From the NCBI GenBank assembly GCA_024867545.1, contig JANFNE010000007.1, forward strand, positions 496,001 to 560,000: a DNA stretch of 64,000 nucleotides. The letters are read 5' to 3'. The DNA comes from Phytopythium helicoides (Eukaryota > Oomycota > Peronosporomycetes > Pythiales > Pythiaceae). Below the pieces are notes generated by a model. It had not been told where the DNA came from. It did not search any database and saw nothing but the letters and a program-made list of their open reading frames with translations. Shown piece after piece: positions 1-64,000 of the stretch. The position numbers and the translations under genes were made by a program. Position 1 is the first letter of the stretch. Each line of letters begins with the position of its first letter.

Positions 1-37
1 GTCTACTCACAGTATCATTTGCTCTTTTAATTTCCAG

Positions 38-1293
38 GAGAGGCGCATATTGGGCTCACCCGATTTTTCAAAGCAAACAAAGCTGCGCATCCGGTCGTGC
101 CACAGCCTTTGAAGTCAGTTGGTCTTTCAAAGAAATTTGTATCTCCTGTTATTCCGGATCCTCCGTCGTTTTCCAGCGCACCTGGCGATGCACAGGCTCA
201 GACAAGTCTACGACAGATTTTGGAGGAAGATACAACAGGAATTGGGGATGGGCAATCGTATGTGAACCCAAACCTACTTAGAAAACCAAGCAACACATCT
301 AAGCAGCAAGGTGTGTCATTTACAAAGGATTCCGGTAGAGATATTCGTGGTCGTTAACCTATGCTCCATTTGTGTACAGCAGTTGCGCCACCGTTTGCAA
401 GTCGTCTCAACACGGTTCCAAGACAAGAAACAGTACCGCGCAAGCGTACACTTGGCTCGATGCTGGCAGCAAATTCTGCTATTACGGAAACAACATCATC
501 TATACCTCGCCCGTTTGTTGCACCACGCAGTCGACCAACAGGCTCTATTGCATCAACTGCGGCGCAGGGGAACTTTCCAAGCGAGTTAAGCCGGCAGCAG
601 TCCGCAAATGACGATTCAAGCACGACTGGACCGGCTGGTGCATTCCCATCCATTGCTCGACGTGTCCTTCCCGCAGAGCAGGTGTCTGAATTATATGGGT
701 ACGTGCGGCAATTGCACGCAAACAATGATATTGAGGCGGCATTAGAAGGGATTATCCGTCTGCTTGAAAGTCCGAGCTGCCAAGAATTAGTCGATTTGAT
801 GCCGAAACTTCTGGGAGGCACTATTTCAGCTCGATTCGTCGAGCTAGCAAGATCTCACGGTCTACGAGTGGCTGCTCCCGCTCTTGATGGTGCCGAGAAC
901 GGAGAGTCAAGTCGAACGGATGCGCCTTCAGCGGGTGGAATCACTTCGTTCTTTGCTAAGCTTCAGCAATCCAAGAGAAGGCGATACCACGGATCTTCAG
1001 AGATCCCTACTGCAGCTGTTATCAAGGACCCGCAGTGCTCTGTCTGTTACGAGATTACTCGCAAGGCGTACGCGTCGCGATGCGGCCACATCTGCTGCCT
1101 CGGGTGCTGGAAAAAGGTACGGAGAATCATTTTCCATGTGAATGTCGGCTTGAGTTGCTAACCTAGGCACTGTGGTGTGAAGATGGAGAAAGATGGCTTT
1201 ACGTCTTGCCCCTTATGCAAAGTGCCAGTCAAGTTGGACCAATTGAGTCTGATTCGTGCAGCCAAGGCAGAATCGACGGCAGAAAGTCACTAG
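38..1293 (+). CDS. RTEL1-like helicase, C-terminal part (5' end outside window)
   Basis: The C-terminal end of a larger protein. The first visible exon follows a pyrimidine tract and AG at 36-37. Exons fit 38-310, 380-1116 and 1183-1293 with introns of 69 and 66 nt, all in phase. Seen: a Phe-Phe-Lys element near the start, a helical segment (about 680-860) resembling the harmonin-like domain of RTEL1, a PIP-box-like GITSFF motif (about 940), and a C-terminal RING with CSVC, a Cys-Gly-His pair, CLGC and, after the last intron, CPLC. This order (harmonin-like, PIP box, RING) is known from RTEL1, a telomere and replication DNA helicase. The helicase core would lie upstream of base 1, so identification rests on the tail only. 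Another RING E3 protein is the main alternative. Confidence 0.5.
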
Positions 1294-1907
1294 TTTTATT
1301 GCAAGCGGATTCAAGGGTATCTTTTCACCCTTGGAATTCAAGCTCTCGCACGCGATTGTGCGCATGTGACGTGGAGTTAGTAGACGTGGTGTGCATCACA
1401 CCATCCCATAGGCAGCAGCATTCGCGGATCGTGCAATCAGTCAAACCAAGCGCTTGCGCTGCTTCATTTTGCGTTGGGCAAGGTGGTTGTTGCGTCACGA
1501 ACCCTACAGTTTGTGCGGGCCGTTAGTTGTTGCACTGAAACCGACATGGAGCTCGGGGCGGCGGTTGTATGGTCGGATACTGTCCGGGCTTTAAGGCTTT
1601 TGAACACAGTGGAGCACCTGACTTTCTGGCTCAGCTCAGAGTGGCGGTTGATTGTATAAATAGGAATTGCAGCACCAGACTATTGACCCGCCCACATCAA
1701 CAGCCCGCGCATTTTCTTCAACGCTCTGCCAGAGTGCGTTTCGGAACTACTGCCTTCTGCTTGCCGCGTGCAATGCATTATCCAGTATTGCGCTCGTCTA
1801 TCGGCGCGTTCACTTTCCGACTTGGATCAACGCAGCCAAGCTCTTCCTCTACAATACAAAGATTGACCGTGTAGCAGCTATCCAGCGATCGACGGGTAAA
1901 CGTCGAC
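1294..1907. other. intergenic region, no gene recognised
   Basis: About 610 bp between the RTEL1-like gene and the Cys/His-repeat gene, which lie on the same strand. Several short open frames exist but none has a convincing composition or splice continuity. It presumably holds the 3' end of the first gene and the promoter of the second. No TATA box or convincing oomycete initiator was recognised. Confidence 0.4.
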
Positions 1908-3032
1908 ATGTTCTTTGCCAACGGATTCGTCGAGTCGGCGGAGCGCCGAGGCACTTCCTGCTCGATCGAGGAGAGCGATATTCTGCGCGAGCTCCTCATG
2001 GATGGAGACTTTGCGTCACCTCGGCAGCTATTGCTGACTCCACGAAAGCCCGATGGCGTGGTATCAAAGCGAACGCACGTGGATATTTCGCTGCCACAGA
2101 TTTCGTTCGAGAGCTCGCCACGATTCACGCGATTGCAGCCACTCTCAGCCCGTACCTGCGCTACTTTTTCCCTGCCGTCGCAATCACCCTTGCCAGTCTC
2201 GGTTGTCAACAGTATTGTCTCGCCGCCACGGGTGTTTATCCAGGAGTTCTCTCGTATTCCGCCATTTTTCAACGATGCTCCAACTCCTTCGCCCCTTCAC
2301 GACTTGTCAGATCGGAGTCTCGTCAAGCCACTGCCAAAGCCCACGCCAAGTTCATCTGCTTTTCTCACGTCGTGCCTCCCTCCACCACCACTACCGATGC
2401 TTTCAATGCCTCCCATCAAGAAGAAGCGGTCCGCTCCGTCTCTTCCAACCGCTTCGTTGACTGGAGTACCAGCGTCAACGACAGCAGCCCCTGATCGGAA
2501 ACAACTTCGCTGCTCGTACCCGGACTGCCCCAACCTGCGACGGTCGGCAGGATTTTGCAACAGGCACAGCGGCAAAGTGTGCAGCATCGAGGGGTGCAAC
2601 AAGTCTGCTTTGAGTCGTGGAAAATGTCCCGAGCACGGAGGTGGGTCCAGATGCAAGAAGGATGGGTGTTCCAAGTTCGCGCAGACGCGTGGGTTGTGTA
2701 AATCTCATGGCGGCGGGCGTCAGTGTAAAGTCAGCGGCTGCGTGAAGAACGCACACCAGAATCGGCTGTGTAGGTCGCACGGCGGCGGCAAGCGTTGCGA
2801 CTTTCAGGGATGCCCAAAGTGGGCTCAACGCTCAGGTTACTGCTGCGCACATACCAAGATTGGCAGAAGCACCGTGGCAGTTGCTGCCGCCCACGCTCAG
2901 TCGCCGTCGACCTCACCTCCAGTCATACCTATCATGGCTATTCCTTCACCCCTACCGAGCCTCAACTGCCCGCCCGCAGCATCGTCACCGACGCTGCTGT
3001 CTCCCCAGCGCTTGCTCTCGCTATTACCATGA
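1908..3032 (+). CDS. Cys/His-repeat zinc-finger protein ('WRKY19-like')
   Basis: Single-exon protein of 374 aa. The N-terminal 190 residues are Ser/Pro-rich and low complexity, with a basic KKKR patch. Residues about 197-315 hold five tandem units of about 24 aa of the form C-x4-C-x7-C-x2-H, the middle ones each closed by His-Gly-Gly-Gly. The tail is again Ser/Pro-rich. Proteins of this layout form a large family in oomycetes and other stramenopiles and are usually auto-named 'WRKY transcription factor 19', although no WRKYGQK DNA-binding domain is present here. A nuclear nucleic-acid-binding or regulatory role is inferred from the Cys/His repeats only. It converges on UFC1. Confidence 0.85.
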   Translation: MFFANGFVESAERRGTSCSIEESDILRELLMDGDFASPRQLLLTPRKPDGVVSKRTHVDISLPQISFESSPRFTRLQPLSARTCATFSLPSQSPLPVSVVNSIVSPPRVFIQEFSRIPPFFNDAPTPSPLHDLSDRSLVKPLPKPTPSSSAFLTSCLPPPPLPMLSMPPIKKKRSAPSLPTASLTGVPASTTAAPDRKQLRCSYPDCPNLRRSAGFCNRHSGKVCSIEGCNKSALSRGKCPEHGGGSRCKKDGCSKFAQTRGLCKSHGGGRQCKVSGCVKNAHQNRLCRSHGGGKRCDFQGCPKWAQRSGYCCAHTKIGRSTVAVAAAHAQSPSTSPPVIPIMAIPSPLPSLNCPPAASSPTLLSPQRLLSLLP

Positions 3033-3368
3033 GTGATGTGGTGTCTTCCTTCACAGTCACACCTCGCTAACTCCAGCGATATCTCGACCCGCCGGCGAAC
3101 GCAGCCGCGGGATACAAATTCGGTCAGCCCAAACAAAGGCGATCGCACCAGATTAACCAGCAGCGCCGTAGTGGCCCAAGGAGAGTCTAGAGGAATGGTG
3201 CCACAGGATAGAATCCCTGCTGCAGAAGCAGAAGTGTATTTACCAGTGAGTAGAACCAAATAGACGGATGTAGAGGTTCACCGAGCATCTTGATCGCTCG
3301 CTGCAGACGATTCCATGCCATTCAGGCTTGCTTCTGGGGCACGAAAAAGGGATCGACAGTGGCCGAGA
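3033..3368. other. convergent intergenic region
   Basis: About 335 bp between two stop codons of convergent genes (Cys/His-repeat protein and UFC1). It should contain both 3' ends. Nothing else was recognised. Confidence 0.4.
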
Positions 3369-4066
3369 CTAGACCGGGGTGATGACACCGCGCTCGACGA
3401 GGTCGGGAACCTCCGCCGCGAGCCACGGCGCCAACTGTGCGAGCACAGCATGATCCATATAAGTACTCGTACAGTGTCCAGCAAAGAGGTTGAGAAGTGC
3501 GCACCCCAAGCGCGAGCGCGTGTGCGATGCCGAAGCGCGGCACGTTCTTCTGCCAGAGCGGCGCGAAGTGGATCGTAAGGCAGATCTTGCCGCCACTGGT
3601 CTCGTCTCGCAACAGTCAGTCTCAAACTCCCCATGACGCCCAATGCAGTCGAATAGCATCGCACCGGTACATCTTGGACGTCTTGCCTTCGAGCTCGGGG
3701 ATGCAGAGCTCCGGGTTGGCCACGGGGTACGTGGCTGGGATCTGCGTGTAGAGCGGCGTCAGTCCCTCGTACTTTGACGCGCGCCACACCCACACGGCGC
3801 ACCTCGAACTCGAGGTCGAACTCGTAGCGCAGGCCGTTGTGGAAGGCCCAGCACTTGCCCGTCCAGCGCGTGCCGGCCTTGTTGGACTCGATGGTGAACC
3901 AGTCGTTGTCCGCCGCCTTGTTGCTCTTCACGTACTGGATCAGCGCCAGGTACTCCTCCTTCAGCCGCGCCGTCCACGCCTCGCCATCTCGCGGACCCGC
4001 GCGAGTCGCCAGCAGCGGGATCTGCTGCACTGTGCGCTTGGTCTGCTCGTCGATCGGCGCGTCCAT
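3369..4066 (-). CDS. UFC1: UFM1-conjugating enzyme UFC1
   Basis: E2-like enzyme that accepts UFM1 from UBA5 as a thioester and passes it to the UFL1 ligase complex (ufmylation, at the ER and on ribosomes). Four exons give one frame of 165 aa (human UFC1 has 167): 3803-4066, 3665-3741, 3505-3595 and 3369-3434, with introns of 61, 69 and 70 nt. Family-diagnostic stretches are all present: AGPRD near residue 24, DNDWF (about 53), ESNKAGTRW (about 60), a KMYRGG motif, then the catalytic Cys at about residue 119 in GGKICLT, and the C-terminal [11 protein letters not shown]. The start is the only in-frame ATG matching family length. Nothing unusual; a complete functional-looking gene. Confidence 0.96.
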
Positions 4067-4734
4067 GGCGGCGGGAGGATTGGCGTCGAGAACTGCGCTG
4101 ACTGGCTAACCACGATATTTGATCATTTTCGTACAGGCAAAGGCGTATAAAAATTGGAGTGAGGGTGCGCTGACACTATTATACTTTGGGCAGACTTTCA
4201 CCTCTGTTTCTGTTAGTCAAGCCAAATCGAAAGTGTAGCTGCACACACAGAGATCTCAACTGCTACGTAGCCATTGCCTGATCGGTGGGTCACTACATGT
4301 GGAGAGTTTTGCTTGTGTTTGCACCCATCGCACCCCAGCAACATGCAGAGCAATCGATTTATTCCTAGTGAACAACCTATATATTTAAATTGAGTTACGG
4401 CTTTAGTGGAGAAATCCCCAGAAAAAGAGGACAGTGATCATGACCACGCCAGAATTCTCACCCTATGCAGTAATACCGTTTTATCCGTTATTATTCACAT
4501 AGAGGTTGTTGGTAGAAGAGTGCTTCGAAAATACGACAAGGTCGATCGTCGGATCACTTGTCATAATCACGCAGTGACCAGAAAGCAATGGCTGCTGACA
4601 CCAGCGCAAGTAGCGCCATAACAAAGACCTTACCCTATGAATGCAAGGCTGCACGTGCATCAAAATTGATGTAACCCCACGTACGGCAGCAAATCAGCAA
4701 GTTCTTCCACCACCAATACCAAAAACAAAAACCT
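4067..4734. other. intergenic region left of the tRNA array
   Basis: About 670 bp from the UFC1 start codon to the left edge of the tRNA array. It is AT-richer than the neighbouring genes. No open frame of convincing composition, tRNA or repeat was seen. The first part should hold the UFC1 promoter. Confidence 0.4.
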
Positions 4735-4904
4735 GCCACAACACACAACGAATCAATCCAACCAGATGCAGACGAGCCGAGCGAGCGGACAGGAGATAGG
4801 AAGAAGAAAAGAGTGTCGAGGCGCAGAGACGCAGAGACGCATGCAGACAGAGACGAGGCAGAGAGGTGTGGCTATGTGTCGTAACAGAAGTCAATAAAGA
4901 GAGA

Positions 4905-4948
4905 AAGGAGGAAAAAGAGGAAAAAGAGGAAAAAGAGGAAAAAGAGGA
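4905..4948 (-). repeat. 9-bp minisatellite, 4 units, 3' of tRNA copy 1
   Basis: Repeats of AAAAAGAGG on the plus strand, read as CCTCTTTTT in the tRNA sense. Each unit supplies a T5 run, the RNA polymerase III termination signal. Copies 1 and 2 have four units, copy 7 seven and copy 26 eight; type-B copies have about one. Confidence 0.85.
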
Positions 4949-5019
4949 TGCGCCGTCCGGGAATCGAACCCGGGGCATCTCGATGGCAACGAGATATTTT
5001 ACCACTAAACCAACGGCGC
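4949..5019 (-). tRNA. tRNA-Gly(GCC), copy 1
   Basis: 71-nt cloverleaf read on the minus strand: 7-bp acceptor stem GCGCCGT/ACGGCGC, anticodon loop TTGCCAT (anticodon GCC), T arm CCGGG-TTCGATT-CCCGG, discriminator A. Internal Pol III promoters match consensus: A box TGGTTTAGTGG and B box GGTTCGATTCC. No intron and no encoded CCA. T5 terminators follow at once. Type-A flanks on both sides. All 26 copies share this body as far as could be read. Confidence 0.97.
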
Positions 5020-5372
5020 TTCATGTACTGACACACAAACACCAACCACACTCATACCAACACAATCACACACACCACACAAACCCGCTCCCATCACACC
5101 CGCTTTACACCGCATCCACCCATTTACACACTTTCACACACACACGTCTCAAAACACAACCACAACACACAACGAATCAATCCAACCAGATGCAGACGAG
5201 CCGAGCGAGCGGACAGGAGATAGGAAGAAGAAAAGAGTGTCGAGGCGCAGAGACGCAGAGACGCATGCAGACAGAGACGAGGCAGAGAGGTGTGGCTATG
5301 TGTCGTAACAGAAGTCAATAAAGAGAGAAAGGAGGAAAAAGAGGAAAAAGAGGAAAAAGAGGAAAAAGAGGA

Positions 5373-5443
5373 TGCGCCGTCCGGGAATCGAACCCGGGGC
5401 ATCTCGATGGCAACGAGATATTTTACCACTAAACCAACGGCGC
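5373..5443 (-). tRNA. tRNA-Gly(GCC), copy 2
   Basis: Same body as copy 1, 424 bp away. The 3' flank is type A; the 5' flank (higher coordinates) switches to type B, making this the left A/B junction. Confidence 0.97.
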
Positions 5444-5790
5444 TTCATGTACTCACACACAAACACAAACAACACTCATACCAACACAACAACAACACAT
5501 GCAAACCCCTTCGCCTCACACCCGTTTTCCACCGCATCGACCCATTTACACACTTTTAGACACACCCGTCTCAAAAAAACAACCACAAACACAACGAATC
5601 AAACAAACCAGATGGAGACGAAGACGAGCCGAGCGAGCGGACAGGAGAAAGGAAGAAGAAAAGAAGAAAAGATAAAAAAGAAGAAAAGATAAAAAGAAGA
5701 AAAGAAGAAAAGAAGAAAAGAGACGCAGAGACGACGCAGAGAGGCGTGGATATGTGTAGGAAAAGAAGGCAAGAAAGAGGAAAAAGAGGA

Positions 5791-5861
5791 TGCGCCGTCC
5801 GGGAATCGAACCCGGGGCATCTCGATGGCAACGAGATATTTTACCACTAAACCAACGGCGC
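5791..5861 (-). tRNA. tRNA-Gly(GCC), copy 3
   Basis: Same body; type-B flanks. Extra GAAAAGAAGAAAA repeats in the 3' spacer make a 418-bp interval. Confidence 0.97.
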
Positions 5862-6212
5862 TTCATGTACACACACACAAACACAAACAACACTCATACC
5901 AACACAACAACAACAACACATACAAACCCCTTCGCCTCACACCCGTTTTCCACCGCATCGACCCATTTACACACTTTTAGACACACCCGTCTCAAAAAAA
6001 CAACCACAAACACAACGAATCAAACAAACCAGATGGAGACGAAGACGAGCCGAGCGAGCGGACAGGAGAAAGGAAGAAGAAAAGAAGAAAAGATAAAAAA
6101 GAAGAAAAGATAAAAAGATAAAAAAGATAAAAAGAAGAAAAGAGACGCAGAGACGAGGCAGAGAGGCGTGGATATGTGTAGGAAAAGAAGGCAAGAAAGA
6201 GGAAAAAGAGGA

Positions 6213-6283
6213 TGCGCCGTCCGGGAATCGAACCCGGGGCATCTCGATGGCAACGAGATATTTTACCACTAAACCAACGGCGC
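6213..6283 (-). tRNA. tRNA-Gly(GCC), copy 4
   Basis: Same body; type-B flanks; 422-bp interval to copy 3 from extra GATAAAAA repeats. Confidence 0.97.
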
Positions 6284-6626
6284 TTCATGTACACACACAC
6301 AAACACAAACAACACTCATACCAACACAACAACAACAACACATACAAACCCCTTCGCCTCACACCCGTTTTCCACCGCATCGACCCATTTACACACTTTT
6401 AGACACACCCGTCTCAAAAAAACAACCACAAACACAACGAATCAAACAAACCAGATGGAGACGAAGACGAGTCGAGCGAGCGGACAGGAGAAAGGAAGAA
6501 GAAAAGAAGAAAAGATAAAAAAAGATAAAAAGAAGAAAAGAAGAAAAGAAGAAAAGAGACGCAGAGACGAGGCAGAGAGGCGTGGATACGTGTAGGAAAA
6601 GAAGGCAAGAAAGAGGAAAAAGAGGA

Positions 6627-6697
6627 TGCGCCGTCCGGGAATCGAACCCGGGGCATCTCGATGGCAACGAGATATTTTACCACTAAACCAACGGCGC
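6627..6697 (-). tRNA. tRNA-Gly(GCC), copy 5
   Basis: Same body; type-B flanks; 414-bp interval to copy 4. Confidence 0.97.
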
Positions 6698-7033
6698 TTC
6701 ATGTACACACACACAAACACAAACAACACTCATACCAACACAACAACAACAACACATGCAAACCCCTTCGCCTCACACCCGTTTTCCACCGCATCGACCC
6801 ATTTACACACTTTTAGACACACCCGTCTCAAAAAAACAACCACAAACACAACGAATCAAACAAACCAGATGGAGACGAAGACGAGTCGAGCGAGCGGACA
6901 GGAGAAAGGAAGAAGAAAAGAAGAAAAGATAAAAAAAGATAAAAAGAAGAAAAAGAAGAAAAGAGACGCAGAGACGAGGCAGAGAGGCGTGGATACGTGT
7001 AGGAAAAGAAGGCAAGAAAGAGGAAAAAGAGGA

Positions 7034-7104
7034 TGCGCCGTCCGGGAATCGAACCCGGGGCATCTCGATGGCAACGAGATATTTTACCACTAAACCAACG
7101 GCGC
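7034..7104 (-). tRNA. tRNA-Gly(GCC), copy 6
   Basis: Same body; type-B flanks; 407-bp interval to copy 5. Confidence 0.97.
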
Positions 7105-7436
7105 TTCATGTACACACACACAAACACAAACAACACTCATACCAACACAACAACAACAACACATACAAACCCCTTCGCCTCACACCCGTTTTCCACCGCA
7201 TCGACCCATTTACACACTTTTAGACACACCCGTCTCAAAAAAACAACCACAAACACAACGAATCAAACAAACCAGATGGAGACGAAGACGAGTCGAGCGA
7301 GCGGACAGGAGAAAGGAAGAAGAAAAGAAGAAAAGATAAAAAAAGATAAAAAGAAGAAAAGAAGAAAAGAGACGCAGAGACGAGGCAGAGAGGTGTGGCT
7401 ATGTGTCGTAACAGAAGTCAATAAAGAGAGAAAGGA

Positions 7437-7502
7437 GGAAAAAGAGGAAAAAGAGGAAAAAGAGGAAAAAGAGGAAAAAGAGGAAAAAGAGGAAAAAGAG
7501 GA
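7437..7502 (-). repeat. 9-bp minisatellite, 7 units, 3' of tRNA copy 7
   Basis: Same AAAAAGAGG unit as at copy 1 but expanded to seven, explaining the long 469-bp distance to copy 6. Seven successive T5 runs lie just downstream of the tRNA in its sense. Confidence 0.85.
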
Positions 7503-7573
7503 TGCGCCGTCCGGGAATCGAACCCGGGGCATCTCGATGGCAACGAGATATTTTACCACTAAACCAACGGCGC
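7503..7573 (-). tRNA. tRNA-Gly(GCC), copy 7
   Basis: Same body inside the isolated type-A block; seven terminator-bearing 9-mers on the 3' side; 469-bp interval to copy 6, the largest in the array. Confidence 0.97.
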
Positions 7574-7890
7574 TTCATGTACTGACACACAAACACCAAC
7601 CACACTCATACCAACACAATCACACACACCACACAAACCCGCTCCCATCACACCCGCTTTACACCGCATCCACCCATTTACACACTTTCACACACACACG
7701 TCTCAAAACACAACCACAACACACAACGAATCAATCCAACCAGATGCAGACGAGCCGAGCGAGCGGACAGGAGATAGGAAGAAGAAAAGAGTGTCGAGGC
7801 GCAGAGACGCAGAGACGCATGCAGACAGAGACGAGGCAGAGAGGCGTGGATACGTGTAGGAAAAGAAGGCAAGAAAGAGGAAAAAGAGGA

Positions 7891-7961
7891 TGCGCCGTCC
7901 GGGAATCGAACCCGGGGCATCTCGATGGCAACGAGATATTTTACCACTAAACCAACGGCGC
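7891..7961 (-). tRNA. tRNA-Gly(GCC), copy 8
   Basis: Same body; its 3' spacer changes from type A to type B near 7,846; 388-bp interval to copy 7, the shortest. Confidence 0.97.
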
Positions 7962-8296
7962 TTCATGTACACACACACAAACACAAACAACACTCATACC
8001 AACACAACAACAACAACACATACAAACCCCTTCGCCTCACACCCGTTTTCCACCGCATCGACCCATTTACACACTTTTAGACACACCCGTCTCAAAAAAA
8101 CAACCACAAACACAACGAATCAAACAAACCAGATGGAGACGAAGACGAGTCGAGCGAGCGGACAGGAGAAAGGAAGAAGAAAAGAAGAAAAGATAAAAAA
8201 AGATAAAAAGAAGAAAAGAAGAAAAGAGACGCAGAGACGAGGCAGAGAGGCGTGGATACGTGTAGGAAAAGAAGGCAAGAAAGAGGAAAAAGAGGA

Positions 8297-8367
8297 TGCG
8301 CCGTCCGGGAATCGAACCCGGGGCATCTCGATGGCAACGAGATATTTTACCACTAAACCAACGGCGC
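8297..8367 (-). tRNA. tRNA-Gly(GCC), copy 9
   Basis: Same body; canonical 406-bp type-B unit. Confidence 0.97.
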
Positions 8368-8702
8368 TTCATGTACACACACACAAACACAAACAACACT
8401 CATACCAACACAACAACAACAACACATACAAACCCCTTCGCCTCACACCCGTTTTCCACCGCATCGACCCATTTACACACTTTTAGACACACCCGTCTCA
8501 AAAAAACAACCACAAACACAACGAATCAAACAAACCAGATGGAGACGAAGACGAGTCGAGCGAGCGGACAGGAGAAAGGAAGAAGAAAAGAAGAAAAGAT
8601 AAAAAAAGATAAAAAGAAGAAAAGAAGAAAAGAGACGCAGAGACGAGGCAGAGAGGCGTGGATACGTGTAGGAAAAGAAGGCAAGAAAGAGGAAAAAGAG
8701 GA

Positions 8703-8773
8703 TGCGCCGTCCGGGAATCGAACCCGGGGCATCTCGATGGCAACGAGATATTTTACCACTAAACCAACGGCGC
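8703..8773 (-). tRNA. tRNA-Gly(GCC), copy 10
   Basis: Same body; canonical 406-bp type-B unit. Confidence 0.97.
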
Positions 8774-9114
8774 TTCATGTACACACACACAAACACAAAC
8801 AACACTCATACCAACACAACAACAACAACACATACAAACCCCTTCGCCTCACACCCGTTTTCCACCGCATCGACCCATTTACACACTTTTAGACACACCC
8901 GTCTCAAAAAAACAACCACAAACACAACGAATCAAACAAACCAGATGGAGACGAAGACGAGTCGAGCGAGCGGACAGGAGAAAGGAAGAAGAAAAGAAGA
9001 AAAGATAAAAAAAGATAAAAAGAAGAAAAGAAGAAAGAAGAAAGAGACGCAGAGACGAGGCAGAGAGGCGTGGATACGTGTAGGAAAAGAAGGCAAGAAA
9101 GAGGAAAAAGAGGA

Positions 9115-9185
9115 TGCGCCGTCCGGGAATCGAACCCGGGGCATCTCGATGGCAACGAGATATTTTACCACTAAACCAACGGCGC
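9115..9185 (-). tRNA. tRNA-Gly(GCC), copy 11
   Basis: Same body; type-B unit lengthened to 412 bp by a variant GAAGAAAGAAGAAAG tract. Confidence 0.97.
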
Positions 9186-9529
9186 TTCATGTACACACAC
9201 ACAAACACAAACAACACTCATACCAACACAACAACAACAACACATACAAACCCCTTCGCCTCACACCCGTTTTCCACCGCATCGACCCATTTACACACTT
9301 TTAGACACACCCGTCTCAAAAAAACAACCACAAACACAACGAATCAAACAAACCAGATGGAGACGAAGACGAGCCGAGCGAGCGGACAGGAGAAAGGAAG
9401 AAGAAAAGAAGAAAAGATAAAAAGAAGATAAAAAGAAGAAAAGAGACGCAGAGACGAAGAGACGCATAGACGAGGCAGAGAGGCGTGGATACGTGTAGGA
9501 AAAGAAGGCAAGAAAGAGGAAAAAGAGGA

Positions 9530-9600
9530 TGCGCCGTCCGGGAATCGAACCCGGGGCATCTCGATGGCAACGAGATATTTTACCACTAAACCAACGGCGC
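9530..9600 (-). tRNA. tRNA-Gly(GCC), copy 12
   Basis: Same body; 415-bp type-B unit with an added GACGAAGAGACGCATAGAC segment in the spacer. Confidence 0.97.
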
Positions 9601-9936
9601 TTCATGTACACACACACAAACACAAACAACACTCATACCAACACAACAACAACAACACATACAAACCCCTTCGCCTCACACCCGTTTTCCACCGCATCGA
9701 CCCATTTACACACTTTTAGACACACCCGTCTCAAAAAAACAACCACAAACACAACGAATCAAACAAACCAGATGGAGACGAAGACGAGTCGAGCGAGCGG
9801 ACAGGAGAAAGGAAGAAGAAAAGAAGAAAAGATAAAAAAAGATAAAAAAGATAAAAAGAAGAAAAGAGACGCAGAGACGAGGCAGAGAGGCGTGGATATG
9901 TGTAGGAAAAGAAGGCAAGAAAGAGGAAAAAGAGGA

Positions 9937-10007
9937 TGCGCCGTCCGGGAATCGAACCCGGGGCATCTCGATGGCAACGAGATATTTTACCACTAAACCA
10001 ACGGCGC
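9937..10007 (-). tRNA. tRNA-Gly(GCC), copy 13
   Basis: Same body; 407-bp type-B unit with an extra GATAAAAAA repeat. Confidence 0.97.
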
Positions 10008-10342
10008 TTCATGTACACACACACAAACACAAACAACACTCATACCAACACAACAACAACAACACATACAAACCCCTTCGCCTCACACCCGTTTTCCACC
10101 GCATCGACCCATTTACACACTTTTAGACACACCCGTCTCAAAAAAACAACCACAAACACAACGAATCAAACAAACCAGATGGAGACGAAGACGAGTCGAG
10201 CGAGCGGACAGGAGAAAGGAAGAAGAAAAGAAGAAAAGATAAAAAAAGATAAAAAGAAGAAAAGAAGAAAAGAGACGCAGAGACGAGGCAGAGAGGCGTG
10301 GATACGTGTAGGAAAAGAAGGCAAGAAAGAGGAAAAAGAGGA

Positions 10343-10413
10343 TGCGCCGTCCGGGAATCGAACCCGGGGCATCTCGATGGCAACGAGATATTTTACCACT
10401 AAACCAACGGCGC
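10343..10413 (-). tRNA. tRNA-Gly(GCC), copy 14
   Basis: Same body; canonical 406-bp type-B unit. Confidence 0.97.
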
Positions 10414-10748
10414 TTCATGTACACACACACAAACACAAACAACACTCATACCAACACAACAACAACAACACATACAAACCCCTTCGCCTCACACCCGTTT
10501 TCCACCGCATCGACCCATTTACACACTTTTAGACACACCCGTCTCAAAAAAACAACCACAAACACAACGAATCAAACAAACCAGATGGAGACGAAGACGA
10601 GTCGAGCGAGCGGACAGGAGAAAGGAAGAAGAAAAGAAGAAAAGATAAAAAAAGATAAAAAGAAGAAAAGAAGAAAAGAGACGCAGAGACGAGGCAGAGA
10701 GGCGTGGATACGTGTAGGAAAAGAAGGCAAGAAAGAGGAAAAAGAGGA

Positions 10749-10819
10749 TGCGCCGTCCGGGAATCGAACCCGGGGCATCTCGATGGCAACGAGATATTTT
10801 ACCACTAAACCAACGGCGC
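10749..10819 (-). tRNA. tRNA-Gly(GCC), copy 15
   Basis: Same body; canonical 406-bp type-B unit. Confidence 0.97.
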
Positions 10820-11195
10820 TTCATGTACACACACACAAACACAAACAACACTCATACCAACACAACAACAACAACACATACAAACCCCTTCGCCTCACAC
10901 CCGTTTTCCACCGCATCGACCCATTTACACACTTTTAGACACACCCGTCTCAAAAAAACAACCACAAACACAACGAATCAAACAAACCAGATGGAGACGA
11001 AGACGAGTCGAGCGAGCGGACAGGAGAAAGGAAGAAGAAAAGAAGAAAAGATAAAAAAAGATAAAAAGAAGAAAAGAAGAAAAGAGACGCAGAGACGAAA
11101 AAGATAAAAAGAAGAAAAGAAGAAAAGAGACGCAGAGACGAGGCAGAGGCGTGGATACGTGTAGGAAAAGAAGGCAAGAAAGAGGAAAAAGAGGA

Positions 11196-11266
11196 TGCGC
11201 CGTCCGGGAATCGAACCCGGGGCATCTCGATGGCAACGAGATATTTTACCACTAAACCAACGGCGC
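11196..11266 (-). tRNA. tRNA-Gly(GCC), copy 16
   Basis: Same body; 447-bp unit because a roughly 41-bp part of the purine tract (GATAAAAAGAAG...GACGCAGAGACGA) is duplicated. Confidence 0.97.
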
Positions 11267-11596
11267 TTCATGTACACACACACAAACACAAACAACACTC
11301 ATACCAACACAACAACAACAACACATACAAACCCCTTCGCCTCACACCCGTTTTCCACCGCATCGACCCATTTACACACTTTTAGACACACCCGTCTCAA
11401 AAAAACAACCACAAACACAACGAATCAAACAAACCAGATGGAGACGAAGACGAGTCGAGCGAGCGGACAGGAGAAAGGAAGAAGAAAAGAAGAAAAGATA
11501 AAAAAAGATAAAAAGAAGAAAAGAAGAAAAGAGACGCAGAGACGAGGCAGAGAGGCGTGGATAAGGAAAAGAAGGCAAGAAAGAGGAAAAAGAGGA

Positions 11597-11667
11597 TGCG
11601 CCGTCCGGGAATCGAACCCGGGGCATCTCGATGGCAACGAGATATTTTACCACTAAACCAACGGCGC
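11597..11667 (-). tRNA. tRNA-Gly(GCC), copy 17
   Basis: Same body; 401-bp unit with a small deletion in the GGATACGTGTAGG motif (reads GGATAAGG). Confidence 0.97.
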
Positions 11668-12002
11668 TTCATGTACACACACACAAACACAAACAACACT
11701 CATACCAACACAACAACAACAACACATACAAACCCCTTCGCCTCACACCCGTTTTCCACCGCATCGACCCATTTACACACTTTTAGACACACCCGTCTCA
11801 AAAAAACAACCACAAACACAACGAATCAAACAAACCAGATGGAGACGAAGACGAGTCGAGCGAGCGGACAGGAGAAAGGAAGAAGAAAAGAAGAAAAGAT
11901 AAAAAAAGATAAAAAGAAGAAAAGAAGAAAAGAGACGCAGAGACGAGGCAGAGAGGCGTGGATACGTGTAGGAAAAGAAGGCAAGAAAGAGGAAAAAGAG
12001 GA

Positions 12003-12073
12003 TGCGCCGTCCGGGAATCGAACCCGGGGCATCTCGATGGCAACGAGATATTTTACCACTAAACCAACGGCGC
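12003..12073 (-). tRNA. tRNA-Gly(GCC), copy 18
   Basis: Same body; first of eight consecutive 406-bp type-B intervals. Confidence 0.97.
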
Positions 12074-12408
12074 TTCATGTACACACACACAAACACAAAC
12101 AACACTCATACCAACACAACAACAACAACACATACAAACCCCTTCGCCTCACACCCGTTTTCCACCGCATCGACCCATTTACACACTTTTAGACACACCC
12201 GTCTCAAAAAAACAACCACAAACACAACGAATCAAACAAACCAGATGGAGACGAAGACGAGTCGAGCGAGCGGACAGGAGAAAGGAAGAAGAAAAGAAGA
12301 AAAGATAAAAAAAGATAAAAAGAAGAAAAGAAGAAAAGAGACGCAGAGACGAGGCAGAGAGGCGTGGATACGTGTAGGAAAAGAAGGCAAGAAAGAGGAA
12401 AAAGAGGA

Positions 12409-12479
12409 TGCGCCGTCCGGGAATCGAACCCGGGGCATCTCGATGGCAACGAGATATTTTACCACTAAACCAACGGCGC
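12409..12479 (-). tRNA. tRNA-Gly(GCC), copy 19
   Basis: Same body; 406-bp type-B unit. Confidence 0.97.
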
Positions 12480-12814
12480 TTCATGTACACACACACAAAC
12501 ACAAACAACACTCATACCAACACAACAACAACAACACATACAAACCCCTTCGCCTCACACCCGTTTTCCACCGCATCGACCCATTTACACACTTTTAGAC
12601 ACACCCGTCTCAAAAAAACAACCACAAACACAACGAATCAAACAAACCAGATGGAGACGAAGACGAGTCGAGCGAGCGGACAGGAGAAAGGAAGAAGAAA
12701 AGAAGAAAAGATAAAAAAAGATAAAAAGAAGAAAAGAAGAAAAGAGACGCAGAGACGAGGCAGAGAGGCGTGGATACGTGTAGGAAAAGAAGGCAAGAAA
12801 GAGGAAAAAGAGGA

Positions 12815-12885
12815 TGCGCCGTCCGGGAATCGAACCCGGGGCATCTCGATGGCAACGAGATATTTTACCACTAAACCAACGGCGC
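12815..12885 (-). tRNA. tRNA-Gly(GCC), copy 20
   Basis: Same body; 406-bp type-B unit. Confidence 0.97.
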
Positions 12886-13220
12886 TTCATGTACACACAC
12901 ACAAACACAAACAACACTCATACCAACACAACAACAACAACACATACAAACCCCTTCGCCTCACACCCGTTTTCCACCGCATCGACCCATTTACACACTT
13001 TTAGACACACCCGTCTCAAAAAAACAACCACAAACACAACGAATCAAACAAACCAGATGGAGACGAAGACGAGTCGAGCGAGCGGACAGGAGAAAGGAAG
13101 AAGAAAAGAAGAAAAGATAAAAAAAGATAAAAAGAAGAAAAGAAGAAAAGAGACGCAGAGACGAGGCAGAGAGGCGTGGATACGTGTAGGAAAAGAAGGC
13201 AAGAAAGAGGAAAAAGAGGA

Positions 13221-13291
13221 TGCGCCGTCCGGGAATCGAACCCGGGGCATCTCGATGGCAACGAGATATTTTACCACTAAACCAACGGCGC
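13221..13291 (-). tRNA. tRNA-Gly(GCC), copy 21
   Basis: Same body; 406-bp type-B unit. Confidence 0.97.
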
Positions 13292-13626
13292 TTCATGTAC
13301 ACACACACAAACACAAACAACACTCATACCAACACAACAACAACAACACATACAAACCCCTTCGCCTCACACCCGTTTTCCACCGCATCGACCCATTTAC
13401 ACACTTTTAGACACACCCGTCTCAAAAAAACAACCACAAACACAACGAATCAAACAAACCAGATGGAGACGAAGACGAGTCGAGCGAGCGGACAGGAGAA
13501 AGGAAGAAGAAAAGAAGAAAAGATAAAAAAAGATAAAAAGAAGAAAAGAAGAAAAGAGACGCAGAGACGAGGCAGAGAGGCGTGGATACGTGTAGGAAAA
13601 GAAGGCAAGAAAGAGGAAAAAGAGGA

Positions 13627-13697
13627 TGCGCCGTCCGGGAATCGAACCCGGGGCATCTCGATGGCAACGAGATATTTTACCACTAAACCAACGGCGC
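13627..13697 (-). tRNA. tRNA-Gly(GCC), copy 22
   Basis: Same body; 406-bp type-B unit. Confidence 0.97.
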
Positions 13698-14032
13698 TTC
13701 ATGTACACACACACAAACACAAACAACACTCATACCAACACAACAACAACAACACATACAAACCCCTTCGCCTCACACCCGTTTTCCACCGCATCGACCC
13801 ATTTACACACTTTTAGACACACCCGTCTCAAAAAAACAACCACAAACACAACGAATCAAACAAACCAGATGGAGACGAAGACGAGTCGAGCGAGCGGACA
13901 GGAGAAAGGAAGAAGAAAAGAAGAAAAGATAAAAAAAGATAAAAAGAAGAAAAGAAGAAAAGAGACGCAGAGACGAGGCAGAGAGGCGTGGATACGTGTA
14001 GGAAAAGAAGGCAAGAAAGAGGAAAAAGAGGA

Positions 14033-14103
14033 TGCGCCGTCCGGGAATCGAACCCGGGGCATCTCGATGGCAACGAGATATTTTACCACTAAACCAACGG
14101 CGC
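14033..14103 (-). tRNA. tRNA-Gly(GCC), copy 23
   Basis: Same body; 406-bp type-B unit. Confidence 0.97.
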
Positions 14104-14438
14104 TTCATGTACACACACACAAACACAAACAACACTCATACCAACACAACAACAACAACACATACAAACCCCTTCGCCTCACACCCGTTTTCCACCGCAT
14201 CGACCCATTTACACACTTTTAGACACACCCGTCTCAAAAAAACAACCACAAACACAACGAATCAAACAAACCAGATGGAGACGAAGACGAGTCGAGCGAG
14301 CGGACAGGAGAAAGGAAGAAGAAAAGAAGAAAAGATAAAAAAAGATAAAAAGAAGAAAAGAAGAAAAGAGACGCAGAGACGAGGCAGAGAGGCGTGGATA
14401 CGTGTAGGAAAAGAAGGCAAGAAAGAGGAAAAAGAGGA

Positions 14439-14509
14439 TGCGCCGTCCGGGAATCGAACCCGGGGCATCTCGATGGCAACGAGATATTTTACCACTAAAC
14501 CAACGGCGC
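14439..14509 (-). tRNA. tRNA-Gly(GCC), copy 24
   Basis: Same body; 406-bp type-B unit. Confidence 0.97.
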
Positions 14510-14844
14510 TTCATGTACACACACACAAACACAAACAACACTCATACCAACACAACAACAACAACACATACAAACCCCTTCGCCTCACACCCGTTTTCCA
14601 CCGCATCGACCCATTTACACACTTTTAGACACACCCGTCTCAAAAAAACAACCACAAACACAACGAATCAAACAAACCAGATGGAGACGAAGACGAGTCG
14701 AGCGAGCGGACAGGAGAAAGGAAGAAGAAAAGAAGAAAAGATAAAAAAAGATAAAAAGAAGAAAAGAAGAAAAGAGACGCAGAGACGAGGCAGAGAGGCG
14801 TGGATACGTGTAGGAAAAGAAGGCAAGAAAGAGGAAAAAGAGGA

Positions 14845-14915
14845 TGCGCCGTCCGGGAATCGAACCCGGGGCATCTCGATGGCAACGAGATATTTTACCA
14901 CTAAACCAACGGCGC
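14845..14915 (-). tRNA. tRNA-Gly(GCC), copy 25
   Basis: Same body; last 406-bp unit. Its 5' flank changes from type B to type A near 14,968, inside a CAACAACAACACCACAC stretch. Confidence 0.97.
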
Positions 14916-15228
14916 TTCATGTACACACACACAAACACAAACAACACTCATACCAACACAACAACAACACCACACAAACCCGCTCCCATCACACCCGCTT
15001 TACACCGCATCCACCCATTTACACACTTTCACACACACACGTCTCAAAACACAACCACAACACACAACGAATCAATCCAACCAGATGCAGACGAGCCGAG
15101 CGAGCGGACAGGAGATAGGAAGAAGAAAAGAGTGTCGAGGCGCAGAGACGCAGAGACGCATGCAGACAGAGACGAGGCAGAGAGGTGTGGCTATGTGTCG
15201 TAACAGAAGTCAATAAAGAGAGAAAGGA

Positions 15229-15303
15229 GGAAAAAGAGGAAAAAGAGGAAAAAGAGGAAAAAGAGGAAAAAGAGGAAAAAGAGGAAAAAGAGGAAAAAGA
15301 GGA
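15229..15303 (-). repeat. 9-bp minisatellite, 8 units, 3' of tRNA copy 26
   Basis: Longest version of the AAAAAGAGG repeat in the array, eight units, beside the rightmost tRNA copy. Confidence 0.85.
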
Positions 15304-15374
15304 TGCGCCGTCCGGGAATCGAACCCGGGGCATCTCGATGGCAACGAGATATTTTACCACTAAACCAACGGCGC
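15304..15374 (-). tRNA. tRNA-Gly(GCC), copy 26
   Basis: Same body; rightmost copy, type-A flanks, eight terminator 9-mers; 459-bp interval to copy 25. The array ends about 64 bp beyond it. Confidence 0.97.
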
Positions 15375-15438
15375 TTCATGTACTGACACACAAACACCAA
15401 CCACACTCATACCAACACAATCACACACACCACACAAA

Positions 15439-16227
15439 TCGATTTGCTTCAGACGGATCTGACTACAATTCTGACATACAAGCTTAATTAGTTGAAAGTG
15501 TCAATGCAGTCGGTCATATGTATGTAAGAAGCCAGAATTTGTTTTTGCGTCGAGGATGTATGTAATGGCCATTGATACAGTTACCATAGCCGTCCAGCCA
15601 CCTTGAATCCGCCACAACGACCTGGAAGTAGGCTTCAGAATGCTCTCAAACAGCTAATTTCTATTTCAATGCTCATGTCAGTGATTGCTTCGATAATATC
15701 TAACCGATTGGATTGTCAACACTGTCAACCACAGGATTAGATGCTCATTGGATAAGCACATAGTGTTATCAAGTGCTCGACGCAGGCATCCACGGTGTGT
15801 GTGCCAACGTGTCACCCTTGGAATCGACCGGGCTCGGAAGTTCTTGATGAACTTGTCCTCCTTCATGTTAACTTGAGTTTTCTTGAATCTAGCCAATACA
15901 GCACTTCGTGGCTTCGCAAATACTGGGATGTTGTAACAATAACAAAGCGCCATCACGCATACTCTTGCTTGCAGATGCCCATCACCAAGAGATGACACGT
16001 GCTAAATTGAGCAGGTGTGTGTCACTAACGAAATTTAGATTGAGCAACCTGGAGTCGCCACTGGTACATCGGTAGAGCACAGTTTTCGGGGTCGTTCGCT
16101 CCGCTCAATGCACAAAACACAGTCACTGGCCCGCCAGGATCAACCTGAATCCCTAGCGCCGGCCCAAGACTTATTTATTCACTCACACTCAGCAGTCTTT
16201 CACTTCCTTAACCCGCTCTCACACAGG
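15439..16227. other. intergenic region right of the tRNA array
   Basis: About 790 bp without a convincing gene. Open frames near 15,680-16,000 on both strands lack family features or plausible composition. No further tRNA with a complete T arm was found. Confidence 0.35.
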
Positions 16228-16640
16228 ATGTCGCGGTCGCTACTCACAGCTCGACACCGCCCCGCCAAATCAGACCGCTACGACCGCTACTTCAAGCTCG
16301 ACGCCGCTTTACCAGACCTTGAGTCGACAGCAAGCTCTCCAGCTTGCCGCCTAGCCGCTCTTCTGCGACTCAGATGCTCCCGCCCGCGCAGATTCTCGGC
16401 TAGGCGGATGCTCAGCTGGCGGTCCGGTTCTGCGGACGGCGCTCTCGCGCGCACCGTCTTCCAGTGTTCTACGTCTTGATCGGCAGGTCATTCCTCCCAC
16501 TCGCCCAGTGCGATCCATATTGGCTTCGCAATTCCCGGCTATGCGACACCTTGATGTGGGACCACTGAAGACGACCACAACGCAGCCGTCGTCGATGATC
16601 TTATTCCGCCTTTTCCCGTACCGTAGATTCATGGCTCGCT
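16228..16640 (+). pseudogene. possible decayed or short unidentified coding region
   Basis: A frame opening with ATG at 16228 gives an 83-aa Arg/Ser-rich product. A second frame over the same span reads Thr/Ser-rich, then Leu/Pro-rich sequence through to about 16,640, broken by one TAG near 16,351 and with no ATG of its own. GC content is higher than in the flanks, suggesting present or past coding use. No domain was recognised. It may be a gene remnant or an exon of an unresolved gene. Low confidence. Confidence 0.2.
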
Positions 16641-17709
16641 GCGTTTGTTGTCGTTCTTGATCCTCGCTGCTGGTTGTCGCTCGTCCATGTTCTTCTTTTT
16701 GGAGAGCTGCGCCACAAGTGTGGGATTCTCACGGCTGTTTGCTTCAGAATTTCATAATGAATTAACAATTAGAACATCTCACTCTTCTTGTTTTGCCCCT
16801 TCCAGCATGTGAAACATGATTGCCGATCTGCATCGCAGTGGGCTTTGAAAATACCATACCCACCAAAAAAAGTAGCTCAATATTCTCAAAACGAACCAAA
16901 CATTTAACAAATATGAATATACAATAAAATAAAGTATTTTGTTTATTTCTCAACGTAGGTACCGTAAAGAAACAGTGTACAGTAGCTGGGACTATTGACA
17001 GCGACATGCAATGCCGCGAAAGAAAGCGTAGGGAGACGTACTCTGTGACGGTCACAGAGGAAGTTTCGGCTGGGCTAAGTTAATCCCCCATCGAAACAAT
17101 TTCTGCCCACCATACCCTGTTGCGGGTAGCTTGAATACTAAAGCTAGCGCTTGACATGTGAAACATCGAGATTTCCGAGTTTAGATTCTACATTTGAAAC
17201 CCGAAAAAAGTTACTCTCCCGAGAATAAAACAAGCTCAAGAAAATCTCTAGAGCTGCCGCCTTGAACTGTTCTTATACTAGCACAAATAATAACCCACAA
17301 CGTAAAATATTTCTTTGCTAATATACCAAACGCTTGCAGTATTTTATGAAAGTTTTGTCATTAGTGGATTGCCTGGATATTTAGCAACCTAGAAAACGCA
17401 CTCATCTAAAGACATTCGCCACCGGAACATATCGCGGCCTTCATGCTTCCTCCAAATAGGTTTCGATTTGCTAGATTTGTTTTGATTTTAAACGCGTAAT
17501 ATTCCAGTAAGTAGTAAATATGCGTTTGCCTTTGAAGAGGATAAAGGGACGAATAAATTCTATTAAATCTGTTCCATGAATAGCAGCAAGGTTGAGGTTT
17601 CTCAGGGCTTATATTTTGAGTTTGCATGGTGAAATGAGTAAATTGACTAGCCAAAATTTTGCCTTTTTTTAACAACCAGCAATCATAATCGACATTTTTA
17701 GAGAAATCA
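16641..17709. other. AT-rich gene-free stretch
   Basis: About 1.07 kb, clearly AT-richer than the rest of the window, with only short unconvincing frames. No RNA gene, repeat or mobile element was recognised. Confidence 0.4.
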
Positions 17710-19787
17710 TTACATCCAACTTGATCCAGATCTCACTCGCTCGACTAACTCTTGTTTTGATGACAGCGAGGTAGGAGTGGAAGTGTCCTTGAGAAAACAC
17801 TGTGAGCCGACCTCTCCAGGGAGTAAACAACAACAACTAACGCACTGTGTGTGGAGCTGCCGCTGACGAGTCATAGTAGGGACCAGAAACATCCCAGCAC
17901 CACTTCTTCCAGACTTGGTTCTCTGACTGCTTTTCTTGCCTATCATCGGAAGGCAAGGGACGCACACGAGCTTGCCATCGATTTTGCTGCTACTGGAAAC
18001 TGCAAACTAGAAAACTCGCGGGCAGCTTTCAGCTGTTGCTTTGTCATTGGGATAGAATCACCTGCAAATGGATTGCAAACTCGGGGCTCAATGGGGTTGC
18101 TTGACGCTAGACCTAGTGCAGCAATTCGGTGTGAATGGTCTTGAACTATTGACACCAGAGGCGTGGTGTTGCCTAAAGGTGCAACTACTCGATCCGGGAC
18201 GAATGCACGAGGGCCGTTGCGAGGTGGCTGAGCTGAAAGAGTCCTAATTGCAGCCGAGCACACTGTACATCCCATTCCCACGGTCAGAACTAGCAACAGC
18301 GATCGTTCACGATAGAATTACCAGGCTCATTCTCCCTCAAAGCCGACCGAAGTGACGCTATCGTCAACGTCTGGTCACACTGTTCGTGCTTTGCCTCAAA
18401 CTCAATCCTCCCGAGAACAAACGCTAATGTATCATACGCGACTACGCGGAGTTCTTGAGGCATCAACAATCAGCTTCCATAGACACACCATGTCAATTGG
18501 CAAAGTAGTTGGACACTCACGGTTTGTCGATGCGGCTGCTTCTATCTCACTGCGCTCAGCTGAACTCTCTCGAGCGAAATCCGCACGGGATAGTGCCAGC
18601 ACATTTACAGTTGTGAGCGCTCGAACAGTGACGGGCTCTGGAATTCCAAGTGTCAGCGAAATCTCTCCAACTGAAGACTTTGGACCTAGCGACGCAACAG
18701 GTAGCTCTTGATCATCAATAAGCTTAAAACAATGTTCCCGCAGAGTGCGTTCCTATCTTGCACCATGATCTTTCAGCAAATTGCATCAACGAATAGCACG
18801 CAATCTTCGCACCATTGCAGTTGTTCGAGCTGGTAAAGGAGAGGGCGTCGGTGTCTGTGAGTGTCTTGATATGGATGCTCGACACTCTCCTTGAACGACC
18901 AGATAAAGCGCGTCTGATTGCTGACCTTCGATTGCCAGGCATGCCCCAGGCTCGAAGGTCATGCATCGCAAGCACCCAGCAAAGTGTTCCAACCCGAATG
19001 CTTTGGCCCAACTATCCCTTTCGACTCGATCGACAACCCGAGAGATCGTCTCAATAACGTCTGTAGACTGGAGCATTAGAAAATCGGCTGGCCCCAAAAC
19101 GACAACCTTGGAGGTCAAGTTAGAATCTCTAACAACTGGTTTCGCACCGAGGCAAAAAAAGGGCCAATACCTTACTGTAGTGCTGCGGAGAGCTTTGAAG
19201 CGTCTTCTCTCGCTTCAATGATCGCCACTTGGCTGCAGAAGGAGCCCCATACTGTATATCTTCATCGGCAGAAGTACCAAAGCGAGCTGGGAGTGACAAA
19301 TTTCCAACTACAGCTCCTTCCTCAAACTTTAAAAACGGAGCCAGCGCTCGATCGATTGGGTGCGCTTCAGCTCGACCATGGATCAGGATGCAGCATTTCG
19401 TCGCTTCTACTGAAGACAGGCAGATTATCTGCTCCTCATCTTTGCGAACGCTGTAGAGTTTCATTCGCCCAGCAACTTCCGTGCTAAGCATGGGCATTGT
19501 CAGAACAGTTGGTACCCATCAACAATAGGGAACTCGCACCGTTCATGCGCGGAGAGTGCCATCCACCACGATTGGCTCTTCATTGTAGTCTCTCGTTCAA
19601 GGTACTCGATGATGAATTCTGATTCGTCTCTCGAGAACTCAAGCTGGCGCAGATACAGCTTCCTAAGGCGAAATCGAGCGCCAATTTTCTTGGTCGGGGC
19701 TTTGGTGACCAACTTTGTCCAGTCTGGCGCCGAAGAAGATGCCGAGAGACGCTGCACCGTTGATATGACTCGCTTTAGTAGGCACAA
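17710..19787 (-). CDS. cyclic nucleotide-binding-domain protein
   Basis: Seven exons assemble in one frame: about 19540-19787, 19171-19483, 18813-19106, 18521-18752, 18322-18453, 18062-18232 and 17710-17999. Introns are 56, 64, 60, 67, 89 and 62 nt. Two regions resemble the cAMP/cGMP-binding beta-barrel. The first is in exon 2 (Glu-Glu, then FEEGAVVGNLSLPARFG). The second spans exons 3-4 (CMTFEPGACLAIEGQQSDA, LYLVVQGE, then SSVGEISLTLGIPEP, RALTTVNVLALSRADF). The latter has the classic order of IxxGxxxDxxYxVxxG, a VGE element and a variable-residue-rich end, but the phosphate-binding Arg is not obvious. The C-terminus is Ser/Lys-rich. No kinase or channel domain was seen. The true start codon was not found; the 5' exon opens without an ATG, so an upstream exon is likely. 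Ligand binding is inference. Confidence 0.75.
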
Positions 19788-19999
19788 TCTGCTGAGCCAG
19801 AGTGAAGCAGCACAAACATTACCCGAGTCGTCATGGGAGCCGCCAAAGCGTCAGGGTGAAGTTGCGATTCAAGACGTGGTTGCTCAAGAAGGCCACACTC
19901 AAGATCTGTTCAAGTAATGATGGTTATTTTTGGAGAGACAAAAGAATCTATGACTCAGGCTTTTGCATGTTTTGCCTAAATCCACAGCTGCCAAGCGAC

Positions 20000-21413
20000 T
20001 CAGTAAGGTGGCAAATCTTCTAGCAGGTCCAACTCCCAGACCTTGACGCGTTTATCGTACGACGCCGTCACCACAATCTGTGATCTACCAAGCCCGGAAG
20101 ATCCCGCAAGATCGCGAACCAGAGCTTCGTGTGCCGCAATGGTCTCGACAACGCGCTCCGATGCAACTGACCACACGAAAATGGAGCCGCTGTCCTCCGT
20201 GTTGGAGATGACGTACTTCTCGGATGAGTGCCAGATCGCGCGGGGCTGACTGTACGGCCCTGCTTTATGCCCGTAAAAGTTGCGAAGTACCGTGTTCGAT
20301 CTCAACTGGTCCACTCAACGTTAGTTCGAGACACCGCAATACAATCCCAGGCAATTCGACACAAAACGCACCGCAAATATGAACAGGCGGTTGGTGTCGG
20401 TTGCAGCCAGCAGATACTTGTTGCTCGGAGAGAGGCGGAGATCCATGATGGTATACGATACGTGCTCGATGCCATCCTTGTTCATGTTGACTCTGATAGA
20501 AGCGCAAAGTCAATTAGCGACCCAATCTCGAATCTCTTAAATGGGACCAGATCACAGCACCTCTCCTTCTCGAGGGTAGAGCAGTCCACGTAGTGAATGT
20601 AGCAGTCGTCTCGCACAGAGATGACAAGGGTCTCTTGCCCGTAGGGGGCGAGGGCCCTGTGCCCTCGCTCACCTCGACCGCTGGAGCAAACACGAGCGCC
20701 TCGACAGTCCCGTTGAAGTAGAAGGTCTTGAGCTTGGTGCACACCTCGTCCTCGTCGAGCTCCCCGGTGGCCCCAGGCGTTGCGCACTTGTAGATGTTGA
20801 CCGTTTTGTCGCTGGAGCCGGTGGCGAACAGCCTGCCGGAGGGGCTCCAGGCCACCCGCAGCGTTCCGTGGCGCGTGTGGTCCCTGAAGCTGCGCAGCTC
20901 GTCGATCCTCCAGGCGCCGTCCTCCTCCACGAGCCTGTAGAGCCCGTGGGTCGCGTCCATGCAGCCGACGACGACCAAGGTCGGCGCTGCGCGCGTTCGG
21001 GCAGAAGGCGATGGAGAGCACTGGCGCGCTGAGCTGTCGGCCGGCGAGCTTCCGGCGCTGGCGCCAGTCCAGCAGGCTGACGCTCTTGTCCACGCCGCCC
21101 GAGAGCGCCAGCTGCGCGCGCGTCGGGTGCAGCGCCGCGCTCAGCAGGTTTCCGAACGCGTGCAGGCCCCTCGAGCGCCGCCAGCTCGCGCGCGCGCAGC
21201 CCCGCGGCGGGCAGCCAGCAGCTCGTCCGGCACCTGCAGCAGCTCGGCGGCGGCCGGCGGCTCGGGCCCGCGCCGCTCCAGCGCCGCCAGCCGCTCCGTC
21301 AGCGCGTGGTTCGCGTCCGCCAGCAGCTCGTTCTCCTCCTCCAGCGCCGCGTAGCGCGCCTCCAGCCGCGCCAGCGCCGCCCGCAGGCGCTCGTTCTCGG
21401 CATCCAGCTCCAT
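20000..21413 (-). CDS. WD40-repeat protein with N-terminal coiled coil
   Basis: The start at 21413 opens a Glu/Leu/Ala-rich coiled coil of about 50 residues, followed by WD40-type blades such as SGGVDKSVSLLDW, FATGSSDKTVNIYKC, SGSIFVWSV and VTASYDKRVKVWELDL. Exons: 20673-21413, 20561-20631, 20372-20492 and 20000-20305, with introns of 41, 68 and 66 nt. The first exon is not open throughout. The frame slips near 21,200, 21,170 and 20,975, each repaired by dropping one base from a homopolymer (GGGG, GGGG, TT). No GT-AG intron explains these slips. The protein is probably a scaffold of about 430 residues. The subfamily was not identified. It starts 86 bp downstream of the next minus-strand gene. 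Confidence 0.8.
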
Positions 21414-21499
21414 CGACCAGACCACCTCCACGGGTGGATCCGCGCCCGCCTGGAATCAATTATTGGTTACCGCATTGACCAGGTTGAAGCGCGCGCGCG

Positions 21500-24304
21500 T
21501 CACAGACGCGCACTCCGCTTGGGCTTCTTCTTGCCCTTGCGCGTCTTCTTCTTGACGCGTGCGGCCTTGAGCTTGCTGGTCAGCGGCAGCGGGTTCGCCA
21601 CCAGCCGCGAGCCGGGCAGCGGGAGGTTGTGGATGCTCTGCAGCACGGGACGGTCCTCCGGCACCAGCAGCCCACGCTCGAGCGCGCGCGCTGGGAACGG
21701 CAGCTGCTTCTCCTCGAACAACCGCCGGATCTTCTCGAGCTCGTCTAGCTGCTCGCGGCGTAGGTCGCTCATCGAGGTGGACTCTTCTTGAATCAGAGTG
21801 ACGCGAGGTGTGGACCTCACTCGACCGGTGGTCGACGGACGAGGCCTTGGGAGATTTCGACCGCGATGTTTTCTTTTTTGACCGCGCAGAACTAGGTTTG
21901 GAACCCTTTCTCGCCGACGAGGACCGAGCACTAGAGCGAGGTTGCTGTCGGCTACTTGCTGGAGATGCCTTTATAACGACCGGGCGATGAGCATGATCAG
22001 CGGCGCCCAGCAAACTCTTCGATTCCTGCGGTGATAGCTCAAATGTGAGGTTTCGCGGATATTCACAGGTCATCGACTCGCTTGCCCTTACGTGAAGTTC
22101 GCCAGAGTCCTGGTGATCTTGCGTTGCAAGTGCCACTGTTTGGCGCATGGCTCTCGCGAAATGGAGGTGCCGATACTCGGGATCGGCAGGCTCGTGGCTC
22201 AAAGGCACTGCGCCAAGGACTTCTTCCTGCTCCGACAACCACGAATCAATTAGCGGTTTAATATGCTCAAGCGCCAAGCGACACGGCACATAACTCACCG
22301 ATCTCGACACCTCTGTTTTTCGAGACTGCACAAGACGAGACTCGTAAAAGCTCTGAAACTTAGTGGCACTGGTCCCTCCTGGTCGACCCTTATCGTCAGT
22401 ATCGCTTTCTGCTTCACTGTCGCTGCCGTCGCTAAACTGGGGATTGCCTGATTGTAGGCTACGCCCACGGTTGGGATCACCGGCGGATATTGCACTTCTT
22501 ACATGTTGTGCAGTCGGTGTCTTTGAGTCACCAATCTGAGTCGCAGACATTGAGGTGACGACCGAGCGTGTCGGAGTAAAATTTGCTGGAAGTTGATTTC
22601 GAAAGTGCATTCCACCCTTTGAAGGCATTGCCTGCACTGCCTTGGACTTAATAATGACTCTTGCAGCCGGGGATGACTCAGTCACGTATTGATTACTATT
22701 AGAGATCGATTGACTTCCGCTGTTTGGCTGGGAGGGTGTTGGAGTGAGCTTGCTAAAGAAAGACGCTTTACTACTTTCATGTTGACCAGGATACTCAGAA
22801 GCCCCAAGCATCTCTGAGTTTTCAGAACAATCTCGACGCTGAACAATTTGTTCCAGCTTGCTTGCTAATCGAGAAGATTCATGCTTTCTAAGGTATTCGG
22901 ATTCGTCACGGCTGCGATCTATTTCCCACTTGTGTACACGGTCTTGGAGCTCTCGCTCTTTCTTGGCCACAATTTCCTCCTCGTTGCGATGCTGAAGCCA
23001 ACGCAGGTTCATTTCAATCTGACAAATATATATATATCAATTAGATCTTGTGGCGAAGTAGCAACAAACTTGGCAGTATTACCTCGACATCTGTCTCGGG
23101 GCGGTACATATGGAACGTTGCATCAACTCGACTGCGGTCTAGTTGCTTAGTTGGGTTTACATCTGCATTTTGGTTTACTTGTGGGTTTCTCGAGTTAATC
23201 ACACTCAAATCCTGCAGTATTCCATTCGAAAAGATTAGCCCTTTTGCATTTGTTTGTACTTGTCAGCCACCTTACCTCGTTTTGCCCTCTTGAGCGAAGC
23301 TCTGCGATTCTTCGAATGTGAGATCCGCGCAAATCAGGCTGCTTGAAATGCTGGACAAACACAAAAGATCAGTAAGAAGAAGTTTGTGGCGTCGTGCGCC
23401 ATGGCATGGCGTACTTTTACTAATTCAGCTGGACTACTGCATTGGATCGTGGCATCGTTTTCGAATAATTCCCTTTCTTCTGTGCCAACCGAGCTGCTGT
23501 GGATCGACGTTCTTTTTGGGGACTTTCAATGTGCACAAACATGATGACCTAAGGACCTTTGTAGGGCACTTTTAGAACTAAAGGACTTACCATCTTTGTC
23601 GAAAGACTTGGAGTAGATATTGACGATATCATCTAAGCGCAACACGCAAGCGTCAGTGAATCTACACCACACCAAGTACCTGACCCATAGTTTCATCATT
23701 TCCTTACAGTTGACTCAGACTCTGTCGCGTCAAACCACTGAAGCATTTTGTCAACGCAGGCTTCTAAATGTTAGGTGTCTGTATGTCATTCAAGAAAGCG
23801 TGGCGACTAAGTGCAGTGATAATTCCACCCTTCGCTCAGTCACTAGTACCTTCACAGTGGAGCATTCATGAAGCATAGTGCGGAGGCCAAGATAGCGCAC
23901 TGCATTGCGCTTGTGCTCCTCATCTCGCTCGTGACCAGTCGGTTCGTGCAAGTTAATAAAGCGGATGAGTCGGTTGTACCTTCTCTCTTGAAGCTTTGAA
24001 ATGCGTAAGGTTTCTCGAGAAGGAATAGCTTGTTGAAGCGCCGAGAAGGCAGGGGCGTCACTGAGGATGTCTGTCATGTTGCAGTGAAGGGACGTGAATG
24101 TCATTACACTGTGTCCACCGTTTTGGAAGTACAACATCAGCCTTGCCTGCAATGCTGAGCCTCTGCAGTGCTGATGATTGAAGGCGCTGGGTATATACCG
24201 AGCTGTTCCAGCGACTAGAATAGTGAGACGGAGGGAAACAACGAGAGAAGTAGATCTGCAACAGCGCACATGAGAGCCTCCATTGCGCTTGCAGAGGACG
24301 CCAT
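21500..24304 (-). CDS. unknown low-complexity/coiled-coil protein
   Basis: Exons inferred: 24230-24304 (start ATG at 24304), 24146 down to about 23850, a short one near 23,700-23,760, 23591-23632, 23276-23341, 23083-23211, 21821-23018 and 21500-21786. Most introns are phase 0; the last is only 34 nt (GTGAGG...TTCAAG). The N-terminal 150 residues are globular and basic (RISKLQERRYNRLIRF). The large exon is Ser/Gln-rich and ends in an SR-like Lys/Ser/Arg stretch. The C-terminus has a charged helix (LRREQLDELEKIRRLFEEK), a PxPxSRLVANPLPL segment and a very basic tail. No known domain was recognised. The junction near 23,760-23,850 is not resolved. The basic tail suggests nucleic-acid or microtubule binding, which is speculation. 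Confidence 0.65.
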
Positions 24305-24454
24305 CGTCGACTTGGTGGGCAGGACAACTTCAGCAATCACAGCTTGAGTAACCTCAGAATGTATTTTTGGTTGCAGTTTGCTGTTGCAACAATACGGCTA
24401 ACCGGTTCGGACGTACAGACCAATGAAGACACAACGCAAAGCAGCCTCGTGTTC

Positions 24455-25554
24455 CTAATCGTCAGCCTCGCGATAGGAACGACCGATCTCTCCCCCTGGG
24501 TGGCTCTGACGGAGACTATCCGTGGCGCCGTCCAAATTTTCGGTCAAAAACTCGACCAGTGCGTTGCAGAATGCTTCCTGAAACCCAGTCAGTACAATTA
24601 GGTGGTAACTCGTTAGCAGTGCGAACAGTGAGGAGGTGAAGCGGTAGCTGTTTCGTTGGAACCTGTGCGATGATGCTGCGCGATGGCACTGGGAACGCTG
24701 GATCGTCGTCAGCTTGAACAGAGAGAGCCTGGAAAAGTTATTAAGCCTAGTGAATGAGCGAGCACATCCGTTTGGGAAAGGCGTTTGCTTTCAGAACGCA
24801 CGAAGTCTGCAGCAGCAGCCAACGGGGAGTCCAAGTCGCCCACCACCGACACCACGCAGCAGCCTGCGTGGCGGAAGTGCGCCGGCAGCGGCAGCAGCTC
24901 GTCCGTCTTACCGCTGTGCGAGAAGATGATAACCTGCTCATTCATCTCATGCGTGAGGGATGGCTGTCCATCGCGTTGCGCCTGTCACCCGCAGCTTTGT
25001 AACACACCACATCGCCTGCATTGAGTCCTCCGAGCTCGCCGTGGACCCATTCGCCGCCGTGCACAAACTGTTGACCAAGTCGGATACGTCAGCTCCTCCA
25101 CTACTCCGGCAGTAGGTCGCGCGGCCTCGCACCTGGCTGCTGACCGACACCGAGGCGAGCGAGGACGCCAGGCGGCGCGCCACAACGCCCGACTTGCCCA
25201 TGCCAGTCGCGTACACGCGGCAGTGCTGCCTCACTCCGTCCAGCAGCCGCGAGGCGCACTTGACGAACGCTGCGTCCATCTCTGTGCCGGCCGCGTACGC
25301 GTCCCGGATGCGCTGTGCGTCGGTTCCAAGCCACAAGTTGAGCGCCAGCCCCTCGCCCCGCACGACTCGCAGACGGCGCGGCAGACCTCCAGCGCCGCGA
25401 TGTCCTTGGCCACGGAGCGCGCGAAGGCCCCGCGCGCGTCGCGGGGCGCTGCGGCCGTCGAGAGGCGCGCGGCGGGCGCTCCGAGCCGTCGGGCGAGCTG
25501 CCGGCCGGCCATCGCGGCCAGCATGGCGATCTTCGGGTGTTTCTGCGCGTCCAT
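24455..25554 (-). CDS. SIS-domain sugar-phosphate isomerase, KdsD/KpsF-like
   Basis: Six exons in one frame, 255 aa: 25387-25554, 25133-25351, 25008-25067, 24798-24945, 24663-24712 and 24455-24577. Introns are 35, 65, 62, 85 and 85 nt. Motifs of the D-arabinose-5-phosphate isomerase (KdsD/KpsF/GutQ) family appear in order: VYATGMGKSG, the HGEL element, IIFSHSGKTDEL, SVVGD, PVPSRSIIAQE and finally SHPGGEIG. This family interconverts ribulose-5-P and arabinose-5-P. The two CBS domains of bacterial KdsD are absent, as in many short and eukaryotic members. The first 45 residues are Arg/Ala-rich with no acidic residue after position 2 until Asp near residue 40, compatible with an organelle presequence. 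It shares a 70-bp divergent promoter region with the next gene. Confidence 0.85.
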
Positions 25555-25624
25555 TGGCGGAAAAGGGTCAAAACACCGCGTGATTGGCGGAAATGCGGGG
25601 TCGACGGCGCCCACCCAGACCGGA

Positions 25625-26318
25625 ATGGACGCCAGGACGCTCGAGGCCGCGGCCGTCGCGCACCGGCGAGCGCAGGCGCTGGAGGAGCGGAGGCGCGCGC
25701 GGAGGCGAGCGAGGGGGTGTCGCCCCCACGAGGACGCGCTGGGCGTGCGCGGGCTCGAGCCCTCGGCGCTGCGGGAGCTCGAGAGCGCCGCGTTTCGCCA
25801 GGGTGAGGCGGGCGTTCACGAGTTCGTAGGGGGGCGGGCGGCGCTCATGCGGTGGATGCGCAGGCTTCCTGCGCGCACAGCTGGTCGGCGGCGCGGCCAC
25901 GGCGCTGGGGCGCTGGTTCCTGCAGCTGAAGCTGCTGGAGGCGCAGCATCCGCGGAAGATTGGGGGCGGCGGCGCCAGCGGCAGGGACGAGAGCGCGGAG
26001 GACGGCGTGCTGGCGGCGTTGAAGCGCGAGAGGCGCGTCTTCGACGTGCTCTACGCCAGCGGAGAGCGCGTGAGAGACGCGAGGGGCCACGTTCAGGACG
26101 GCGAGCAGGACCTGTCCGGGGCTGCAGAGGCGCTGAGCTTCTCCAGCTTGGCGAGCGGCGCTGTTTGCCGCGTCTCGTGTGTGAGAGTTGGAGACGAGCT
26201 CGCTGTGAGATCGAGCCTGTTCCTGCCAGGAATCGAGGATAAGCTACTAGGACTCCTGCATTCCGGCGCAGACGCCAAGGAAGCTGTGGAGCTTGTCGTA
26301 GGCGCTCTCCATCGGTAG
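25625..26318 (+). CDS. unknown conserved-looking protein
   Basis: Two exons, 25625-25802 and 25864-26318, with a 61-nt GT-AG intron, give 209 aa. The N-terminus is an Arg/Ala-rich helix. The middle has FLRAQLVGGAATALGRWFL followed by a Gly-rich linker. A long charged helix (VLAALKRERRVFDVLYASGER) precedes a C-terminal block ending in LLGLLHSGADAKEAVELV. No family was recognised. It lies head-to-head with the SIS isomerase (70 bp between start codons) and tail-to-tail with RPL27A. Confidence 0.7.
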
Positions 26319-26503
26319 TAGCTAATTTGCTGTCTTGAAGCGAGGACGCGACCTGCCTAGACGTTGAGAAGAGCCATGCCGACCTGCTGCGGGTAGAGCA
26401 ACACGAGAACCGACGGATGCGGGGCGGAGAAACACCCATGTCATTGCATGTGTATTTCCCGTTTTACGAGTTCGCATCGCCGCCGTCCTGTACGCCGCTC
26501 GGC

Positions 26504-27173
26504 TTAAGCGGTGAGGAGGCAGGCACCACCGGCAGCCTTAATCTTCTTCTCGGCCTGTTCGTAAGCAATAAAAAAGTTTGTCAGCACGCGCGCCAGCAGC
26601 ACGAGGCAGGTCGAAAAGGGTGCAGGCACTCACGTCCTGGCTGAAGAACTTGGCCTTGACGATGACCGGGATCTCGGGCAGGCGGCCCTTGCCGAGCACC
26701 TTGAAGTAGCCGGCCTTGGTCACGTCGATGACGGGGGCCTTGCCGTCCTTGGACTGCTGGGCGTTCTCCTTGGTCTTCTCCGAGACGAGCGTCCAGAGGC
26801 GCTCGACGTTGATGGTCGGGCAGTGGAGGCGGTTGCGCAGCAGGTGGAAGGTGCGCATACCCACCTTACCGAAGTAACCCGGGTGGAACTTGTCCATCAG
26901 GATGCGGTGGTGGTGCTGGCCACCGGCGTTACCGCGACCGCCCGGGTGCTTGCGGTGCTTGCCGATACGGCCGTGGCCGGCGCTCACGTGGCCGCGCTTC
27001 TTGCGGTTCTTCGAAAAGCGGGAGGGCTGTCACGACACCAACAACAATAGAAAGAAAAAAAAAAAACACAGCGGCGTTAGCGAGCGACCCACGCGGTTAA
27101 CAAGCGGCCCACAGAGGCGCTGGGCGCCCATCGGCGGCCCCTGCAGGGCCAAATCCTCGCGCCGACGCACCAT
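26504..27173 (-). CDS. RPL27A: 60S ribosomal protein L27a (uL15)
   Basis: Structural protein of the large ribosomal subunit. Exon 1 is only the ATG (27171-27173). A 144-nt intron follows, then exon 2 at 26634-27026 and exon 3 at 26504-26554 after a 79-nt intron. The product is 148 aa, the same length as human RPL27A. Family signatures: [15 protein letters not shown] at the start, [50 protein letters not shown] and the C-terminal AGGACLLTA. Codon use is strongly biased to C/G-ending codons, as expected for a highly expressed gene. The intron directly after the start codon is a common layout in ribosomal protein genes. Confidence 0.97.
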
Positions 27174-27390
27174 TTTGACTTGGTGATTAGCGAATGCGAA
27201 TGGCCAGCGGGCGGAAGCGGCCCCCAGCGCCGAAATGAATGGCTCGTTGGCTCTCAGCTCGCGACATACAAACCGCAAGAGCCGCCGACTGCATACAAAC
27301 GGCAAGTCAACCCTCCCCCCGACGGCCCAGCGCCGCGGGCCGGACCGGTCCAGCGCCGCAGCCGGACCGGCGCCAGCGCGACCCTTCGAC

Positions 27391-30300
27391 ATGGCTACAC
27401 GCCGCGACAAGGACGCCGGAGCGGATATGGAGGCCGACGACGGCGCCTCGCGAGCAGCTGCCGACGCCTCTACGCAGCTTGTGGCCGATGGAGAGACCGC
27501 TGGCGTTGATGGAGAGGCCGCTGGTGCTGATGGAGAGGCCGCTGGCGTCGAGGGCGGCGCTGCAGACGCCTCTGTAGAGCTTGAGGTCGGTGGAGAGGCC
27601 GCTGGAGAGCGCGGGGAGGCTGGCGAGGGGAGGAGCGACCCCAGAGCCACCCAGGAGGACGAGGGCGCTCTGTGGGTGCGCCAGTGGGACGCTCAGACAG
27701 GGGCCTTCTTCTACTTTAACCCCCGCTCGCAGCAGGCGACGTGGGAGAGACCTGCGGGATACATCGACACTATGGCGCCAGACGACGAGGAGGAGGAAGA
27801 GATAGAGATGGAGGGGAGCACGGATGGAGGCGTCGACCGAGAGGAAGCACTAAAAGTGGCGGTGCAAGGAGATGGAGGGGTACAGACCGAGCTAGCGGGA
27901 GCGGCAGTCAAAATTCAGAGCGTTTACCGCGGCCACGGCGCTCGGAGGCTGCGACGCCAGCGGCAGTGGCTTAAGCTGTTTGATCCCAGCACAGGCAAGT
28001 TGTATTACTACAACAAATCGACGGGCGAGACGCAGTGGAAGAGACCGAAGGACTTTGTTGAGGGCGTGTGTGACACAAAGACGGAAGGGGTCGTCAAAAT
28101 ACAGAGTGCGTTTCGCGGCAAGCAAGCGCGTGAGCAGGTCAAGCAGCTCTCGATCGCCGTTCTAAACGCAAACGAAGATGCCTTTGCTCCGCTTGGTGGT
28201 GACAAATTTAACCAAGAGGCTGCACCGGACGATACACTTCGACTTGAAGCGGCAGCTACTGTGATTCAATGCGCTGTGCGCAAGCACAAGGCGTCCAAGC
28301 GCATGGAGATGCGGAAAGAGCGCCTGCGCACTCTAACGGATGTTGGAGTGATGGACCAGAAAGGCTCGGGAACTGCGGCAGGCTATTGATGAACTGCAAG
28401 CAGAAGGTAGATGCACGTTCTCTATCTGGTCCAGATGAAGAAGAGCAGTTTCCACACCTTGTTGGCCTAGTGAGCACCTGGAACTCTTCACTCACAACAA
28501 TCAAAGACCACTTTCTTGCTTTGAGTGGGCAGATCGCACTCATCTCCGGGGCTGACACAGTTGCTGCGAGGATCGAGTGTGCAGAGCAAAGTCACAAAGC
28601 AATCGCCAGCGTTCGGAGCGAATGCGTAGCTCTCTTGCGAAGTGTGCTTCTCATGAACTCGTACTTTGTGGAGCTCGATGTCTACAGGGTTAATGCTGCA
28701 TGCGCGGTTTATGCAAACTTGAAAAAGAATGAGCTTTGCGCGCTATCCGACTCACGTATGCGCAAAATCGTTCAGATTGACGACCTCCACGATATCTTTG
28801 AGCAAGTCGAGAGCGCTTTACGTCGGGCAATGGGATTAACAGACTTTTCCATTTGTACTACTACCTCTACCGGGAAAAAGTTCGAGGAGTTCCACCCGCA
28901 AGTGGTCGATACCCTCACTCATATGCGCGAACTAGAACTGCGAATGGCACACAAAGTCGAGCTACTCCATATCTACCGCAATCGACAGCAAGCCAGGGAC
29001 GAAATTACGTTAATGGAATGTGAAGACGAGATTGCGTCTCAATTTGAGCGCGCTCTGCGGCAGCAGTTGACAGATCAAAAAGAGCGGGCACAGTTTTTGC
29101 AGAAATGCCGAGAGAGCTGGCAGAAAGGAATTGTGCAGAGGACGCAATGACCTCGCTATCGACAAAAGCAGGAGGAATCTCGACGGCATGAAGACATCCA
29201 GCATCGAGCAAGAATGGAGCAAATGAAATTGCATGAGTATGAGCAGCGCAAAAAGGCAAAACTTTCGATTTGGGAAGCTGTGAAAGAAGGAAGACCTGTT
29301 GACACTATCCAATCGATGGTTCTTGCGGAAATACAAAAGGCGCGAAGGCACGGATATGAATTCAGCGTGATGGGTGCGCGATCTGAACGAGGAGAGACAC
29401 TGCTTCAGATTGCATGCTGGTGGGGCCACGAGGTAAGGCATCAATTTGGTGATTCGTTAGTCTATATTCCTCATCAAAGCCTTGACTGTTGCAGAGCCTG
29501 GTTTCCTTTCTTCTCAGCGAAGGAGCCGATATCAACGTTGTCGATAGTCGAACGAATAAGTTCTCGCTTTTGCATGACGCAGCGAGGCGAGGGCACTTAC
29601 GAATTGTATGAAACTATGGTGGAAGGGACTGTCGTCAGCGATTACTGACAATGCCCTTACCTACACAGATACGAGTTCTATTGGAGCATGGATTACCCCT
29701 CGACATTCGTGACAGCTGGGGGGACACACCACTACATTGGTACGATTGTGGTAGGTGGCACAGATCGCTCCACACGAACTCTCACGATCAATCTACTCTA
29801 GGGCTTGTCGACGGAATCACTACGACGCAGTTGTTTTATTGCTCGGAGGGCACTTGCACCCACTTAGCGAGCAAATCACAGCAGAAATTACGCGAGTCCT
29901 TAGAGCCAAGAACATCCGTGGCAAATCTCCGTACAGCGTTACAAAAAGCGAGACTATTCGACGAATACTCAAAGCTGCGGAAACTGGTGACTTCCCTCGC
30001 ATTCGACCTGGCTGTGGATCAGCATCAAACTCGAATCAATACATGGATATATTTGGTCGGCGCAAAACGATTCCAGGTCTGCAGGAGCTACGAGAAGGTG
30101 ATATGAAGAGAGTTCTGCACAAGTCCAGGACCTCGGCAAATTTTCGGCTCAAGCAGGATGATGACCACTGGAGTGATAATATATAATATACACAGAGCAG
30201 TCTGGATAATGCGGCATTGAGCTTTGCAAGAATAGTCGATTGGGAGCGGGGCCATTGGACACTTATTGAACTCTCCTGGTAAAGAAGACACCGATCGATC

Positions 30301-30537
30301 CAGAGTTATTCCATTCGCACCATTTACTGAACGTGATCTAACGCATGTTGGTCTTCGGGTGCGGCACTTGAAATCATTATCTATTTTTATGGCAATGTGG
30401 AAAGTGCACAAACAGATCGATTGACAAAAGTTCGCTTCCGAAAGGATGAATCATCGAAACCAGCTTTGCCACTCATCGGATTGGTCTCCTCGGCGTTCGG
30501 TGACAACAGGCAAGAGTCCCGATCCCTTCGTGCGTGA
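27391..30537 (+). CDS. WW-, IQ- and ankyrin-repeat protein
   Basis: Exons: 27391-28347, 28404-29432, 29495-29605, 29669-29739 and 29802 to at least 30186. The N-terminal 85 residues are acidic with a 21-bp repeat (G-E-A-A-G-V/A-D). Two WW domains lie at about residues 93-120 and 190-218 (W...YFNPRSQQATWERP; W...YYYNKSTGETQWKRP). Three IQ motifs follow (VKIQSVYRGHGARR, VKIQSAFRGKQARE, TVIQCAVRKHKASK), predicting calmodulin binding. Then comes a long helical region and ankyrin repeats (GETLLQIACWWGHE, SLLHDAARRGHLRIV, GDTPLHWACRRNHYDAVVL). A TGA at 29148-29150 lies in frame; a 36- or 69-nt intron from the GT at 29130 removes it. After a further stop at 30184-30186, convincing coding sequence continues in shifting frames to about 30537, so the C-terminus is unresolved. 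Confidence 0.75.
27481..27561 (+). repeat. 21-bp coding minisatellite
   Basis: Near-perfect tandem repeats of a 21-bp unit (GATGGAGAGGCCGCTGGTGCT) inside the WW-IQ-ankyrin gene, coding the acidic G-E-A-A-G-x-D segment. Number of units may vary between strains. Confidence 0.7.
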
Positions 30538-33500
30538 CAACAGCCACCAACCAGTCCGGCCACACACAGCAAGCGCAACTGTATCAGCTCACACACCCTC
30601 ACATCGTCAAATTGTATCGTCCTCTACAACAAAGTCAACTGGATCTCCCCGTTGCACGAGTGCTATACCAAAATGGACCTCTCCCAGGAGTTTGTCTCCT
30701 CGACAACCTCTAGGTGCGGCAGACTACGGGTCAAGTACAGAATCAACGAACTCCAGAGATGAACAACTCGCAATCAATATCGACGCGAGGTCGCGAGAAC
30801 ACTTGGAGATCAAGTCGTGCTTGCTGTCGTACATGCATCGAATCGATGTGGAAGAGCTACAGCAGACACACTACCAACAGCGGCTTGAGATCAATCGCTT
30901 CCGTGTACAGCGGCTCATTGCTCAAGGAGGTGTCCTCGATGATGGCAGCGTGCTCGATTCTGTCCGTCGGAAGACTGTCTTTCTTCTAAAGCATTTCTTT
31001 ACCTTAGATGAACGGTACGTACACTAGCTTTGTCATTAGAGTTGAAAAGAAAATAGCTTAACTAACCGTTTTCAAACTGGAACATGAACATCAAGCGATT
31101 CCCAAAACAATCTGCTATGCGATGTGGTGGATGATTGGGTTTGCCGTTCAAGCTCAACGGTGAATGAAATCACAGCGGTATGGAAGTCCATAACAAGCCA
31201 CATTGAGCAGACATGTACGTCCTTCAACAATATGTATTTTGTGTAAAGTTCCAGGGACCCTTACTACTAAGCTTTGGCTAGACTATCTTCGACGGAAGCT
31301 GGTTGCACAGGCAGATCCGGATCGGCTCTCAATCCTGATTGCAATAGACTGCCTGCGAAAGCTAGCAGGGCATCTTCCAGAATATCAACGTATACTAGAT
31401 GTCTGCGTCACTCTCATCGAGTCTGGGTTGTTTTTATCTTCAACCCCTGCACTGAATACAATCAGTCCATCCCATCGGAAGGTGCGCTTTTACTTTGAAG
31501 AATGGGCATCATCCATACAGAGTCTAGAAAGCGAACGGGAGCTCAAGTCACTCGATCAGTCTGTTGCTGCATTAGAATGTGAAAACACAATGCCTCTCTC
31601 TGAGCAAATACTCGAGCTTTTCGCAAGACTAGGGAATGATGATCCGTTGGAGAGAGAAAAGCTGTTTCTACGATTCCTGAAATCTGACATGGACGTGCTG
31701 GCAAGTCTTACCTGTGCAGAGGCTGTTAAGTACTTTATCGGCCATCCATCGGATGACAAGCGCGCATTCTTCTATTCTCTCTTATGCAATCAGTTGGACC
31801 CTGAAGCCGCAAACCAGCTGTTTTACGAGCTCTTGGCCTCTCGTGAAAGGGAGTTCAAAAGGTTTCTTCACGATAATTTACCAATTATGGATAGCATCCT
31901 TCTAGCTGGAGAAACTGGAACAGGTGCTGTATTGCATCGCCTTATCGATCGTCACTTCAAAGAGTTCGCGATGATTTTGTGGGAGTCACCCTATCTAGTC
32001 TCGCGAGTATTTAATGTAGGGCGTACCACTTTCGGAAATGGTGTACTGAATCACTGATCGATCTTGTAATGGTGGTTCAATAACTGCAGGGCTCTCAACA
32101 CCTCATAGCTCGTGTTCTTGAGCAAAACTCATTTGTGTTCTCCCAGACCCTCATTCAAAGGCCCGACTTGTTGCTTGGACTCATGAACACGGCTCTACGC
32201 GAAAATACGGTAAGAGTACAGATCAGATCATCAATTCTTGCTGAGGCTGATGGTCGAATTTAACTGATATAGTCAGTGGTCGAAGAATTTGTCGTGAATC
32301 ACCCGCGGGCTTTAAGTGATTTGATGATTAACAAAGCTACGGCAATTGCCGATATTGTCAAAGAGAAACAGTTTATCCTTACAGGTAATGTGTCAGCATA
32401 TTCTAAGCACTAAACATACAAAAGCTGAACTGTTGCTCCCGCCCTCTCTAGATTTACTGCAAGTGTGCCGAGCAACGCTGGGTCAAGCACTGGCCGCTGC
32501 TCCAGAGCTCGTTCTCATGTGTTGAAGTCGACACCAGATATTTTATCGTATATTGTGCGGGCAGACGATAATATCTTAGTCGACAATTTTCAAGCTTGCA
32601 CCTCAGAGCCTCTGTGACACACTCGAGAAGCATCCTGCTATGTTTACAGACATTGCACATCGCAAACCAACCCTTGTGACAAAGCTCTTTGCCGAGAATC
32701 CTGACTTACTGCAGGTCTGTTCCTTTTCTCTTATTGGACGGACTCATACATGTCTGTCTCTAACCTGATTGCAATCAGTTGCAGGAACCACTGGAAGCCA
32801 ATCCTATTCTACTTACATCATTCTTGGCTATGCATCGAAACCAGCTCCCAGATCTATCAGATCCTAATTTTGAGGCAATGCTCTTTCATATCCAGTCCAA
32901 GAAAACTGTAGATGCCTGTGTGCAGACCGAAAGACCCCGTCTCAACAGTAATTCAGGCAAAAGAACTAGCGGACTTTGCGAAAGAAGTAGTCTGCTCCGA
33001 CTGGTAACCCATATGGAACGAGCCACTAGCATTGCTATGCCGGACAAAGAGCGAAAGACATCAAGTGCTGCTATGTCAAGTAAAAATCTAATAGGAGGTG
33101 CAGACATGGATTCCATTCCGAGTGCTACTGAGGTTTCAAGCGAAATAATTCGCCTGTATGCGTCAAAGATCAGTGCTGACAATCGTGACGATGGAGCTCG
33201 TCGTAAGCGACAGTCACTACACGACTTCGTATTGGTATGCACGCACTAGATTTTATCGATTCATATCCATACTGAGTACTAACTTTCTTCATGAAACATA
33301 GGACATTTACATCGAAGAGGTTGGGTTTATGACAGCAGCAAGAAAAAAACTTGCGCGATTATTGCTTGGCGCAAAACGATCGGAAGGTATTCAAGAATCC
33401 GTAAGGATCAAATGGTTTGAGCGCTTTATGGACGCTGGAAGGGACGACAAGCTCGTTCCAGTTACAGGTCTCGATTTCTATCTGGCGATTTTGCAGCAAT

Positions 33501-34271
33501 TGATTCCATCAGACCAGCTTGTGAATCGCTTGGTTGACGAGCCGTACCACGCTTGTGTCATATCACAAACTGCTATGCGGGAACTGGTTGATTACACTCT
33601 CGTAAAGCGTCTGTTAGAGTCGAAAGATCAACGGAGACGGCTACTATTGCTCCAGACATCAAACGATCTTGACACAAATATCTTACCAAGCGCAATCACT
33701 GGAACGACGACAGTTGGCAAAGCAAAGCTGACAAAGTCGATGGAGGTTTTGCACATCGATGATGTTCTCGATGCGATTATGAATGTTTGGCTTAAGCACC
33801 AAGAACGGTACGCACTCACACGCGTGTGCTCATGTCAAGGAATGCTAAGTTACGTTGGTTTCTAAAGTATCAAGAACGAGTGGGTTGTAGCATTTCAACG
33901 TATGGCACCAGATGGCAGCGGAGTAGTTCATGTAAATGGTAGGGTGATAAAAACTGTTGGCACGTGCAGCCGGTTATTTAACAGAGCCCTTGGGCTATGC
34001 TCCACAGCGTTGAAGACCGCAATTCATAGCAAGCTCCCGAAGCTGGATCACCGCACAATTATGAAGATCTACCACTCCTGCGGTCAAGAGAACGAGTTAG
34101 GAGAGCATGCACTCCTGCCGGTAAGTTTTGATTTTGACATCATCTTCTGCTTCCTTTGTTCACGATCAATGCATCCATCGTTAGGATGAGTTTGCACAAA
34201 CCATGTCGATCATTCAAGAGAGGGATACGATGCGAGCACTAGCTTTGAGAGCTCCAAGCGTTTCTCGTTGA
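30446..34271 (+). CDS. large unknown multi-exon protein
   Basis: Coding sequence interrupted by about ten short introns (about 45-80 nt) with clear GT-AG borders and phase continuity, ending at TGA 34269-34271. The first part is Ser/Thr/Pro-rich. From about 30,760 on it is helical and charged with no recognised domain (for example LRRKLVAQADPDRLSILIA, LREREFKR-like segments and KKLARLLLGAKRSEG). Its 5' end overlaps the uncertain 3' end of the WW-IQ-ankyrin gene, and one joined gene cannot be excluded. The exon near 32,460-32,590 holds a stop (TGT TGA) that needs an intron to remove. Function unknown; total length about 1,000 aa. It converges on the kinase gene with 53 bp between stops. Confidence 0.6.
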
Positions 34272-34324
34272 CGCAGTGAATCTAGCAATAGTCTCACGCC
34301 AGGCTTATACATTATCATCACGCT

Positions 34325-35582
34325 TTATCCCCGCATGCTGTACGGATGGGGTGGAAACAGCTCTAGCTGCCGGTTCTCCTGGAGTGCCACAGCGACTTCA
34401 TACGCTGATGGACGCTTATGCGGCTCTGGATGCAGTAGTTGCTTGAGGATCACGCCAATGAGCGGCGGTATGGAGATAAAATTGAGGCAGAGATGGCACG
34501 ACTTAGGGTCGCACCCTGCGTCGATGTGTGTGAACACTTCTCGCCGCCAGTTCGTGTTCGCGGTTAGATACGCTGGCCCTCCTCGGAAGCCCCAAACGAT
34601 GCACTGCACGAGCTATAAAGGACACGAACACGCACGACTGATCAGTTGGTTTGCTCGAAGTTGACTGAAGACTGGCAACATGACCTACCACGACGCCGGC
34701 TGCCCACATGTCTGCGCTGGCGCCGTCGAACCCCGGGCGAGGCGGAACCTTTCTCGAGTGCCTGCGCACTTCTGGGGCGACGAACATGGGCTTGCACTTG
34801 ATGCCTACGTCGCCTGCGCCGACGACACCGCGGTGGTCCATGACCTGCCCGCTGCCGAGGTCGATGATGCGCGGGGATCCGGACTTGTCGATGGCGATGT
34901 TGTAGATGTCCAGGTCGAGGTGCGCGACGCCCTGGGCGTGTAGGTATGTGAGCGCGCGCATGACGCCGAGGAATATGCGCAGGCTCTCGCGCATCCACTC
35001 GTGTCCGCAGCCCCTGTATACGTACGAGATGCACTCTAGCTTGGAGGGCCCCTCTCCGTGCTCCTTCATGAAGTCCTCTAGGTGCTGGACCATGAGCTGT
35101 CGAATGCGCGCGTGCGCGTACGACACGAGGCTGCCGTTCGCGACGAACTCGGTGGCGATGTACTGGTTGTGCTCGTCGGCGGCGTACTCCCATCGCACGA
35201 CGTGCGGGTTGGCGAGCGGCGCGTCGACGCCTGCCATCTGCAGCAGCCCCATGACGCGCACCTCGCTCTCCACGTCGTCCCTCTGCAGCAGCACCTGCGC
35301 GCGGTCCATGACCTTGAGCGCCACGGGCACCTGCAGCTCCGTGGGGCGGTCCACGCGCACGTAGATGCCGGCGAGCACGAAGCCGCAGCGGCAGACGGCC
35401 AGCTGGCTGTGCGGCCGCCGCAGCGCGATGATGCCTCGCCGCGAGTCCCACGGCAGGTAGATCTTGGGCAGGCGCACGCCGAAGGGCTCTCCACGCGGCG
35501 GCAGCGGCGGGTGCGGCGCCAGCTCGAACGGCGGCGCCAGCCCGTGGGCCTCGAACTGCGTCACGGCGAACAGCACGTCCAT
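34325..35582 (-). CDS. protein kinase-like protein with altered catalytic motifs
   Basis: Two exons, 34689-35582 and 34325-34612, with a 76-nt intron; 393 aa. Kinase subdomains are recognisable: VALKVMD (ATP-anchoring Lys), ATEFVANGSL hinge, a catalytic loop HLDLDIYNIAI in place of HRDLKxxN, DLGSG in place of DFG, FVAPEV as the APE motif, DMWAAGVV and the C-terminal LLHPEPHKRPSAYEV with the conserved Arg. The catalytic Asp, the loop Asn and the metal-binding Asp are kept. The loop Arg and Lys are replaced. A start at 35582 avoids overlap with the divergent AAA gene; an open frame continues upstream. Activity is therefore possible but uncertain. No transmembrane or extra domain was seen. Confidence 0.8.
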
Positions 35583-35721
35583 GCTTCTCAGCGACTGCGA
35601 CTGCGGCGCGGGCGGGGGCGGGGCGGCCGACAGTCGGCTTTTCGGCCAATCAGAAAGCGGATTGGGACAGACAACGCGCGGGGATTGGATGAAAAAGGAC
35701 GCGGTCGCGACCATTCCGACC
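35583..35721. promoter_or_regulatory. divergent promoter region, kinase / AAA ATPase
   Basis: 139 bp between the two divergent start codons, so the promoters of both genes must overlap here or extend into the genes. No TATA box seen. Confidence 0.5.
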
Positions 35722-38009
35722 ATGGAGCGCTGCGCCGGTGGAGCGCGCTGCGAGTGCGCGGCGGGCGAGGTCGCGCGCGTGCGGCTGGGGCTCGAGGCGC
35801 CTGCGCAGCTGCCGCGGGCGGTGGCGGACGCGCTCGCGAGGGTGCTGCCCAAGGTGAGGAGCGAGTCTGGCCGCTCGAGTCGGAGCGCTGGCAGCTGACG
35901 TGGCGTGGATGCCCGAGCAGACGCTTCGCGGGAGCCTCGTGTGGGAAGGAAGGCGCAGCGCGGTCACGGCGCTGAGCGCCGAGGTGTGCGTCTCGTTCTC
36001 GGCCATCGAGTGGGGGCGAGCAGGCTCAGGATGCCGCGCGCGACTCGGCGTCATATCCGCCGACACCAAGATCGAGCTGCTCCTTGATCGCGAGGAGAGT
36101 CGACCGGCAGACTTGAAGCGACTGCAGCTTCAAACCGCTGAGCACTACGCTGAATTGATCGCGCGAGAGCTTGGAGGACTTGGAGACCACGCCACCCGTC
36201 TGCTGCAGTGCGCGCTCCTGCGGTTCCCAAATGCGGAATCGCCTAAAGTCCGAATGGAGCCTAGTGCTGGCGCTGTAATCAGCGGGCTGCCAGGAGTGGG
36301 CAAGACCTGCTTCGCAAGGTCGGTCGCCAAGGTCATGGAGCTGCACCTTGAGTTTGTGGACGCATCGAGCATCTTCCAGACTTTCATCGGCCACTCTGAG
36401 GTAGAGCTGGTCAAGGCATTCGAGCGAGCCTTGCAGAAAAGCCCGAGTATCCTCGTGATCGACGGCATTGAGTCTATTGCGGCGTCTCGCCACGCATCCG
36501 CCGACTCAGGAAGCGCTCTCGAAGTCGGCGTCTTAGGAACGCTACTTGCGTGTCTTGATCGGATCAAGAAAGAGTCACAGCCAGTGTTTGTCATTGGAAC
36601 AACGACGCATCCAGAAGACCTAGACGCGGCAGTTGTGTCGAACGGAAGGATGGATGTTGCTATCAAAATCGAACCGCCGACGCAGCCTCAGCGGAGAGAA
36701 ATCTTGCAAATCATGACTAGTGCATGGGAGACGAGCAATCTTGAAGAGAGCTATCTATCTCAACTGAGCGACGCAACGGGCGGTTTTGTCGGTGCAGACC
36801 TTCTGAGCCTGTGCCAGCGGGTACTTCAGAGCTCGCTAAACGATTCGTTGGCAGGATCTACAGAAGGACCAGTTGTCCTCCCTCGCCATTTCGAAGACGC
36901 CCTTGTCTCCACTTTTCCTTCGGCGCTGCAGGCTCACAGTGTATCCAAGCGTGAGCTCACAGAGTCGAATGGGAATGACCAAGACCGGTCGCCATTCAGT
37001 AAAGTGTTTGGTTTGGACCAGGCCATCGAAGCCATCAAGGTGTCGCTGATCGAACCTCTGGAAGACTGCTCTCGTTTTCTTACCTACGGCACTGTTCCTC
37101 CCAAGGGAATCTTGCTGACCGGCCCTCCGGGGTCCGGTAAGAGCCATCTCGCTCTTGCTATCGCCTCCGAAGTTCAGCGACGAGGACTCGCGTCTTTTGT
37201 GTCGGTTCGGTGCACCGACCTGCTCACCAAGGTGGTTGGCGACACTGAGAAGGCTCTGCGTGAGCTCTTTGCAACTGCTCGCAACGCCGCCCCGTGCGTG
37301 CTGTACTTTGATCAGATCGAGAGCATCGCCCCGGTGCGCGGGTTCGACACGAGTACGGAGCAGACTTTCGACCGGATGCTGAGCATGCTTCTGGTCGAGA
37401 TGGACGGGTTTAGTACGAGTCGGTCGAAGCTGCAGGCTAGCCAGACGAGCGAGGCTGCGAAGTCCGCGTTCCTGAAGGAGCACGTCGTGATCCTCGCGTC
37501 CACCGCGAACAAGGCGCTGCTGGACCCAGCCATCCTCCGCCCAGGGTACGCAAGCACGTCATGCCGAATCCTTCTCCTTCACTCACGTTCCTTGTGTCTC
37601 CAGCCGCTTCGACGTGCACGTCGAGCTGGCGTATCCTGACGAGGCTGCGCGCCGCGCCATCGTTTTGGATGCGCTGGCGACCATCCCGCTGGCGTACGAC
37701 CAGGACCCGAGCCTTCACAGCCCCGAGGCCGTGGCCGCGTACGTGGCTCGCCACACGAGCGGCCAGTCGGCAGGCGACCTAGCGTCGCTGTTCCGCGAGG
37801 CGGCCATGGCCACGCTGCGCGAGGACCTGGCGGCCTCGTGCGTGGCCGTCGGCCATGTGACGCGCGCACTGACGCCGGATGTAGCCATATCAGTGATGAG
37901 AGGCCCTGCGCGCCGCCAACGCATCGAAGGCGGCAGGCCCATGTCGTTCCGCGGCAACGGTACGAAAGCACGGTACAGCATACGAAAGCACGGTACACGG
38001 GACTTGTAA
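35722..38009 (+). CDS. tandem AAA+ ATPase of the CDC48/AFG2-SPATA5-like group
   Basis: Three exons, 35722-35853, 35918-37545 and 37604-38009 (introns 64 and 58 nt), 721 aa. Domain 1: Walker A SGLPGVGKT (about residue 172) and SRH-type GFVGADLLSL. Domain 2: Walker A TGPPGSGKS (about 435), VGDTEKALRELF and an intact DPAILRPGRFD sensor/Arg-finger region created by the last splice. The Walker B motifs read LVIDGIES and LYFDQIES: the usual catalytic Glu after Asp is Gly in domain 1 and Gln in domain 2. The N-terminal 130 residues fit a divergent CDC48-type N-domain. Such ATPases unfold or extract proteins; SPATA5-type members act in pre-60S maturation. The loss of both Walker B glutamates suggests weak or regulatory ATPase function. 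A 17-bp direct repeat codes for the C-terminus. Confidence 0.8.
37962..37998 (+). repeat. 17-bp direct repeat at the end of the AAA ATPase gene
   Basis: TACGAAAGCACGGTACA occurs at 37962 and again at 37982, so the C-terminal codons are a partial duplication; related GTACGGTACA sequence follows just after the stop. Confidence 0.75.
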
Positions 38010-38144
38010 AAGGATCCAGTACGGTACACCATACTAGGAGTGACTTTTTGCGCACCAATTCTTTGAATTGAATGAATTGGTGCAGCACTGTACCGTCGTG
38101 CTCCTGCAATCTGGTACGCGTACCGTGAGTTCTATGCATTCGAA

Positions 38145-39774
38145 ATGCGCGGCGCTCGGCGGCGGCGTCCCACAGCACCTGGCGCGGCAGTGGCGCCGCT
38201 GCATGTGCGGAACCGCTACCGGTCGCGTCCGCCAGACTTCTACGCGCTGGGGGAGCAGTACGCGAGCTTCCGGCGGCAGTGAGTGGCTGCTTGGCGCCAG
38301 ACGGACGGACGGACGGACGCGATTGACGCGGCTGCCAGCCTCAGGGATGTGGACGACGAGAAGCGGCGCGCCAGCATGGCGTGGGACGACCCGCTGGCGG
38401 TCAGGTGGGCGGACGGCGGCGCTCGGCGCGCTCTGGAGGACCCGCGCTGACTGGCGACCGCGTAGGGAGCTCACGGCGACGCTGCTGCGACACGACTTCG
38501 GGCTCGAGTGGACCATGCCCAGCGACAGGCTGTGCCCGCCGGTGCGAGCGCCGGACAACTTGGCCCCTCGGCGCACAACCCACGCGGCTGATGCATTCCT
38601 TCCTGCTAGGTCCCGAACCGCCTCAACTACTTGCACTGGGTCGAGGACCTGCTCGCGCTCACTGGCGCATCCGACGCCACCAGGTCCGGGATCGACGTGG
38701 GCACCGGCGCCAGCTGCATCTACGCGCTGCTAGGAGCCAAGATGAACGGCTGGCGCTTCCTAGCGACCGAGGTCGACCCAGAGTCGGTCGCGAGCGCTCG
38801 TGCAAACGTGACGCGCAACAACCTGGGCGATCACATCACCGTGCGCCAGACGTACACGAACCGCCTTTTAACAGAGCCACTCGAAGGGGAGCCAGCGGAC
38901 CGCAAATTCGACTTCACGATGTGCAACCCGCCGTTCTTTGACCACATGGACGAGGCGGATACGAATCCGAGCAACTGCTGCATGGGCAGCGAGAGCGAAA
39001 TGGTCTTCCCAGGAGGCGAAGTCAACTTTATTGGTATCATGATCCAAGAAAGCATCGTTTTGAAGGACCGAATCGTATGGTTTACGTCCATGGTGGGACG
39101 TAAGTCTAGCCTACGGAAGTTACTAGCAATGTTGCGGGAAAACCAGATTCCAACCTATCGAACAACAGAGTTCTTTCAAGGAAGGACGAAACGATGGGGA
39201 ATCGCGTGGACATTCGCAGCAATGCCCCCACCAGATTCATCGGTTTGTATTGCTCCCCACATATTCTCTTGTGGCTGTACACTTACTAGGGTTTGCACAG
39301 TCCAAGGTGCTAGGAAAACGAAAAGAAGCACACCGACGTCAAGAGTTGACATTCGAGGTACCAAAGAACAACGGACAAGGTACACTTTCCATTTGAGGAT
39401 CGGTGCGGCCGGTGAGGTCATTCATCAAAAATGTATCAGGGTGCGCTTCGATTGAGGAGATTGACAAGCGACTACATGATTTTGCTGCCTTAACGAGCGG
39501 ACTGGACCTGATACGGACCAGCACAACAGTTCCACACTGTTTCGAGTTTGTTCAGCGCACTGAAGACCCATCAATCAATGGCAAGCTGGCCCTTTTCGCC
39601 GGCAAGATTCGTGTTCTCCAGTGCAATGAGAAGGAGGCATTCAGTGTATCAATAATGTTCGAGAAAGGTGAGCGCTCCGAGTTCTGGAAGGTTGCTGACA
39701 AGATGGCCGCGGCAGTCATTCGTACAGGTCGAAAATGGAGACGGCAAAAAGGTGACTGTGGTGCATCAACATGA
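38145..39774 (+). CDS. METTL16: METTL16-like RNA N6-adenosine methyltransferase
   Basis: Six exons: 38145-38278, 38339-38404, 38466-38541, 38610-39242, 39301-39379 and 39440-39774; introns 58-68 nt. Family signatures in order: LHVRNRYRSRPPDF at the N-terminus (RNA-binding), a LLRHDFGLEW segment, VPNRLNYLHWVEDLL, the SAM-binding GIDVGTGASCIYALLGA, FLATEVDPES, the catalytic NPPF in FTMCNPPFFDH, and RTTEFFQGRTKRWGIAW. METTL16 methylates U6 snRNA and some mRNA hairpins. The C-terminal 130 residues are less conserved, as usual; whether they form the vertebrate-type VCR domain was not clear. The last exon end was taken at the first stop; a further small intron near 39,727 is possible. Confidence 0.93.
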
Positions 39775-39838
39775 TCAATCATTGATGCCGCGCGCTGGTT
39801 CTTCAAGCTACATTTGCTCACATGCGATAGGCGTGACA

Positions 39839-40937
39839 CTACCTAATCTGTGTAAACAAATCCTTGAGATCTCGAATTTCTTGCAAAGTGGCGACAGTTG
39901 AGGCCTCCCATCGAGCTAGTTTTGCCTCAATTGCCAGGATTAGATCGGGCTTCCCGCTAAAACGCTCACGCAACTCAGATGCACTGATTGACGATAGCAC
40001 ATTATCTTCGAGAGGAAACTGCGCAGTTACTCTGCTCGAGCTGCTGGTGGTTGACTCTCGACTTTGAATTCTCTTCCGATTGCTCGCGATGCTACCAACC
40101 AAGGGTCGAGCTGGCCCTGCCGTTTGTGGAGGCGTCCTTGTTTCCGTAACCGCGCTGTCAGGTAGTTGGGCACTTGCAGTTCGTTGAGGTGAGCCTGCAG
40201 AAGGATCAGCGCGATTGCGAACACGCCCGTACTCAATCTGAGGAACTACGCGAGCGTAGTGAGTAAAAGATAACAAATGGCTACAATATTGTAGCTGCAT
40301 CCCGTGTACCTGGTTTGTTGCGGGGGATTGCACCGTCAGTGACCTTCTTCGCCACGCTGTCTGCTCGGCAACTCCGATTGTGGATGGCTAGTCGACCCTC
40401 TGCAAATGTCCGCCCACAGAACTCGCATTTCTCCATTCCGTGAACATTGAATGCCTCTTGCGCAGCTCGGTTTAGAGCCTCGACGTCCTCTCTTGACATG
40501 GAACCGCCTCCATCGGAAATTGATCCTGACCCGTCTAGTTTTGGAGGGGTCTTCGGAAGCGGCCGCCGCTCGTGCAAAGGCTTGAGCTCTTCCTGCAGGC
40601 ATGAATACAATAACAGCATCCTTGGTGAGTAGCGAGGAACGGTTTGAGACTGCAACTCAGCCTACCTGAGAAATCCACAGCTTTTTGCATTGCTTCAGGT
40701 GGATGTCAAAGGATGATAGCCCATACTGGCGACCACACACGTGACAAACACGCGTGACTGGTCCTGATTTCAATCCTGTAGACAATGGTGGCTCAATGAA
40801 AAATCTCACCCAGACCCGCACTGCATGCACAGCTACGAACCCGGTGCCATGCTCAAGGTCGATTGTTCTTCTTGCGCTGTGTCTAAAACGGGAGGCTCCT
40901 GTATGATAACCGTCGTCAAGTATTGGTGCCAGTCCAT
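39839..40937 (-). CDS. C2HC zinc-finger protein, ZC2HC1-like
   Basis: Four exons, 40841-40937, 40666-40775, 40310-40592 and 39839-40245 (introns 65, 73 and 64 nt), 298 aa. Two C2HC fingers: VCHVCGRQYGLSSFDIHLKQC (Cys-x2-Cys...His-x4-Cys, split just after by an intron) and KCEFCGRTFAEGRLAIHNRSC (Cys-x2-Cys...His-x4-Cys). A Pro-rich linker separates them. The C-terminus is Ser/Thr-rich, then ends in a helix (DLILAIEAKLARWEA). The two-finger layout matches the ZC2HC1/FAM164 group common in ciliated eukaryotes. The start ATG lies 6 nt after the stop of the LRR gene on the same strand. It converges on METTL16 with 64 bp between. Confidence 0.85.
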
Positions 40938-40943
40938 TTTTCT

Positions 40944-43018
40944 CTAGAACAAAGGGTAGTCCCAGATATCTTCATCATCGTCCACAGCATTCTCCACGCC
41001 TCGATTGAAGCAGCCCGTTTTATGTTTGGTTGCTCGGTTTCGTTGGTCTCTGGCATCTTTCCGGTTGTTGCATTCCAAGATCCATAGCACTTTCTTCAAA
41101 GACTCGAGCTGCTCTGAAGTCGCGTAATGTCCAATACTTGAGGTGACTTCTGACGGTAATGATCGATCAATGGTTGACAGAATTGTCGCTAGGGATGGTG
41201 AGCTGCTGATAGTCGACAGATCAGCTTCGCAAAGCTCATGTAATTTCCGAATCATGTTTGTGCACTGATCTTCGGATAGCGTGATGGACTCTGCCGCTCG
41301 CTGGATTCCCTGGGTGCACAACATGCAGCGAAATACGTTTAGACTGACAATGAACCCTTAATCCCAAGCAAAATGACTAGCGCTTACCTGTGCATCAATT
41401 AAAAGGTGCAAAAGTGAATTCACTTCCAAGAGGTCAGTGATCCGTTTTGCATATTTTGCATACTTCGAGGATACTGGCATGAAAGCCTCTCGTATTGCTC
41501 GATTTGCGCTCAAGCATTTCACGATAGCTCTATAGCCGTTTGATTTGATGTCTGGATTTTCTCTCAGACTGCATTGAAGCAAATGTTACGCTCTTGTCGC
41601 CACCACCTCTACGTTGTTTATTATCACTTACTCAATTGCTCGTAGAGTCTGGTTCGATAGTTTCAAGGAAGAAGAGATTGCCTCGATACCTTCATCACCC
41701 ACCGCGCAACGTGAAAGGCTTTATGGCAATGACATACACAGCATCAGAGGTTTTGTTCCAATTCGATTGCAAACGCACTTACTTTATTAATGTCAACGAA
41801 GCGTTTTTCTTAAGCCCATTTGAAAGACCCACAACTCCTGCATTAGAGAGAGGATTTCCAGAAAGGTCGAGCACCTTCAGTGTCATGTTTACAGCAAGCA
41901 TGTCTGAGATATACTCCGCGCTGGAGTAATCAAGACCATTATCTGCAAGGCTAGAACCAATAAACCGTAGATTACAATCATGGTGAGTAAGCCTCTTTCG
42001 AGTTGTGACGACAAAAAGATAGAGCAGGTTAACCTGATTTCAACCAGACACTTTGATTGCCATAAGATGTTGCAAAAAGCTTCAATACCAGTGCTGCGTG
42101 AATCATCTGAACTGTTGAATGCCACTTTGTTGTCACTTAGGTCGAGCACCGCAAGTAGTTTAAGTTCAGGAAGAGTATTTGCAAGGTCGACAAGGCCCTC
42201 TGACCGAAGGCTGACGCTTGCCAACCTGCGGTTATCGATACTTTTGAGTACACAGCCAAAGAAACAACAGTTGTGTATGCATACCTAAGCACCTTTAGCT
42301 GGGGACACCGCCGAAGGGTTTGAAAAATGATGCCAATCCCATGAAACACAGTAGATCTGGGTCCAGTCAACGCATTCCGTGAGAGGTCGATGGTCTCCAC
42401 TTTGCTTCGAACCCGTTCAAGCAACGTTCCAATCGCTGCAGCATCTAGATGACTATGGGCTTGCTCCACAATCTTGACCTGTTTGTTGTTTCCAGTGGTT
42501 CCACGTCGAAACTGGCTCAAATCTAAAGGGTTTTGGGAAAACTGAAGCTCTTTGAGCTCCGAGTTGACCGACTTTGCGATGGCTATGACTCCATTTATTC
42601 CGACTTGTGTTCGGATGAGGTTGACGCGCTCCAGCTTGCATGTTTTGGACTGCAGATACGGTGCCAGCAGAATTGCGAACGCGTCAAAGATGGTGAATCC
42701 AGACAAATCAAGCGTCGTCCACCCTGGTGTCGACAAATCGCGAATTCTTTGAACGATGGCGTCTCCTTGAGAGCTTTTAAAGTTGCCCTTCTTCTGCATG
42801 GCCTTAACCTCAAACAGCAGTCGCTGGTAAGGATCTAAAATGGCTTGGCGTTTCTCGACTTCGAGGAGTGCCTCCATTTCTTTAGAGCTTATGGGGACTG
42901 TACCCGGAGCGGCTGCCCGACGAAAACCCTCCGCGGCTCGTGGATCTACCGGCTCAAGTGCCTTGAGTAATTCGCAGCCCGCCGTCCCGCGAATCTTGCG
43001 GCGCGCGGGAACTTCCAT
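40944..43018 (-). CDS. leucine-rich-repeat protein (ribonuclease-inhibitor type)
   Basis: Six exons in one frame: 42285-43018, 42034-42225, 41783-41992, 41632-41718, 41388-41568 and 40944-41309, with introns of 59, 41, 64, 63 and 78 nt; 589 aa. After a helical N-terminus, LRRs of the cytosolic RI-like type follow: WTTLDLSGFTI, KLERVNLIRTQVG, VETIDLSRNALTG, LAVLDLSDNKVA, LKVLDLSGNPLSNAGVVGL and LTLINLSRCAVGDEGIEAI. The C-terminus is helical and acidic (VDDDEDIWDYPLF). No signal peptide or membrane segment, so intracellular. This repeat type is frequent in flagellar and signalling scaffolds. Start at 43018 is the first ATG, 186 bp from the divergent giant gene. Confidence 0.85.
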
Positions 43019-43204
43019 GGGGTCGAACGTCGAACACCGTCAAAGAAAAACAAAAAATAAAAAAGAGTTGCGCCACCAACCCCGGTATTTTCGGCTGGGT
43101 TAACTCTATACGCAAGTATACATGAATGAGCATGATAGATCCTTGGATCCGCTTGATTGCGCCTCTTCAAGTCTCGAGTGGCATTTTTGCCAGCAGCCGA
43201 CTCA
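43019..43204. promoter_or_regulatory. divergent promoter region, LRR gene / giant surface protein
   Basis: 186 bp between divergent start codons; must contain the upstream control regions of both genes. An A-rich tract lies at about 43,040-43,065. No specific motif assigned. Confidence 0.45.
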
Positions 43205-46200
43205 ATGCGGCAACCTCGAGTCACAGAGACCTTAGTTGCAGGTCTGTCGCTGTTTGGAGCTCTGTGCTTCACCTTAGTCAGCGGCGATGACCCGATTCCT
43301 CGCGCGGCCGACATTGTGACCGTCGCTCAGGTGGACGGGTTCAAGGTGCTAAACCCAGCTGGTTTCAGTGCTTCCTGCCGCCCAATGAGCCATTATGAAG
43401 CTCACTAGCGTATTCTCGTTACCGCTCCTATGTGGTCTGCAGAATATTCGACTTGAGGCGAGCCTTGCGATTCCAGATGGAGGCGAGTTGCTGCTCCCGA
43501 TCCAAGTCCCACGAGAACCAATTCTCATAGATAGTAGCGGGCCAGCAAAGGTCACACGCGTGTACTCGGATCACGTCGACGGATCATTTGGCGTTGGTGA
43601 GAAGATCAGCATTTTTGTCGAGTTCACGAGTGCTGTGCAGGTTGTGGGGGACCCGCCGAACTTGACACTTCGGACAGGATGTCACGACTCCAGCTGCCAT
43701 ACGCGAGAGGTTCAACGTATTAACTGCCGAGCTACCGGGGGCAAGTTTTCGGTAGCATTCGGCGACCAAGCGGCTACGAACATTCCCTGGAATGCGAGTG
43801 CCCGTCAGTTCGCAGCGTATTTGACACGAATGACATCGATCGACAAAGTGCTGGTCAAGTACAGCATCGACGAGGACCGTGCTTGCACATACTTCGGAAA
43901 CAACATTACAGTCACATTCGAGTCGATGAACATCTACGGAAGTGATGGAGATCTACCGACCATGACTGCTGACCCACTCAATACCAATGGAGATGGCACT
44001 CTTCTCGAGCATATTGTGTATACTCCGACGCTCACAAGCACAGCTTGGGAAATCCACAAAGGACGAAGGGTGCCTGATCGATCTGCAGCATTTGCAGGGA
44101 GCTTGAACCAGAAGACGCTCAAGTTTGATTATGTTGTTCAACAGGGCGACAATGCGACGCTTCTAGACTACGTGAGCAGTGATGCTTTGGAGCGCTCGAT
44201 AGTTAGTTCTCGGCGCACCAATCTTCTTAATGCTGGGTCAAATGTGCCAGCGGATTCAACTCTACCCCCACCTGGCTTTGCTGGAGATTGGGAAAGAGGG
44301 ATAGGAAGCAGTCTGTCAGCAAACAGCGCGTTGACTGTCGATGTTTCGGCCCCCAAAGTGACGAGCGTGACTTCACCGCACAATGATGGGACGTTTGGCA
44401 TCGGTGAAGAGATTTTGATTCACGTTTACTTTTCACGACCAGTCGTTGTGACAGGTGACCCAACTATCGTGCTAGAGACAGGATTAGTTGACCGCATTGT
44501 GCCTTTCAACCAGGTGTTGCCGACTAATGACAAGGTAGTTGAATTCCGCTACATTGTGCAATCGAAAGACACAACGCCCGACCTTGCTTACACCGGCACG
44601 ACAGCTCTTCAGCTGAACTCCGGAACGATCAAGCGCAAGTCGACTACACCGACCACTGATGCGATTTTAACGCTCCCGGTCAATGGTGGGTCAGGAAGTT
44701 TATCAGTTAACAAAAATATTGTGATCGACACCTCCGACCCGAAAGTGCTGACGGTAACTACAACGACAACAGACGGCGTTTATACAGCTGGAGATACAAT
44801 CCAGTTGATCGTGTCGTTTGATTCGCCTGTTGCAGTGACCGGAACACCTCAACTACTCCTCAACACGGGATCTGTGGATCTTTTCCCTGGAGCATTTATT
44901 CAAAAAGCACCGGCTGCTGACTCTAAAACAATCATCTTCCCACCAGTTGAGCACGGACTATCAACAGTAACAAGCGCAGGATTGCAGTTCAAGATCGGTC
45001 AGCAGATTCTTACCGTAAGCTCTGTCAATGGGGATTCAGTGAGAATGGTCGAAGACTACACTGGAAGCATCGTTAATCCCGCTGTCATTGGTGGACCAAG
45101 CATACCAATCATGTCACCGGGCTACCGCCCAGCAAACTATATTGGTGGGAGTGGGTCAACTCAATTGACATTCGCTTATATTGTTCAAGTGGGTGATACG
45201 TCGTTGGATCTCGCTTATATATCTAGCACCGCACTGATCACAAATGGAGGATCGATTCGTCGACTATCAACAACACCATTCACCAATGCAGACTTGACGC
45301 TACCGACTCCAGGAGCGACTGGAAGTCTCAGCGCTAGCTCAAACCTGATTATTAACACAGACCGACCACGCGTTCTTGCTGTAAACCCCCTTACGCGTGA
45401 CGGAGTTTATCGCGGTGGAGAAGACATTCTAATTCAAGTCGTGTTCAACATGCCAGTTGTAGTCCAAGGCGGAGCAGAAATACTATTGGCCCTAAACGCC
45501 CCTGATTCAGAGCGATATGCAGTGTACACAAGTGGCAGCGGAACCAGCTCATTGACATTTCGATACACATGCCGATCGAATGATCCAGTTGTACAAGTAT
45601 TTGATTATGTAGGAGTAACATCGCTGCAGCCAGCATACGGCCAAGTTTTTGGGTGGATACGCCGAAAATCAATGATGCCAATGGTTCCAGCGGTCCTAGC
45701 ATTGCCAGTTGCGGGGCTTTCATCGAAAGGGATATCAATTGACCAGGCCTGCGTCTATGTAATTACAGTATCAACCTCGGCCGAAAGTGGAATAAAAGGG
45801 GTTGGAGAGATTATTGACCTTACGGTCCTATTCTCTGCGAGCGTTGACGTGACCACCACAAACGGAAGCCCAACGATTGCTCTATCTACCGGAAATGTTG
45901 CGACTTTTCTCTCTGGATCAGGATCATCTACGTTGGTGTTCCGATATGTAGTCACCATCTCAGACGCTTCTGTGCGTCTCAGTTATCCTGACCGTTTTGC
46001 GCTCCAACTAAATGGGGGAGTGATTCGAGCGTCTGCCAGTGGATCGCTTGTAATGACACTTTTAGTTCCACCTGAGACAAGCCAATTAGCTACAGCCAGC
46101 GCTATTTTCACAGATACCTCTTCTCCTGTCATTCAGTCTGTTTCTATTCGCGATCCTATTGATGTGGTATCGGTTGGAGATCAATTAGAAATTGCAGTGC

Positions 46201-49200
46201 GCTTCAGCTCTGACATCTACGTTCAGCCTGCTCTAGCAGGTGCTGGATCTCCGGTGCTGTACATGGATGCTGGTACCGGAGCCGGTATTACGGCCCCTTT
46301 TGTTGCTAGCGACTCGAATACAGCCTACTTCACTTATACAGTTGGCACCGGCCAATCAACCTCTCACTTAACGTACGGGGCGCGAACCGCGCTAAAGTGC
46401 AGTGGCGGTCAGGGACTGAATAAGGACCCAGGCCAAGATGCTGCTTATACTCGCGGAAGAATTTTTCAAGGACGGGTGTATCTGGCATGGTCAGAAAAAT
46501 TGGCCTCTAACAACAAATGGCAATTGCGGATCAAGTCAACGGACCTTTCTCGATTTGCTCCTGTGTGGAGACCCGAAGATGGAGATACATTGACATCAGC
46601 AATAAACTATGATCCTGCAGCAGACGCTGTCTCCTCAATAATGATCGCTCTCTCCTCAAAACTGTATATTGTATGGCAAGAATCCAGTCAAATTCGTGTA
46701 GCACTTACAACTCCAACAATTCCATTCCGAAGATTTGTTGATCGAAATCCACCGACCTCTTCAGGAATTAACATGAACTCAGGTCGAAGCGCCACGGCTC
46801 CGCATGCAACCGTTCAGGCTTCGAAGCTCTATGTCGCATGGCACGAACCAGGAACAAGTACAGGACCAACCCAAGTGCGTGTAGCTGTTTACAGTGGAAA
46901 CGATAATAGTCCCTCTTGGACCTTTGTTGACGGAAATTCACCAACACTTGGACTCAATAAGGTGGGATCAAGCTCTGCTCAAAATGTGAGGCTCACTTCT
47001 TGTGGTCTCCCAGCTAGTGCATCTACCACCTACTTGTTTGCAGCGTGGGAAGAGACAGATTCAACTACAAATGTGATGCAAATTCGAGTTGCTGTGAAAA
47101 CAGGCCCAGATAACTTGCCAGCATGGAGGTTCATTGACGGCAATAGCCGATCAGGGCTCAATGTAAATTCCGCAATGATGGCTAGCTCATTATCGATGGT
47201 ATGCGCAAATGGCACAAGTCTTGTCGTCGCATGGCACGAAGCAACGAGCTCAGGCATCACGCAGATACGAATCAAGACTTTTACAGGAAGCTTGACGACA
47301 GCAGCTTGGGTGTTGTCGGATAATGGAAAGTCACTTAATTTTGATCCAGCCCAAATAGCTACGAATGTGCAACTGAGCGCGCGGTCGGCGTCTTCAGCGG
47401 TATTTGCAACTTGGGAGGAAGTTGATGCGGGTACTGCTAAAAAACAGCTACGAATGGCATACTTACAGACGACGACAGGAACTGCAAACTGGAGGTATTT
47501 GGATGGTGGGCAGCGCTTCTCAAGAATTAATGACGACCCTGCAAATAACGTGTATGAGCCAAAAGTCGTTGTAACCAGTCTTGAGGATAAGGCTATCGCA
47601 ATTTGGCACGAGTCATTTGTGAACGGCAAAACCCAGCTTCGTGCCAGCTTGCGCTCGATAGGAGTTGAGGAATGGCAGTCGATGTATAGCAACTGCATTC
47701 TACGGCAATCCTCTCAGCCGTCTGTGGCAGCAGTCCTACTTTTGCCTGTCAAAAACACACCCGGTGCTCTGGATTTCAACAGTGCGGTTGTTGTTGACAC
47801 CATTCCACCTATAATTAGGGATATTGGTCTTGCAGGTGAATCAATTTCTACGACAGCAAGCCCGAGGCAGCAACAAACGATCGATGTATTCAATCAAGCC
47901 AGCCTTACACAAGGCCAGTATCAGCTTCAATACGGAGATTCAGTACCTACCACGTGCATTGATTGGGATGCACCGGCGTCTGGAGGTTCAGGAAGCGTGG
48001 AGGACGCGCTAGAGACAATTCCTGGACTGGCACTAGACGTGTCAGTCAGCGTCGACACAAGTGCATTTCTTGATGGGAAGCGGTATACCGTTACTTTCAA
48101 CTTCCCGACTGCTGGTATCCAAGACTTACGTTTGGTATCCACCCCATTAACGAGTTGCGCATCGTTCGTTTGTCAGCCAACTGCACGTCTACGTTGTGAT
48201 GCAAATCATCTGGTGCACCTAGATGAAGGAACGACTACAATGCTGTATCGCGGAGTTACGGACATTGCGGTACGGTTCTCTTCGCCAGTTGTTGTTGTTT
48301 CGGGGACGCCGACTTTGGCACTCAACGTTGGCGTAAACCGAGCAGCAGTGTACACGACCCGCAGTGCCGTTCAAGAGTTTGATGTTGGTGTTGACTTTCC
48401 CAGTAAAGTTCTGAGAGCAGCCTTTCGACTTGCGTATGGCGATTTTAGCTCTGGTGTTGCAAATGGACCAGTGGTGACTACTGAGTGTATCGATGTTCCT
48501 CCAATCAAAGAGGACGCTGAGCAGCAGTTACGCGCTGCGTTAGAAAGCATACCAGCGCTGATGACCATCGGAGTGATCAGTATTTCTCGACGCACGCGCA
48601 GGAATGGATATCGTTACAGTGTAATGTTTCGGAACAGCGGTGATTTGCTTGATTTGGTTAGTGCGGATTCTACTCCTTGCACCCAAGTCAGCAGCCGCAC
48701 CCAAACAATTGACATCAAAGCGAATTCCGCGATTCTAGGCGGCGAATTCAAATTTCAGCTAGGAGATGTGAAGAGTGGTTGCGTCGCATGGAACCTTCGT
48801 GCACAGGGTCCTACTGGCTCGATGCAGTTTGCTATCAGTGACATCTATGGTGATCGAGTGGTACCACTTACCGTAGAAAAAGACCCTGCACTGTTCGATT
48901 ATGGACACCGATATTATGTCAACTTTTTGTTGTTGAATGACGCTTTGAAGCCGCTCAAAGCATTTTACGACGCCTCTTGCACTCCGTTTACTTGTGATGA
49001 TGGGAACGGGGGATCAACCTCGTGCTCTGGGCTTGCGATTGTCGCGAATGCAAACTATCAGGTCGCAAGAGCAGTTTCAGACACGCTATCGTTTCGATAC
49101 AGCGTGCAGCCGGGAGACGATGTTACCGCATTGCAGTATACAGCGTCTACAGCCCTGTCTGGTGACATCGTTCGAGCCTCTAGAGCACGAAATGTTGCTG

Positions 49201-52200
49201 CGTTGCTAACACTTCCACCACCTACTCCTCTTACATTTCCAGGGTTCGGATTGCCATTGTTGGTTGTGGCATCAAGTTTTGCTCCAACGATTTTAGGTGT
49301 TTCATCGATAGCCCTCGATGACACGTATACAGCAGGAGACGTTTTGTTGTTGCTTGTGACTTTCTCACGTCCGGTTGTGGTGAAAGGACAGCCTATACTC
49401 GAGCTCAATTCTGGAGGCACATCGGTTTTTGTTTCCGGCAACGAGACTGATACACTGACATTTTACTATCGCATACGTTCAGGTGATTCATCTGCAAAAC
49501 TGAACTATGCCTCAACATATGCTCTTCGGTGTCCGTCTGTATCCAACTCGCAGATTCTGTGTCAATCATGTTCAAGCCCAGATATTGATGCTGATGTAAC
49601 TCTTCCAGCTCTTACTGATGCCACCAGTCTTGCCTCGACTAGTAATATCGTTGTGGATACAACCGCACCATCTGTAATTTCTGTATACTCTAGCCGCCCA
49701 GATACTTTGGGTGGCGGTGACGGTTACGGAGTTGGCGATGTCATCGATATTCTTGTGGAATTCACTTCGGAAGTGGAAGTGAATGGAGAGGCTTCGCTAT
49801 CCTTGAACTCAGGAGGACTTGCCATATTTACTTACGGCGGGTACAGACAAGTGATTGATGTAGGTGTTAGCGCTCTACGCCCCATTCTATCTGGCCAATT
49901 TGCCGTCATGTACAATGGTGTTACTTCTAATTGCATTGACTTCAACGATGGCAGCAGTCCTGCAGCCACATCGCTTCGATCACAACTGCTACTATTTGAC
50001 GAAGTTGTCGCGATTGGATTAGATTCCATCGCAACCTCACGGGTGAAGAATGGATACCGATTTATCGTTCAATTTGACACGACTAATCTAGCAAAAGTGC
50101 CATTACCGATAGAGTTAGCGGAACCAGATGTTTGCTCAGCGCTGCTTCCAACTTCTCCCGAACAAATTGCGATTAGAAGCTCTGACACGATAATAACATT
50201 CCAGTATGTGGTACAAGCAAGCCAAAATGCGCTAGTACTTGATTACACCAGCGACTCAGTCATTCTTGGCGGAGTAGAATCACAAATATTCCGCAGGTCA
50301 AGAGTCCCGGAATTGGAAGCAATTATATCGTTGCCGAGTGCAGGAAGCCCCACGCGTCTTGGAGCTAAAAACGCTATCACAGTTGATGGAACACCAGTCA
50401 CAATAGTAGACATCCTTCTTGATACAGAGCCGGGTACGTATGGGGTTGCATTTCCTCCACAGCCTAGTCCCGCAACTGTGTTTCCTGGAGAAATTCAATT
50501 CCGCTTAAAATTTTCTCGAGCTGTGGTTGTCATCGGAGCCCCAACCTTGGAGTTAGCTACAGGGTACCTTCAGACAAATGGAGAGTTCCTTCCTAACCGC
50601 GTAGCTACCTTTGTCGAGCAACCACAGCCCAGCGAGGCGACATTTCTCTATCATGTTGAAGAAGGCGACTTTAGTACCAACCTTGCATTTGCTAGTCTGA
50701 GCGCATTCGAGGACGCCACAGTTTACTGTGTTTCTTCTTCCTCACACATTTCCCCAAACAAAGCCTTACCTCGGCTTCAAATTTCTGCTAATCAGGACCT
50801 GCGAATTGATTCAAACTCGGTTCCAACAACAGTTAAATTGTCATCACCCCACCCTAACGGAATATTTGGAACGGGAGAGCTGATCCAGATTGAGGTCACA
50901 TTCTCCAAGGCAGTGACCCTATTGTCAGGACTCAATGTAAACCAAGACTGGCATGCGAGGTTCCCCACTGCTGTAGAGTTTAATGACATGCTGTTCATTA
51001 TGTGGACAGAGCAAGAAGTACTTGTTTCTCCTGTGATCAGCTATTTGTACTTGCGGGTATTCTCAAGCTCTACTCTTGAACCTGTAGCGCAGGGTTCCAC
51101 AGCACCCATCAATCGTTTTCCCGCGTCATTCATTCAACGGGCATCAATGGTGCAGTGGAAAAATGATTTGTATGCTGCGTGGGATGAAAACGGCTTGGTG
51201 CTGTGTGCTGTCTACCAAGGGATTGAATCAACATATCCGTGGAAGTTGATCCCAAATGTTGGGGCGAACAAAAACATAGACATGGTAGCATCAAGAGCAA
51301 CATTGCTGATCCATAATCTCATTCTTGTCATGGTGTGGATCGAGAAAGCGCTCCCAACAGGGAGTTCTGGGTTAGTTGGACAGGTGCGCGTTGCTCAGCG
51401 CAATGACGATAATGATGCTCCACTTTGGATTTTTCAAGACGGCGACGATAAGTACGTAGGTCTCAACAAAATACCACAAATGGACGCCAGAGACCCGGCA
51501 GCAATCGTTTATCGCGGAACAATGTATGTGTCGTGGTCAGAGCTAAACAGAAACGGTGCTTACGAAATTGTGATTGCCCAGCGGTACATTCAAAGCCGAG
51601 ATTTGTCGCTATGGACATACTTGACACCACTAGCATCTACATATCCAGAGTATCCATTCTTATCATCGTATCAGCCACAATTTGCCGTCAGAAGACATGG
51701 ATTTGAGGACATCGGTCTTTTAGTTTCGTGGTTCCGGGATACAGTGACAAGCAACGTTACTGAGATTGTCACGGGTCAAATTTTTGATCTTGACTGGAGC
51801 GCGACGACGGCAGGAAGTGTACTGGATGCCTACTTACCGCCAGGAAGTGCAAATCAGACTTATCCAAACGCTAGAGAAGAGCGCTTTGTAAGCTGTGGAA
51901 ATCGTGTCTATTCTTCGTGGATCGAGATGGCCGATGGTAGGACTGGGCCCCCAGCCGCTGTGATCAAGCTAGCATCGCTTAACGCAACTTCGGACCTGAT
52001 ATCGGGCTGGACAATTGTCGGAAATGCCTCAGGTCAGAATCATAATCCACAATTTGATTCCATGGACACTTCTCTCGTATGTACGGCAGCCAATTCTGGC
52101 TCTCCGAAGCTTGGCGTTGTTTGGACTGAGTATGACGGGTACTCCCTCAAACTTCGCTTTCGCCATGAAACTACACCACAACGATTTCCAGAGAGTGAAA

Positions 52201-55200
52201 TGACTGGGTTCGGAGAAGTATTGACGGGCTTACCGAAGCTTAAGCTGGAGACGGGTAGTATACCTCCAGGCTTTGCTTACTCAACCGACAAGAGTGGCCT
52301 CACCTCGTACGTTTTGACGTTTGCGTACATCGTTGAGGCTGGGCAGACAACTGCAGCTTTAGATGCCTTTGATCAAAATGCGTTCATTCTAAATGGTGCC
52401 GTATTACGCGATGCGTTAGACCAAGTCCCAGACTGTACACTTTTCCCACGATCCCGAGATCCCCGCAGCCTGAGTTTCAATAACGATCTAGAGATTGACT
52501 CGTCAGCGCCAGTAGTTATGTCTGTTTCGTCAATGACATTATCGGGATCATATGGCGTTGGCGAATTGTTTCGGATTGAGGTGACTTTCTCCGCTCCAGT
52601 TGTAGTAGTTGCAGGCGCTGATGAAGAGAAGTCAAGACTGTATCTAAAATCAGACCAGCTCCACGTTCTCGATAGGACGGAGCACCCTGCGCTATATACT
52701 GGTGGATCGGGTACAAACGTGCTCACTTTCGAGTACATATCCACAGAAACCGATTATTGTCTGCTCCTGGAATACTACGATTCCCAATCGCTGGATCTTT
52801 ATGGAGCAGACTGGCAGATCCTTCGAAAGTCGACATTCCCAAAGACAGATGCGATTCTGACACTGCCAACACCAGGCTCAGTGAACTCGTTGTCTGGCAG
52901 TCGCCAGATCTCTATCAACCCTGAGCAGCCTCGTGTTATTAGTGTCACATCGAGAACACCTGATGGAACTTACTATCCTGGCGATACTCTGATCATTGAC
53001 GTCCAATTCTCTTTGCCAGTTGTTGCTTTTGGAGCACCCGTACTCTTTCTCGCAACTGGTAATGAGCAGAGTGTGTCTCGTGCAACGCTATCAGATGGGA
53101 ATGGGACCACAACACTTGGGTTTAAGTATCAGATTCGAGACGGAGACGAAACCGCCCGTCTTGATGTCGTTGACGATCGTGCTCCCGGATCTGGAGTGAA
53201 CTACGCAATGTCGCTTCATTTGGAGGGTGGATCACAAATTAAGCGCCTCTCGACGAACCCTTTTTCTAATGCCATCACCGTACTCCCCGCACCTGGATTG
53301 CCAGGGTCACTATCTTTTTCTAAAAACATAGCAATAGACTCGACACGCCCATACGTGGTTGACGTCCGCTCAACAGCAATCGATGGCACTTATGATATCG
53401 GTCAGCCAATTGACATACTGATTGAATTTTCCCGACAAGTTTTAGTCACGGGAACACCTCGTCTGGTGCTAAACGTTGCAGGGTACTCAAAGCGAACCGC
53501 CGTGTACATCGAAGGATCGACGACAAACGTGCTACTTTTTAGATATGTCCCACTTGCGGGCGATAACACTTGGAGCACACCATTGGATTACGCGGATGCG
53601 TCGTCTTTCATCTACAGACCATTATTCTCGGAAGGTGGGGCACTAGTTCAGCCAGCAACAGTTCTAGGACTATCGGCGAGTCCAAGTATGAGAGCGGACA
53701 CAACGCTACCCAATCCGGGACCAGAGATTCGTGCGGATGCATTTCACAGTCTGGTCGCAAATAACCATAGGATTTACGTGCGTACCGACGGATTTCGGAT
53801 ACAACGAGTTTTTCCGAACGTCCCAACCGGGATATATTCACCAGGTGAAATACTTGTACTGACTGTAAGTTTTCCAAATGTCGCGATAGTCCAAGGATCA
53901 CCACTGATGGACCTCAACATCAATGCGGTGGCAACAAGATCAGCGTCATATGTTAGTGGCTCTGGGACGACACAAATTCAATTCGAATATATTGTTGTGA
54001 TGGGAGATAGCTGTAATCTTCTAGAGGCAGCATCAACAGCCGCTATTCGTTTGAATGGGGGTGCGATTACCGATAGAAACGGCATCAATGTGCCATTGAA
54101 ACTCCCCGCGCCGCTTTCTCCTGGGAGCTTGTCGTTCGAAACTAAAATTGCCGTGTCAACCCTTCCTCCGTCAATTGTACGTGTCTACAGCCTTACTTCC
54201 GACGGAGAATATGGTGTAGGAGATGACCTGCAAATTGCTGTGGAGTTTTCGCGACGAGTTTATGTGGTAGCGACTGGGCCGCCACCCCCAACTCTTCTTC
54301 TACAGCTTGGCGGAGTAGGACGTCCTGCTACCTATATCTCTGGTAGCAATTCAAACGCACTTGTCTTTTCAATAACGATTGTTGCAGGCGACTCATCCAG
54401 AGATCTCGAGTATGCCAGTCAAAGCGCTTTGTCTGGTGTTTTACTCGCTGCATCTTCAACACCGGTGCTCGGTGTGAATATGCAGCTGCCGGCACCTGGG
54501 TCAAGTGGGAGTTTATCGGCTTCATCAAGTGTTCAAGTAACGTCTAGCGCTCCCACCGTAGTCGCTGTCACAACCACTAGTCGAAACGGAACATACGGAG
54601 CTGCCGATGGAATCTATGTTCGCGTTCGATTCTCTTTCCCGGTGGTGGTAGTGACGTCACCTGCTTCTGCGTGCTCAGTACGGCTGTCAGTCAGTGCTAG
54701 TGAACCCAGATGGGCGATGTACACTGGAGGGTCGACATCCGACGTCTTGATTTTCTTATACATAGTCCAGCTAGGAGATCAATCCCCACGCCTCGACTAT
54801 TCCGATGAGAGTGCTTTATCATGTGTACTTAAGCAGTTCACGAAGAGACCCGAGGTCGTGGCAACTAATACTCTTCCTCTGCCTGGATCTATTGGAAGCT
54901 TTGGCTACTCTCACCGGATACGTGTAGACTCCTTTGCCCCTCGCGTGACTCTTGTGACCTCAAATCTACCGAACGGCGTGTATGGGGCTGGTCAAGTTAT
55001 CGACATACAAATTGTATTTTCTGAAGCAGTGGTTGTAATGAACAGCTCGCCTCGGCTGCGATTAGCAGTTTCAACCAATCGCGCACCGCACCAACGGTCG
55101 GCGGACTATCAGGGAGGCTCGGGAACAACAACTCTGAGCTTTGCCTATACAGTCCTAGAAGGAGATATGGCTTTACCTCTTGAATATGGGGACATTGATG

Positions 55201-58200
55201 CGCTGTACACGGTTAATTCTGCGGGGTTTATCAGTGCCGCCGCTTTCGATCAAAGGTCATACAGGATTGCTTCGTATCGACTGCCTAACCCACAGTCATC
55301 TGGTTCCTTGAGTAATTCAAAGGATATTCACATAGATACAGCAGAGCCTCCACGTGTCATCAGCGTCAAGAGTCCACTGAGTGACGGAGTCTACACTGCA
55401 GGGGATGTCATCACCATATCCCTAACATTTACACAGCCTGTTGCTGTTGCTGGACTACCAAAGCTGGTCCTTGAAACCGGAAACCTGGCCTCGACAGAAA
55501 CACAGAGGATGGCCACCTACACGTCGGGTAGCGGCAGTACGACTCTCCTCTTTCAGTACGTGATTCACCAAGGAGATCAAACAGAGCGCCTCGACTATCG
55601 GCCATGTCCGTTGGGCGACCGGTCCCCACCTACATCTCGTAAATGGAGCAAGCATGTGGTTTGTACTCCAACAAGCAATGCACTTCGTTTGGACCAAGGA
55701 GCAAGTATCAAACGCGAAGCAACCGTGCCAACTACTGACGCTATCTTGGATCTTCCTGAGGTTAATGCTTGGTCAAAAGTTCGAGTTGAAACGGTCCAGC
55801 AAGACTTTGTCTACGTCAACCAAATTGAACAGATTTCTGGGCAAACATCTGCACCAGTGGTCCCTTTAGCCAAAAACGTGTTTGGGCAAGTGGAGAAGCA
55901 AAGTTCTAGGTATATTTACAGTAATGGGATTCCAGATCATGAGTCCAACTTATGGATATCCGGTAAACTTCAAGAGCAGCAATATTTTATCGAGCTACAA
56001 CGATTTCCAGTACAGAAGGCCCTTCCCCTCCGTTATTTACCCACGCCGCCTGGGTCTTTCTTGGGGGTTTTCCTCAACGGCATTCCGTTCAAACGACCTT
56101 CTGACTCAGATGGCATTGTTGGAGTTGATGAATGCGGCGGAGCTGTTGACTCGACTGGTCGATACTTCTACCACTCCACCCCGTCATGTTTCTTAGCGCA
56201 GATTGGAGAGCCTCAACGTGCACCCGCAGCCGGACTATTCGAAAATGAGGCTCCTCAGCCGCCATCTCAAATGATTGGATACGCATTTGATGGATTCCCC
56301 ATCTACGGACTTTATGACGAAAATGGACAACTCCCACGGTTAGATGCGTGTCATGGGCGAGCAAGAAACGATGGTCAATATTGCTATCATCTCATTTCGT
56401 CAGGGTCGTTCATGCCATGCCTGAAAGGAATCAATGCATCAAACTCCCAGCTTCTGTCAGCTTTTCGGTTCCCTGCCAGTATTGCAGACGTTGAAGGCCT
56501 TTCATTACAAGAACTCACACAATTTGATGGATTTGTAATTGATGAGAACCCCGAAACTGTGTCAACCGAAGCGTTGTGGCTCAATCCTACCGGAGTATCT
56601 GTTATCTATACAACATCTAAAGTAATCGTGCGCAGCAATGGGGTACCGGATGGATACTTTGGGCCGTTCCCGAATGCGTATAATCCATTCAAGCTACTGC
56701 CTCAAGATTATGTCTTTACGCTCCCGCGGAACCCGTCAATTGCTTCGAATCCTACACTCCTTCCTCGAGACGTCCCAATAGGTGTGATGCTAAATGGCGT
56801 GCCTGTTTTCTCATATCAATCTAATATCTATGGAAACGTGATGCAAAGCACAAGTAGTGCGTACATGCTTTTAGATAAATGTAATGGGCTGATAGATGAA
56901 GGAGGCAACTACCGATACTACGCGTCGCCCGACTGTCTAATTTCAGAGCTTGGAGGAGAGGGTCCAGGCTCGCCATCGCCATTGCTTGGATTCGCTTTGG
57001 ACGGATTTCCAATCTATGGCCACTACAATGAGGACGGGGTCGCACCAACTGACCTCGATGAGTGCAATGGACGTGTCGGAGATGACGGATCATACAGATA
57101 TCATGCAACCCTCAAGGCACCATTCTTAATTGGATGTTTTCGTGGGACACCGACTCCTGGATTTGTGCCATCTTCAGAAAACGTACTACGAAGTTTGAGC
57201 TACGGTCATGCAATTCGAATCAATACCGACCCTCCACAAGTCACACATGTGTATTCAAACAAGCGAGCCGGTAAATATGTAGCTGGAGAAACAATCGACG
57301 TCGTTTTGCAATGGTCCAGTGCCGTTAGTATCGATACAACGGGTGGGATTCCTACCATCCAAATCGAAAATTCATCCAGCGTTGCATCATTTGATTCCGT
57401 GAAGAGCTCAGCAACAACCTCTGTGTTTGTGTTTACCATAGTAGCCGACGCAGGCGAGTTCTCGCATGTGTCTCGCTCCTCTATCTGTCTAAATGGCGCG
57501 ACAATCAGACGGTTGGCAGTATCCCCGCAATTAGATGCAAACTTGAATCTCGCCAACGCCGAGTACACGCCGTGGTTTTCTTCAAAGTACCAACTTGTCA
57601 AGGATGTTCAAATTTCACTTCGCGGTTTATATCACCCTCAGGCACGGGATCTCCAAGTTCGCCTTTTCCACGAGCTTGAAAGTGTGTGGATATTTGGGCC
57701 ATGCTGCGGACCAAATGACGCATTTGGCATCCCAGATCCGAAATTGCGAATAAATTCTGCACAACTTCAGTCTTCCACAACAAATCCTACAAGTGGTGTG
57801 GGCTGGGACTATCACTTTCAAGATTTCAGCGCCCCCAATCTAGCAATCGATAGTAGAGCAACGGTAGCCCAAAGCTCGACCAGTGGTCAATGTGTTGCTT
57901 CCAATGCGATAGACGGTAATGTTCACGGCAGGATCTCTAGCCAGAACGTAGCGCGAACAACATCGCGTGCTGACCAAGTTGCGTGGTGGGAGCTGCGGTT
58001 GATTGAATCCAGCTCAATTGGCACGGTTCGTGTATGGATGGCTCAACCAGAAAAAGATATACCAGCGCTTGTGGTCCGGTTGCGCGTCGATTCTCCGGAT
58101 GGTGTCAGTACTGTAAGCGGCACTTTTACCCTCAAGTACATAGATCCTGATGGAACGCAGTTAGAAACCACCGGGATTAACTACAATGCCGTAGCAATGG

Positions 58201-59581
58201 CTATTGACGAGAATCAGGGAGTAGACACAATTGGCGTCGGCCTGGGGGAGTCAATTGAAGCAAAGCTAGCGGCCCTTGGGGACATGCCTCGGCTGTTTGT
58301 GACTAGAACGCCAGCTGATGCGGCCCAGTCTGCAACCGGAGCTTTTGCTTGGGAGATTACTTTCTTGGACGATCCGCATGTATCTTCAAGCATTTTGGTC
58401 TCAATCGGAGCCAATAATATATGCGACGGTAACGGAGTGGTCGAGCTTGCTAAGCTTTACCCCGGTGATGATAAGGACTACTTTGTGTATAAGGATCCGA
58501 GCAGGGGCGGAGAAATCGCAGAGGAGTCAATGTTTCCGTTTTGGGTGATGCTCTTCGAGGCGACCGCTGTCATGGACGTAGAATCCTTTCGATGCTGCGT
58601 TCCAGAGCGCAATATGGACCCACCGCGTGGACGCTGGCCTTGTGAACCGAAGCGTTCTGGTTGTGCATCCACCGCCAGGAACTGTCGCCCAGTATGTGCG
58701 GGCTGGTAGCGGAAAACCCCTTTGCGTACTTGACACTTGCAGAAGTTGAGGTGTTTGCTGAACAAAGCCACGAGCTGTCCTACTATCAGAGTGGGTCGCC
58801 TATTTCCCCTTTATTCTACCCTGGAGCGGAGTATTGGGCGTCCTGAAGAACCACTTTCGAAAACTTTTGGATCGAAGTCTAGTGAGGGAACGTGGACTCT
58901 ATCGATAAGGGATATGAAACGGATCGAGACCACGCCAACGAGCTCGGCACACGGGGCAGGGGCCATCTCCGACTGGGTACTATTTATCACGAACTTTGGA
59001 GATGAAACGAGGGCAATATTACATGGACGTCAAGGCACAAGTGGAGACCCTTCCTCGCCACGGCAAGTTGTATGTTGGTCTGGATGAAACCGAGCGCGAC
59101 CATGCCGACTTTGACGGGAACGGCGCCCTGGATTTGCTGGAGGCTAATGCATTCCTTGAACGATACTCGCTAAACTACGGCGTCTCTACCGGATGGCACG
59201 CGGTCGCGCACGCTCGTGTCGTTCCTGAGCGGATATGACGCTTACGGTGGGATTGAGATCTTAGTCGACCCGAGTAGCCGGCAAAAGCTGATGCCATCTC
59301 TGTGTGATCGCGAATGCTACGAGTCGCACGGAGTCGATCCGTTCATGTACCCTGGCACAAGGGGTGACGTCGGGCTCAGGCTGTTGGTGGTCAAGGGTGA
59401 TCGGACAGTCAAGTTCGTCCCCAATACTGGCTTTCTCGGCACGGACGCGTTCACCTACTCCATCTGGGTTGGCGTGGAGCGCTCAAAAGTGCTGGGCACC
59501 GTGTGGATTTCGGTGAAAAAATGCGAAGACACCGAGTGCCTTGCGGCGGTCGGATCCATGAACCGAGATGACCCGTACTAA
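43205..59581 (+). CDS. giant modular secreted/surface protein, about 5,400 aa
   Basis: Exon 1 (43205-43345) codes a signal peptide (hydrophobic LVAGLSLFGALCFTLVSG). A 97-nt intron leads to an exon open without interruption from 43443 to about 58,600. Some 20 copies of a 110-150-aa beta-sandwich-like module occur, with the pattern DGxYxxGExIxIxVxFSxPVVVxGxP, TLxFxYxVQxGD and LTLPxPGxxGSL. Two blocks (about 46.4-47.7 kb and 50.9-52.2 kb) carry repeats with Trp-His/Glu-Glu motifs (YVAWHEPG, FAAWEETD, VVWTEYDG), like a beta-propeller. Two YHYH domains follow (55.75-56.45 and 56.6-57.2 kb; SNGIPDH, FDGFPIYG, YCYH), then a P-domain-like segment, a discoidin/F5-8C-like region (LTLAEVEVFAE) and an EF-hand-like DFDGNGALDLLE. 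From 58.6 kb the frame slips six times. No membrane anchor seen. Confidence 0.85.
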
Positions 59582-59704
59582 GTAAACGGTAGGCGAATGT
59601 ACTTGGCATCGTTGGTGATTGAACACCAAGCGCACAGCAAGCAGATTTGTCTTGAGCTTTGGGTCGTCTCGTTATAATGATGATGCAGTTACGCAGCGAT
59701 TACT

Positions 59705-60037
59705 CTAGCGATTAGACGCACGCAGGTTCCTCCGTGCAAGCTGGTAGGTCGGTCTCTGCACTATCCGCTGACTCAGGAACAGACATCGCACCTGACCTGC
59801 ACCCGCATCCAGTCTCTCTGTCGTTCTCGAGCGGACAGCAAACTCGCCGCACTTTTGGCGCACTCGCCGCGCTTCTACCTCTGGACTGGCGCCTTTGCAG
59901 CGATCGTTGAATTTCCGCCCCGCATTGATTGCAGCGGTCGCGCGTACCAGCTGTGGACGTCATCGCTTGCGTGCAATGTGCTCTTCGTTCCTGTATGTAC
60001 TTACAGTCGTCGCCATGAGCACGAGCAGAGCGCTCAT
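59705..60037 (-). CDS. possible small secreted protein
   Basis: Two exons, 60005-60037 and 59705-59950, joined across a 54-nt intron with a consensus GTAAGT donor and CACAG acceptor, give 92 aa in one frame. The N-terminus (MSALLVLMATTLVRATAA) is a plausible signal peptide split by the intron. The rest is basic with Cys at about residues 32, 49 and 71. No family was recognised. It is supported only by the donor quality, the frame and the signal peptide. It may be chance. Confidence 0.35.
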
Positions 60038-60666
60038 CAAAATGCGAAGTCATGTAAAAGCGGGCGGCGCCGACCGGTCGACCAGTTGAGGGGCAGTGGG
60101 ACTTGGCTGGCATCGTTGAAGCACATCATCGTGGTGATACGTTTCATAAAGAGGTGCATTACCTTTCCGACACGCGAAAATTATACATAGAAAAATCGAG
60201 ATATGACGTCCTCAGACATACCTGTTTTTGGAATCCTTGACCATTTTCCGACATCGGACAGTAAAAAACAGCCGGACGCATCCAATACAAACAGCAAGAC
60301 AAAGTGCTGGCTAGTAGCTAGTCAGCGCGTTGCAAATGATTCGGAGAGCTACACGTCCCACTGCGCAACTGGAGACCAGGGACGCAGGAAGGCTCTGCTC
60401 ATTGGCACGAGCACTGTGTCGATGCGATCGCACAGCAATCTACTCATCACGAGATGCGGTTTGATGGCTCGCGACTCCCACTCCACTGCTCTCTGGGCTC
60501 CCACCGCGCATCTCGCCCGCCGGCCTTGAGCTCCGACCGGTGGCCGGTGTTCATTCTCCAAGTTGCCTCCTCCCGCGAGCAACTACATCCCCTGGTGTGT
60601 CGCCACTCCGTCATTGGAACCGCTCCAATACCCAGCACTCCACTCTCGTAGTAAGAGACGGCAAGA
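60038..60666. other. intergenic region, no gene recognised
   Basis: About 630 bp upstream of the first Thr-rich secreted protein. Open frames here have no signal peptide, domain or convincing composition. Confidence 0.35.
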
Positions 60667-61982
60667 ATGCAGCTCACCAAGATCCTCGCCCACGTCGCGC
60701 TCGCTTCGGCGTTCGCGCTCTCGTACTCGGAGCCCTGTTGAGGCCACCTTCTCCTTCGGTGGCAACGACGCCGATGCTCCCTGTGACGACACGGACTCGA
60801 ACTACTCGGGTGGCAAGGTTGGCAGCTTCCTCTCCTCGGTAGGGCACCACCGTCTCGTCCATCTTCGGCACTTCGAAGGGTTTCTCGTTCGGCGGTGACT
60901 CGGATGCGTCGGCCCCATGCGCGTCCAGCGACGGTGACAATGAAGGCAAGACGTCGTGGTTCCGCGGATCTAGTGATGTTGCCACGCCATGCCCAGGATG
61001 ACAGCGACAGCGGCAAGACCTCCAGTGGCGGCAAGGGCGGAAACCAGTGGTGGGATGCCGCCACGCCTTGCCCCGACGACAACGACGACAAGAAGTCGGC
61101 TGAGACGCCTTGCCCGGAGGGCAGCAACAACAGTGGCTACAACGGTGGCAAGGGCGGAAAGCAGTGGTGGGATGTTACCACGCCTTGCCCCGAGGGCAGC
61201 AAGGACAAGGATGACGACGACAGTGATGACAGCGATGACAAGAACCACTCCGAGACGCCCTGCCCCGAGGGCAGCAAGGACAAGGGTGGCAAGGGCAAGG
61301 AGGACGCCAAGACGCCTTGCCCGGACGACAATGACAAGGTGACGCCTGCGCCCACCACTGAGGCCCCGAAGACCGACGCTCCCAAGGTCACGACGGCGAC
61401 GCCGACCACGGAGTCCCCGGCTGAGACCGAGAAGCCTACGGAGGCGCCAACGGCGACCCCTGCCGCCACCACTGAGGTCCCGTCCACGGACGCGCCGAAG
61501 TCAACCCCTGCCACCACCACCTGAGACGCCTACGACGGAGTCCCCGGCTGAGACGGAGAAGCCCACGGAGGCGCCGACGGCAACGCCTGCTGCCACCACG
61601 GAGGCGCCGACGGCCACCCCTGCTGCGACGACGACAACCACGGGCTCGTTTGACACGGAGGCTCCTACTGCCACGCCGGCTGCTACCACGGGTGTGACCT
61701 GAGGCCCCCACGGCGACTCCGGCCGCCACTACGACTGATGCCCCCGCTGCTACTCCGGCCGCCACCACGACCGAGTCTCCCGCTGCTACTCCGGCTACTA
61801 CTACGGGCACTAGTGTGACCGAGACCCCCGCTGCTACTCCGGCTGCTACGACTGGTGCTCCTGCCGCGACCCCGGCGGCCACGACGCCGACGACGGACGA
61901 CTCGGTGAAGCAGGAGACCCCGGCGGTCACGCCGGCGGCCACCACCACCAAGGGCAAGAGCCGCGACTGCGCCATGATCTAA
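60667..61982 (+). CDS. Thr/Pro-rich mucin-like secreted protein with T-P-C motifs, frame broken
   Basis: Starts with a clear signal peptide (MQLTKILAHVALASAFALS). The first half is Gly/Asp/Ser-rich with a repeated T-P-C motif (ATPCP, ETPCPEGS, KTPCPDD) beside paired Trp (NQWWDAATPCP, KQWWDVTTPCP). The second half is made of mucin-like TEAPTATPAATT repeats, likely heavily O-glycosylated. The reading frame shifts five times (about 60,737, 60,840, 60,998, 61,522 and 61,701). At every point removing one base from a run (CCC, GGG, GG, CC, CC) restores the same theme, and no GT-AG intron fits. It is either an assembly artefact or a recently broken gene. Such Thr-rich secreted proteins are typical of oomycete cell surfaces. 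Function unknown. Confidence 0.7.
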
Positions 61983-62517
61983 ATGGACAGCAGCTTGGGG
62001 GTGTCGACGTTATATGTATGAGATGTAGGTGTTGGTCGGTTTGAAGTTATGCCAGTGAGAATGGAATCACTGGAAATCATCAGTCACTTGCCTACAATGT
62101 TGTTGCGTGGTGTGCTACAGTATATGTCAACTCCTGAGGCAAAGGCAGAGTGCACAAATACCCAACTGAGGTTGCGCGCGGACATTCCGCAGTGAATTTT
62201 CTTTGCGAGAAGCCGGTGGTGTTGCGCCAGCGCTTCAACGCACGTGTTGGATGTTGTAGCTATTTTTCACGTTTGCGTTCAACGCCATGTAGCTGCCAGA
62301 GCCTTGGTGCATCTGAGCATGATCGATGGCTCTTCAACCACGAAATTGCATCTCCGAATCTCTGAAAGGCGTCCGGTTCCTGAACAATCCCAGCTATCAA
62401 CACAGCCCTGCCTTCTGTCGACGTGGGGCTTCCGTCGGGCTTCCGTCTAGCCCGCGCGTAAAGGAGTTGGTACTTTGCCTGTTCGAAGCTTAGTCAGCTG
62501 CTGAGCACATACAAATT
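61983..62517. other. intergenic region, no gene recognised
   Basis: About 535 bp after the Thr-rich gene. Contains its 3' end. Two short plus-strand frames (62,150-62,450) lack any supporting feature. Confidence 0.35.
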
Positions 62518-62934
62518 CTAGACATGCGCGTCCCACATGGTCTCATGTACGGACTGCACCATGTGGTGAACGCCCATCCATGTTTTGCCGCACGAATGCA
62601 CTCGAATCTTGGGCGCGCCAATGTTGACCACCCGAGTCGTCACTGAGAGCCAAATTTTCGTGTCTGGTGGACAAACCACGCCGACTGTCTGCTTCAACGC
62701 AAAGTCGAACGCATGGCATGCTCGCCAGGCGGATACCGAGCTGAATACTCGCGTTTGGTCCGGATAATCGAGCCTGAACTCTCCAGCCGATGACCCAGGT
62801 GTTGATCTTCCAGCAGCTATTTTCGGCGCCGGATCTTTGGAAGTGACTCTGGCTGTAAGCGGTTGAGCAGGCTTCGCTTGGTCGTTGCTCGTGTGCCCTC
62901 TGTTTCGGCAGAACAGCGATCCAAAACTTTTCAT
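62518..62934 (-). CDS. possible unidentified protein
   Basis: Open frame of 138 codons from an ATG at 62934 to a stop at 62518. Composition is balanced (Trp, Cys, His and aromatic residues spread evenly, for example DYPDQTRVFSSVSAWRACHAF and GVHHMVQSVHETMW), more like real protein than the other shadow frames nearby. No domain was recognised with certainty. It would be divergent from the last gene, 118 bp away. Confidence 0.35.
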   Translation of the reverse strand: MKSFGSLFCRNRGHTSNDQAKPAQPLTARVTSKDPAPKIAAGRSTPGSSAGEFRLDYPDQTRVFSSVSAWRACHAFDFALKQTVGVVCPPDTKIWLSVTTRVVNIGAPKIRVHSCGKTWMGVHHMVQSVHETMWDAHV

Positions 62935-63052
62935 CCTGACGACGCGGATGCCCCTCCTTCTTCTGCCCACGGGACAAGCTCAACAGCTTCAAAGTCAAAG
63001 ATCTCACTCCGCAATTCACCGCGCACACCTCACATCAGCGCCAATCTGAACC

Positions 63053-64000
63053 ATGAAGCTCCTTCGCTACGGCGCCCGTGTGGCCCTCATCGTTGCTGCC
63101 ATCGACGCATACACGGTCCCAGCAGAGGCTACCTGGGGGTGGTTCTCCAGCGAGCCATGCGACTCGGACGGCACGTCGGGAACAGTTTCGGCATCCACTG
63201 GCACTGGAAAGCAGTCAGGCGACTCGGTGTCGACTGGTTGGGGTAACAGCAACGGTGAGGCCAACACGCCCTGTGCAGACTCAGGTGACTCCACGACGAC
63301 ATCGGACTCGACGACTTCAGACTGGAGCAGCTGGTTCTCTGGCTGGGGCTCACCAGCAACATCCACCTCATGGGGCGCCACTGGCGACGACAGCTCTACG
63401 CCATGCCCATCCTCGGACGATTCAACTACTTCCGCGACGACCGAGACCCAGGGCCAGAACTCGTGGTCAACTGGTACCAACGGGATCAACGGGAACAACG
63501 GGGATGCCGATACACCATGCGACTCGACCAGTGAGAACTCTGCAACGACGACTACAACCGGAGGCAATGGCGGCTGGTCTACTGGTGGCAACGGCGGTTG
63601 GTCAACTGGCGGTAACGGTGGCTGGTCCACTGGCGGCAATGGTGATAGCACTGACGTCAACACGCCGTGCGATGACACTACAACTGGAGACTCAACTGGT
63701 ACCGCTACTGGAGGAAACGGGGGTTGGTCCACGGGCGGCAACAGCGAAACATCGTGGAACACGCCGTCCACTGACACGAATGACACCCCGGATGCAAACA
63801 CGCCTTGTGCTTCATCGAGTGGAGGAAACGGAGGAGCGTCGACGGGGACAAACGACTCTACCACGACTGGTGAGAACGGCGGTAGCCCGTCGTCATCGAC
63901 CGGAACTGGCGATTCAACTGGTTCTTCCCCGACTGTCTCGCCGGTTGACACTCCGTCTGCAACGACTTGGATTGAGATCACCCAGGCACCTTCGACGTCA
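63053..64000 (+). CDS. Gly/Ser/Thr-rich secreted protein with T-P-C motifs (3' end outside window)
   Basis: Open from the ATG at 63053 to the window end (316 codons, no stop). The signal peptide is MKLLRYGARVALIVAAIDAY followed by an A-E-A cleavage region. The mature part has regular T/S-P-C motifs (NTPCAD, STPCPSS, DTPCDS, NTPCDD, NTPCAS) about every 35-45 residues, separated by Ser/Thr-rich and GGNGGWSTGG repeats with spaced Trp. This motif plan is shared with the gene at 60,667, so the two look like a tandem family. It is likely secreted and O-glycosylated; the enzymatic or structural role is unknown. The frame is intact here, unlike its neighbour. Confidence 0.8.
   Translation, partial: MKLLRYGARVALIVAAIDAYTVPAEATWGWFSSEPCDSDGTSGTVSASTGTGKQSGDSVSTGWGNSNGEANTPCADSGDSTTTSDSTTSDWSSWFSGWGSPATSTSWGATGDDSSTPCPSSDDSTTSATTETQGQNSWSTGTNGINGNNGDADTPCDSTSENSATTTTTGGNGGWSTGGNGGWSTGGNGGWSTGGNGDSTDVNTPCDDTTTGDSTGTATGGNGGWSTGGNSETSWNTPSTDTNDTPDANTPCASSSGGNGGASTGTNDSTTTGENGGSPSSSTGTGDSTGSSPTVSPVDTPSATTWIEITQAPSTS

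Follow-up and report, generated by a model that had tools for sequence, protein, structure and literature searches.

The occurrence of one tRNA gene in a long tandem run raises the question of whether such a run is a working set of genes, and of what keeps its copies alike. The locus considered here lies in the window, the whole 64,000-nucleotide stretch of DNA that was analysed. ARAGORN, run on the window, finds 26 minus-strand tRNA-Gly(GCC) genes, from 4949-5019 to 15304-15374, and every one scores 65.7 bits with Rfam RF00005, for which the gathering score is 29. The gene is 71 nt long and letter-identical in all 26 copies, which are arranged head-to-tail on the same strand with a near-constant unit, as in the arrays of P. 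infestans. The 25 spacers between the genes measure 317-398 bp; twelve of the 25 units are one identical 406-bp unit, which is the commonest spacing, and 14 distinct units occur overall. TRF reports a single 406-bp array (5475-15131, score 15756), the repeat homology, judged by eye, extends from about 4735 to about 15438, and the G+C content is about 0.45-0.48. Chance is not an issue for this array. The sequence-only reading of this DNA had described 26 same-strand 71-nt tRNA-Gly genes at near-constant spacing between 4735 and 15438, and both count and extent are borne out; it had also considered that the copies might be unable to fold, and all 26 have intact tRNA structure by ARAGORN and RF00005.

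Two types of unit sequence, A and B, are distinguished among the features listed below. The genes were located with ARAGORN and Rfam, the whole array with ARAGORN, TRF and by eye, the core from identical spacers and the last two regions from composition.

4735-15438, minus, whole tandem array by repeat homology, 26 genes
4949-5019, minus, Gly gene 1; A-type on both sides, array edge
5373-5443, minus, Gly gene 2; upstream B-type, downstream A-type (hybrid)
5791-5861, minus, Gly gene 3
6213-6283, minus, Gly gene 4
6627-6697, minus, Gly gene 5
7034-7104, minus, Gly gene 6
7503-7573, minus, Gly gene 7; A-type unit within the B-type block, downstream T5 minisatellite x7
7891-7961, minus, Gly gene 8
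8297-8367, minus, Gly gene 9
8703-8773, minus, Gly gene 10
9115-9185, minus, Gly gene 11
9530-9600, minus, Gly gene 12
9937-10007, minus, Gly gene 13
10343-10413, minus, Gly gene 14
10749-10819, minus, Gly gene 15
11196-11266, minus, Gly gene 16
11597-11667, minus, Gly gene 17; downstream side outside typing by the marker used
12003-12073, minus, Gly gene 18
12409-12479, minus, Gly gene 19
12815-12885, minus, Gly gene 20
13221-13291, minus, Gly gene 21
13627-13697, minus, Gly gene 22
14033-14103, minus, Gly gene 23
14439-14509, minus, Gly gene 24
14845-14915, minus, Gly gene 25; upstream mostly A-type (96.8%), downstream B-type (hybrid)
15304-15374, minus, Gly gene 26; array edge, downstream A-type, upstream flank outside the repeat from about 15438
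11597-14844, minus, homogenised core of 8 successive identical 406-bp units
8368-8467, minus, upstream of gene 9, representative; 80% G+T on the coding strand
8197-8296, minus, downstream of gene 9, representative; coding-strand C+T 88%, six T4+ runs, first T5 at +6

A-type sequence is found at genes 1 and 26, downstream of gene 2 and upstream of gene 25, with one interior A-type unit at gene 7; all other Gly units are B-type, apart from the untyped downstream side of gene 17. The repeats are near-identical, with the variants grouped near the edges (A-type at both, and once inside). Because the genes are without differences, many of the middle units are identical and A-type sequence stands mainly at the edges, exchange between units appears to keep the copies identical, and the mechanism would be unequal crossing-over together with gene conversion. 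The array is very probably a conventional oomycete tRNA array, which supplies the tRNA-Gly(GCC) of the genome and is kept uniform by these processes.

The gene has all the marks of an intact one: cloverleaf, A and B boxes and T-run terminator. TGGTTTAGTGG and GTTCGATTC are presumably the A box and the B box, respectively, by comparison with their consensus sequences. A T5 run begins at +6 on the 3' side, and at least one CCTCTTTTT stands directly 3' of the gene in all 26 copies; the A box, B box and T5 terminator claimed earlier are each seen in the sequence, the boxes by comparison with the consensus. Each copy would be able to stand alone as a Pol III unit, promoted from its internal A and B boxes and ended at T-run terminators of its own, and transcription by Pol III is a candidate activity predicted from these letters. 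Rfam at E<=1 also returned 26 antisense Plastid-ycf2 matches in the Gly spacers, which at 23.4 bits against a cut-off of 65.7 were taken as chance; beyond these and the 26 tRNAs it gave no other RNA gene there. The 4 kb preceding the window have no Rfam match at gathering score.

The sequence-only reading had called for a genome-wide count of Gly(GCC) genes. A DNA search of the whole 49-Mb assembly (E up to 10) placed 26 of 26 matches inside the array, all 26 candidates being scored, and no copy was found elsewhere in this search, which a strongly diverged second gene could escape. With all 26 copies at one place, 500.7-511.5 kb of contig C68, the Gly(GCC) supply apparently depends on a single locus. 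An exact 34-nt piece of the gene has no match in viral_contigs or in genome_contigs, the latter comprising bacteria and archaea only, so that its result was expected.

The same assembly contains at least six further arrays, whose copy numbers are counts among the matches listed: Thr(TGT) on contig C57 (at least 40 copies), Lys(TTT) on C14 (12), Lys(CTT) on C21 (28), Leu(AAG) on C61 and C33 (18 each), a Ser(AGA) and Val(AAC) composite on C35 (38 Ser matches, Val from a 2.4-kb sample), a Ser(GCT)-U6-Trp(CCA)-Thr(CGT) composite on C4 (at least 40 Trp matches) and 5S rRNA (47 matches). The orientation of Trp is reversed within the C4 repeat. The initiator Met tRNA gave no match in the assembly search with a human query sequence, a result that carries no weight on its own.

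The copy number of 26 is an assembly count, and identical units, here 12 of 25, are a setting in which assemblers err. Two other arrays stand at the ends of their contigs, that on C21 starting at base 1028 and that on C33 reaching 499915 of 500494, which indicates that such arrays strain assembly. That the Gly array is an assembly expansion, or a passive satellite which happens to hold a tRNA, is nevertheless very improbable: its units are of 14 kinds, all 26 genes are intact, it is the only Gly(GCC) source found and other isotypes have sister arrays. A satellite with a tRNA relic would have degenerate copies and intact genes elsewhere, whereas the copies here are identical and intact and none was found elsewhere. 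The earlier option of simply a satellite is unlikely because no other source of tRNA-Gly(GCC) was found; the roles of insulator and fork barrier, raised in the same reading, are candidate functions of the array.

Tandem repeats with tRNA genes are reportedly present also at human chr1q23.3, where a VNTR is said to have 9-43 units per allele; both loci are tandem, and the human units are described as 7.3 kb long, GC-rich and CTCF-binding, a boundary element having been proposed (PMC4041453). The present DNA comes from an oomycete, apparently outside Phytophthora, judging by an AAA ATPase about 53-65% identical to those of named Phytophthora, Pythium and downy-mildew relatives and by a mitochondrial Ymf99 with up to 61% identity to named Phytophthora. 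According to the available part of a study of P. infestans (PMC9584435), about 64% of its tRNA genes lie in same-gene arrays, about two-thirds of the tRNA families each sit on one chromosome, and the repeats are near-identical, with variants often clustered towards one edge; Leu(AAG) is among the genes in such uniform same-gene arrays, Thr-Trp-Ser and Val-Ser form composites, and 271 Cys copies with a 513-nt unit are all on Chr6. The two oomycetes are alike in their head-to-tail same-gene arrays, edge variants and both composites (here C4 and C35), and differ in that Gly has 26 copies here and one isotype up to 271 there (PMC9584435). The available part of that study makes no mention of U6 in the Thr-Trp-Ser repeat or of G+T-rich coding strands upstream, and a literature search found no description of U6 within a tandem tRNA repeat for Phytophthora. 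The array had been regarded as a rarity of the kind known from Entamoeba and a few plants; the single-isotype array is real, but in P. infestans such arrays are the norm (PMC9584435, available part), and at least six more exist here. The Gly array extends the oomycete single-isotype arrays already described, so that the Phytophthora style is now seen in another oomycete with a 49-Mb assembly, including the shared Ser-Trp-Thr and Ser-Val composites.

It had also been suggested that the Gly copy number was raised to serve the decoding of GGC in genes rich in GC and in secreted proteins rich in Gly, which is improbable. GGC is the commonest Gly codon (112 of 276) in eight window frames taken without the giant frame, but when this is included, over nine unverified reading frames of the window, GGA leads with 248 of 673 against 194 for GGC. 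The arrayed genes also include those for Thr, Lys, Leu, Ser, Trp, Val and 5S, some in larger arrays, such as Thr(TGT), and in P. infestans the correlation of tRNA copy number with codon use is only modest (R = 0.41; PMC9584435, available part). Since single-isotype arrays are known in oomycetes and several occur here, no special glycine demand is needed, and the link is unsupported.

The spacers are strand-polar. Coding-strand G+T at -100 to -1 is 0.77-0.90 in all 12 arrayed tRNA and 5S genes that were compared (one copy from each of 11 families, with a second for Leu), against 0.48-0.60 before five unarrayed tRNA genes of three families only, 0.60 before the array-borne U6 and a background maximum of 0.71 among 4246 values (2123 overlapping 100-nt stretches, both strands, this window alone). 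The A-type Gly unit has 0.81, the bias also holds for the reversed Trp of C4, and high upstream G+T was forecast for the Leu arrays before their sequence was inspected and then confirmed. Downstream, several arrayed genes keep C and have lost A and G. C+T richness after the gene is not a clean mark of arrays (it is 0.60 for Thr(TGT) and 0.75 for one unarrayed Ser(TGA)), nor is an early T4+ run general, the first occurring at +48 in Lys(TTT), +28 in Ser(AGA) and +100 in Val(AAC). No description of the strand pattern between arrayed genes was found in the literature; by title, the matches listed for GT-rich sequence upstream of tandem tRNA genes concern trypanosomes, replication impediments and fish mitochondria, and none of those listed for oomycete Pol III promoters deals with oomycete tRNA promoters.

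Entamoeba also has tandem tRNA arrays, some with 5S and with up to five tRNAs per unit, and E. histolytica spacers are 80% A+T with one strand on average 70.8% pyrimidine; the available part of the source gives their function as unknown, with no link to codon use (PMC2652664). Tandem arrangement and strand-biased spacers are thus shared, but the lineage is another, each Gly unit has one gene and a G+C of about 0.45-0.48 in place of A+T-rich spacers, and the bias of the Gly-array type flips from G+T before the gene to C+T after it (PMC2652664, available part).

What the bias signifies may be judged from the changes between diverged copies. Upstream, G<->T changes make up 19 of 25 in Leu and 12 of 23 in Gly, with 4 and 5 transitions, respectively; in the weak alignment of Lys(TTT) with Lys(CTT) there are 18 G<->T among 50, 20 A<->G and 23 transitions. 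It is a tentative possibility that the spacers are functional, the G+T strand acting before the gene as a Pol III element, or else serving as a favoured sequence for strand exchange that homogenises the arrays; the spacers themselves would then hold the array together. The separation of arrayed from unarrayed genes, U6 and background points this way, as do the conforming A-type Gly, Trp and Leu cases, the G<->T dominance in Leu and Gly, and the preference of RecA/Rad51 for GT repeats, as cited in the available part of PMC5948810. However, slippage of TG or TTG units can mimic G<->T changes, the weakly aligned Lys pair lacks the dominance, and the third copy of Ser(AGA), truncated where its locus ends, has 0.74 over 39 nt. 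A recombination role alone fails to explain why the strand tracks gene direction, and the unarrayed genes, though of three families only and set against a background from this window, manage without a G+T strand, which is therefore not needed for transcription as such.

It is rather doubtful that the bias is instead a functionless by-product of heavy transcription, with deamination of the exposed non-template strand (A->G, C->T). Such a process predicts that the G+T excess tracks gene direction, as it does, and the bias is absent at the sampled unarrayed genes, which may have lower expression per locus; in the weak Lys alignment transitions exceed G<->T changes. Neither the excess of G<->T over transitions in Leu and Gly nor the downstream retention of C with loss of A and G follows from deamination, which is disfavoured by two of the three comparisons. 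Also speculative, and rather unlikely, is a selected strand-polar spacer code common to arrayed oomycete tRNA and 5S genes, with G+T enriched ahead of the gene and C+T mostly enriched behind it, and lacking at unarrayed tRNA genes and U6. Such a code could make and maintain arrays by two routes, the keto-rich strand either aiding the pairing of units through a Rad51-type preference or marking arrayed units for Pol III. The strand-polar spacers offer a testable handle on why some eukaryotes array their tRNA genes and how the arrays stay uniform, and the strand signature and the U6 gene merit further study. The latter sits inside the tRNA array on C4 and has a TATA-like box.

The Gly array, at window positions 4949-15374, consists of 26 minus-strand tRNA-Gly(GCC) genes. 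ARAGORN and Rfam concur on this, and the sequence-only reading was right about the position, strand, number and identity of the genes. The 71-nt sequence is identical in all 26 genes. It contains an A box and a B box that fit the consensus, and at least one T5 run lies directly 3' of every copy. The most frequent unit is 406 bp long; 12 of the 25 units are identical, and 14 distinct units are present. The gene was searched for, with E up to 10, in the assembly from which the window comes (100 contigs totalling 49.06 Mb; the window is C68:496001-560000). All 26 candidates were scored, all 26 matches fell within the array and none outside it, although a strongly diverged gene could escape such a search. 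The earlier suggestion that the array is a mere satellite containing a tRNA is therefore argued against, as the assembly search revealed no other source of tRNA-Gly(GCC).

The units are of two types, A and B. A-type sequence is found at both edges of the array (genes 1 and 26, gene 2 downstream and gene 25 upstream) and in one inner unit, that of gene 7. The remainder is B-type, gene 17 downstream being left untyped by the marker used, and includes a uniform stretch:

11597-14844, minus strand, eight consecutive identical units of the Gly array

The upstream regions of the two types differ at ~20% of 190 aligned positions, the genes at none. Unequal exchange and conversion, together with selection on the gene, would be expected to leave this pattern of divergent upstream regions and invariant genes. 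In Phytophthora infestans, unequal crossing-over has been proposed for tRNA arrays, variants in same-gene arrays often lie close to one edge, and tRNA copy number shows only a modest correlation with codon use (available part of PMC9584435). The Gly array agrees with those arrays on the points that could be tested, and both composite arrays described there, Val-Ser and Thr-Trp-Ser, are also found in the present assembly. The Gly array is an unremarkable case of a gene arrangement already known from oomycetes; the glycine-specific adaptation considered earlier is neither required nor shown.

The host itself is, to judge from two proteins, an oomycete, apparently placed outside Phytophthora. The window AAA ATPase shares ~53-65% identity with its named Phytophthora, Pythium and downy-mildew relatives (nearest database entry 80%), and mitochondrial Ymf99 is up to 61% identical to that of Phytophthora (nearest entry 88%). 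The mitochondrial contigs C89, C91 and C92 carry the same tRNAs in both orientations, which would be the normal arrangement in oomycete mtDNA that has an inverted repeat. Two further loci were observed in the window:

35858-39455, plus strand, AAA ATPase frame, then a Methyltransf_10 frame; both are among the precomputed domains of the database proteins P0037 (Globisporangium) and P0039 (Phytophthora cactorum)
43389-58709, plus strand, frame of 5,106 codons free of interruptions; three stretches of its second half match the YHYH domain (PF14240); G+C ~0.48 vs ~0.6 in several neighbouring genes

Further tandem tRNA or 5S gene arrays were seen on contigs C57, C14, C21, C61, C33, C35, C4, C56, C98 and C99. 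The survey covered part of the isotypes, which were read in sample stretches of the arrays. Most counts are lower bounds, those on C21 and C33 also because the arrays run to the contig ends.

Tandem arrays elsewhere in the assembly
C57, Thr(TGT), unit ~737 bp, at least 40 copies among the matches listed, 46 candidates
C14, Lys(TTT), unit ~1,135 bp, 12 copies
C21, Lys(CTT), at least 28 copies among the matches listed
C61 and C33, Leu(AAG), unit ~630 bp, at least 18 copies each among the matches listed
C35, Ser(AGA) and Val(AAC), unit ~1,070 bp, at least 38 Ser matches listed, Val read in a 2.4-kb sample
C4, Ser(GCT)-U6-Trp(CCA)-Thr(CGT), unit ~1,820 bp, at least 40 Trp among the matches listed, 61 candidates
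5S rRNA, at least 47 matches in the assembly, 47 scored of 2,394 candidates, unit 525 bp on C56

Within this part of the isotypes, no array of Leu(TAG) or Ser(TGA) was seen. Unarrayed Leu(TAG) genes form divergent pairs at two places, C22 and C39, and Ser(TGA) a convergent pair on C6 (loci L074, L075 and L096). One unarrayed tRNA-Sec gene (L065, C15:429299-429384, 71 bits) suggests selenoprotein synthesis.

The coding strand upstream of the arrayed genes is 77-90% G+T in all 12 compared (one copy each, 11 families; loci L038, L079, L084, L086, L087, L093, L094, L095 and window 8368-8467).

G+T of the coding strand at -100..-1
Gly, 0.80; A-type Gly unit, 0.81
Lys(TTT), 0.77
Lys(CTT), 0.84
Thr(TGT), 0.77, the same in 21 of 21 upstream regions of the stretch read
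Ser(GCT), 0.90
Trp, 0.84
Thr(CGT), 0.89
Leu(AAG), two arrays, 0.89 and 0.86
Ser(AGA), 0.83
Val, 0.83
5S, 0.82
U6 within the C4 array, 0.60
Unarrayed Leu(TAG), C22, 0.58 and 0.60
Unarrayed Ser(TGA), 0.52 and 0.48
Unarrayed Sec, 0.55

The background maximum is 0.71 (4,246 values, from both strands of 2,123 overlapping 100-nt stretches of the window outside the array). An additional Ser(AGA) copy, cut by the locus end, has 0.74 over 39 nt. The richness in the Leu arrays was predicted on record before those loci were read, and the prediction held; the two arrays are related (~84% identical) and are therefore treated as a single family. Both Ser(AGA) and Val, also read afterwards, fit the pattern. 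Trp runs in the opposite direction inside its own repeat, and the G+T strand turns round along with it; the bias therefore tracks the gene and not the array. Downstream C+T (+1..+60) is 0.70-0.85 in most arrays but 0.60 in Thr(TGT), and it reaches 0.75 at an unarrayed Ser(TGA) gene; arrayed and unarrayed genes are therefore told apart by the upstream half alone.

Deamination as the cause of the bias would yield transitions and is disfavoured by the Leu and Gly comparisons of diverged copies. Upstream, G<->T changes account for 19 of 25 between the two Leu arrays and 12 of 23 between Gly A and B; downstream, C<->T changes account for 12 of 24 and 3 of 11, respectively. Lys(TTT) and Lys(CTT), at 59% identity, lack this dominance: of 50 upstream changes, 18 are G<->T and 20 are A<->G. 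In addition, slippage of TG/TTG units can mimic the G<->T pattern. RecA and Rad51 prefer GT-rich DNA (cited in the available part of PMC5948810), which makes a role of the G+T strand in pairing between array units a fair hypothesis. Strand-biased spacers are common to the arrays here and those of Entamoeba; in E. histolytica they average 70.8% pyrimidine, and the bias is not conserved in every species (available part of PMC2652664), a caution that it may be dispensable. The strand-polar spacers are a side observation that deserves a cross-species test, as does the U6-bearing tRNA array.

This U6 snRNA gene lies inside the Ser-Trp-Thr repeat (L086, L089; C4:740793-853415); the available part of PMC9584435 does not mention U6 for the matching P. 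infestans trimer. At least 48 matches were obtained (48 scored of 1,790 candidates, 102.8-103.8 bits), and one further L086 copy scored 85.9 bits. The gene has a TATA-like box ~25-33 nt upstream and T5 at its 3' end.
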